Part shown: positions 1-64,000 of the stretch, piece after piece
Numbering within the stretch: the stretch's first letter is position 1
How the letters are laid out: each line of letters opens with the position of its first letter
NCBI RefSeq assembly: GCF_000003605.2
Contig: NW_003155239.1
Location: 648,355-712,354, forward strand
DNA length: 64,000 bases
From: Saccoglossus kowalevskii
Taxonomy: Eukaryota; Hemichordata; Enteropneusta; Harrimaniidae
Direction of reading: 5' to 3'
Program-made: the position numbers and the translations under genes
The notes under the pieces: generated by a model
The model's input: only the letters and a program-made list of their open reading frames with translations
Database searches by the model: none
What the model was told of the DNA's origin: nothing

Positions 1-3000
1 AACATAAACTAAATTTACGAGCAGTCCAATTGTTGATAATGCCGTCGGAAAATTGATTATCAAATTGATTTTGAGAATGTTGCATCAATCAGAAATATTG
101 CATATAAATTCTTAAATTATAAAACATTTAAATTGTTATCAAACAGAACAGACAATCTCTCCGTTACTACATAATGCACTATCCGACGCCAGTGAAAAAC
201 ACTATGGTCGAAGTAATCAACATATATACGTACAAATACATTAAAACGAAACATATGAATAAAACATTTTGAATGATATATCGCACTATATATTTGTATG
301 TATATTTATATATAACTAATTAACCTGTAGTTATTTTGTGTTTTTGTTGTTTGTTTGTTTTCCCAGAATAACATGGTTATGTATTACTGCATACAGTGGC
401 CACGCTTGTCTGATCACGTGTTCGAATGACGTAATATTATTTGGTGTTATAATATATGCTCGTTTGCTTGTAATTGCAATTACTTTCACGCAGTCTCTGT
501 CTGTCTCTGCATGTGGACAGAATTGTACCCAAGGATAATCTGAACTGTGTAGAGTTCGCATGCATGTGTGTGTGTAGTAATATGCTATATGTTTTTTGCA
601 TTTGGCTGTAGATTCAGCATGTGAATTGAAAACCAGTCACTACTGCAGCGCGATAAAGAGCACGCATACCTTCAGTGGCGAGGCGTTGACGTCACCACAA
701 GTTTCGTATTTATTGTTGTAATATATGTTTCTTCATTTGCCTGTATTTGGATTTCTTCATAAATGCTACACAAATGATTATTAAAAAAAAGGGAAAAGGG
801 AAACTGGTCATTTATAAGAATATTCAATCAACCAATCAATTAAGCTGTTATAATCGAAATTAAAATATATTGAGATGGCAAAGTAGAAAATGACACGAGA
901 CAATAACAATCCTATGTATTATATTTTTCTGGCACAAAACAGAAACGAATGAACACATTGATTTGTTAACAAGTCGCCACTAGTACTTCTCTTACATTAT
1001 TGATGCATTTATTTTTATCATAACGTGACGTATTACAGCAAATCTTAGAAGTATTGGGATAACAAGTTAGATAACTCGCTAATTCGCTATTCACTTTAGC
1101 TTTGTCTAAAAAAAGATGTAATTAGTTCATTACTCTTCATTCTGTCACCATCAAATGCTAGTAATATCTAGAAAAACAACATTTTAAATAAGCTTCTGAG
1201 GTTTTACAAGACTAAAAAGAATGTAAATATTGTTTGCGATGGGCATATATGCTATGTTAAAGTTGTCAGTGAAATTGTTAACTCGCCGCCCAATACTTCT
1301 GAGACGTCCTGTAAGAACACAAGCGTTGACACAGGCTGAAATAAAAATAAGATAAAGTAATATTATTTTTTCAAAATACAATGTTTCAACTACTGTGAAA
1401 AGTGGATATATGTGATAATAACATACAGCGTTTAATCTCAATACGACAACAGTCACAGCGTTGAAAAATATAAATATGGTAATTGTATGTTAATCTGAGT
1501 GAATCACCACCCATAGTATCAGAGAAACTCAGCTGCATTTATTGAGCACGGTTAGGCGTATTACGATTGATACGGGCACGCTCCAGTCGGCCGCTTCAAG
1601 TAGTCAGTGGTTCATTTTTATAACTTAAGTAAGTGGTTTTGTATTTTGTCTGGATTTGTCATAATTTTGTTTTAAATATTAGTTGAATGGCCAATATATG
1701 AATGTATTTCTACAAATGAAATTAGTTATTGCTACATTATACCACGGTTTCCTTGACAACCGTTGTTTAAGTTTGTTGGATTGTTATTGCCTTCCATGGC
1801 AGTAATATAACATTTAACCATTATGTATCGTGTCCACACTAGCATTTTGCAACCTGACGTTTTAACATCTGTCCGGCGTAAATGAGCCTAAATAAGACGC
1901 AGTTCAAACCCCATGAAAAGTAACAAGCCCTCCTTCACCCCTCTTGTAATGATGTAAACACTGGTATGAACGCAAGATGAAATCTTTACCTTTTTGAACT
2001 TTTTATATCCTCAGTGGGAAAATGTAAGTAAAACTGTATGATTGAAAGCGTCGCTTACAAATGAAATTGATAAAATTTGGACAAACTACACAGTTGCTTG
2101 CATCTGCAATTATATTCTGTATGTGTGTTATTAGCAAAACAGTGCATAGGAAAATTAATACTTTAATAATTTTGCTGCGACTTTTCACAAATTAGTCCCT
2201 ATTGGCAAAGAGAAAAAGGAGAAGTTCAAAGTCATTCTTCTGCTTACTGGATGCCTTCGTATAAATGCAATTACGACATTATTAGCCTTTTTTCTGAGCT
2301 AGGATCAATTGTGTTAATCCTTATATCTCGAGATGAAAAAATAGCAAATGTTCGAGCAGCAACGACCAGACCGTATTGACGATTGAATTCAATTCACTAG
2401 TCGTAGATATATATTAAGAGTTCTTCTGTATTATGTAATCTATATAGTAAATCTCTATGACGTAAGTCTCCTGAATTATGCAACATGCTTAATTATGAAT
2501 GAATGACGATTACTACTTTATCAAATTTGAATGTACAAGTGTCATATGAATGGATAACCTTATAACCCAATGTTCATTGCGGATAATTACGTGACCCTCA
2601 TTAGCATTATGTAAAATTACACGATATAGAACCAGTTAGTCGAATTGAGTAATTGAACTTGACTTGAATTGAATTGAATTAAACAATAATTCAACTTTCT
2701 GTCTGTTACGAGCAGTCACCTCGCCTCAGCAGAAATCATTGATAATTCAAAGCTACTGCTTCCTACTATAAGTCGTAAGTCGTGATGAATGAACTGTCAG
2801 TCGCAAAGAGTTGTCGTAATTTCGATGGCCAAGCCAAGCAATTTGGGGAGATCTAATTCCCCAGCAGTGTCATCATTCACATGTCATAAGCTTCTTGATG
2901 TATTCATTTCGAAGTAGTCGGTTATGACTGATAGAATTTCAGTCTAATTCCATCAATACGTCTGTCTGGTTTGGCGTTATCAACGTCTTACAGGCTTTTT

Positions 3001-5429
3001 GGTTGGTTTCTACTGCGTTTTCTTCTTGAAACCTAAACATATATCCTAAAAAAATAAATGAAATTATAAAACAACTGGCACAATTGACAAATAATTTACT
3101 TATAGTAATACAAAACAATTAAATAAAAACATAAATACTGATATGGAAACTAGAAATGAAAGTTTTTCATTATTAATAGTAGTTACAAATATTATTTTCG
3201 CGCATTCTAGTGAGTTCATGTAAAATGTGGACTTTTGTTGTAATTAGTCCAGTCTTGCATATGTAATTAACTACATATGCGAAATAATCCATGTTTTTAT
3301 AACAACTGCCATGACCTGCACTTAAAAATTATGTCATTCATGTGCACTTTCAACTTCAGCATGACGTAGCATGACCGAGAGTTAGTTAGTTAATCTATGC
3401 AAACGGTCAAGGGATACTTGGAATATACGTGGTCGTTGTTACGTACGTGGCGTTAAGACGTTAACGTGGCATACACGCATCTATCAAAGTAAGACTCTTA
3501 TTTATATTATACACAGTACATCAAATATAGAGCTTTTTTGTTATTGAGTTATTACACAATCAGCTAGGATATCAGCGGAGATGTGAATTTACTTATCCAA
3601 TGACGTCACCAATTACTTTTCCTGTTATAATCTTGTACTAGCGGAATTCAATTTGCAGCACCATCTTCAATGTTCAATTGCTCTAATAAAAACTATCCTC
3701 GAAACTGAAATGTGATTACAGATGTGAGATGACGATTTATTTTGGTAAGAACGGGAATGCGAACCGACCAACGATCCGACCATCTTCAGTAGGTAAATTG
3801 TATTGATGTTACGTCAATCCTTCGTACAGAGACAGGCCATAACCAGAATAAACATCTCAATCCCGTTATGTTCAGTTTCATGTCTTTACTGAATGTACCT
3901 GCGAATAACATAGGAAATTCACTTACAGATTCGTTTAATGACAGTTATATTGAATAAGATTTTACTGGGATCGCTTGGAGAGTTGAACTGAACTGAACTA
4001 CACTATACAATAGATGAATTATTTGCATCTACCAACACATTCTCACACGACTTACCCTATAACTGAGTTTCCAGCCCAAATGTGGCCAATCATCTTATAA
4101 AGTGACTGTTATATTCTATGTCAACGTTGCTTAGAATTCAAACATGTAATGTAATGTAATGTGTTATACTATATTGTATATATTTTATTGTGGAGTAAAT
4201 AAAAAAGATTAGTAACGCCCACGAAAAACTTATAACTCTGTAGACAGACCAGTCTCACATGTTCTCACTACAATAGCCTACGAGCCCTTGTCAAATCCAG
4301 GAACACAAGCTTTCCTTTTTTGAGTCGCATAAGAGTAGAACATTGGGATTTGAATTTGACAATACTCTTCATGAGCCCATATTAATATGTGCAATACTAG
4401 CTTGTAGATTTGAAATTCTTACTTTAGTCACAACTTTACACTGTATCTAAGTGATAAAGAATCCCATTGGCCTTGCATCTGTTGATTCTACTACGGTGTA
4501 TGGACATTTTGACTATAGAGATGATGAACAAGAGATATGTTGGTGGTGCCACTGCAGTTCCAGACTTCACTTCACATTCAACAAAAAAATACGATTATGT
4601 GAATGAACTTCATCACAAATGGGGCATTTATATGATTCTATGAGTGTAGCTTGAAACAGAAACCCACTGGTTGTGTAAGCGCCATTGCACGACGTCCCCC
4701 GGTTTGGTGATACACAGGGTATATTTGGCAATGCATTCATTTAAGTACAGTTTTGAAAGTGAGACGTAGTACACGTTATGAGTGAATATTAATTATTTGA
4801 AAAAAAATTTGAGATGACAAACAACCTTTCATGGATCATGTGAAAAACCCAGCATCCACGAAACGTTTTAATAAACCAGTTTAACTCATTCGAGTCCGAA
4901 GTTGTTTGTTATATTTCACATTCCAATAGATTTAAAACTCTGTAATTGTTTCAATATTTATTTCAGATTCATATTCAGTGAGAAAGTGGAGAAGTCTGAC
5001 ATAACATACCATCACTGTCCTCATTTGTTTTATCATCGTCATTTCAGCTGAAGCTACAATTTCATGTAATTAGTAAAATTCAATGCAGTAGACAGAATAA
5101 TTAGAAAATAATTTCATCACAGATCTTTATTCTGACTTTTATTCTCATTAAATACTTGTTTTTTTCTTTTTTTGTTAACAGTAAGATATTCAATACTTTT
5201 TATTAACCATTTTCCCTCAGTCTTTGGGTACGTTGATCATACATGTTTTTGTAGAACAATGGTATATTAATTCTTATGTGAATCTCGTGATTCTTTAAAA
5301 AGTGGCAATAATTTGTGACTGAAGAACTAAATAAACACTATTGAAGCAATATATATGGATAACATTTGTTCCTTGAAATATCAGCAGGATCAGTGTCCAC
5401 CTAATGTACAGAAGGAACTACCCTAATAG
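1..5429. other. Non-coding AT-rich stretch
   Basis: No convincing gene is seen on either strand. Full CRE palindromes (TGACGTCA) lie at 687-694 and 3601-3608, and the variant TGACGTAA at 427-434 and 2458-2465. A short TGTAA run is at about 4145-4160. On the minus strand at about 4571-4640 a short frame reads like one knuckle of a zinc finger (YKCPICDE) but stops at once, so it can be no more than a relic. Confidence 0.6.
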
Positions 5430-5900
5430 AGATCAATCCAAGGTACACATATATCAAGTATTAAGAGAATTGGAATCGCAGTTTTCAATAATAACAATAA
5501 CATTTTTTTAAATCAAAAAATATTTGCTGATAATTGAAAATTAACATATCAAATCTGATATAGGCCTACCTAGGATATATACACACAAAATATCAACACA
5601 ATTGAGCTAGTAGTTTTAAAAAAAGAAGTTGAAGTAGAATTTTTTTTGCTAAAACTAAAAAATATGAACTCAAGGTACCTTCACAATAAGTATCAAAACA
5701 ATCTAGCTTGTAGTTTTCAAGTAGAAATCAAAATAGCATTTTTTAAATTAAAAAATGACAACAATGTTTTCTAAAATATTGAAGATTTCGCCATGAAATG
5801 AACAATCTGAAGACCACCTCAAGTACTTTCATACCATGTATCAAAGGAATTCAGCTGGTAGTTTCCAAGAAGAATTGTTGATAGATGACGAGCTCCATTT
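5430..5900 (+). repeat. Degenerate tandem repeat, about four units of 100-147 bp
   Basis: Four diverged copies of the same phrase follow one another. Each starts with a form of CAAGGTAC (about 5439, 5569, 5671 and 5818), continues with a form of TATCAA, and then has a form of AGCTNGTAGTTTTCAA. The copies are separated by A/T-rich spacers containing runs of T and A. From memory, similar phrases are dispersed in genomes of marine invertebrates, often in short arrays; that family assignment is inference. No open frame runs through the array. Confidence 0.6.
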
Positions 5901-7402
5901 TCGATGCTGAAAGGTAACTCCTACTCTTTTTCACAAATCTGGCTTATTACAAGAATGATAAAATCAGCTCCACTTCTGCATGTTCGGTTTTTCTTTCAAC
6001 AAAATGAAAAGCTGGATTTTTCGAACCTAAGTCAAGTAACGTTTATATTAAAAAACAGAGTTTGTCTAAATCTTAAAATCAAATAGTATCATTAGTTAAA
6101 AATAAATTCGAATCTATCACAAGAGTATTGGAAATATTTTAAAATAGTTGTTTTGTTCCACACACAAATCTAAGGCTTGGATATCCTAGAGAAACTGATA
6201 AAATCATTTGTACACTATGAGGTCACCTTTAAATACGTTCACCAGTGGAATCGCCTGAAACTACACCTGGCCGACTATATATTCCAGTCTCCTTCAGTCA
6301 GCTCTCATCTGAATTGTTAACAATTGCAGCCCACTTTGCTGGAAAGCGGCCTACAACACGATCTCTGATTGGCTGGTGATTTTGTGACATCTGAACGCGA
6401 CTGAAACACTGAAGTGCCTCAGATGTAGAATGGGGGGGGCGGAGGGGGGAGGGGGCAATGCGACGGACGTACGGACCACCTACTTGCACAAGATATTAGT
6501 AAGATTAATAGGATTACTGTGATCTGATTTTTAAAGATGCAAATCTCACAAAACTTCCAATTTGCATTGTGGTACGTGCCTATTGACACATTTGTAATTC
6601 TATTAAATTGATTGTAGGCTGTTTATAACACATCTACCTGCGATGACAAAATACACTTCAAGATGAGAAAGAAATGATCAAAAATCCCACTGCTTTCAAT
6701 TAAAATAAAACACTTTGATTGGTTGTTCTCTTTATACAATAATTGAAAGCAGGACAAATTACTTAGGCAACTATTTGAAGCAATTTCTCATTTTATTTCC
6801 AAAATTGCCTTCGACTTGATGGATTTGAGTAAATGAACAAATCGTCAGGTCAGTAGTGTCGTATGATTAAACTCTAGTTTCTCGGAACATGCTCTCATTT
6901 ATTTTTTAAAAAATCATTTCAAATCACGCGTTCGTTCCAGGTAGCAAAACATTTGTGTTTCAAAAGGAACGATGCCAATTATCTCTTGATGGTTGAGGCC
7001 ACACACACACACACATGAGTCTTGTTTTGCTCTTGAAAACACGCATGAGTCTACTTAATTACTATTTTCTGACATTTACCCACTCGTACGCGTGTATCAT
7101 AATAGTCAGAATCGAGCGCGATATATCACGTCCAGTCTCTTTGAACTTGAAGCTGATTAAAACACGAGTATCGTCTGAGGAGCATATAAATAACCATTTA
7201 GAGGGATTGTTTACAACAAGACGACGGTATTTGAAGTCCAGCATTGTTGTCTCGCACGACCACACACCACTATGCTTTGCCAGCTATCTCATACAAAAAC
7301 AATGTCACTTGATATAAAAGCGGTATAATTACAAGACTAAACATGTCATATTTTTTTAGTCAAATTACACACGGCCTCCATATGGATTCCTCCTCCTTTT
7401 AG
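5901..7402. other. Non-coding stretch with poly-G and CA runs
   Basis: No gene is recognised. It contains a G-rich polypurine-like tract at about 6430-6455 and a short CA run at about 6998-7014. Open frames here are short and unremarkable. Confidence 0.5.
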
Positions 7403-7628
7403 TAGTGCAACTCAAGTTCAAACCGATAGTGTGCCCAATGTTAATTGTGGGAAGCAATGTGCAGTTTGGTTGCCAGGACAACCACTTTACAAGAGATTGG
7501 CTATATACGGTGAAGATGTGCAATATTTTGAAAACAATGGAATTGCCCGCTCAATGAACTCTCAGAGTGTGAGAATTGACTACGTAGTATCCCATGTCGT
7601 TCATTGTACAAGTTTAGCTACACAATAG
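7403..7628 (+). CDS. Candidate terminal exon of an unrecognised gene
   Basis: A strong polypyrimidine tract ending in TTTTAG (AG at 7401-7402) is followed by a frame that stays open for about 74 codons to a TAG at 7626-7628. A canonical AATAAA poly(A) signal lies four bases after the stop (7632-7637). Codon use looks balanced rather than AT-driven. The peptide has three cysteines (CGKQC near the start, VHC near the end) and the stretch WLPGQPLYKRLAIYGEDVQY. I do not recognise the family. The acceptor, open frame and poly(A) signal together suggest the last exon of a gene whose earlier exons are not identified. It could still be a chance frame. Confidence 0.33.
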
Positions 7629-8440
7629 CTCAATAAAAATACCGCTAACATTGTTTTCTCATGCACGCATTTGTCCATTTATTCAAGGAACTCGTTCCTC
7701 GGGAGATTTCATACGAATACGATATCATTACAAAAAAACTTGCCATACCATACTTTAAACGTCAGCCTGACTTTCAGCAGGTCATTTTAATCACGTAGTA
7801 GAGTAGGTGGTATATCGATGTCTAAACCTACGCTTTTTGGTGATACAACTTCGTCATTCTCAATTACACTCGGTAGCAGTTACTGTACACAGAAGTGTGA
7901 TATAGTCTCGTTATATAGTAAGCAGATCTAACAATGACAAAATCACTTGATTTACTTGTTACGTTCCATTACACAGTCATCGATTTCTTATACGGTCAAT
8001 GGTATTTTAAAGTCCTGCCACGTGCAGCTTGTGTAAGATGTAAGTCTCCTAATTAAGTCAAAGTGGTTATAAACGACATTTCTATCTCATTTAAAGGCTC
8101 ATCTTCGAGTAATAGTTGATATGAATCTCGGTCATTTTTCAAAACCAGATTCTATCTCATTAAATATTGACAGGAATCCGATAATGGCATTTTCATGGCG
8201 TCAGACCTCGGTTCATCAGGGTGTGAATTCTATGTGCGTTGCATGCGATATATAGAAGATATTCTGCACAATTATTTGTATGTCCACGTACGTCTGTGGG
8301 ACAGAATGGCATTACTATTTTTACACATTTCAGCGGCGTACCATATATATATATATACTATTTATCTGTGGTGCTAGTATTTCTGCGGGTATTCGGTTTA
8401 AATAAGATTAGGTTTCGCCGATTGAAAGATTAGAGCACAC
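7629..8440. other. Non-coding stretch
   Basis: Apart from the AATAAA at 7632-7637, nothing can be assigned. A short TA run is near 8344-8358. Confidence 0.5.
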
Positions 8441-8613
<173 letters not shown>

Positions 8614-11499
8614 TCCACTAGTACATTATGGTCAACACTTAATATATACAAACATCAAATACTCTTATTCTGTAATTAATTTCATGGGAAAGCAATATTT
8701 GTTCTACATTGTATTCACTGACCATTAGTAACACACGAACAATAACAGCTACATTACTCGTGTACAAGAGCCGTACTAATTAAATACCACAAGCTGAATT
8801 GCAAATTCATTGAATTTTTTGCAGGAACTCAATTCTAGTCAGTTTAGACAAACATGATAATATAGACAAACATGAAGTTTAAACCTAAATAAATATTTTG
8901 TGTACATTGGTACATTAATATTTCGTGTTCTTGATTCACAGTGTAGTTGTATGGTAAGGAGATATGTTTGTTTACTTACTACAAACTGTACACTTGTGCT
9001 ATTCATCAAACTCTCCTGTTTTCCATTGCTATCATATTCTGACTGAACTCCTCTTTTTGTATACTCGCCGTGACAGTAAACTATTTAGCATACTAGTTGA
9101 ATACTAACACAAGGGATGGTGGTCATGACCAACAGCCCGAGCGCAGACAACAAATCGTGATGTTGTTCGAGACATCATGTGTTATTTATTTTATCACATG
9201 GAACAGATATCCACCACGCACAACTGCATCTAATATACATCTCTCACATCCGATATTCCACACAATGACAACACTTACATTGGAAGTATGCAATATTTTA
9301 TTTCATGTATTATTACAAGTGCAACATTACATTACATTGTTTGCAGAGGAAAAACCGCGAAATACACAGAAAACTCTACTTTCAACAGTCTGAATCATTA
9401 ATTTATTTTACCACTCGCCAGATAAAAATGTCAAAACCCCGTTGAAGTGACTGCCACGACTTTCGCACCTGCGTACCTAACCTTCTATTTGCATTCACAA
9501 GCTTCGGGCGTTCTCGGTGAGCATCGGCGTGGCACTCGTAGAACCCTCACATTTATATAAAATAATCGTGTAATGAGAATAAAAAATAATCGTGTATTGC
9601 AGCAGTATGAATACGGCCTCTTCTTTAGGTTCATATTTTATGGGGTGTGTCCAGCAATTTAAACGACTTCAAAGCTGTGCCGGCGCGCCCTACATCGAAT
9701 GCACCCAGTTTCGGTATATACACTGCATTGTAGTTGCAACATGTTGTAATGAACAAATTTTCTATTGAACCTAGTCACGCGTTGAGTTGGCTTCCTAGTA
9801 TCCTGTGCACGTGTTCCAACCTACGCAGCATTGCTATGAATAACCTGACATAAAAACTGCTGGTGCTGGTCTAAAAAGATGCCATACCTGTCACACGTTC
9901 CACAATTTAACCAAAAACACCTTCGCCTGTTCAATATTAAGCTTAATATTTGTAATGACAAAATAACATAACCTCTGATTAAATATAAACGTCATCTACA
10001 CAGGTACCCTTTAGTGGATTATAGCTACAACAAAGATAACCGGCAATTGTCTGTTTATATATTTATTCTAACGTTGACTTTACCTTAAACGTCACGTACC
10101 CTTCATTCAACGTGTGACATGTCCTTGCCAAATGTAACTCACATGCGTTTTATATCACACCACATTCAGATTCTGCAACATTCATTATTTAATTATACTT
10201 TGTGTATAATGTTTATAATTTTTTTCCGAATGTAAAGCTCCACCAAATTTAGAATCACACTCATATTGCTAGTGACATGATTAACAATATGTAAATATGA
10301 AAGAACCATATAGCATAGGAACTGGAAAATAGTTCGTAATCTAAGTGTTATATTTCATGGATCTATAAACTTAAAGCATACTTGACTAGATTCAGAAATA
10401 CAGACAGTCCTAACCAGGCCAGTTCTAGTCAGAATTTGGTGTGTTTAACGCTGGCACTCAAATGGAATTATAGATGTAACATGGTTTGATACATTGTTGA
10501 ATTGTGGTAGACAGGGTTGCATGGATTTGTGACAACTAGAAAAGTCATCTCTATCAATATTATGCTACAATACTCTGAATATAAGATCCAATGCGTTCAA
10601 TGAGAGAGAGAAAATGAAAATACGAATAAGAGAAAATACATGTATGCTCATTCAGAAACTGTCTTCTAAGAAAGTGGCCCTATTAAGTCAGCAAGGCGTG
10701 ATTTACGTCACTTGATGCGTACATAGTTGTATCAATGCGACGTTTGCAACAAGACGTTCAAGACGAAGCAAGGATACAAGACTCATTATCAATGGGCATA
10801 TGATAAAAGATAAAAGTAAAGGTTATGATTTTCAGTTGTAGTTTGCTTCTCGAAACCTTCACAATGAAAATTTTATAATATAACCATGGCATATACACAG
10901 TTACTAAATTACTAAACTCTTTTTAATGTAATAAGCTATTGTACTTTTGATGTGTCAATAGTATTTGCACTTTGGCAACAGAAAGTGAACGCTATCACTG
11001 ATGAAATTATTATTATTGTGAATTGTTATGGCCGTCAATCATCTCAGGGTTTCAAGACACCTCACATCGAGACGAACAATATGCCTATAGATATATTCCA
11101 AAGCTACTTCTTTCTAGGCAGTTGGATCAGAATTCAAGCCAATGATAGCTGAGCTTTTAGTCACCAACGTTTCTAACTTATGCAACTGGGTGGCCTAGTA
11201 GGGAAAATCGTTGCAGTTTTCATGTGGTTTATAATAAGACATTTATTCTTCAAGAGGTTGGAATATTCCTTCAATCACATCACATTAACAGATCGAAACA
11301 CGTCTATTCAGAAGCTTGTTGTCGATGGTATTCCGGTGGATATGGTGACGTTTTCATATTGGCCTGATCTATCTTCAGGCTGCACTGGAAATAAAAAAAA
11401 TCACATTGTAAATCCTAGACTGGACAGACTATTCATTATAATAGAGAGTTCAAGGGATTACAAATATAACAGAACACATTCTAGACACATCATGACACA
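8614..11499. other. Non-coding stretch
   Basis: No gene, RNA or repeat could be supported. Open frames are below about 100 codons and show no family motif. Confidence 0.5.
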
Positions 11500-11599
11500 T
11501 CACTGGCGGATCCAGAAATTCAGTAAGGGGCGCTCCTATTGACGTGACTTGTCAATTGATTTGTAATTTTTTTGCGGGCTGAAAGTTGGGGGGGGGGGG
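11500..11599 (+). mobile_element. DNA-transposon end fragment (TGGCGGATCCAGA family)
   Basis: The 17-base phrase at 11500-11516 (TCACTGGCGGATCCAGA) recurs in inverted orientation at 49738-49754 with one difference. Here it is followed within 100 bp by a run of 12 G (11588-11599). Phrases of this kind form the termini of abundant DNA-transposon repeats in many animals, which is established only from memory. The opposite end is not visible, so this is an end fragment or a decayed copy. A 120-codon frame ending at 11542 runs into this repeat and is therefore not called as a gene. Confidence 0.45.
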
Positions 11600-14100
11600 C
11601 GCCTCGCATGGCACATGGATAAGCATTTTTATTGCATGATTCGAGAGAATAAGCATTGGCCAAAGTAGCTTAATGTTATTTGCATATGTTGAATTGCAAA
11701 AACTGACTACTTGCGCCAACATGAAAGTAGTGTATTATCAATATTTGTTCTCATCAGTTTTTATCTTATCTCTTATTTTTATAGAGTTGAAAGATTGCAG
11801 TCTCAACGTATTTGCATTCGGAACAAACTGCTAGATAGTTTGTGCCCCCTATTTCCACCTCTCATATCTCTGTGATCACTTCTCTGAAAGGATACATTGC
11901 ACACCTCGTTGACGAAGCACATCATTTGCATAGTAGTAGCTATTTTCATGAATCCATTAAATGCATATTAGGACAAATTTGAATAGAATACATTAAAAGA
12001 ACATGACGCAAGTTGAAATACAATTCAGAATAAAATAACTACTATGAACAAGTATTATAATAAGTAAGCAGTATGGATAATATGTTGGGCACGAACAGGT
12101 TTAAATATACACAGATTGGTTTATTCACGTATTGAGGGAGAATTCCACGTAATTGATGCCATATTTTTAATTAATTTGTTTGTGTTTTTTCATGATAGTA
12201 ATTTGCATTTGCAACGCATGTAGTATCATGGGAATGAACTGAATTTATTCGGTACAAATGTTTCAATATTTTGGTTTTATCTATTTTTTATATATCAAAA
12301 TAGATCGACAATCGAGTAAATCGACATACACTTTAATCCACATATTTATCTACTATCCCTACTTTGAGTTCTATAGTTATATTTAAAAATAAACTACATT
12401 TTACGTTTCTGTGACCGCTGTCAGTATGAAATGATATTCTCACTACACTGAGACCAAACTGTATTACAATAGTCTAAGTGAGGAAGAAGTAGTACGTTAT
12501 ATGAAGCAATTCTGGTTTGAAGGGGTATCAACAGAGCCAACCTTTTGAGAACTCCCGCCACCTCTATTATTGTCTTAAATTAAATTACCAATATGGTTAT
12601 CAAAATATTAGTTTGATAGGTGACTTTGATATTCAGGAGACATCATTTGTTGTTAAGAGTAACACTGAACATACGAAATAAAATTAGTGGGCGAAGTGTT
12701 CAACATCTAGCTGAGCACAACATGCATAGATCCAATGGCATAACAGTATTTCTTTTTTCACAAGCCTTCTTGTTCCTATTACCTGCAACTAAGTTCGCTT
12801 GTTTGATGTGATATTATTTTTTCTTTCGCACTTAAAAAATTAGTTAGTTATTAATTATTTTGAAAAGTGGCAATTTATTATGTATATCTTGTGAGCATTC
12901 GAAAGAAAACATCTTGCTTTACTAAGAGAAACTTTAAACACATGAATGGATTATGAAAGTGAAAGAAAAGTCGACAATGAGTACAATATACTGACTGATA
13001 ACAAAATGTACAATATAAAAACTACAATTTGAAAATTCAGGCATATCACGCAGATCCATGGACCCAACTCTTTGACGTGCCCAATTAAATCATTCAATTC
13101 AATTCAACTGAGGGCAAGTACTACTTTTCTTAACAAGGTCACGCACGGCTCCGTAAAGACGGCTACGGATGCCCGGCTTCAGCTAAACAGTGCGAATCGG
13201 ACGATGTGGAGAAAACATTGTGGGCAATTTCGCTAATGAATATGACATATACATTCAACAATAAGCATTGTTGCTATATAGATGTGAGCCACAGACATGT
13301 ATAAAACATGTATAGTTTGAAACATTACATGTGTGTTTATTTTCTAGAATTATTCAAATTGAAAGAGTTTTTTAAGAAAGAAACGTTTGCTCCAGAAAAC
13401 AAATGTGTCATATGAATTAATTGGCACTATATGGAACATTTATAGTCTGGTTTCTTGGATTGTAGACTCGTTTGCGTTCCGAAGTACATGAGATTAAATG
13501 AGAAATATGTTGCTACTCTTATGAACTTTTCACACATCGTTTTATTTTAACACCTAAAACATTTCTAGTCTGGTGTTTTGAGTTAAAACAGTGCAGATGT
13601 TTCAATTACTAGTACTCTAAAACACAACTGTCTTATTGAAAATATAAATATAATACAATACATGTATTTTTATTTTAAAACACGTGTTTAAATAAATTAT
13701 TAAACCTTGTGTGACGGACATGATACGAAGTGGAAATGGATTATTGTGCGATTATTTCCTCTATTCTGCTCATGAAATGTGCTATGATGAAATTGTTTAC
13801 GCGTTTCTGTTAATCGACTTAATTAGCTGATTATTAGCGAATTGCTGTGTTATGTCTGTTATCGTTCAGGCGAGGTTCTGGACGGAACTTGGCTCAGTGA
13901 TTTGGAACTAATTACGAGATATAACCGTCGCTATTCGGACTACTATTTCTGACAATTATTAATGTAGTGAACGATTAATCAAAAAATATGACGTATTCAG
14001 TACTTAGTGTGATTGGCTTTATGATTGAAGGTTACGCCTTAGAATTTTTAACTGCTTTGTAATTCGTCAAGGTTTTGAAAATGAATTAAGTTGTTTTAGT
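11600..14100. other. Non-coding stretch
   Basis: AT-rich with no recognisable gene or repeat. Confidence 0.5.
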
Positions 14101-14268
14101 TGGTCTTGGCGAGTACACGAAGACAGAGGCAGTCAAGGAGAGTCTAAGGTAGTCTTGAGACACAGTCTAGAGTCTAGAGTCTGGTCTTGACGAGTCCTGG
14201 AGAGTCTTGGGGCGAGTCTTGACGCAGTCTCGAGGCAGTCTTGGGTCAGCCTTGCGATAGTCTTGGGG
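14101..14268 (+). repeat. AGTC(T)TTG-type minisatellite, period about 11-13 bp
   Basis: The word AGTCTTG or a close variant (AGTCTAG, AGTCCTGG, AGTCTCG, AGCCTTG) recurs roughly every 10-13 bases across this stretch, most regularly from 14190 to 14260. It is more GC-rich than its surroundings. No frame stays open through it. Confidence 0.75.
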
Positions 14269-15329
14269 ACTTTTCCCCCGGGCGCCGTGTCTTATAGAGT
14301 GCTCGACTGACCGACTAAGAAGAGAGTTGAAACGTATTTTGTTGTGTGCGTCTATTTGACTGTTAAGTTTAAGTAAGTTTCCCGATCCCGTACCTCAAAG
14401 GGACGCAATAGAAAGACGAGACGAGGGATTCTCCCCTGACACGTGTAGAGACCCCAGAGGAGAAGAATTCCCCCTTATAGTGGCACCAACAGCATTCTTT
14501 AAAAACAAAATAGCCATTTGTTTGACCCCCCAATACATTGGGCACACTGTGAGCATTATTTGTTTTGAATAATGCATATTAATCAATGACAGCATTGCGT
14601 TCATTATTTATGGGATAGAAACATGGCGGAAAATAAAAATACATTACAAAACTACAATGATAAACGACCGGGTGGTTGAAAGAGTTCTGCTATTATATCC
14701 GAACATAAAATGACGTAATACAATGGTATGATATATGAACGAGAAGTTCGATTTACAAATCGCATTCCAAACATGTTTCCAAACCAAAATATTGCACAAA
14801 ACGTCACGCACTAACAATAATTTATAACATTAAAAATTGTCAAAAGCAAGTTGAATGGGTTTAGAATTACAACCAAAATAAATTTACAGGATAAAAATAA
14901 GTTATAAAAAATTGTATTCAAATAATAACAACTTAAATCTTATATCTAATGATTTATTTATATATTTACATAAGTAAAATATATACCTTACTTTTATACC
15001 AAAAATACATAATCATAGCATTACTCAGAGTCCTTTTGGCCTTGAACGGATGCCATTCACCTGTATTCTGCAGTGGTCGGCATGCTTTCTACGTAATTGC
15101 CGAAATCGAAAAAACCTTGGGATATCCTAACACTTAGTAAACTAAATATACTAACACCAACCAACCAACTAACAAATCACGGTCCAAACTTGTTATATAA
15201 TGCCCGGCCAAACATATGAAAATAACACAGTACACATACAGTCAGCCAACCACCAGACTACTCACAGCGAGCAATAATTTCTGTGTACGCAGTATGTATA
15301 ACCTCCATGAATTGTATATTTCCATGATT
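14269..15329. other. GC-richer patch then AT-rich non-coding DNA
   Basis: The GC-rich composition continues to about 14480 with a poly-C/GGGCGCC stretch at about 14275, then falls to very AT-rich DNA. A 69-codon minus-strand frame at 14395-14604 has no recognisable motif. The patch may be part of a decayed repeat. TGACGTAA is at 14711-14718. Confidence 0.45.
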
Positions 15330-15478
15330 TTAAAGCGGAGAAGTCGTCATGCGTAAGATGGCCATAGCGTGTCATTGTTTACAAAAACATCTACCCATGA
15401 GCGTTTGCGTTTGTAGCGTGTGTTGTCGCTTGGAACTCAATTCCCGCGCGTGCGCGGGTGACGACCCTCACACTTTAA
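15330..15478 (+). mobile_element. TTAA-flanked MITE, copy A
   Basis: The element is bounded by TTAA on both sides (15330-15333 and 15475-15478), and its ends are imperfect inverted repeats of the form AGNGNGNNGTCGTCA. The interior matches copy B (43404-43570, opposite strand) over nearly its whole length, including CCATAGCGTGTCATTGTTTAC and AATTCCCGCGCGTGCGC. It has no coding capacity. TTAA flanks are typical of piggyBac-type target duplication; assignment to that superfamily is inference. Confidence 0.75.
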
Positions 15479-16222
15479 AATGCACGTTTTTTTTTTCATC
15501 AGGTAACTTCTCAAACAGGAATAAAACAGGATGTATGTTTTCAAAATAATTTTTATACACAAGTTTCCTATGTATAGCAACCGACTAATACAATCACGTG
15601 ACACTACTTACTAGGCGGTCCTGTCGTTGCCATTGGTTACTGCTATCATCAATCTCATGCCCACAGGTCTTTGAATTTTGTAGATACATTATTAACCCTG
15701 CACTTGCAATAAGAACAACAACTAGAAGGCGCAAAGCTTGGCTATAGTTGCAAAGTACATATCCTCGCTTATACATATATTCTTTTCTAATACACTTATC
15801 GTACTCATAAAAAACACTAAATTGAGTCTTGAATGCATTTGTTCACTCAAGTAATCGACACTCCTAGCCAGTTGTGAAAATTCACTTAATATCCAGATTC
15901 AGATCTTCTGTAAAAATAAATCGCTTAGATTTTGACTGACGAACAACCATTATTATACATCTGTCACCGTAACGCCATAAGTTACAGCGTGCCGTAATTT
16001 TGCGGTATTTTACGGGGTATTTTCATACTACCATATTAGGAAATGCGAATTCCAAATATGGAATAATTACGTGCGAAAGCGTCCTATAATAATAAAAACA
16101 AACATGGCTGCCACCAGGATTTGACCGGACTCCATACAAAGAAGTTTGCTGATTCTGTTCTAAACTTGTTGGATTTCGGCATTCCCATGATGTATCCTTG
16201 GTAGGAAAAGATGTATAATAAT
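15479..16222. other. Non-coding stretch before the assembly gap
   Basis: No receptor-like sequence (TM1-TM4, DRY motif) could be found in any frame here, although the receptor exon begins right after the gap. Confidence 0.55.
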
Positions 16223-16272
16223 NNNNNNNNNNNNNNNNNNNNNNNNNNNNNNNNNNNNNNNNNNNNNNNNNN
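16223..16272. other. Assembly gap (50 N)
   Basis: Exactly 50 unknown bases, which looks like a placeholder gap. The receptor frame is already open on the downstream side and is in the middle of TM4, so coding sequence must be hidden here or be misplaced. Confidence 1.
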
Positions 16273-16273
16273 T

Positions 16274-17513
16274 GTGGCGATTGCTATCAAGTATAGCACC
16301 CTTTTTTTCGGATGGCAAGATTTGAGCAACGATATTTCCAGAAGCCCGCCTCAATGCGAGTTGACATCGGGCAAGGGGTACGTGGTGTACTCGGCGTTGG
16401 GTTCGTTTTATATTCCTATGATTATTTATGGTTATCCTTTATACCAGGATATTTGTGCTTGCCATGCGGCATACCCGACACATCAGACGTGGAAGGAAGC
16501 GATTAAATAATGGATGTGCGTCCAACGGCGACAGTACGTTGCTGCGTATTCACCGAGGGAAAACAGAGTACAGTGACGAAGAGTCCGTAAGCGGTGTGAG
16601 CTACAATGAACAGTACCAGACAGTGAGAAAAAAACACAAGCACCATCGACGACAATATCATCCCTGGATCGGTAAAGGTAGGAAATTTGCAAAAAAAATG
16701 CCATTGCCTAAATTTGGACGTGAACAGCGTGCAGCACGGACGATCGGTATTGTTGTCGGTATATTCATTATGTGTTGGCTGCCTTTCTTTTTGATATATT
16801 TAATTTGTGGAACTTACAATGGATGCGACGTACCGCCCCTGTTATTTGGCGTTGTGTTCTGGCTGGGGTATTGCAATAGCTTTCTGAACCCTATAATTTA
16901 TGCCTGCTCCAGCCGAGAGTTTGTACGTGCCTTTAGGAAACTTTTACATATGCGTCGTGTCAGACAGTGGCAAAATTCAGCTATGTACAATGGCAGTGTA
17001 GCACACGACCGAACATGCTCGATGAAATACTCTCCGCGTCATCACAATATCATTCAAGTGAAAATCGAGCACAACGAGTATGTCCATAACGATGATCCAT
17101 GTCCCGCGTACGACGCCGCCGATGATGGTAGCGGTACGCCATCCAGTGAGTCTACGAAACCTTGTGAGACAATTACATACGCAGAGACGAACCACACTGT
17201 GGAACAACGCTCAGAGGAGTGTGCCAGAAAAGGCTGTGACTGTGAATGCGAAAATAGCCCGACCTTGCGCTCTGCGCTTCATCGCCCTACGGATGACTGC
17301 GTGGACATTGAACGTATTATTCCGGATGGAAGCAGTAGCCCGGATAAGGATTTAAGTTTACCTCCACTAGACGATAAATCAATGGTAGTTGTATGGGAGC
17401 GACGAAGTGACTTTATTAATCAAGAACCGATTTCTAATTGTGGAAATTACACCACACTTGACGAGAGCACGGCCGATATTAGAAACATATACATTCAGGA
17501 TTTCTGGCTCTAA
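16274..17513 (+). CDS. Alpha-1-adrenergic-type receptor, 3' part (TM4 end to C-tail), one frameshift
   Basis: Class A GPCR for a catecholamine-like ligand at the plasma membrane; vertebrate alpha-1 receptors couple to Gq, and Gq coupling here is inferred. The frame from 16274 gives the end of TM4 (FFGW), the ECL2 cysteine (16355-16357) and TM5 GYVVYSALGSFYIP, with serines at the catechol-contact positions 5.42 and 5.46 (16391 and 16403). At 16425-16427 one extra T shifts the frame. The frame from 16428 then supplies the rest of TM5, the LRIHR signature of alpha-1 third loops (residues 39-43 of that frame), TM6 with CWLPFF (116-121), TM7 with FxxxFWLGY and NPIIY (140-158), helix 8 and a tail of about 190 residues ending at TAA 17511-17513. 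The shift may be a homopolymer sequencing error beside the gap or a real lesion. The 5' half is missing. An octopamine-type receptor is less likely, because VFWLGY and LRIHR favour alpha-1. Confidence 0.92.
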
Positions 17514-20500
17514 ACATGACTATATGAATTGAAATGTCAATTATTTATTTGTTATAAGTATCTGATTATCTAACACTATTCTTAAAGTGACGCCACGTAA
17601 GCTTTTGGTGTACATTTCTCTTCACGAGCCAATCATTTACATGCACCTGAAATGAAATAGTGGCGTGTTTTGCGTTTCTAGATGGATTATCTTTTTTACA
17701 GTTTACGTTTGCTTGGTTTATTCATGGAGGTTTTTACCTCCATAGTTTAATACATGTACCCTCACTGGTTAGTTATTTTCGCATTTGTGCCACGTTACAT
17801 GTACTGTCTCCACGTGGATTCGCGATGTCGTTATTTTGTGCTGTTCGTGTGGTCGTGGTAGCTTGGATGTAATTTGGATTTTGTACGCCGTAAAATGGTG
17901 CCAGGAGTCGTGTATACAGCAAATGTCACTCAATGCAATGTGCCCAGTGGGTAATGTAGTAGAGGCTACACGAATAAACTGTGCATGCTCTCTGTTGGCG
18001 TATGGATGCAACCCATACGCTTCTTTTTTAGTGTATCACCTTAATATGATCATCATATCCACGCATACATTTAGCGGATATCTGCCGTATTCCGCATGAT
18101 GGTCTATATACGCTTGTGAAGAATCACCAATTCTTTAACATTTTGACCCCTTGCAAACCGGCTCGGGATCTATACCATCATTCATTTTCTTCTTCACATC
18201 GAACCCAACTGGAAATCTCATAGGTTCGCCCCGCTGATACAACTATCTTGCATAATCGGAGCGGTCAGACCGTCGAATGTTTTCATTAGTATGCACTGCC
18301 TATCGCACTTATCACATTTTATTTAACGAAGTACAATGTCTAGATGCGACATCAACTTGTCAATTCTCCCATGCTAGTCACGGTGCAGCAATAAGAATTA
18401 AATTTGACCAATAGTCGACCAGACACCCGATAAAACAAAACGTGCGATTATCATCATTGAATTTAAATAATACATTATTCACGAGCGATGAATATAGTGG
18501 ATCTGCACTGTATTCATGGAACTATTGATGGGTCTGTCGTGACGCGCAATTAAAAGTCTTACCGCAACAATTGTCCCAAGGGTTATATATGCAACATGAA
18601 AACTCGTACCCAAAATATGTACTACTAATAACAATCTATTTTTCTAAAACTTCAATATGCTTGACGGATTACTGTTAAATGTGCAATAGACAATTAGTTA
18701 GTTAGAAATAACAATTGTAGATATTTTATAGGTAAGACCACACTATTGTTATCCACTGTACACCACTTGTGCAGATCGATATATTGCAGTGCAATGAGCC
18801 ATTAATTCAAGTTCTTTCAACGGATAGACAGTACGCCTGAATGAACAGAAATATCGATTAATTATTAATCTAAATAAATATCATTTTAATCGGAAATCCC
18901 ATCGAATATATTTTACCGACTGTTTAACGAAATACTCGATATTTAGGTTTCCGACTATGTTATTCACGCGGTACAGGGAATTCTTTATATCGTATTAAAC
19001 CAAACAAGATACTCGCGGCATAGAGATAACTCACTATATTAATCTTGTTTGTGGTACTCTGATTTTTATTTGTGTATGTGGATATCCTATTTCCTATTTG
19101 ATTGTCGATTTTATTTCACATGTCAACCTTTGGAGATTCTGTAATCCACACTATCGCACTCTAACGATCTAAAAAATATCAATAACGTTTTCACCCAGTC
19201 TATATTCTACCTGATATTGCTATAGAAACAAACATATAATACATATGACGTCATACATAAAATAAGCACATATCAATAATTGTTATGCGATTGCGTACTT
19301 CATTCATTCTCATCCGACAACTCAGTCACGATGATATTTATATTGATCTTCTTCTATTAATCGAGTCAAAACATTAAGCATATTAAAATGGTTGCATATA
19401 ACTCAATAAAATTGGAACATGATCTCCAGGATATTTAAATAAATAAAAGTCTCCTACCATTGCAAAATCGTTAGCGTAACATTGGGCGTAACTACCGCAA
19501 GATACCCGCCATATGAACTAAAAGAATGCCTTATTGTTTTTTATTTCATATATGTTGAAGGCATATTCAATTTACATGTTAAAACCAAATCCTTTTAAAC
19601 CGTATGGACGTAAAATGTTTGCCGTAGGCAAACGCAATATTGAGGATGGTGTGTGTGCTTGTTGTTCTCATCATGGGAGTAGTTACGGTGACAAGAAACA
19701 ATACAAAATGTACTTGTACACTCTACGATAGAATGTTTTTTTTGTTTATTCGTTGTAAATGTTGTATACTATAAAGATAAATTTGCCTTGCTAACATGAC
19801 GTCAATACAAAATGTATATCTTTGTTTTGTCAGTTTCAGAAAACTTGTTTATACTATTCAACAATGTTTATATACACATGTTATAATATATATCTATGAA
19901 ACGGCGCTGGACGCTATTTTTTTTTAAATTAGTAAATATATGTACTTGCGATATAAGACATCTCACCAGATAATTAAAGCGAAGTTGATGGAGTTGAGTA
20001 ACTGATTTTGTTTACTGTGTTTATTCATATGTTTATGGAACATAATTAATGTCATTCTATGTTATGTTATGTACCCGAAAGAATTTGGAAAAAAACACAA
20101 GCGTGTGGGTTGTGGATATCCACCAGCTTTGTTTCTAAATGGTTGATCTGTGGTGTTAAATATCTAAATTTAGTTTCTCTGAGAGAAGTGGGCTTGTGTA
20201 CACGTTGTATATACGTTGTACATATGACGCGTAAATGGACACGGTCCGAGTTGTTAATTCACAAGCCGAATCACGGTCATATGAGTAACATCGTAAATTT
20301 TACAGTAACACACATATAAACCTAGATTTCATGGTTCAATGCGAGCTTGCACAGATAATATTGTCACGGGATCAACTTTGTCCGCGCTGTTTATGTCTAA
20401 TCTAGAAAATAAGGAGCATTGAACAAAAATTATAAATTTCAAGATTCTCGAAATTAATTCGTCAGAACATGTAATACAGACTGATTCTATTATTTACCTA

Positions 20501-23500
20501 ACTATTGAAATTTTTCCTATTGAACATGGTTATTAATTTGTTACGAAAGTATACCTCAGACACAAATTTCCAACGAGATGTCGTTGAGAGCGAGAGAATC
20601 GAATTGTCAATTGTTTATACCCCTCAAAAAATGTTCCATTCCCCCTCCTTCGATTGCATTCACTGTTCCACTGATCTATATAACGATGATATTCGGACCA
20701 GTGGACGTAATGATGGGGCTGAATAGACCTTCATCTGAGGAGCCAAAACAAATCCATTGAGTCTCCTGCTTTCAACGAAACATCTGTGGTTATTTGCCTC
20801 TAAGGTCTTCAGTGATACGAACTTAATAAGAACACGAGTTTATATGTGTAAGATGGTTGTGTACATTTTTACTCGATAAATCTGACTTCAGTTTTGTTTT
20901 TTCTCGTGATTAAAATATATTTTGTAACCGCGTATATTGCTTGTATGCACTATTTCTTTACTGATTCGGACAATATGTTAACGAGCTTGAGAACAAATAT
21001 TTCATCTATTTAGGATTGTAATATCAAATAATCAGTCAATTTTATTTATTTATTTATTTATTATTTATTCTCTTATTAATTTGTTTATTTATACAAAACT
21101 AAGAAACATATTCAATATATAGCTAAATTTCAATTAATATTGCCAGATCAGAGTAAGCCTGCGTATTTTTAGTCCACACAACTGTCTGATAACGTACGGC
21201 GGTTATCTTGTGCAATAAATCATGGCATGCAATAATGGTGTGAAGCCTATAGAGTAAATATGTTTCCGCTGAGCAATTACATTGCTTCCAATTACAAAGC
21301 GATCACACGTCGTTACCAATATCATAGATGGCGAACAGACTTCATAAAGTAACTTCTTCTCGTCAGCGAGCCTTGAAAATGACTCATGTCCACGATTGTA
21401 CATCTCCCTAGAGTACGCTTATATCATTACACCTGTTTCGACCATCTATTTTACCGGGATGCGGCTAATTATTGAAGACGAAATTAAACGTACTGAAGGT
21501 ATTATTACTTCCGTGATGCTGTCGTCTGATAACATAGGTTGCAGAGCGCACATAGTCCTGTACCACATGACGTCAATGTAAATGTTATTAGGTGATTACA
21601 CATCTCCTTAAATAGATACATGCAAATTGTATTCGTTTGATAGTTTACACTTGATTCGTCGGCAGTGTACTTAACATTGATTCGGAAATGTTTTTTTTTA
21701 TCTGAACTACAACGATACTAACACATATGTTACATCTTGTTTAAGTGTGTTGGTAGATGCAGTTGAACTCTCGGCCTCGGTCACTGCTAATTAGACGCAA
21801 TCTTGTGTTTTTTTGTTTAAAAAATAGACTATTAACGTGTTTCATTGACGCATACCATCTTGTTCATCAACACAAATGTGATATTTATGAATAGAAAACA
21901 TGCGGTCGTGATATGGACGTTTTATCTTGATTGTTTTGGTTTCAATCTGAGCCAGTGATTAATTTCATTTACAACCACCTGGCAATCAAATCGAGTCGTT
22001 CCCTGATAAACAATGTTTATCTATATTCTGTTTGAAAAGTCCGGTAACGGGAGGCTAATAATTTGGCGCGTTCGCCCGGAGCTTATACGATTTGTGTCAA
22101 ACATAATATAAAGACAGCTTAATATATATTTTATTGATTTTCATTTTAACGCCCAATTCCCAATTTTTATTTATTATTGTATTAATTCCATATATATTTG
22201 AATGATTTGAATTCAAATTACATTTTATCTCAATGTTTTTATATTATATGATTTCAAATATAAAACACTATAAACGGAGACTATGCATATACGATGACGT
22301 GTTTCCGAGTTTGAAGTAACCACAAAAAAATCATGTAAACAAACAATGCATTTAACGCGCTGTATATGTCGCATGGACCCATTATTGAACAGGACATGGC
22401 GCGGCGATGGTGGAGTTTAAAAAAAAAAATGGCGCATGCTTCGATTGATATTTCACTGTGCTTCCTCATAAATAAAATATAACGGCTGTGGCCATTGGAC
22501 GATCACATGTTTACTCATCACGTCTTAGATTTTTTTCGGAAGTATGTAAGATTTTGTAATAGCAAAACACAGTCGGGCACTATTATTACTAGTTAGTTTA
22601 GGAATAAAGATGAACTGATGCGTACTACTTTGGGTCGAATATCGTGCCCCTTCAGTGTAGGAGTTATCTGCAAAGCGATTCGAAGTCCCTACTTCTACAC
22701 CTGTACGTGTAACATATATATGTATCAAATATACGCATAGAACATCAAACATATAAACAAATAATTATTGGTCATTCATTATTTAATTAACATGATTATA
22801 ATATAAGACGTGATTTACATTTCGAATCAGGCATCGAACCTTATTATCTATGATCTGTTAGCCCTACTCCCCCTAATTAAAAATCACAAAACTATTGATG
22901 TGAATGCAACATAATTAATATAATCACTGCAACTAGTGTTGACAATTGTATAGAAAACAACAATATTTCGAAACTTCAACAAAATAGTAACGAATCTTCC
23001 AAATGTGTACTAATCTCGTAATTGAATTAATATTGATTGTTCCAAATTGTTTAGCGAATGGCTGTCATTGCTGTGGATATAATCTGTCGCATGGCCGTCT
23101 CAATTGTTTACGTTGTGCGTGCGTACATGTGCGTACGTGTGCGTGCGAAGTGACAAGAACCGATCGTTCGCACCACAGTCCCTCAACACAGTTGTTGAGG
23201 GCCTGTGTTCGCACTCAATATAAAATAACGGTGCCGTTCAGTGCTGTTATTATTAAATATACATGTATGTGCTCTGACAGTAAAACAACGTATGGGCAAT
23301 GTTTTCGCCGCAGATCGTGAGCCTGTGTTGATCAGTGAGTGATATTTGTTATCACATACTCACATGCTGGTTTTGCAAAAATGTAAACAATGTCGTCACA
23401 GTGCGACGGCCTATACGACGAATATTGATTCAACAAAAATAATTTCGCATTGCAAATTGGAGAAAACCTGTGATGCGAATAGACACATTATAATTTTATA

Positions 23501-24762
23501 TAGTCGATTATATTGAGAGAAAAACAAACAAACGAGTTTTCAATAGTGAGTATAATAAGATAAATATACTGGAATCAGCCAGATCGATCGTTATCGATTG
23601 TCACTTTAACATGAACCCTGATACAATCCTACATGTTGTGTTCACTGTACCTGTATTCAATCATATTTATCATTGTAGTATTTGCCTCCAATGTTGATCA
23701 ATCTCACACCGACATATATATGAGTCTCCCGTATAGAAAAAAAAACTCGCTGGATGGTGCTTATACATACATCGCATTGCATTTAGCATAACATGTTCTT
23801 ACCTCATGTGTAAAGTAAAATATTAACGCTATTGTAAGTATCCATAGCAAGGATTTAGAAACATTTCTATAGAATTTGGACATCTGTAGTTTCGAATGGA
23901 AGTGGCTGTTATCATATAAAACGAGTGATCGGATTATTAATTACTTAAATTATTTAGGTGCACGTATACAATACAGTATTATGATCTTTTTTATTACCCA
24001 ATTGTTTGCGGTTAGACCATTGCGTATTTCCAGTAGAGTTGACAGGAAACAGGCTGTTACACAGATATTCATACTAGCTTTCTTTCATGGTACGTTTGTC
24101 GTTTTGATGAAGTTGTTATAGAGATCACTTCAGCGTTTCAGGACTACATCCTGTTATTAATATGCCGATCACAATCTAAAGAATATCGGTGACGCGATTT
24201 GCATAAAGTGGAAATAAGGGCATGCCGAAATCAGATTGAATTACAATGGCATTGGGAGTTGAGTGTCAAGATCGCACACGCGCTGATTTTGGTGAAATTC
24301 ACATACTTAGTTAAATCATGTTAGTTCCCAGTCTATGGAATAACAGCTGAAGGTGTGTAAATATTAAAAAAAAATGATTCACCTGGTATTTTTGATGACG
24401 TAGGGTGAATCGTGTTGTCCTACACCTTTTGTTTATGGTGGAAAAGAATATTGATACTGTAGTAGTAAGTTGCGGAGGTGACGTCACAGATACAGCGGGA
24501 ACAGTGTCGCATGAGCACAACAAATTAAATCCACTGTCATCAAAACAGTTTTGACTAATTATTTTACTGTTAATATCACCTTAATAGTCGATTATTTTAA
24601 ACGTCCGCAAAATCGTGTTGGTTGGACTTGACTTTTTGTTAATTCCTTCAATTGGGTTAATTGCAATTATTCCCGGGGGAACATAGTCCAATTTGTGCAA
24701 CTGACATTGGTTCTAGTCTGTCAGTTTACTGGCCTAGTCTGGGCAATTGAACTATATTGCAG
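17514..24762. other. Receptor 3' flank and long non-coding stretch
   Basis: The receptor 3' UTR should begin here; the first plausible AATAAA is at 17973-17978, a weak guess. Full CRE palindromes lie at 19246-19253, 19797-19804, 21568-21575 and 24479-24486. A short (TTTA)n run is at about 21040-21070. No other gene is recognised. Confidence 0.5.
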
Positions 24763-25006
24763 AATCATTGACATTGATCAGACAGTTCGCAATACAGTGC
24801 AATACTACAAATGGTAATCGCTGCCGTTGTCAATGTGGGTTCAATGCCAGTCATGGTATGGCGTCGAATTTTGAAGTGAAGATGTATTTCGACAAAGTGC
24901 AAGTAACCTATAGTTGTTTTGCGACCTTGGAGTGCCACATTTACGTGAGTGATTTGGATCGATGGTTTGTGATGAATATTAGCTATGTATGCAATTATTT
25001 GGATCA
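24763..25006 (+). CDS. Candidate internal exon, cysteine-rich, unrecognised
   Basis: A frame with balanced codon use ends at a strong splice donor, GTGAGT at 25007-25012, reading GATCA|GTGAGT. Possible acceptors are TTGCAG (ending 24762) and ATACAG (ending 24797). The peptide contains CNTTNGNRCRCQCGF and later VTYSCFATLECHIYV, so five cysteines fall close together and two more follow. This suggests an extracellular domain, but no family is recognised. In-frame reading meets a stop just after the donor, as expected for an internal exon. It could also be a chance frame. Confidence 0.3.
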
Positions 25007-25242
25007 GTGAGTTTCTATAGCTAGAATAGAATAGAATAAGAAATACACACTATACCGGATGGGAAGAATATGAAGTCCAAACAGTTCGGAAATTGACTCA
25101 GATAGCTTGGCAGTGAGATCACGCATGCGTAACATGTTATGTATATAATACGCTGAACAATGTTATTCCATCTCAAGAAATATTATACAATTTACAGAAA
25201 TTCGTTTATCACTAACTTTTTAGTTACTCAAAAATAGAGATT
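25007..25242. other. Short non-coding stretch
   Basis: Intron-like DNA after the candidate donor; a TAGAA run is at about 25020-25038. Confidence 0.4.
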
Positions 25243-25290
25243 ATTCATTCATTCATTCATTCATTCATTCATTCATTCATTCATTCATTC
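25243..25290. repeat. (ATTC)12 microsatellite
   Basis: Twelve uninterrupted ATTC units, read directly. Confidence 0.98.
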
Positions 25291-27000
25291 GATACGACGG
25301 CGATGGCAAACATTTCTGTTTTTATTGTTCATTTAAAAAAATACATATTTATTTACAAGTTTGAAAAAGATCGAATCGAGAAAGTAGTAGCGAATACAAT
25401 ATAATTAGTTGATATATAGAAATCATTATAGGTAAGTGATCGCCATAACCGATGCGGCCGAAAGTTGAATTAGAATCTGCATTAGTCTACAGAGTGTGGC
25501 ATGCATAAAAGATTGACTCGCTGAGTTCCATACGTCAGGAGCAATCTCATCAATCCCAACCCCATAATTTATTTGACTATGATTTCATAATCTCATCTTT
25601 TTTTATACATCGGCATTATATTACATGAGAAGTGTTGTGCAGTTCGAATATCAACTGATAACCTTGAATGAACCTACAAATCATTCCTTGATATCGCGAG
25701 ACAGCCCTTTTTATCTGTCCACGGGCTGTCTGTCCTCTCGTTATCCAGAACAATCCATTATAATTGTGCTCTTTGATGTCACCGACACGAGACGTATGTA
25801 GCAAACAGCGTGCCTTCCAGCAACTGTGCTGCTCTGTCCAAGGAAAGACACAGCGATTGCTATTAATAAGAAAGAACAGCATTTAAATTTGCTATATCCG
25901 ATTTTAGTTTACCGACATCGTGACCATCCCGTGATCATCTGGTTACATATATTTATGAAACTAAGTTACTTCTACGACGAGTCGAAGAAAGTGTATACAT
26001 ATTTGTGTGTGTGAACACAAGAACGCTAATCTACGTTGTTGCGATGCAAATATAAGGTAATGTTGTTCACTGGTATTGCAGGTTTTGTGTAATGTTATTT
26101 ACACTTAAATATGAACACGATTAAAGGGTTTTGTAATGATAGCGCTCTATGCATAATATTTTTTTTCTTTCCACTTGTTATCTTCCTTTGCAAACAATTT
26201 TGTTTCTTGCCCATTCACAACCAAAGTAAAAATGCAGCGTACGGCGGAAGTCAGTAAATGTGACGAGCAAATGGCACACTTAAAATCATTGCTGAAACAG
26301 CCCTTGAATAATAAGCTTTTATCGTAGGAGTGTGGCAATGGTTGAGCATTTTATAGAACACGTGTCAAGTTGGCGCAGCACAATCGATGTAGTTTGTGGG
26401 TAACTATATATTATGATGTATGTTAAAATGCTTACAAACTAATGGCGTCAACGTATGATGTCACGGAATATATATAATTTTGCAATTTGAGTGTAGACTG
26501 TTGAAAAATCATCGAAGCAACATGAAGCGACACTTAACCCACTAACGAATGAGTTCATACTGAAACATGCGCTCAATTACCATGCATCATGCACGTAATT
26601 CAGACCATATTATTAACATGGCGACTTGCACATTCTTCACCAATGGTTTTGTCTATGTATTGTTTTTGCCGCTTTCTGTACAATATGAATGCACACTTTA
26701 TGAATTACATTATAAGACACATATTGTATGACGGTCCTATTCATATTGTTTACGTATTTGTATACACGTTGTGTTATGCAAATCGTCTTCCCGTGCGCAG
26801 TCGGAGAATCGCCATTACCGTGCATTTGATGAAACGATGGTGTTGTCAAATACGTCACAATGACTAAAATTTATGTATATATTCAATACATATATATACT
26901 GTATAGTGGAATGTTTACAAACAGACGTTGTACTTTTCTGTTTATTCAATGAAAAATTATTTTATCCAGACAAAACTTCAATACAACATTTTTATAAAAC
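25291..27000. other. Non-coding stretch
   Basis: No gene could be supported. A minus-strand frame at 25616-25882 is protein-like in composition but carries no motif or convincing splice context. Confidence 0.45.
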
Positions 27001-27014
27001 GCGCCCTCTAGCGC
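27001..27014 (-). promoter_or_regulatory. Possible CTCF-type site
   Basis: The minus strand reads GCGCTAGAGGGCGC. This agrees with the core of the animal CTCF motif (YAGRKGGCRS) at all central positions and differs only at the outer C and A positions. One sequence match cannot prove binding, and the same word is part of some transposon ends. Confidence 0.25.
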
Positions 27015-27868
27015 TTCTATGACGTAAAAATGACGTGCATGGGTGACGGCAATGTCGTTGAAATCAACTAACGTATTTTGTCATGTAGTCGTTTGTCATC
27101 TAGAATATAGTAACATCTCTCAAAAAACATATAATTTGTTGATGGTTGACAACATATCAAAATCATACCGACGCTTTAAACGGCCGCGTGTCACACATCC
27201 ACGTCATGGAAGCGCCTTGTGTATTTACAATATGTGAGGAAATTAGCTAGTTGATCGATAAAATGTTGTGAATCAATCAAACGAAATGATTAAAATGGCT
27301 GTACAGCGTACACACATTTTTGGACAAGTTGCTATTTTAATGGTATAATAGTATTCTCATTCAAATCGGTAATTGTTGACACCTGTTTCAAGATTCGTAT
27401 AATCATGTAAATCAGACAACTGGTATGTATTAATAAGAATTTTATTTAAAGTAAAGTTAAAAACGTTAAAATTATTTTTAACAGACATCATTTTTTGGTA
27501 AGTTTGGTTTGAATGTACTTCCAAACCTTCAATGGATTACATTCCCAATCTTATTGATATAGATATAAGGAGATTTGTTTGATTGGTAATTATTAGATAA
27601 ATTGTTTATGCATGTATACATTCCAATTCTGTTATACCATGCAGTTATACCAGTAATTTAAACTTAGATTTTAAACAGAGATTATGACATAATTGTATTA
27701 GCATACTGACAAAAGCACTAACTTTATTTATTATTCATAGCTCATGTAATTACAAGGTCCGCACATATTAAAGGCTATCGCTGTTTTAAATCATGTGTTC
27801 GATTTGCACGCTTTGTAGCAGAATACGATCTTCTATTTTTTGTGACGTGGTCCGTGAAACGTATAATA
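27015..27868. other. Non-coding stretch
   Basis: AT-rich. TGACGTAA lies at 27020-27027. A pair of overlapping AATAAA words on the minus strand at about 27723-27732 could serve the candidate gene end at 27869. Confidence 0.4.
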
Positions 27869-28053
27869 CTAGATTTCACAGACGGGACCATAAGTCATCG
27901 CATCGCATCGTTGTGTTGAAGTGTTGCAAGATGGGCATTTACAATAGCAATATTTGTTAAACAAAACGCATTTCTCTGTAGTTGGCCGCGGATAAACAGC
28001 TAGTTTAATTATTGTTACCAAATTTGTTCCATGCAAAACAGCTCCAGTCAGTC
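27869..28053 (-). CDS. Candidate terminal exon, cysteine-rich C-terminus, unrecognised
   Basis: On the minus strand TTTAATTTACAG makes a good acceptor (intron side 28054-28065). It is followed by a frame that stays open to TAG at 27869-27871, and the same frame is also open upstream to 28153. The C-terminal third is cysteine-rich (KCVLFNKYCYCKCPSC, then RCD and VCEI). Overlapping AATAAA words lie about 140 bases past the stop. Codon use looks natural. The family is not recognised; a small secreted or extracellular domain is a guess. Confidence 0.3.
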
Positions 28054-28065
28054 TGTAAATTAAAT

Positions 28066-31000
28066 CCACTGTTTTAGTCCATTTCTTATCCTTATTCAGA
28101 GCAAACATTTCGAGTTTTTTCCTAATGCTACAGTAATCCTTTTTTTCTTGCAAAATTATGCAACGATTCTAAAACATGTTTTATCAAGTGATCCTATCGC
28201 CGAAATCAATATGTTTTGAAATCCATATTTGCTTAGATATTTGAGCCGCAGTTTGTCTAGTGCTAGGAACAAGACCCACCGTCATCCAATCATGCTAAGC
28301 GTTTAATACTAGTCAACATTGTCACCTAACAATTTGCGTACTCATTTACACTGAATATGGAAAGCGAACATATTCGACCGTGAGAGTAATCACAAAGTGT
28401 GAATTATATACAATACAATACATATAGAGTGTAGTCAGCAATGGCAAACTGTAAACACAGGACAATAACACATTTGAAAACAAGAATTTTGAAAGAAATC
28501 GACAAATCTGCAACAGATGTATACATATATCATGGAATAAAACACCTTTTTGGCTGCAAGGCAAGCAACTATATTACAACAAGTTGGAAACAATCTTCTC
28601 GTATTTCTGTTGTCGGTTTTATTCAACTAACTAGTACAAACTAATACATTTCAGTATTTTTCTCAGATTGGAGCTATATCATCAATGCGTTTTATAGGTG
28701 TTATGTGATGCATTTATTTTCACACAAGGCAATACGAAGTAAAAACTAACTATGACGTCATTTTGAGCGGATTTTCGAATCAGTATCTGGATTGATTAAT
28801 TGCTGAACCCGACCTCTCATTGCGGTCTCGGGATGAGCGAGATACCGAGGTTAGTAAATTGATAACTTCAGTTGACGTGCGTGGCGTTAACGAAATTAAA
28901 ATGAAAAACCAATGTTGACTTAGTCAATATGTTTTCTATAGTACCACGGTACACGTTAGATTAGCAACGCTGATTGAAATGCAACACTGTCGATTGTAAG
29001 AGTATACCAAACCCATTAAGACGTAGATTAAAACTTCCTTTTCATTTATCTTCCTCTTCTCAGATATACTCGCCAGCTGTACCGATACGTCTCAGGCTCC
29101 ACTGGCACTGATTAAGACGTTTTGTACAAATGGACTCCAACGATAAATGACGAGCCGCGGTCAAACCGAGGCAGCGTATATATGGATGGCTCCTGTTTAA
29201 TACACATATTAAGAACACGTTTTTACGTGATTGTGCAAATATACGCGACTGAGTAATAAATCGACGTCATTCCCTAATTTTAGTAATGAAACAATTATCG
29301 GACATGCCGTCTTCGAAAAATTGAGTCCAAATACGAGTGAACACTATCATACACGCAGACAATCACCACCGGTAATTAACATAGTCTCACACATATAAAA
29401 GTGACAAGTCAAGGCAAGACGGGCCGAGATTAGACAACACACAAATAAAATAATCGAAAAAAACGGCAGTTCAGGCGGTAATGACATTATGGCTCATAAA
29501 CAGTATTATACGTGTAAAATAGCGTAATTAAACGCACGAAGGCCTACATAGTATAGCTAAAAACGAAATGTGTATGTGGACGTAAGACACATCATTTTCT
29601 AACCCATCTCGTCTCTAAAATAACTAGAATCTCTGAAACATTAAACATGTCAATCGAACACTGGAGTTATTAAATTCGTTTGATTTAAATTATCCATGTG
29701 ACCGTTAAGGATCTTTAGCAGCATTAAATGTGATCGAATACCACGCATTCCCGTTATTAGACATTGTAAAGAGAAAGCTATTACGCAAAATGTCTGATGA
29801 AACATGCGAAAGATACGTTTGTCTTGTGTAATCGCTCATGTGATTTAAAAACGTTGCATTCAGCGAATGCGTATTGTCCACTGAGTGGTTTGTGTCGAAT
29901 TCCTGAATTGATACCATGGATAACGCACGTCTGCCTCATTTTAAAAGCTCGTCTTTGTGTACAATGTGTTGACTCGGTTTAGCTAGGTGGGCATCATGCC
30001 TTTATGTGGCAAAATTTCGCTCTGGTGAGTCTAACTAAATATTCAGCATTTGCGTGCTAGAAGAGGGTAAGTAGCGTTAATTAATATTATTTTATCTTGC
30101 GTCACATCAAATATACACGGGATGACTCTTGTTAACACGACAAGAAGCAGGGCCTCATCAATATTTACGTGAAAATTTGCTTGGTTGTCACAATTATTAT
30201 TCAAATAAACAGGCATTTGATGGCATGACCAGCTGTGTTGTCAATTGTGTTCATTTATATCACACTCGTTTATTAGTCACACCATGTAACTTTTTTGTGT
30301 ATCTTAATATTCTAAATGCGTTAATTGTGAGTCGTCGGTTTTGGTATGAATTTACACTTTCAACACGCCATTCCACCCCTTTAATCCATTAAAGCCAGTG
30401 ATAGACGCATTTTTTTACATTGAACAACACGTGGAGCGGATTTAAACAGACTAAGCCGCCATACAACGTACTCCTACACGACAAATTATAATATTATTTG
30501 GTTTAAGATCGGTGGATTCGTTTTCATTTCATTTCATTCACAGTTGCCCGTCGTATTGTGCGCAAAATAACACAGCGAAATATCATATACAAATGCTTTG
30601 TGGTTTCAACTCTATACAAACACTGGTGACCCGAATGATATTTCTTTCTATTATTAAATAATCCCAAAACAGTGAGACATGTACCAGCTGACACTTAATG
30701 ATTGCACCTTTTAGTTTAATGCTCGGGATACGCGTACTCGTTAGGTAGTAATTATTCAATATTCTAATTAATTGAAAAACACATGAAGCGTTACCTATTC
30801 AACTAAAAATATTCAGACAAGCAAAACGTATCATACATAATGTAACAGTTATTCGACATAGAACAGATGGCATTTTATCTTGTCAAGTGAAAATGACGAC
30901 GACGCAATAGAGTGAACAAATGGCCAATATGGTGGCATTATGTGAGATTAGTTCGTATGGTTACGGTGACAGATGTTTACAACGCACTGAATAAGGATAT

Positions 31001-31459
31001 TATCGGTGGGGTTTGACAATGACGAGATTTAAAAATAATACAAATAAACTAAGTAAGCTGAAATAAAATCATCAGCAATTCCGACTTGATACTTACACTA
31101 GTGAACACTCATGTATGTATGTATGGATTGATTGATTGATTGATTGATGGATGTATCTGAACATGTATGAAATTAATATATTGTGTAATATTAAAGATCA
31201 ACGAAATGAATGCCAACGCATGCAACTGACTTAGATTTGCTTTTTAACACAACTTTTATATTGAATTATCTATAAGAGCGGAATTATTTAAAGCTATTGT
31301 GAGATAATGTTGTCTTAACTGGCGAATGGCGAACAATTGTATTACAAATAATAATGACAGTTACGATATAAATATTTTATTTATTTATTTAAAATTTCTG
31401 AACTCAAATCTCATACTTGTGATTTCCATTACAAGAGGGCATTGGATTGTGGGAAAAAT
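28066..31459. other. Non-coding stretch
   Basis: A full CRE palindrome is at 28753-28760. A TTGA/ATGT microsatellite patch lies at about 31111-31155. No gene is recognised. Confidence 0.5.
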
Positions 31460-31515
31460 AATGTTTATCAACACAAATGTCGCACATGCGCAGCGCGACG
31501 ACTGCCGCCTTTTAA
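31460..31515 (+). mobile_element. TTAA MITE, probable right-hand part, copy D
   Basis: The right end (CATGCGCAGCGCGACGAC, then CCGCCT and TTAA at 31512-31515) resembles the right end of copy C at 48084-48188, and the preceding TGTTTAT phrase fits as well. The left end cannot be placed, so this is a decayed or truncated copy. Confidence 0.4.
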
Positions 31516-31546
31516 CTATAAGTTTCATGAGATCGATTAATAAGAA

Positions 31547-31807
31547 TTGTCTCATGGTGATAAATTCGCTCCGCCAATGGTATATGTAACAATGGACGAT
31601 GGTTGCAGACACTATTTCAGGGTTAAAAAACAAGTCGCGCGATTCTCTCAACGAGATCGCGACAGAATATGGTCTATTAAACAACATTTATTGTACCCCA
31701 ACGGAGATAGGTCTTGCAGAAATATTGCACGGGGCATGGTTAACTTGCTAGGTAGTGAAATTAACACCGTTGCCACTATAGATGAATTCCCACATATACA
31801 AACATAA
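31547..31807 (+). CDS. Coding-like open frame, unrecognised
   Basis: A frame of about 86 codons with natural codon use ends at TAA 31805-31807. It contains YVTMDDGCRHYFRVKKQVARF and, further on, SCRNIARGMVNLLG. A TTTCAG acceptor-like site lies inside it at about 31620, and a possible donor (CTAG|GTAGTG) near 31750. No poly(A) signal follows closely. The family is not recognised, and whether it is transcribed cannot be told from sequence. Confidence 0.22.
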   Translation: MSHGDKFAPPMVYVTMDDGCRHYFRVKKQVARFSQRDRDRIWSIKQHLLYPNGDRSCRNIARGMVNLLGSEINTVATIDEFPHIQT

Positions 31808-32610
31808 CAATTCAAGTGCAACAACACAAAGCAGTAGACATACAATGAGCGTACCACATAACAAATCAAATCTGCAGGAGAAAGGTAGATGAACAGCAGG
31901 CATTCATCCGTGAAGTGGTGATGTCAATTGTGAAGTTGAAAAGAGCAATCACATCGACATATGAGCATTCACCATAAAATAATAGGAATCCTAGTTATGA
32001 AAGTGTTACTACTAGTAATATACGGTCCAGGTCAACATTAATACATGATAAACGCGGTTCTTATTCGAATAACACAATTAATTAGGTATAGTGTCGGCAA
32101 AGGCAATCATAGAAGCCATGCCTTTGACCAGATTATACCTGTGTTTATAATACATTTTTATCAGACGGGTTTCATCTTGGATACAGTATAACAATCGGTA
32201 TGAGTTGTTGGATTTGTGCGTTCATAGCTTCATATATGGTTGACTTAACATGTACCTTCCCGAGTGTTCGTTGTTGTGGTAAAATTTGCCTATTAACCTA
32301 CAAGTTCATAATAAGCATTATCCCTATTTGGGTAATAGCCCGTAAACATAAATTAATCCGCAGTTGAGTACAAGTTAACCACAAGACCTTTCAATTGTCC
32401 GCTCAAATAGTTGTCCAGTCTGTTCTGCCATCATACCTATTGTTCCTTCGACTTATGTAACTGGTATTTAGAACAGTTAACGTTATGACGTTAGTTAACA
32501 AACAAGTATTTATCCACTAATTGGGCCATTGGGTCAAACCACCTTATGAATTTTTCCTTTTTCCCATCGACTACTATTTTTGCTTTAGCTGTTCCCTTAT
32601 GTATGGACTC
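31808..32610. other. Non-coding stretch
   Basis: Nothing can be assigned. Confidence 0.45.
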
Positions 32611-32697
32611 TCAAGCAAGCACAGGTTTCTCGTGAAGCTGATGACGAAGTTGCATTGACTTGTTGCACGAAAACGCTTCGCCACAGAGTGAATGTGA
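32611..32697 (-). pseudogene. Degenerate C2H2 zinc finger (relic)
   Basis: The minus-strand frame reads LCGEAFSCNKSMQLRHQLHEKP before a stop at 32611-32613, a clear match to the C2H2 pattern CGxAFSxxxxLxxHxxxHxxEKP. The first cysteine is lost (replaced by serine or histidine context) and the His spacing is shortened to HxxH. A lone broken finger without neighbours in frame points to a decayed zinc-finger gene or a transposon-carried fragment. Confidence 0.5.
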
Positions 32698-32879
32698 CAA
32701 GATAGTTGCTACTGGTGTCTGAGCAGTCAAAACTGTTATCACTACTCTACTCGGTCCATGTTTGTCATAACTATGTATTTGTGACGCACATGTAAAGGCA
32801 CACAATTGTTGACACTGCATCTGAGACACAACACGTATTAAAGAGTGGTACTTGGAACTGTAATATGAATATAAACAAT

Positions 32880-33122
32880 GCTGAGAAACCTCATTTGCAG
32901 AACAGGAGTTGCCAAGTCACACTATTGAATTCTGCTGTCGTGTCCTGTCTAATAAGCAGCATGTGTCAGAGCCGATTCATCATTCAACACTCAACACTAA
33001 GTCTCCGTGAATTGTGAACATCCTGTGGGGTCACGTCTACAGAATCAATTCAGAGCCCCCATCTGTGTAGAATCTGCCACTTTCAAACGGACTGACCAAA
33101 CTGATAAGATGTCTCATACTGT
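32880..33122 (+). pseudogene. Second zinc-finger relic, opposite strand
   Basis: At 32880-32900 the plus strand reads AEKPHL, like the linker between C2H2 fingers. At 33060-33077 it reads HLCRIC, with cysteines at 33066 and 33075. A frame change then leads to FKRTDQ at about 33082, the usual finger sequence after the CxxC knuckle; the histidine positions carry C and Y. Stops and frame changes break it throughout. It lies head to head with the minus-strand finger at 32611-32697, suggesting an inverted pair of decayed fragments. Confidence 0.35.
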
Positions 33123-33989
33123 ATAATCGAAGACAGACTTTTGATCCGCTAAGGTGTTCAATGATAAGATCGTGATTAAGACTCTCTCTCTCTTCTTCTA
33201 CTGAGAATGCTTGCAAGCTCAACTAATCAAGCCTATCAGCCAAACGAAGCTTCTGAAGGCAAGGTAAGCCATAGCGTTAAGTGGTGGTGGTAAGTCTCAT
33301 AATTCCAATAACTATAAATATTTTGTGAAGAGGTTGGTGTTGGTCCTTGACATGTTGATGGTGGATCTCACACATTTTGTGGTAGATGCAAATATAAATC
33401 TATAGAGGATTTGTGTTGGTGTTCACATCTGACATTAAAGTCCAAAGTGGTGTTCACGTCAAGTTTCACTTCATACTGTTTGACACAGACTCTATATAAT
33501 TGTTCACATCCTGTATGGGTTCAGTTTCTAATTGTACAAAACCATTCACACCTGGTGAATCCACTAGTACTAGGGACACTGTGTGGGTAAGTTTGTCTTT
33601 TTGTGGGATTAATGTTTATTGCCTTGAACCCTGTACAGTCAGTCACATATTTCATTGCTTCTCCCCAGCTCCTTATAGTCGGAAGGTATTACCAAGCAAA
33701 AATGTTATTACATTAAAACCAGCAATCACAAGGCACCATTGTGTTGGTATCCGTAACTGGTATCAAATTTGGTCAAATACCCTAATTGTCAAGAAGTTCA
33801 AAATATGAAGACGTCAAAACGTACTTTCGACAAAATAATGATACATTAAATTATAAAGCATTCTCTCACAACTATACAATTTGTTACAATAAACCTCCCC
33901 TCAAACTGTGTGTGTGTGCGTGTGGGTGCGTGTGTGCAATTGTACATTACTGGGTGTTTTTCAATCTGTCAGCAATTCGTCGTTGTGGT
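33123..33989. other. Low-complexity TGGTG-rich and non-coding stretch
   Basis: A TGGTG-rich zone lies at about 33280-33460, with recurring GTGTTCAC words. A 102-codon frame at 33500-33808 has no family motif and lies in repeat-like DNA, so it is not called. A GT run is at about 33909-33935. Confidence 0.4.
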
Positions 33990-34640
33990 TCACTTAGACA
34001 TAGACGAGATGGTATTCCTTTAATTAATTAATGCTTTCACAGCCGCATGTACATTGTTATTCACACTAGGTGTTATCTCAATCTACCAATTCCAGCTAAA
34101 AATATATATTGTTGGTGCAGATGCTTAGGCGTCTAAAATAAATCATCAATCATGTCTGAAGACATTCCAGGATTTAAATATCATTAACACTTGTATTGCT
34201 CCACACAGCAGAACAATACAAAGGATGTGAAAAATGGAACAATTGAAAAACAATTTACAGGACAAAATATATCTTTCCAATTCTAGCGAAAAGAAACAGT
34301 TGAAACCCAAATGAGACTGTCAGAAATTACAACACCCAGTGATATTCACATTTTCTATTTCTCTATTATTGAGGGTAAAATTAAAATTAGACAAATCGAT
34401 AATTCTTCGTCTACCAGTTGTGATAACCATTGATTTTGTTTTGTCGTAATTTAAGCACAGATTTACACTAACTATGTTAAGATCAAGGTTCAGACGAATT
34501 TTAATGACTTGAATTTATCTGCAGTATATATAGCAGTAACATCAGCAAACTCGATGACGAGATAGGCAAGACATATCATCAGCCTCTACACTCTTGAAGT
34601 AAACAAGTAGTCTATAGAAATAAAGCGCATCTAAGAAATT
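33990..34640 (-). mobile_element. Non-LTR retrotransposon (LINE) reverse-transcriptase relic
   Basis: Reading the minus strand from 34640 downwards, successive broken frames carry LINE reverse-transcriptase landmarks in the right order. First is EFADVTAIYTADKFKSLK, the active-site block, with FADV in place of FADD (34538-34549). Next are LNLDLN and then YDKTKSMVITTGRRR (about 34405-34450), then LGVVISDS, then YCSAVWSNTS (about 34191-34230), and finally an IPSRLC phrase near 34000. Stops and frame changes separate them, and the second catalytic aspartate is replaced by valine. The clade (Jockey- or CR1-like) is inference. It is inactive. Confidence 0.8.
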
Positions 34641-37600
34641 CTGGGCGAGTGCTGGGCGAAATGTGTCATTATGGGTCAGAGGTTAGGCTTCGGGTGGTTG
34701 AACCAAAAACCAATATAAGCACTTTGATAAATTATTATTATTATTGTATATTATATGTTTATTGTTTTAGTGTGGACAATCACTGAGCCGTGCCAACATA
34801 GAACAACATTCTTGTATATGTTATAAAATCGTATTTTGAGAATATGTTCCTAATAATAGTACTTTCAAAAATCCATGCAGCACAGTGTTAGCGAAAAACA
34901 CTTTCACCCCCCCCCTCCGAAAAAATGTAGCGAATCGATCATAATATATAATTGTTTACTCAATGACTATGACCCCAGCCAACAAAAAAGTGAGATACGG
35001 CATTGTTTCTACGCCACACGAAACAATGGCAAACACGTTGTAACATAATGGCCGCCATCATTTTCTCAAAATCGTCTGATGACCTCCAGCCTTTTTAGAT
35101 TATTATGTATTATAAAAATTAATAAATTCTGGGTATTTTCATTAATATGTAAACGTCTACTGTAAAACACATGTGTAGCAGTGTCGAGATGGATAATACA
35201 CTGTCTTACAATGACACGAGGAAAATGTGTTAAGCCTGATTATACGAGGAACAAATTATTATTACAATGGTCGATTATGCAATCAGAAAAATGTAGATTC
35301 GTGCGAGGTTACGTCGTTACAGCAGGCAAGGCTACCAAATCTTGTATACGTAGACTGAACCAAGTTGTGATCTGAGATATACCACGTTTTAATAATATAT
35401 AGCTTTATTCTGATTTGGTCCGTTAAAACAATACAATAATCACTTTTCTGCACCATTCGAACCAGGTTTTTCAAAGGCCTTAAACTAGTACAATTGATGT
35501 AATAAATCGTAAATCCGGTATTCTAGCTTACATGTGTATTTACATTACTAGTATTGACGTGCGTTCATTTTTAATTCAAAAAAAAAAACAACAACAACAA
35601 ATGACTTTTCTCTAAAGTATCCTAGCACAACATGTGTGGTGTCAAAAAGTAATTGTTACTAGATTATGATACAAAGAGGATCTCACCATCCGATGATTAA
35701 ACCCAGCTAAATCCACTGCACGGATGTGTCTGTAATCACTGCATAAATCTGTTCACGTTAAGTTTTCATACACCGCATAGATTCAGATAACAACCTTATG
35801 GTCATACACACAGCGTGCTCCTTCTTATATCTTGGAGTGCCACGTCGAACACGGCGCGTCGCGCAATACACTCGGCACTTAGCGCACGTTCTAATTATTG
35901 TTCTGAATTATAATGGAAGTGAGTAGACATTATAACAGTGCCGATACTTTGAAAATTAGACTAACGCTTTATAATTATTATTATTCTAGTATGTAGTATA
36001 TTAAAGCACAACTATAGAAGTGCATAGAACATGTATTATAGAATATATTATTCTCTGCGACAGTATAAAAACCGTCATTTCAAAGAGAGGATTTTCAACA
36101 AGTCAATGGCAAAGACATAATTTTCTGCGTCTGTAACTGTGTACAGTGTGTATGTTCAGAGCAGGTGCATTCATTCTAATTAGAACATGGCTATATAAAG
36201 AACGTTTAGATCTGAATGCAAGGATGCACCTGTACACCAATTGCACACTGACAAAGACGGGTGCTTCGAAAAGACGATTTTACACAAAGACAACCGAATC
36301 ACGAATCACGGCAGTTAAAACGCGTTACAGACGAGTAAGGTTACGATAGAGTTCATTGTATGCGAACGCCGAAAGTAAAAAACAGCTAAATTGAAAACAA
36401 TTTTGTATAAACATGTCTTTGCTACACAAAATTCGATCTTATAAACCACCAAATTTACCATTAATTCAATCCCATATTATGCATAGGGTTATTAGGTTAA
36501 TCGACATTATTGTTCTGGAAAGGTAATCCAATAACGATCGATGCTCCAATTAACAAACACATCATGATATACTGCACTTCAGAAGATTACATATTAACAC
36601 ACTAACCTATATATACATATAATTCCTAAAACAAACAAATGTTTTATAGTGAGTGACGTTAATCCAATACGATATTTTTTTATTAACTTCACGCAATTTA
36701 CAATCCATTCATACATGAATGGCGTCACATGTTCTATGATATAGAAACGTAAACGTGCTCCGTAACGTGCAGAATGTATGCTTTATTCTATTTTGTTGCC
36801 GATCATGCTTTGTAAGACGATGAGACAGCCACGTTATAAACTACAATCACTCTTTGAACTGCTACACCAATTTCTATTTTACGCTGCGTATCCAGTCATT
36901 GATAATTTACGTTGCTCTTAAGAAGGAAGAATTGAACGTAAATATCTACAGAAGCTAATAGATATAGAAATGATCAATTCAACACACATTTAACAAAGCG
37001 CTGAACATCAGATATTCAATGTGAATGAAACGTGGTGTTCAATTATCATGACAACGCATGAAATGAATCAGACGACTAAGCGCATAATAATATGTTTTAA
37101 TAAATCTCAATAATTTATCAGTATACATGCACATGCTTGAATCATTTGTGAACGACACTGTTACGTTTATTGTAACAATGTCTTAGCGGAAGTTCATCAC
37201 ATATAGCGACTGATGAACAATTTCCAATCTTTCAAAAAAAATTCCGCTTTCCAATTTATAGAAATTGATTGTTAAGGTTAAATATATAATAGAAACGACA
37301 ATTGCTAATTTTACTATTTATTAGCGCCATAATTCAATGTCAGGTACAATGGAAACAATAACGTCGCCTGTCACTATACCGATGTCTATACACATGGCGT
37401 GTTACGATACATATGGTGCGTGATTTGTGTGAACCAATTGTACAGTTTTTATGATAATTTCCTGTCTATACATTTTACATTGTAGTTTACACCCTCCGTT
37501 GCTGTGTACAGCAAATATTTAAAATAAATCGTCTGTATCATTTATATTTGAGAGAAACGCCTGTTTTTTTTGGTATGCTTTCAAATTGCTTTTTTTGCGA

Positions 37601-39244
37601 CATATCGTGATATCCAATGTCAATATTGTCTGATTTAAGGTACACGACCTGAGATCAGCTGCCGATGACAATATCAACACACGTCGTCTATTTTCTAAAA
37701 GCTTCATTAAAAAAAGAATGTACGATTAAAATGAAATATCAAATGTATGAAAAATGGAATTACTCAGTTTAGAATATATTTCTATGACGTGAAGTTTGAG
37801 AAAAAAATAGTCGATCCTGATCTGCAAACTGTTGTTTATGTATGGACATACCCCGCGACAGGGATACATTTTATTAAAGCTTGGTTTAAGTATTTCATCG
37901 GAATTTGCGACTATCACAGAATTATTATACAGGTATTTGGCAGTTCCTCAAATGATTTCCGCTTTTGAACATGTTGGAAGCCCGACGGCAAAGAATTGCT
38001 GTCTCCGAGACGAGAGTTCCCGAAGATTGGCGCAGTTTATAGAATATACATAACAGATTGACGAAATGTATTGAAAAACATTTTATGTGCACAGTTCTGA
38101 TCTAGTATTTGAATCATCTGATGTAACGTAGCAGTCGAATTTAAACATCCTGATCGCCGACCGTATACTTTAAAAAGCGCACATGGAAACAGTACATCTG
38201 TTTTCATGAATCGACGAGTTCATTTCTGAGCAACTGTCCCACCATCTTGAAATGTCATGTGTGAATATATATTACAACTATAAACCACATATACTGTGGT
38301 GTATACCATTATACCGCGCATGGTAATATACATAAGTTAAACACAAATAACTTGGCATTTTGATTGTCAACTTTTTGTTTTTGCAAGGGTTATGATGGAG
38401 TGCTATGTATTCAACGAGGTACTTGTCATCACACATTTCTACCATCACGCAAGACTTTTGCAGGCATTGAAGATTAGGGCGTGAATTCGGCAACTGTTAG
38501 GTGACGTTTGATATTGAACAAGCTAGAATCGAGAGTTTTTAGATCGAAAACCTTCAATTATATTAACGCTGATAAATCCAAACATTACTTCATTGTCATC
38601 TGTTTCAATTTTCTTTCAAGCGTTAATATGGTCTATTTATTAATTCATTATAGAACAAATATATTACTAATATTATTAAATGTCATTCACATGTAAGTAC
38701 TCAAGTCAAAATGATGATCAGTGAACTGCGTTTTTATTGTATTTGTTCATAAACCACATCCCATAATAAAGGACCGTGATTTGTTATGTTGCTATGGTAT
38801 TTTGTGCAGTGTTATGTAAAAGTAATGTTATGGTTTGTGATATGAACGCTATCACGGTCAGCTATTAACCGTAAAAAACCTCAGATGCAATATGGTTATG
38901 ATGATCGCATTGGCGAAAGCCCCCGATACTTTTGCTTTATTTTTGCTCCTCAAATAGAGACCCACTCCCCCTGTCACCGCGTGCACAGTTCCTCTGTTCT
39001 TTGTAATCGTAGTGTTTAGAACAATGAATGCGATCAGAGAAAACATGAAACGCTATTTGAGAGGCAAAAACAAGAATCGCGGCTTTCTCGTTCTCATTGA
39101 GATATCGGTGTCAATTTGGCTGTTACCATGGCAATGCTGTGAATTTTCACCAAAAACCCATTGATTGGACCGTATAGAAGAAAAATCACTCCCGAAAATT
39201 CATGAGAATTTATTCATAAGTGTTTTCAGTTGCAACTGAAAAAT
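34641..39244. other. Non-coding stretch
   Basis: A run of nine C lies at 34907-34915 and an A-run with CAA repeats at about 35579-35602. No gene is recognised. Confidence 0.5.
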
Positions 39245-39575
39245 CATTCACAAATTTGCTATTACAGTGGCAACCAGATCCAAATCCCCACCGAAATATA
39301 ATCGATTAGTCGGCATCAAGGGCAACCTCTGTTGAAATTGTTATTAGAATGCGTTCTCCATATCCACAACTCTGCCAAAATCTAATCGACTGTTCTTCGT
39401 GTCTGGGCACCTTTCTTGAATAATGTATGATGATTCATCGATGACCTTTTGAGTTAAGAATGAACACTCCTTTCTCGAGTTGTTCTTTTCTTGGTAACCG
39501 GATTGCATCTCTATTTGATGATTTGGTCCACATCTACAACTTTTTTGAGTTATCCGACCCACAGACAAATAAATA
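39245..39575 (+). repeat. Dispersed invertebrate repeat ending TTTTTTGAGTTATC...CAGACAAATAAA
   Basis: The stretch has the phrase CATATCCACAACTCTGCCAAAATCTAATC in pieces (about 39358-39388), then a second sub-block, and ends with TTTTTTGAGTTATCC and CAGACAAATAAA (about 39541-39572). From memory, elements with this wording and a GAGTTATC plus ACAGACAAAC end occur in great numbers in marine invertebrate genomes. The family name is not known to me. A minus-strand frame across it (39344-39568) is a shadow. Confidence 0.55.
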
Positions 39576-42500
39576 TACGTACGCAGGCTAAAACATTACT
39601 TACTTGGTTGAGATAACAATGCTGCAAACGTATAATTAAGACATGGTACGTTCTGTTTGGGTAGTGCGACAATATATTATATAGCACGTAACATAAGATC
39701 ATACTTGACGTCAAATGTGTTGATTTATGGAGCAATTACATTTTATTATATTATACCAACTTTTTCTTTGCTTTGCCACGCCATTCTGATTGGTCGAGGG
39801 CCGTGATTAAATAGACGATATACAACAGGTCACGTGTTTAGAAGTAGATCTCTAATGTGAATGACATACAGTAAAGGTATTTTACACACTTACGCAAACG
39901 ATGCAAATGGTCTTCTACAGTGGGTCGCTCTTGAACCTGACAGACTAATAGGCGTTTTCAGATTAGCCGATTGAGACGATTACACAAATATCAATGTTGC
40001 CGCCGGCAGGAAATTACACAATTCCTCCCCAAGCCAAAAACAAGGGTGCAAATTTGCGGCAACGCTAAATGTATCTATAGTATCTATAATAGTTATATAC
40101 TAGGTCCAGGGCCATTTAATTTAACCACGGTTTCAATTAGAACATTTCAAATGCTGTATTATTTGAACATGGTTGTTGGTTCTTTAAATTAATGTTCATG
40201 TCTCAGTATTACATTTAAAATCAAGTTGTATAGTATAATAGCAATGAACCGCCGCCGCAGTCGGATATACAATTCGCTATTGTTCAATTCACTCCAGATA
40301 TGGCGCGAAATGTACAATACTTCTTGATATACCTTCCCTCGGCATTTATTCATTGATTACAACTTGTCACTTGTACTATCAACTATGGAAAAAAGCGTTC
40401 AATCTACGCATCCTTGGAACGCTGAGATATGCAAAATACGTAAATCTTATAATTTGCACACTGGAAATTAGTTGGTTTGAACTCGCTGTCTCGCTACATA
40501 TCGCTTACAATGTGACAGTGTCGTTATTATACCTACATATAACAGCACGCTATGTACTGATTGGAATTGTAAACGCTACTGAATCTTTGTTATTCTAAAA
40601 AGTCGAGCAGACTGGTGATTGAATCTGATATGAAGATTGTATTTCAAATTCACAAATGACATTCTCTAATACAAAGAAATAATTGAAAGTAACGAGTGGC
40701 GAGATTTAATTTGAAAATAACTAATGTGTCTGTCTGTCTGCGGTGCGTAGCTTTTAGTCGTTTTATTGTAATTATAGCCCGTCGCATTACTGTCTGCAAG
40801 AAAAGTCATTGATTATTATTTTTTTGGCAAACGATGACGTAACCAATTCCCCAACACTGCAGTTACCTGAGCATTTGCATCAGCTTTCTTATGAATTGGA
40901 ATATCGAAATTACAGACAACACATATAAACATGAAACACGATATTTGAACTCTCTCCTCGGGAAAATGCGCCTTGCCACTGTATTCAGACGCGATCTCCG
41001 TTACACCACAACGCAATGGTCCAACAAACAAGTTGATATAGCGTGTAGTGAACGCGAATCTCCGACGTCTCAAACAACATGTAGCATATATTGCAAAATG
41101 GCGTCAGTTGGGAAATTAACACGTGACACTAAAGGTGTATTGTGATAACTCCGTATCATGGTTACGTCTGAAAATGTCTGTACATTATTATAAACTTAGC
41201 AAAGAGTACTACCGACACTGACAGATCGATATTAACACCTTAACCCCGTAGTATGGTCATGTTTGTGAAAGTAATTTTCCATATTATTTATTAATCGAAA
41301 CTGTGCCTCTATCAAAAATATTCAAAAAATCATGTTTAACCTATAATTATATTAAGTATAATGAAATTTATTTGGCAGCGGGAAAAATACGACTTGTCCT
41401 TCAGAAAAAAAAATGTATTGACGTGTTATATTGTGATATGGGCGCTTTCGAATGAGTTATCGCCGTCTTACTTATTCGGCATACATGCGTCATGTTTACG
41501 TCACTCCTTCTCGTGTTTACATCAGACGCAGACATACTGTGACGGAAATAGAATACGACACTAAACGAAAACGACCACACACGTCCGAATCTCAGAAAAT
41601 TGATTATTGCCTACTTAATGGTTATCCCCCTTGAACTCGAACCCGACGACAATCGACACTGCCTTGTACGAGTGCAAAATACACAGCTTTTTATTTAATG
41701 CATTGCTTGAGGTTTTGAAACAACGCAGATTATACACGTCTGTCATGTGTCATTTCTAGACATTCTACTCTGACCTACAGATGTAAACTAAATACCGTTT
41801 CAATTGAACACTAAGCAAACTTATTAAAGTAAAGTAATTTAATATACTTGCTGAAATGACAAGAAACATAGTAATGAGCAACTTCTGTGTACGGCAAGAA
41901 CGGTTGCCGTAACGAAGTATTCTTTTTAAAATTAAAACTGGCCAGTTTCACTGAGAAATCATTTCAACTTTAGAGGATAAGGTGCATGCAAATCTAAGCA
42001 TCATCATCCATGTATGGCGATGTGTAATGTAAATGTTATGACATCACATACTGCAATTAGAAGGTTGGACAGGTCTGCTTGTGTACACAGTAATAAGCGA
42101 GGTTATCGTGTTACTACAAATTGCAGAAATAGGTAATGCACGCTCTGCGAATTCGAAAGGGACAAACACCAACCGTTTCTTCGCTTATTTGGATTTATTA
42201 AGTTATTCTAGAAATACACCTATAATTTTTAATTATCGTTCGCGTGACGTGAGATCCTCGTGACAGGAAGAAACACATACAAGCTGGATATATATTTATT
42301 AGAATGCGGAAAGGTATTTGCTCAAACGGAAAACGTTTGTGTGTACACGGCGCATTATTGTTAACGTATCACGTCTCGTTAATTCTCCATACACGATATG
42401 TAATAAATGTGAAAACACCTGTGTCCAACATTTCCCGTATTTAACAACTGACAGAAAAAGTATAATGAAGTTTTAATTTATCTACCTAGGGAGTCGTTGT

Positions 42501-43403
42501 CACAAATGGATTTTTAATTTCTCTGGCAGTTAATCAAGCAGAACCAACAGTATCTTCTCAAAGTTTGATTACGGGAGAACACAGACGGCACGATTGGTAA
42601 CATTGCATTTTAATGGGTTAATGCCGGATGATCTCATAGCTGTCAACATGTGTTCCGTAATATATACTAGCAAGAACGGTGCACTCGCATTCCTAGGTAG
42701 TTATGTACATACAAGTGTATTACATACCAAGATTGCAAAGAAACATATTTGACTTGATTGTTATTCAATGTAATTTTGCTATACGACACGATAAATCCTG
42801 ACTAAGTATCACATTGATTGGGAAATACAAATGACAAATAATCTCATATCATAGCGCTTTAACATATGTGGGTACATTTTTTTCAATTAGATGATTAGCC
42901 ATTTTTAGTTTCGCGATATATTATGTCCATCGTGTCTACTTATTATCGTTCATTATTATTTGTTGTTGTTTTTATTTTTTATTTCAATACTGTTCATCTT
43001 TCAAATAAACAAATAACGACTGTCCTATACCAGATACATCTTGTACTCCACAAGTGCTTCAATTAGGTTTGTGGCGCTATTCCAAATACTTTCACAGATG
43101 TGGGTGTTCTGTGCAATACATATAGGAATTTCATTATCTCGTTTATATTACAAGTCTCAGTAATCCGATATCTTTAATCGACAAGGAAGTTTGCTAACAT
43201 ACGAAACGGAAGGGGTCTCATACACGTATATTGATTGATCGGCTAATAAGTAATATATACTTACTGGCCCAGACTGAGGTCGATATTATACATACTATGG
43301 ACTGAGGCAAATAATATTCACCTTGGGACAATACCTCTTGTGATCTTCTAAAATCGAAATCTGAATAAATACGCAGACGTTGTAGTGTTCACTTTTTCTT
43401 GCT
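39576..43403. other. Non-coding stretch
   Basis: A full CRE palindrome is at 39706-39713 and TGACGTAA at 40835-40842. A hydrophobic 81-codon frame at 40353-40598 has fair codon use but no motif or splice support, so it is not called. Confidence 0.45.
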
Positions 43404-43570
43404 TTAAAGTGGGGGGGGGGCGTCACCTGCGCACGCGCGGGAATTGGGTCCCAAGCGATGATACCAACACACGCTAAGAAGGCAAAGGCTCAAGGGTAGA
43501 AGCTTGTTTGTAAACAATGACACGCTATGGCCACCTGACGCATGCGTAGGTGATGACTTCTCCGCTTTAA
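43404..43570 (-). mobile_element. TTAA-flanked MITE, copy B (longest)
   Basis: TTAA flanks at 43404-43407 and 43567-43570 enclose a copy of the 15.3-kb element in the opposite orientation. The outer ends are AGTGGGGG (with a run of 10 G at 43411-43420) and AGCGGAGAAGTCATCACC on the other strand. Interior matches with copy A include the CCATAGCGTG and CCCGCGCG words. It has no coding capacity. Confidence 0.8.
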
Positions 43571-46500
43571 GAGCAATAGTGTTTAGAGGCATACTGTCAC
43601 ATATTGCCATTCAATTGTTTTCCAAAACACATTGATGCAATTCAACAAGTTACGTGCCTCTTTCACTCTCAACGACTTTTATGGTTTATTGTGTATATTG
43701 TGATATTCCATTGCCTTTATTGAGTGTTTGTTTCCGTTGTCTTTATTCGTGTCCGTACATATATGCATGGCACATTGCAGTTTGTATATTATATACTACA
43801 AGTCTTATCATGAATTTCTGTTGGTTGTTTTATCTGATATTTGATTGGCTATTTATCAGCATTGGACATTCAAATCTCAGTCACACAGGAAGTCCTTCCC
43901 CCATACCTATTATGTAGTACAAAACTGACCTCCAAAGAAAACCAGAGCATCATAGCTCAGTAGCGTTTAGTGTTAACACATTTAGCTTAATTCAGTTGAT
44001 CCGTCTAAATGCATATTTTGAAATTATTTTCGCACTATCCAATTCCAAATGTGATGTATATATATCGGGCAAAGTAGGGCACCTCAGAGATTTGTAAAGT
44101 GTGAATACAATTTTAACATTCGTAGGATTTCCTAGATGTATCACTACATCAAAATGTGTCGATCAAGTATATTATATAACATTCTAATCCAGACGTAATT
44201 AGGCTTGTTATAATAAGATTACCACATAGCGGACTGGGGTATTTGCGTACGCTGATCTAAGATGCAGATGGGGGCGGGGGCGGGGGTAATTATACACCAT
44301 ACCAGGATTTGGTCAATATGAGATATTGTCTCACAAAAACTTGAAATACACGACTTTAATTTTTAAAAGAGTGCTTTTTTTCCAAAACGTATTTATAATT
44401 CAAAAATATACGTAACTCGCATCCTTATGTAACCTGGTTTGTATTGCACACAAAAACACAAACATTGTTTGTATTAATAGTGCCATGCTTGTATTAAATA
44501 TTTGCAAAAGGGATACATGTGTAGATGTGCTTGCAAATGGTCATGGTGGTGACAATTTGAGACGGAAAAAAAGAATAATTTTGCATATATTATCACAATT
44601 CAACATTGTGGAAATATATTCGAAACAATGACACGTGCAACAACCTGATTTTAATTGCGAGACAAATGCAGGATAGAATGAACTCGGCAATAGTCGATCT
44701 TTCTATGAGTACAGCTGAGAGGGTAACTATTCGTTCACCTTATAGGATACTGTAATAATCACACATTGAAAACGCCAGGGGCAAGGCACGTAGACGCTGT
44801 TAGATCCATATCACTCTTGATATCTAATCGCTGAAGTCAAGATAACACGATTGTACTCAACGTATATACATGATACATGTTAAATAGATGCGATTGTTTA
44901 TACAGATAGTCGTTCTTGAATTAGGGTCGAGAAATGTGAATGTGCATAATTCTTTGGTCATTTGGCAGTATTGAGTATAAAAACATGCACATAACCCGGG
45001 GTTGTAATTATGCGGAAAAACGCACGTCACCGTCACCCTCTGTTTGTTAAAAGAAATACATACGTCGACTCGATTAACTGTCGGTGTGACAGGCGGCACG
45101 TCGCACACGTTCAAGGTGATTTATGATAAACGACATCGGTATTTTCACACAGATTCTTAAGTCCTAGTTTTTGTGAGTGTGTTTGTTGACTAACCTCTCA
45201 AACTCATTTCAAGCCATCGTCGATATTAAATGTATAACGGTGATCACATATTGAGATCTGTTTTGTTTTGGTATTATAATACTAATCCGGTATGTAAACA
45301 AAATGAATGGTTGCTATGAAAACAGATTATCAGTCTTTTACCTTTTACAATATGGTTTCATTTTATGACGTTGTTTTCAAATGAGAAAAAATGAGTTAAA
45401 CGTCCATGAAAGTGGAATTGTTGAAACAACAAATTGAGATGGTTGTACATTCTTAGTTGTTAGATCGAATTCTCGTGAACGACATTATTGTAGACCTCGG
45501 GGACATACGTGCAAAATGCTGCTCTTACAAACCAGAAAATTTGAAACGTCACGAAACTGTTCTGGTTGACACTTCGACTAATTCATCGACAAGGTCATGT
45601 TGACATTGCAACTGGAGATTTTCATGAAAGAACATGATTTAGGTACACGCCTGGCATCTAATAATGATGCCAGTACTCGAGCGCGACAACATCGAAGTCA
45701 AAATTGTCAAAGTAATTTCTTCAAATGGAAGTCATACGCCGCAGGGTAATCTCCAACACCGCCGTTGAAATCACTGGTAGATCGCACTACTAAATCTGGA
45801 TTGAGTGAGCGAGAGATGTGACCGTTTACACAATCATCACATTAACCAATGTCATCACCCCCCAAAAGTAGACAGATAGTAATTCATTATTGGTGTCAAA
45901 TTTGTTATAACTCCACAGAAATATCTTGTAAACAAAATTAAAGTTGCTGAAATCACAATGATATTCGTCAATGTTACAAATGACTTTTTTCTCATTAAAT
46001 CGGTGTACGACTTATTGTTTTATTTATTTTAGTTTCAACCAATAATACGAGTGTGACAGGATGTTACCAGTAAGCACAAAATAAACACACCTACCCCGTA
46101 AACAAAGCGATGACATACTCTTCGAGTCCAACGCGTTCTGTCAATCGCACCAGTGATTACGTAGAATCAGTCATAATTTTTATATTGGCAAATTTTCAGA
46201 TCGTGAACGTGATTTATTTGTGCAACAATCGCTGCGTGATTAGACAGACTAGACGTATTCAAAAAATAAATATGCGTTTTTACCGACATTGATAGAGGCA
46301 CAATTACGTGTATAAAATAGTCGAGCAGATGGTCATGTGATCATTATCATAAAACAGAATAATTACAGATACTGACAGACTGTTGATTCCCCATCTCTGA
46401 CAACAGTTCTTCATATTTATCTAAAATTGCATTTATTATATCAGTAAGTGGACGAAACGGGTCAGCTCACACGCAAAGTGCATTCGCATTTGGAAACAGA

Positions 46501-48083
46501 ACAGTGACAGTAATACCATATACACGAACGTGCAACTTAAATTAAATAGAAAAACTCAAATTAATACATTTGAAGCTAGCAGGGCAATTTCAATTCCAGC
46601 CTCCTGCCTTCTTTTTCTGTCGTAATTGCCGCAAATGCCGCGCCAGGACGCCATGTTAGAACACGTATTTGGAACTTACATATGCATTCATGTAAATTGT
46701 TATACATATATAAGATCCGATTTCTCATGCTAGCCTACATCATTCTGAATATAACTTTAACTCATTCTATCACACATATGGCATATGGTTGTTTCTTTGT
46801 ATATCAAGTTTGTGTAACTTAAGTTACAAGTTCGCAAAAAATGCACGACCCGGGAACACGCGGTAATGCCTCGTTTGTCTCACACATAAACCTGCTAACT
46901 ACTCATGGAAGCACGGTTAATTCTTTATATTGCCCACTACGTTGTTACATTCAGTTCAAATGTAAGGTTAAATAGCATTAATCAATCAGGTCAGTCATGT
47001 CACTATTAATCATTTAGCCAAGGTAGATATCCATTATAGTAAGACGCAGCTGAATCCGAGCCGACCCCTGCCCTTAGCAAACCAATACACGGGACTATAG
47101 AGAAAGCACGTTCACAGTAAGCAATTCTGTAGAGCCCGCTGGCGGTTAACCTTCTACTTAAATTCACTTTGTTGTTGTTCATGTTAGCCTGAGCTATTGT
47201 CGGGGAATCCAGTTTTCCTATCTTATACTTGTTTTTTAAACGACATGGTTCTCAACACAGTGCAATTCGATAGTGATAGTGATAGTGAAGTGAGTGATAG
47301 TTAAAATTAAAATCCATACTGGGTCGTTATGCTTTGTTTTTCCCCCTTAAACACCGCTTTCACCAATATAACATCTGAATCGCATGGCGAGCCTTCGTGT
47401 TAGCTACGGTCATGGCCATTGCCATAGAAAGTGGGGGGTTGTAATTGTTTTGAAATGTGCAAAACATTTATATAATGAAATAGTTATTTGAACATGCATT
47501 AAAATAGCAGGCTACTTCCACGTGCAGTATATAGTCAACTACATGGCACATGGAACAGCGGTAATTATTTATGTTTACTCAATATACTTTGTTCTCTATC
47601 TAACGATTATTTCATATTAAAAAATCTTTTACGATGGCAATGGTCGATATAATGTTTCTACCAATTAAGTAAGTGTCAGTCAGTTTTGTCAAAATAGTAA
47701 TCTACACACAAACATAAAATCTGAATTAATGTACATCCTCTTTTGGCAATTTGTGAAAAATATTGAAATTTCTTTTTACTTTTATACCAATTGTACATTT
47801 ATATCGATGGTACATTAATATGAGAGAAAACAAACAAGTTTCCATGGGAAATGACAGACGGAATCAAAAGTAGCGGTAATTTGTCTTAGATTGGATATTT
47901 TGAATGTCGGTGGTCGTTGCGCCGCGCATATGTTACATTTGTTTTGATAAAACACTGATTCTCCCACAATTCAATCCGCTCTATTAATGGAAACACAAGT
48001 ATGAGGTTTGACCTGGGCGTAACTTGAACTAATTACCGCCGTGAGTTTTTCGATACCTACCAATCACCAAAGAAATTACCTAA
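43571..48083. other. Non-coding stretch
   Basis: A GGGGGC repeat lies at about 44269-44286, and three GATAGT units at 47269-47286. Short frames such as 46110-46292 (one hydrophobic segment) cannot be supported as genes. Confidence 0.45.
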
Positions 48084-48188
48084 TTAAAGCTTGGTAACGT
48101 CTCAGTTTGTACTGTGCAAAGTCATCATCTTTGTTTATACGAGACCCACATCTCGCGCATGCGAGGGGCGACGACCACCAACCTTTAA
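48084..48188 (+). mobile_element. TTAA-flanked MITE, copy C (short)
   Basis: TTAA at 48084-48087 and 48185-48188 bound about 100 bp whose ends form inverted repeats (AGCTTGGTAACGTC on the left; AGGTTGGTGGTCGTC read from the right). The CGCGCATGCG palindrome and GACGAC end resemble copies A and B, but the middle is shorter. Confidence 0.65.
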
Positions 48189-49639
48189 GAAAAGTCGACA
48201 TATTTATTCTCACAAGCAAAAATAATCGCTCACTGCTACTGTTTTGAATATTATTTGAAAATGTTTTGGTCCATGCGATTCAGGTCCAGAAACTAATGTG
48301 ATTGGTCAGTCCGTGATTACACGGGGTTAGCCATAAAGATTCTGTGCGGTACGTAATTGAACTGCTGTAAAACGAAAGTACAATGTTCTACATTGCTGGC
48401 AAGTTTACTAACTGAACTGAGACAGTTCACTGAATGTGGTATGAAACTGAATGCTGTACCGACAATAATTATTCTGCCACAACATACGTCTGTGGTCCCA
48501 GGACCAGTTGATAGGTTTATATAACGTTTCAGCTGCCGAGGAACCTCGGGAATCGTTGAACATCACATTTTGGTCCCAGCAGAGAAACCTTGTCACACCC
48601 TAACACATAGCCGTAGTCAACAGTATTCAGGTTTGGTATTGTGATGATGATGCTTTCTGACAGTGCCTTGGTTACTCTAACTAAATGACAGTAATTAAAA
48701 TGTACGTCTTACTTAATCTATTTATAAGTACGTGATTCGGAATAAGATATCACCTGACGTCATTAAGCAGAATTTTACTGAAGACTTTTCCAGTGTAATT
48801 GCAACCGTACGGGACGTGGTTGAGCACCTACATCCTAGACACAACTCCAAGTAATTATATATACAATTTAAACCGGAATGACACATCAAATCGTGTGTGA
48901 TATCTTTGGAGCGGGGTGCGATATCAACCTGCCCCGCTCTGGGCTGGATACCAGAAACTTTACTAGACTTTGTCTCATGCAATTTGTAACATTCTGCCTT
49001 GAATTTGACATTCCGTCGATACAGTCGTGATAGTTATCCACGGTGTAGTCTAGAGATGGTATCGCGACTTACCTCCGAATAAAGAGACGAGGTAAAACAC
49101 ATTACAGAATATTTAATTAATCACCTGCGTCATTAATACATCATTACTAACTAATTTTAAAATGGATATGGAAAACACAACAGTTGAAAACAGTTCATTC
49201 ATCCGGGATGTTATCATCGGCATTGCCTGCCGTTTTATTATCCAACTTCTGTGTCGAACGTTTATGTCTTGGAACTAATAAAATATTATATGCACTTAAT
49301 CTCCGCCATATACATTAGATTTTGTTGGGAGTGAACTGAGTCTGGTTTTAGTCTTTCAACAATAGTATGATTATTATTAATACTGTTATCAGACAATATG
49401 TGTGCATTTTCGATGTCCTGTATGCCCCACTCTGAGCTGCTCGTCGACACAGTGTTCACACAAAATTGTAGTCGATCTCTCCCTCGGGGCGTTATTGGTA
49501 TAATTGCCATTAATCCAACCCGTTCTATAAAATAATCAGAGACGACAAGTTGAAGAGAATTTTGACAATCAGCTTGTAATACAAAACGTTTGACAATTTT
49601 CTTATTTACGAAGTGGTTCTAGATGGGGGCAAGCTACGC
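48189..49639. other. Non-coding stretch with one hairpin and weak coding-like frames
   Basis: A CRE palindrome is at 48755-48762. A perfect 8-bp stem (GAGCGGGG with CCCCGCTC) lies at about 48911-48942. A plus-strand frame at 48724-48852 and a minus-strand frame at 49286-49510 look protein-like but lack motifs and splice support. Confidence 0.4.
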
Positions 49640-49754
49640 TTAAGATATATGAACCGTAAATCGCGGAGAAGCTATGCGTAATCCAGATGATACGAATCGT
49701 CATGCGTTTGGGGGACCCATGGCCCTCCTAGCTCCCCTCTGGATCCGCCACTGA
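49640..49754 (-). mobile_element. DNA-transposon end fragment (TGGCGGATCCAGA family), second copy
   Basis: The minus strand from 49754 reads TCAGTGGCGGATCCAGA, then GGGGAG and GGGTCCCCC, the same terminus as at 11500-11516. No partner terminus is seen nearby, so only one end remains. The inner limit is a guess. Confidence 0.45.
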
Positions 49755-50258
49755 CATAGCGACACAACGTCTTCCTTTCCTGACTCTGGCACCATTCAAA
49801 ATAGTATTTTCCACAACAAATCAATTTTTTGGGAGATTACGCTAGTTTGCTTAGTATTCCGATTTCCATACTTGCCAATATCTTCATTTCAAATTCCTCA
49901 CCGGTTAGGAACACACTGATAAATGTGCAGCTCCGTAACTAAGAATAGTAAATTTCAGGTAGGTAGCAATTTCTATCAACTTTTCTGACTGACGCCTGAC
50001 AATAAACATTTACTTACCCGACAAACTAAATCGTCATTACAATCGAATTTCTTCACTTTTCCATCAGAACCAAAATTCCAACAAACATTTTTGCGTGACG
50101 TGGGCCACTCATTGAACGAAGAGCCCATGTAATACGCCGTTGAGTGTTCTTCGGAATGGATTCTTTAGCGAAAGTTCGCATAGTCGAATCCATCACAGGA
50201 TAAACACATTTCTGAAATAATGCAAATACACAAAATGTAATGACATTTTCGCCTTGAG

Positions 50259-50419
50259 TTTGCTAAATAACACGCTATTAATAGACAAGAAATACAAGTC
50301 AAAAACGTCAAACACCTACCTCGGGAACAGCTACTGGTTCAACATCACCGAGTCCATTCTAACATTATACTGCTTATTAGTTGACGTGATTCCACTCCAG
50401 AGACGTCGGAAAATTAGAG
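50259..50419 (+). CDS. Candidate internal exon, possibly EXPERA/EBP-like membrane protein
   Basis: A frame with natural codon use ends at a good donor (TTAGAG|GTAATG, GT at 50420-50421); a weaker acceptor (CCTTGAG) precedes 50259. The peptide has TYLGNSYWFNITESILTLY followed by a hydrophobic stretch and a basic QRRRK. In emopamil-binding-protein (sterol delta8-delta7 isomerase) family members the core reads RY-x4-(aromatic)-x4-E-T-I-T. Here the spacing from Y to E is the same 11 residues, with E followed by SI, but the usual aspartate is absent. The resemblance is suggestive only. No neighbouring exon with the next family motif was found. Confidence 0.3.
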
Positions 50420-52502
50420 GTAATGCATTGTATCAGTAATTGAAAAAAGAAATACGTAGTTGTCTGACATGTACATCGATCTAAGCATCCAGTCGATCGC
50501 ATTACTTGGATTCATGCAGGTGGCATTCTGCTCGCTGTGATTGGTTCATATATTAATATATGCATCACAGGTGTTAATGCGCGAATGCTTACTATATGGT
50601 TAAACGAGTTAAACAATTTTCTCTGATATTAACTTCATTTGTGCATTACAACAGTCCTTGGGGCTATTTCATTATATGTTGAGAGAGGTTTTTTTAAATT
50701 AGAGGGGAATCCTTAGTATGTTGTGTATGTTTGATATCGCATTCTTACCACGGTAATATCAGAATATGTTGGGTTCTACCTCGGATTTTGGTCGTACGCA
50801 CGTGTAATTATTGGATGGAATGTTCTTTAGCATGGTGTACTCAATATTTAAATGTTCTATATCGAGGGATGCAGTGATGTTGCATAGGGTATACTCTAGT
50901 GTTACTGGCGAAGGTGTAGACCAATTTACTATACTCAGTCAGAACGTGATGTCAGAGGTACTCTAGGTATAATGCATTGTTGTCATGATTCTGTGTCAAA
51001 TCGTCTTTCTCGCAAACTCCTCTCCAGTGTTTATTCATGGATTATGTAATTAAACTTCCTTCTTAACGACCACAGACTGTTTGAACTGTTAATGTCAATG
51101 ACCATCATATCTCGATAGTTTATATATGCTTTTACAATCAATATATTTACCAATATGCCAAACCAAACTTAATATTTAGTATGTGTCACCCGGAAAAATA
51201 AGATTTGCGCTAAACTTTTGTTGGCGAGTCTGATTCGAATGTTACAAAACAAATGTTACGTCATTATAGTTTTCACATAGTAATAACACCGACCAAGTTC
51301 AGCTGTTGAGCAGAAAATCGATGCACTCACTCAGTTCGTTCTAATTAATAGAACATCGAAGAGCAAGCCTGATTTATAAATCATATGATTTATTGAATTA
51401 ACTATTTGGACATGAAGGCAAATATGTTACTATTAGCTCGTAATTCTTGGCCATTCGACAATTTCAATTATGCGTGGCGTTCATGGACTTGTTGAGTTTG
51501 TGTTTTTTAAAAAAACCACTGAATTTCGTCGTTTACGTTCAATGACATACGGGACGCACCCGCGTAGAGATCACCGGGCCGGCAACATTGCGTAAACACA
51601 TATTCTTCTGGGTTGAAAGAAGCAATTTTGTTGGGTGCTAATCTTTAAAAAAATTCTAAACTTTTATTTTCAAAATTCGGAATACTCATCTCTATATTTC
51701 ATATCACATAACACCATCTCGTTTAATTCCATTTTAGATAACTACGTAATAAATCTTTGATTTATTCATCAAACAAAATAATAAACAAAATACGCATTTC
51801 TGCTTTGTGTGTAAAACTGTTATTTGCAATCATTGCCTTATTTTTTTCATTAATCGCTTTGTTAGACCATTGCAATGTTATTGCAATCACATTTATTTTA
51901 CAAGAAACCTGTCACTGTGCTCCCGGCTCAAAACCGAACAAACAAATGTCATGGCATTGTAAATAAATTGGTTATCAATAATTGTATCAATATAATGTAA
52001 CACGCTGTTGAAAATACACACAATTATAGAGTTCAGTTATTCCATTAAATTGAAAAAAGGAAAAGGTCAAGTTGATATGATTAGTATATTTTGTAATAAC
52101 TTGATTTGCTCAATCCATTGAATAGGTTTGTGAACACCCCCACACACATGTATTATAGTAATGTATCATTCCACCATCATTAATTCATAAATCTATATCA
52201 AGAGAAATTTTAAAATGCATCAAGGTGGGTTATATGAATACACGCTAAGCTGACTTTTACCCAGCACGAAGATCATTTATTGATCAATTGCAACTACGGT
52301 TTAATTAAGCTTATACCCACGGGCCGAGTATACGATAGACGTCAACGAAAACATGGCGTGTTTTAATTTTTTATTTAGAATCAAATCAAATAAGATCTTT
52401 CAGCACTAGCTGAATAGTTAACTGCTGATTGAAACTAAATAGACAGTCTGAAAATTGCTAGTGTGATATGCGCCGATTAAAACCGGCGGGAAAGAGCATT
52501 GA
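50420..52502. other. Non-coding stretch
   Basis: If the preceding exon is real, this is its intron or 3' flank. No following exon was found. No repeats stand out. Confidence 0.4.
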
Positions 52503-52950
52503 TAATAACGGCAATTAATATCCATAAATAAAGTAGTAAATTAATAGAATATGATTTTAATGAAGTTCTAATTAACCTACTTTGCATACCTCACTGTTGG
52601 AGGATTGAAAGGTTATTTGTAATCGCAGCTGACAAGGTGTCCTTCATCATGCACGTGTCACCAGTGGAGATGACGTAAAGCAGATGTCAGACAATACGTC
52701 TTCTCATATGAATGTAATAAATCCATGAAAAGGTTTCAATAATATGATTGAATCTTGGTTGTGTAAAAAGCAAACATTGATGATTGAGTCATCATGAAAC
52801 ACATGTATTGCGTAATCACAGACAGGTCACAATATGTATATTTCCACTCAGGTTCTTTCAAATATGCTTTTATTGGTGTAAAGCAGATTTCTGAAAAGCA
52901 AGTTACATTTATAGTACACCAAGAAACGTATGAATAGTATGAGTCGTTTA
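52503..52950 (+). repeat. Duplicated non-coding element, copy 1
   Basis: About 450 bp is shared with 59772-60232 in the same orientation. The core 52542-52830 differs at about 19 positions by eye, with two blocks of over 40 bases each free of differences. It contains a homeodomain-like TAATTAA, CAGCTG, an E-box CACGTG, a CRE-like TGACGTAA (52671-52678) and an AP-1-like TGAGTCA. No frame stays open in both copies. Weaker similarity appears to continue past the downstream edge. Confidence 0.9.
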
Positions 52951-55900
52951 CATGCTCCGCACGTTGTCTCAAATTCTGACATGAAAAGTCTAATCTGTCA
53001 AATACACATCAATGGGGTTTTGTTGATACAATACAATCTGACCGATTGACGGCCATTTCATCAAGCGTTTCACTTACTTACATTTCATACCATGAATATC
53101 TCACGAGGTGACCAGCTGGGCTATATTGTTAGTCGATTGATTACAAATTGTTGTTTTTTATGTTTTCATAGTTTTCACAATTTTTTTATGCGTTTCAATT
53201 TGCAAACAATTCCAACCAATGAATATATAATATCACACTAAAGTACATAAACCATTCATCTGTTTAATATTAATTTAATCATTTATTGTTTTATTTTCTT
53301 TTGCTCATTAGACATTCATTGTTTTGTTGCATGGTATAAAACACATACAAAAAACGAATGGGTTAATGGGAATGTCAACATCACAAAAACCGAACGGATG
53401 TTAATTATTAATATTATAATCTAGCTCCGTGCATATTTCAGTCGATTTGAAACTGAGGTGCATGTTCTCCTACTTTCCAATTAGCGGTACAACAACTTAT
53501 TGGGGGAATTGATGAACTCATGACAATGTGAGGCTATGGTGTAGTGTAATAGTAATCAGTGAAATCAACTATTCATTACGTAAAAGTCATTTGCGGGGAA
53601 TAAAAGCGTTTTCCTGTTTTTTCATTAGTGGAAACGTTATAATATGTTATTGCGATGCAACACAAAGATAGAACACGACTATACTACAGTTTAAATTACA
53701 AATTGTGGGATGACAGTTTACGTTGTATGATTTCGTTGTTATTTTGACAGTGACGTCATCATGATGTTGATTAATGGCGTAAGGTTGTGACCACGCATAG
53801 ATTAATCATTTCCGGTTGATGGTAAAATATAATTATCCATAATGAAACGATATGACTGTATCCCGTTTAATTTTAGTGTGATCGTGTATTTCGATTAAAC
53901 ATTTTTAATATTTAATTAAATAAAATATTTGGAAATCTTTGTGCCACCTCACACGTGTCGCAATCTTCGACCAAAATGATTAGTCCCGTGACGCAGGTCA
54001 TCACAACGTCTTTTCATCAAACTGAATAACATCCGCTGCAACGAACAGGAAACTACATGAAAAACGACAATTATCGAGCCTCGGTTATCTGAGATGCGAA
54101 ATACAATATCGGATTGTTACACGAATAGAAAGTCGTATCTTTTAGAAATATTAGTCCTTCCCGCGTGAGTATGCTTTTAAAAATAGACAAATGACGTGGA
54201 ATTACATATGTCATTTCCTGCGTGGGTAGTCAGTATACCAGACAGACACAATTAATAATTACACACTCATTAATTTTTCACCGGTACACTTCAGATATCT
54301 TACAATGAAACTAATGACTCATAATATTGGGAGATCAACTCAATTATTCACTCTCATCACGCAATATACCATGTATGTGCTTAGGTGTACCTTTTGTTAA
54401 TTTTTCTTACGTTACTAACACTTTCTTTTTCAAATTTCACAACGAATACACTCATGATACGTTTTGTACAGTTATATATAGCACCAATGTACATGTGAAT
54501 CTTTCAGTTGGAGATTAATTTCTGCTTAAAGTTTGAGGCGTTTTTTTAACTAAATATTATTTAAGAATGATGTGTTTCAACGTTACTGGTATTCCATTTC
54601 TAAACATTGTTGTTTAAAGAAATTGCTTGAAGAATTTGTCTATATTTTGTGATTTCTTTTTCAAATATTTACTAGATACTGTTTATTTATTAAAACAACA
54701 TACCATGTTACGTTTATCATGCGATCAGCCGTAAATATGACGTTTATAATATTGTTCTTGAATTCTTTCACCAAATATACTGTTTAACTTAGCTGGATCA
54801 CGTAACATGTGTTAACTGAAGTGATAACATTTCCACACTATCACATTACCATTGCTTGGAGATTGTTGTTTGCATGTAGACTGACTTACATCTGGTCTAA
54901 CACATTTAAAAGATATTTTCATCGTATTTATTATTATGTTTAAATAATACTACTGCAGTCAGAAGTAAACAGTTCACGACGGGGTCATAAATGACAGCGT
55001 CGCTTTCACGGAAAACAAGAAAAAATTGCTCTCATATACATTTTCATATTCATTATGTTATGTGCCTCGTCAATCGATAGAAACGGTATAAGTTAGTTAA
55101 ACATTCCAGCCGTGACTGTCTTTCGGATTGCATAACTCATTTGATTCGAAAAAAAAGTATGACGCTAGTACTCAGAATCGACAATGCAGAAGCATTTGAC
55201 AAGACACAAGTTTATACTTTTGTTATGATCATAATGATTACTGTTCCCATGGTTATGAACAATACCATTACATCATTTGAATAGCGTACACGTTTTTTAT
55301 GAATTGTGTTTTTTGTGTTACAAAGAGCGATTGAGCATGTGTATATGATGAAATGAAACGCTAGCTTACACAAGGCATTGTGAACGCATCTAAAAAGAAA
55401 TAAATTTTCTGAAAGTCACGTAATTACTTCATTTTACATTTCTGCCACGCCTGTACCATATTACTATTATTATTATGCAACAACGAGAGTATACAACTTA
55501 GTTATATTATATTTATAAAATAATTATCTATGCGACGAATTATATCATATAGAAAATTATCAGGTGCTGATTAAAGTTTCTTGAATATTAGTTCTAAACT
55601 AAGTTAGAGATGGTAGACCGCAACAAAGTTGTTTATGGCAATAACTATTATTTGTTGAAAAGTCAATATTTCATCACGAGATGTGAACAGTGATTTGTTA
55701 AGTAATAATCAACCCTGAGAATATCGGAAATAATTAGCAAAAATAAACAACTACAGACAACATCGTAGAACAAAATATATGTATATATAAAACATATTAG
55801 CTGAATATTAGATACTAATTCATTTTAATATCATGTTTGACAGAACAAAGGTATACACTGCATTTGCGTGTTTCGATTATTACAACCTGCGTGTGTTTGA

Positions 55901-56035
55901 TAATCAGTAAAAGAAAATAATATGGGCATCGAACGATGATCGACGCTTGTCATTATTATCTACGTGACCCGTGTATTCAAGCCGCTCACTGAATGTTGAT
56001 ATCCGGGAGTCTTTCATGTCGCTTTCTTATTTCAG
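52951..56035. other. Non-coding stretch
   Basis: A full CRE palindrome is at 53751-53758. Weak similarity to sequence after the second copy (about 53434-53500 versus 60629-60720) hints that the duplication was once larger. No gene is recognised. Confidence 0.4.
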
Positions 56036-56088
56036 CGCATTGACGCTTTCCAATTTTGATTGTGGAAAGTTGTCAAAGTACGCCGTGA
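56036..56088 (+). CDS. Candidate penultimate exon, unrecognised gene
   Basis: A strong acceptor (CTTTCTTATTTCAG, AG at 56034-56035) opens a short exon. Donors overlap at its end: GTGAGT at 56085, or GTACGA at 56089. Only the second keeps the frame (LTLSNFDCGKLSKYAV) in phase with the next exon at 56224. The intron would be 135 bp. The weaker donor is the doubtful point. Confidence 0.3.
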
Positions 56089-56223
56089 GTACGAAAACTG
56101 AAAACAAAAGTACAATTTTACTTCATAAAAACATATATCGATCCAATTAATATTTATTAAGTTAATAATTTGGTTAGACTCATGCACACGAGAACAATTA
56201 CGTTGTGATATGCCTATGTGCAG

Positions 56224-56450
56224 GAACGCCACATACCTCTTTTTTTCTTCCTGGTTACATGAATACCGCCAGAAGATATTCATCTCTGTGTAAGTTGACG
56301 TTGAGTTCCGGGGCTGATTCCGTCTACCTCATTTTGAAAGGATTTTGCTGCGTTCACTTTGACGATGCAAAAACATTCAAACTACCGATGTTTTTTTCAA
56401 CCCCGGGCAACTTTGGATTTGACGATCATTACTTCATTGAGACAATTTGA
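56224..56450 (+). CDS. Candidate terminal exon with adjacent poly(A) signal, unrecognised gene
   Basis: An acceptor (TATGTGCAG, AG at 56222-56223) is followed by an open frame to TGA 56448-56450 and, two bases on, by AATAAA (56452-56457). Codon use is natural and richer in G/C than the flanks. The peptide includes SLCKLTLSSGADSVYLILKG, CCVHFDD and FFSTPGNFGFDDHYFIETI at the end, with alternating hydrophobic residues suggesting beta strands. The family is not recognised. This is the best supported of the unidentified exons in the window, but an earlier start of the gene is not visible. Confidence 0.42.
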
Positions 56451-56457
56451 AATAAAT

Positions 56458-57848
56458 GAAAATAATATGCATAATTAGGCCAGGCATCGACTGTGTAGGC
56501 TTCATTGTGGAATTTAACATAATCATTGCTTCTAAAATTGCTTTTGTATTCATTGGTATGTGTCAGGTAAGTAAATAAGCAAATATGAACATTTTATGAA
56601 AATGTATTGTACAATAAGAGCTAGATCTTATATTCTGCCGTATATGCACTTCGACTAATATATAACTTCAAACTAAAGTAAAAAGAAAAACCTTTGTTCG
56701 ATTATATAAATTAACTCACGTACGCAGTCTCTATCCAGTTAATAATCCGAAGTTAAATTGATTGGCAGCATGCAAATGACATTTCTCTATTTACTTTTTT
56801 TATATACATCCGCCAAATTGTGTGTTTTGTCAACGAGTGTTAATTAAATTCTGAGAAGTGAAGTTTACAGAGGAATGCACCAATCACAAGAGCATGTCAT
56901 TAATTTTTTGCACGATTCACGTGTAAAGGTGTGCCAAACCGTAAACCACACTCGCTTTATATATGTATTTTTAATTGAACACGTAGTTAGTACAAATATT
57001 TTCTCGTAATTGCTCCACTATCCACAATTTAAAAACCAAATCATGTTACCTGTTCACACAGAAGAACGAGTCATTGTCATCATGTTGAGCTGGCAACAAA
57101 TATTCATTATTGGGGGGGGGGGGTGCAAATATTACGTAATAACCGTCCATTCGAAATCAGGTTCTCTGGATAAATTCTCAATTTGAAATAGTCTAAAATT
57201 TTATCAGAATTAGGGCGTGGTAGAGAAAGAACCAAATAACGTTCTATAACGGGTTATAAACTAAAATGAACTGACTGTTTGTATATGGTATTTGGACCTT
57301 TAAGCAGTAGTGAAGCGTTGAAAGAAGAATTGAACAAAATCAGCCAACACCTTCGACTGTTATTTGTACATTTAACAAGTGCAACAAACAACACACACAA
57401 GATAAAAAAATAAAGGACAACGCACTGTTCATTACTGTTCTGTGTGATAACAAAGCGAATACGGGAATGCGCGCAATAATGGCCGAGGCGTACACTGCCG
57501 CCTGAGCCCTGTTCTTACACAATAGGAGGTAGTTCGAAGTATTTTATTGCAATTATTATACCATACATGTGTCACGCGCAACGTAATAGTACCGTAATTG
57601 GTATAGTACAGGTGTGATGGTTCAAATACCAAAATGGCAACAGTAACAGAAAGACTTCCCTGGCGGCGATGATAACATACGAACACGGAGCCAACAGATG
57701 AGGTTTCAACTGGTACTGGTATTATTATACTCTGCAAACATCAAGTACAATAACGCGGTAAAACTCCACTACTCCAATAACTAGATACTTAAACTCCAAT
57801 ACAATTCAACGAGATCTCCGATCTGAACTCAGTGCTGAACAACTCCCC
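56458..57848. other. Non-coding stretch with poly-G run
   Basis: Twelve G lie at 57112-57123. A minus-strand frame of about 101 codons (57432-57737) lies downstream of the heat-shock-type promoter but matches no heat-shock protein or retroelement protein that I know, and it has no ATG start. Confidence 0.4.
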
Positions 57849-58036
57849 TATATATACCCCCACTGTCTATAAATAGACCATTACATCAGCATACATAATG
57901 AGTCTGGAACTTACTAAAAATTTCTAGAACGTTCCATTACCTTCTATTGCCTCCTACAGTGTTCTATTACCTATTCAACCATTTTCTAAAAAATATAGAA
58001 TATTCTACCCAGACACAGTACGGTTCTGGAACATTC
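57849..58036 (-). promoter_or_regulatory. Heat-shock-element cluster with TATA box
   Basis: Two perfect three-unit heat-shock elements of the form TTCnnGAAnnTTC lie at 58024-58036 (TTCTGGAACATTC) and 57922-57934 (TTCTAGAACGTTC), with a two-unit GAATATTC at 57998-58005. On the minus strand these stand upstream of a TATATATAG at 57848-57856, about 65-190 bases away, the normal arrangement of a heat-shock promoter. A TATAAATAG on the plus strand at 57868-57876 leaves some doubt about direction. The transcript it would drive is not identified. A stress-responsive retroelement LTR is an alternative. Confidence 0.55.
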
Positions 58037-58268
58037 TCAGTGACACGGAAGTGGTAAATAAGTCGTATGCGACAACATGAAACTTTAAATATATGCGCCG
58101 CTGTATCTAAAAAGAAAGAAATAATGTTCAAAAGATCTTTATGACATTTTTTGTAATAATCAAATTGAAACTGTCTACGTTTATGGTATACAACTATGTG
58201 CTTTCCCAGGAGAATGCATTAACCTTATGGGAAAGATAGTCAAACACAAATCTCATACTACAGAGTTA

Positions 58269-59454
58269 CGAGGGGCGTAGTAGAAGATTAATGAAACTTG
58301 GCACAGTTATTAGTCGTTCTCTACATAGGAATCACTCATGCATGCATTTATCCCATCGTTTGAAGCAGCTCTTGACACCGTTTTTGTAGAACACCCCAGG
58401 TTGTTCCTCCAACCGCGTTGTAACTTTAGAAATCAAGGCTGCATCATCCGCTTTCCTTTCGAAAACAACTTCATGGCTGGGAAGAGATTAAAGTCAGAGG
58501 GTGCAAGGTCAGGGGAGTAAGGGGGATGGGAAGGTTTTTATAGCCACATGCCCGTGCTTCTGATCTGGCGACATGCGAGTTGTGGACCGCAGCGTTGTTC
58601 TGCAGGAGGAGGATACCTTTGCTGAACTTGCCCCGCCTCTTGATTTTGATAGCTTCTCTTAATTTCATCAAAAGTGATGCGTAATAGGCTACTGTAATTG
58701 AGGTACCCTTTGCCAGGAAATCTGTCATCACTACTCCGTCCTGGTCCCAGAAGACTGTGAGCATGACCTTGCCAGTGAAGGGCTGTAGCTTTGCATTTTT
58801 TGGAGGTGTTGAGTCCAAGTGCTTCCACTGCATTGGCTGGGCTTTGGTCTCTGTATCATAGTCATGGACCCAAGTTTCATTTTGTGTAATCAGTCTTTTG
58901 ACTCATCTTCTTGGCACGTCTCCAAATCCATCCTCGAGCACTCGACGCAACCTGGGAATCCATCTGGCAGACAGTCACACATTATGCATATGCAAATGGT
59001 CATAAATGATAGTTTCCACATACCCTGTACAAATATTGACCTCTTCGGCTATTTGGTGAACAGTAATGCGTCGATCTCTCAAATGGCTGCCTCAACTTGA
59101 CGGACAGATGCCTCATCAATGGCAGAAGAGGGTCGACCAGGTCTGGGAGCTGTTTCCACAGACTTCCGTCCATGTTTTACAAGGTCATATGGTGGGGCAT
59201 CATCACCATAAGTTTCTTTCATTTCATCAAAAGTGTGCGTCCTTTCAAATACAAAAATCGGATCACTGCAACACTCAACTGGATCCATTTCACACCTGAC
59301 TCGGTTTAAACACCTGTAAATCAGAAACCACAATTAATTCAGAGCTGTTTTTGCAACATAACCCATAGAGATGTAAATCATTACACACGCAAAATTTCAT
59401 CTAGATCAGACAACTGGAAATGGGTCAAGGGCATTACTTATTGAACGCCCCTAG
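58269..59454 (-). mobile_element. Mariner-family DNA transposon, inactive
   Basis: The element of 1186 bp has imperfect terminal inverted repeats beginning CGAGGGGCGT at the left and, read inward from the right, CTAGGGGCGTT. It is flanked on both sides by TA (58267-58268 and 59455-59456), the mariner target duplication. Length and internal transposase fit a full-length mariner. The transposase is broken (see the pseudogene entry), so it cannot move by itself. Confidence 0.93.
58330..59333 (-). pseudogene. Mariner transposase pseudogene
   Basis: Read from 59333 downwards, the N-terminal DNA-binding part is visible (THTFDEMKETYGDDAPPY), then the PRPGRPS linker. A frame change at about 59081 leads to LRDRRITVHQIAEEV. 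Stops follow at about 58981 and 58905. The catalytic part continues with NETWVHDYD, ILLLQNNAAVHNSH and, after a one-base change near 58525-58540, PPYSPDLAPSDFNLF. Further changes precede the C-terminal WDKCMHE. The family uses three aspartates. Here the first (codon 58879-58881) and second (58597-58599) are both asparagine, and only the third (58508-58510) is kept. The segment between the helix-turn-helix part and the linker seems shortened. Confidence 0.92.
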
Positions 59455-59456
59455 TA

Positions 59457-59771
59457 TTTCAAATAATTGTATTGTGATCCGTATATTGCAAATTCAATTC
59501 GTATTCAATGCAAATTGAAAATTGGGAAAAATAAAATAAGTAAAAACAAAATAAAAAACATTGGCATAAAATCATGACTGACAGTATGTCAAAAAAATGA
59601 GAAAAAAACTCTATACATCGTGGGTAGTGACATTATGTTAACTCATTATTTACAATTTTGAGAAACGAAATGACATTAGTACACACGTTTTATCTTATTT
59701 GTGTCTGCCATATATTCATTAGTAACTATGATAATAATCCGATAACGACAGACGGATAAGAATATTTATAG
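59457..59771. other. Short non-coding stretch
   Basis: Very A/T-rich spacer between the mariner and the duplicated element; nothing else is seen. Confidence 0.5.
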
Positions 59772-60232
59772 TAATAACGACATCAATTAATATTCATAAA
59801 TGCAAAACAATGCACGAATAGATTAATAGAATATGATTTTAATGATGTTCTAATTAACCTACTTTGCATACCTTACTGTTGGAGGATAGAAAGGTTATTA
59901 ATAATCGCAGCTGACAAGGTGTCCTTCATCATGCACGTGTCACCATTGGAGATGACGTAAAGCAGATGTCAGACAATACGTCTTCTCATCTGAATGTGAT
60001 AAATCGGTAAAAAATCTCAATAATATGATTGAATCTTGGTTGTGTAAAAGCAAGCACTGATGATTGACTCATCATGAAACACATGTAGTGCGTAATCACA
60101 GACAGGTCACTCAATATGTATATTCTTGTCTACTCAGTTCATTCAAATATTCTTTTATTGGTGTAAAGCTGATATCTGAAAAGCAAGTTGCACTGCTACA
60201 CCCAGAACCGCATGTATTGAATCGTTTCTATG
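59772..60232 (+). repeat. Duplicated non-coding element, copy 2
   Basis: Partner of 52503-52950, displaced by about 7.27 kb in the same orientation. The core 59824-60110 keeps the CAGCTG, CACGTG and TGACGTAA (59953-59960) words at the same spacing; the AP-1-like word is TGACTCA here and TGAGTCA in copy 1, and both are valid AP-1 sites. Similarity drops sharply outside the core. Confidence 0.9.
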
Positions 60233-63200
60233 CTTAATGCGTTGTTCTGACGAAGTGTTTTTGATCAATGTTTTACTTTTTGTGTCGACTACTTGGCAAT
60301 TTGTTTAATCAAATACACATATCTCGTTTTTGTGATAAAGAGACGTTTTTTTCGTGTGAGTATGAAGACATTTTACAGTCTGGATTTAAACACATTGCAA
60401 TTGGTTTATTTTTAGAGTACTAGTCATTTTTAAAGCATTTGGAGAATGAATTCAGTGCTCTGTCGCGATTAACATACACAAAAGTGTTATTTATTTGAAC
60501 AACAGGAAACAGATACAAAATTTCCATTATATGTACAAAGCTTTGATTGATCGGTTTCTGTGAAACTCAGGCCCGATTTAATTATGAATATTAGCAAAAG
60601 TCATTAATCATTTTCCCCTGTTCCGGTTTCAGTCGGTCGTAGTGATTTGAAAAATAGTTCCTAAATTTGTGGTCTGTTTCCTCAGACTCTCACAACTGGA
60701 CGTATTACAACTTATATATTCTATGTCAATATCCCATATTCCCGAAGGCGACCGTACCCAAACAATCATACGTTGAAACATTTTGCCATCATTGCTCTTC
60801 TCTCATATTCCCATCGTAATTATCATACTAACAATGTCTACGAGTATGGTTGTCACCACAAAACCCAATGGGTATACCCACGGATATACATACGTCACGG
60901 CAACGGATGAAATAATTGCAGATTCCAATAATGCTTTAACCTGATATTCCAATTAAATAAGAAAATGCACCACCTGCAGGGGAGACAGATTGTTCAGACT
61001 CCAGAGACAATCGAGTTGATATCAAAAATCGTGCTTGTTTCTTTCTTTCGGATACACAGTCATTATTTAACAGGAAATCTGACATCAATGGAAAGATATA
61101 GAATTACTGTAAGTTGGCGATGTTACCTTACACATAGGTTACACTCAGGTAATTGAGGTACGCTGAATTATGGAACAGACATTTGTTATAACTAGTAGTT
61201 TTTAGGGTGCTCGACAAAATGCCGAACTGGGTGACAATCAGGTTTTCGTTTTAACTTTGGATTCGGCGGGTAATGTAAAAAGTGTCGATTGCGCTCGACT
61301 AACTACAATATAATTATGAAGAAAGAAGTGAAGATTGGTAGGTGGTTGCATGATATATTGTTTAAAGGAATTGCAACGTTAATGTTGAATTAAGTTACGT
61401 AATGACGCATGCAATGTTGCGAAAAGTTGAAAATAAATCAGCTTTCCGGAATTTTGACTGAAACAGTGTAAGACACAGTGTTGATAGGATGGACATTTTT
61501 TTTTCAGTCACGTGCATGTTCGTAATTTACCTGTAATTCATATCACTTCACCCAGGTGTTAGTCTCTGTGCCGTAAGCAGAATTGTCTGGCTAATAAATA
61601 CATGGCTTCATATATATGAAGAAATATATCCTGCATATTGTCTGTGACGTCATAGATCTAACTTGCGCGTGTTAATCCAGTCACTATAACGGCGTTCATT
61701 ACATGTTGTTTTTGAATGCCTTTTTTTAGTATAATAGCATGATGAAATGACGTTTGCTTATAGTGGCGAGTTCAAAGCCCGTGCTTGGTGTGTTTTGTAA
61801 CTTGCCTGTGATTTACATTGACGTACAATTACGACTCCGGATTGATTTATTTGATTTGGGATATGCAATCCGACCTCCTAATTACGTACATTTGTTAGTA
61901 TTTTAAATGAGCACATGCCAAAAATAATAGCTGACCGGATTACGGATGTACTTTTTTTTGAGTAAAAAGAGATGTCAATCAAAGAATCCAATTACTTTTG
62001 TCCCTTAGATGACAGAATGTCACATACATATACACTCAACCTCTCATTGAGGTCAGAGTCAGAATATAGCGCTCGCAAAGATAATGTTGGCAATTGTTCT
62101 GGGAATAATGCAATACCCGATTTAAATTAATTATATTTATCCAGGTATTTGTGTGTTGGAAGCTCCATGTGCCGCCAGTACTCGGTTTTTAAATTACGTC
62201 ACAGAATAACAGATAACAACAGAACAATATACTGAATATTAAGTTAAGAGAATAACCGAGATCAGAGAGGGGAATTATAACAGGCTATCCGCATATTCTG
62301 TGAACCCGGCGCACCTGTCCTGGTTTCCGGGGTTCTGTTTAATAGAACTCTATATATAAGGAGCGACAGCGTCTTCTAGTTACTAATGGACATTCCGATT
62401 ACGTCAATGAAATCAATTACGTAGATTTAAGAACATTTAGTTAAAGTTACGAAACGGGAACATACATGTTTAAATTGATTTCAATCAATTACAAAACGAT
62501 AAGATCATTATTGCGCGATGTGTGATAAGCTGGAAGTAATATACATCGGCGAAATTAGCGAAATGCGTCACGGGAAAAACTCGTTGTTAATTACAACACA
62601 CATAGTAAAAACGCTTTTGTGCTTATTGAAACATAGTTGTTTAATTGATGATGTCTGGCCTAACATAACGTCAAATGGAAATATAATCGCGGAGATAATT
62701 TCCTGTCCCTTTTCAGTACTTTGACCAGTGCGTTGTTATTACTAAAGTGTTTCCGACAATTAGTCAAGTGTAAGGAAAAGCTCTACAAGCATGTCACCTG
62801 TCGCCACGTCAAAGCAGGCACAATTAGTAAATTAGTAAGGATGCCATGAAGGACTGCCATAATAATAGCTTACGTGGAATGCTGTTGTTTTGCAATACTT
62901 TCGTTTCACGGTCTTCGGTTATGCGCCGTTCCAAAGTTATCCTCGGATTAAACCTGTTGAAAATAACACACCACGTTCACAATATAGGCTATTGGTAAAT
63001 CTGCGTGTGCGCGGGCGTGCATACGTTTACGCTAGCACTCAAATTACGTGGTCAAATTACGTAACTTTGGAAGCAGTTACCAGTATATACATTTTATCTC
63101 CGCATGCGTAATAAGGTTACATTTGTATAAAATGTATGGATGTGACAACTGCAGACGACTTCAATATAAATTATAATAAATCCAACAAGATGTGTAACAC

Positions 63201-63300
63201 ATAAATGACAACACATCAACCTTATGTTATTGCCGTTCTGCAAACCACAATCTCAGATATTGGATTTAATTTAACCACGGAAAAATATATAACCGAAACA
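60233..63300. other. Non-coding stretch
   Basis: A full CRE palindrome is at 61645-61652. Frames at 60965-61156, 62518-62724 and 62890-63111 were read but not supported as genes. Confidence 0.45.
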
Positions 63301-63402
63301 ATTTCCCTGATTAGACCTTGGACTAAATGGCCGCCGAGCTTCAGTGAGATCAATATAGTCACGTGACTATACTGTTCTACCATGGTTATATAGATCAGGG
63401 AA
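63301..63402. mobile_element. Possible small MITE with TTTCCCTGAT inverted ends
   Basis: TTTCCCTGAT near 63303 is repeated inverted as ATCAGGGAAA near 63394-63403. The centre holds a perfect 18-base palindrome. Target duplications could not be made out and no second copy was found, so the call rests on the inverted ends alone. Confidence 0.35.
63354..63371. repeat. Perfect 18-bp palindrome centred on an E-box
   Basis: TATAGTCACGTGACTATA reads the same on both strands, with CACGTG at the centre. It could be a strong bHLH-type binding site, a hairpin, or the heart of a small transposon. Confidence 0.9.
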
Positions 63403-64000
63403 ACAGTGGATGCTATGATGGGAAATAATAGTAGTAGTAAAATGCAAGTCTTGCGGGTCTCTAACTCTCAACTAGATCTCAAATAGGTGGGCTGATCTCG
63501 CCTCCACCCATGCAAAACTTCGTGCCGCCGCCTCTGCCAATAGACAACGTAATCGAGTGTAATCGAATAAGGAGAAAACCCCGATAAGATGGTTATCTAA
63601 ACTATAAATACGCTGGTAGATAATCAGTTTACAGTCGTACTCTAATCAGGGACCGTTTACGCCAATTACGCGGCATGATTGCACAATATGTCGAGGCGTT
63701 TCTGTCGCTGTTCATCATTATATGGCAATTTACATAAGTGACCCGGCGCCGGATTACATCACACCACACAAACATTACATGAAATTAAACTGCGATTAAA
63801 ACCAATCACACGGAAATACTCGGGAAAAGTGATTACATGTACAACAGCGATAGAATCGAAGCATTCATACACCAGAAATAAACGCTTCTCTGTGAACATA
63901 ATATTCATTCCCTAATTTTAGAAGTTACATTAGACAATAATGGGGTGGTTTGAAGGGTATTTATTTTCCTTCAACAGAATACTTTCCAATCTTTGCGTAA
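63403..64000. other. Non-coding stretch
   Basis: No gene or repeat can be assigned up to the end of the window. Confidence 0.5.

Follow-up and report, generated by a model that had tools for sequence, protein, structure and literature searches.

A duplicated non-coding element with a slowly diverging core in Saccoglossus kowalevskii, probably a local copy of a cis-regulatory element

What are two similar blocks, several kilobases apart on one contig of the Saccoglossus kowalevskii genome (NW_003155239.1), which share a motif-rich middle and diverged surroundings: a regulatory element that was duplicated and kept, or a mobile repeat? The self-BLAST of the window (the whole analysed stretch of 64,000 nucleotides; threshold E up to 1e-5) detected copy A (52503 to 52956, + strand) and copy B (59772 to 60234, + strand) in the same orientation with 85.6% identity over 473 columns (E 5e-150), the strongest of the three self-similar pairs listed. 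The start-to-start offset of the matching pieces (families D1-D3, D5 and D6) is 7272 to 7285 bases. The slowly diverging core lies on the + strand at 52540 to 52828 in copy A and, according to the alignment and the difference counts, at 59822 to 60108 (or 60109) in copy B. The cores differ by 17 substitutions (9 transitions and 8 transversions) and two single-base gaps. Identical runs between the copies include 44 and 43 bases, and at this level of overall divergence the longest run is not unusual when taken alone (P 0.095 and 0.12).

No similarity was detected in the flanks of the copies (300 and 1000 bases), where between 22 and 51 of the 60 dinucleotide shuffles equalled the local scores. 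A larger tandem duplication of 7.3 kb was rejected because the flanks lack similarity. An earlier note on this DNA had described two same-orientation blocks about 7.27 kb apart, about 19 differences between the cores, two identical runs of more than 40 bases and flanks that are hardly alignable, and these measurements agree with it on all of these points.

The earlier note named a mobile repeat as the main alternative and called for a genome-wide count, two copies only being the outcome in favour of an enhancer. The search of the genome (572,110,611 bases in 4830 contigs) with 52503 to 52950 as the query gave two candidates and two matches, namely the locus of the query (copy A) and, with 86% identity, copy B, whereas the positive control, the window repeat at 43403 to 43570, gave 1326 candidates, 40 of them scored. 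Very common words were skipped in this search and its repeat counts are lower bounds, but it recovered copy B in spite of the divergence, and the control repeat too. Two copies only were thus found, and two matches in 572 Mb against 1326 candidates for the control make it very unlikely that A and B are a mobile repeat, which loses its place as the main alternative. A third copy was found neither within the window (weak nhmmer rows, E 0.95 and worse, were disregarded) nor in 23 neighbouring loci (E up to 1), where 124,439 of the 230,000 bases are N.

With a mobile origin, A and B would be either separate insertions of a short repeat or the LTR pair of a single retrotransposon. Two direct repeats that are each about 450 bases long and lie 7.3 kb apart have an LTR-like geometry, and mobile repeats do occur in the window; the copies, however, have edges that fade and none of the usual ends. 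The best 12-base matches in the search for terminal inverted repeats were 9 and 10, a chance level, since 89 of 100 random blocks also gave 9 or 10. The ends showed no convincing duplication of a target site, the best direct matches being 5 and 6 bases and placed differently in A and B. The six-frame Pfam search of 46000 to 64000 detected mariner transposase as the sole domain above the cut-off; domains of a reverse transcriptase, an integrase or RNase H were not found between the copies, so A and B are not LTRs flanking a recognisable retrotransposon. Together with the two genome-wide matches, this leaves either form of mobile element with a very small probability.

The differences between the copies are unevenly spread over the whole block (P 0.0008 with 10,000 shuffles and 0.0003 with 20,000 shuffles). 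The segment scan, redone within every shuffle, detected the slowest segment at 52543 to 52837, where 20 of 296 columns are changed, the rest of the block having 36 changed columns of 157; this contrast was equalled in none of 1000 shuffles. The unevenness inside the core alone is weak (P 0.11 with 30-base bins and 0.007 with 20-base bins). The two other repeat pairs of the window, of about 80% identity, gave no indication of uneven divergence (P 0.91 and 0.76), and they are shorter (154 and 113 columns), which gives this comparison less power.

Small local duplications are common, and a neutral duplication of a few hundred bases, drifting since, would fit a copy number of only two. It is improbable in view of the non-uniform divergence, for which the P value of 0.0003 and the absence of an equal contrast among the shuffles were given above. 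Gene conversion between copies of no present use, with the middle overwritten more recently than the edges, would also yield a slow middle and faster edges and would be favoured by the local direct orientation. A single conversion tract should be even inside, yet the patch at 52708 to 52735, within the slow segment, has 8 differences in 28 bases, and a piece of 91% identity (52852 to 52907) lies past the slow segment and is separated from it by a stretch that matches poorly; we consider this explanation unlikely. The few genome copies and the slow core favour a duplicated functional element.

CAGCTG, CACGTG, TGACGTAA and TGASTCA were each detected once per copy in corresponding places, and each copy has five CANNTG sites (E-boxes) in addition to TGACGTAA, TGASTCA, TAATTA and TTTGCATA at matching positions. 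In copy A, the cluster of E-boxes with TGACGTAA spans 52626 to 52710 (CANNTG at 52626, 52652, 52681 and 52705; TGACGTAA at 52671), and the pattern positions place the corresponding cluster of copy B at 59908 to 59992. The AP-1-like site, also located by pattern positions, is TGAGTCA at 52785 to 52791 in copy A and TGACTCA at 60065 to 60071 in copy B. The change between two forms that was reported for this site is present, but TGAGTCA is the reverse complement of TGACTCA, and both forms are one palindromic site read on opposite strands. The E-boxes may be bound by bHLH factors, TGACGTAA and TGASTCA by bZIP factors, and TAATTA and TTTGCATA by homeodomain or POU factors.

The level of five E-boxes per 289 bases is met at 2.9% of the sampled window positions. 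A small motif set, picked after the sequence was seen, has five sites in each core, the mean for a length of 289 bases being 0.62, and the five-site level is reached at 0.23% of the window positions, cores included. The substitution at 52708 affects a free letter in an E-box, and the one at 52788 affects the free letter in the AP-1-like palindrome. None of the 17 core substitutions is at the 34 fixed motif letters, for which the probability by chance is 0.12 with a motif set chosen post hoc; this pattern may reflect selection at the level of the motifs, with which it is compatible, and is not proof of it. The proposal of a duplicate kept by selection stands in part: the two genome matches and the uneven divergence favour a functional duplicate, whose role as an enhancer and whose selection at the named motifs are proposed. 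The CpG observed/expected ratio is 1.05 in the window, 0.56 in the core of copy A (52540 to 52828) and 0.66 in the core of copy B (59822 to 60109), the two core values being based on small numbers.

One frame on the + strand of copy A (52532 to 52678, 48 residues and a stop) proved to be open in copy B as well. It is the longest frame open in both copies, measured stop-to-stop and with a common stop, and the earlier statement that the copies share no open frame was strictly wrong. A short protein-coding exon duplicated with its surroundings could explain this frame and the several changed residues that are chemically similar by eye. Only one of the eight substitutions in the frame is synonymous, however, and seven change the residue; a frame of at least 48 residues was found in 452 of 496 random blocks of 454 bases from the window, the conservation extends well beyond the stop, and the six-frame Pfam search has no match over either copy. 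The frame is probably non-coding, as suggested by the lack of a synonymous excess and by such lengths being ordinary in the window, with a small doubt left by the changes to similar residues, and a coding exon has very little probability.

A structured RNA was also considered and rejected. No fold clearly beats the shuffles in any of the four combinations of strand and copy (z 0.66, -1.28, -0.24 and -0.54), the tRNA search detected none, and the Rfam family search gave no match. The lack of a stable fold and of an Rfam match also speaks against a promoter with an untranslated first exon, which would belong to a non-coding RNA or be an alternative 5' exon and would have been duplicated in tandem. 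The same orientation and the spacing of about 7.3 kb would suit such a pair, and mariner is the only recognised coding domain at 28000 to 64000; we regard this explanation as rather unlikely and give it some weight.

The two genome matches, the lack of coding signs and transposon hallmarks, and a core that is slower than the edges suggest a regulatory duplicate. We propose that A and B probably stem from a single cis-regulatory element that was duplicated locally and is most likely an enhancer, with a probability of roughly 0.6. A short local duplication of one regulatory element would have produced the two copies, and purifying selection on transcription-factor binding would keep the core alike while the edges decay. 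Each copy may bind a similar set of factors, and the pair might act on one neighbouring gene in a partly redundant, shadow-like manner. A more specific form of the regulatory duplicate, in which an enhancer was duplicated without its gene and selection retains both copies as a redundant pair next to a single gene, perhaps that of a neuronal amine receptor, is suggested tentatively and is a good deal less probable.

Exact core words had no matches in viral contigs and prokaryote genomes, a result that is uninformative on animal relatives, and a BLAST search of plasmids and phages with copy A also had none. No description of the element was found in the titles and the starts of abstracts in the literature, which is no proof of absence.

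A duplicated non-coding element is present in a genome as at least two paralogous copies that are neither protein-coding nor known RNA; A and B are such paralogous copies and, judged from the sequence alone, appear neither to code for protein nor to belong to a known RNA. In being apparently non-coding and paralogous within one genome, they resemble the vertebrate duplicated conserved non-coding elements. The vertebrate copies, in the work of McEwen et al. in 2006, are reportedly situated beside duplicated genes and conserved across species, whereas no duplicated gene was recognised with A and B, which are known from one genome. Both duplicated non-coding elements and shadow enhancers have been described before (PMC1852409, PMC10234526, PMC4832353). 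A and B would be a further member of these kinds, the notable point being that no duplicated gene was recognised alongside.

The likeness to the Drosophila shadow enhancers, as described in PMC10234526, is that two elements are situated in one locus and might share the target gene. By the definition given there, both elements of a shadow pair are active on the same gene in space and time, and A and B differ in being known from sequence only. This modelling paper considers that shadow enhancers may originate by splitting or by duplication and describes how they arise as unclear (PMC10234526). The enhancers of the achaete-scute complex in flies are likewise regulatory elements proposed to be born by duplication, but together with their genes (PMC4832353), while with A and B the element alone was recognised as duplicated.

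Should both copies prove active on a single gene, A and B would be a clear natural test of the origin and retention of redundant enhancers, and if the pair is truly redundant, it would be a natural shadow pair born by duplication. The copy-number search together with the uneven-divergence test can flag a candidate regulatory element from a single genome without relatives.

The nearest recognised gene in the window is amine-receptor-like, and its choice as the target is a guess. Its last large exon (16422 to 17513, 7tm_1 domain) encodes the end of a rhodopsin-family receptor, for which the nearest PDB structure is the alpha-1A adrenergic receptor, and which could be an OAMB-type octopamine receptor. 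The starts of A and B are 34,990 and 42,259 bases past the end of this exon (17513). The six-frame Pfam search of 28000 to 64000 detected nothing above the cut-off except the mariner transposase, the rows below the cut-off being ZW10_C2, DUF6787, PapB and DUF4223, and 17514 to 28000 was covered by the list of frames of at least 65 residues. The PDB search with one frame of 2002 to 16001 gave no matches.

The next supported coding exon downstream is SLC23-like (Xan_ur_permease; SLC23A1), about 100 kb past copy B. Nothing was recognised between copy B and this exon in the long-frame lists and one three-frame Pfam scan; more than half of this neighbourhood reads N, and small exons would escape. 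An upstream frame (L014:33-374) resembles by eye the start of the SLC23-like gene and has no Pfam match.

The mariner-type transposase remnant is located at 58471 to 59333 on the - strand, with the Transposase_1 domain within 58471 to 58902, and stops about 440 bases short of copy B. The frame at 59079 to 59333 resembles the transposase start by eye only and has no Pfam match. The repeat that served as the control in the genome search, present at 43403 to 43570 and 15330 to 15479, starts with TTTAAAGT and ends with CTTTAA; with its 1326 candidates in the genome, it looks like a miniature inverted-repeat transposon. A second inverted repeat pair was detected at 47900 to 48011 and 31404 to 31515, with 80% identity over 113 columns and no indication of uneven divergence.
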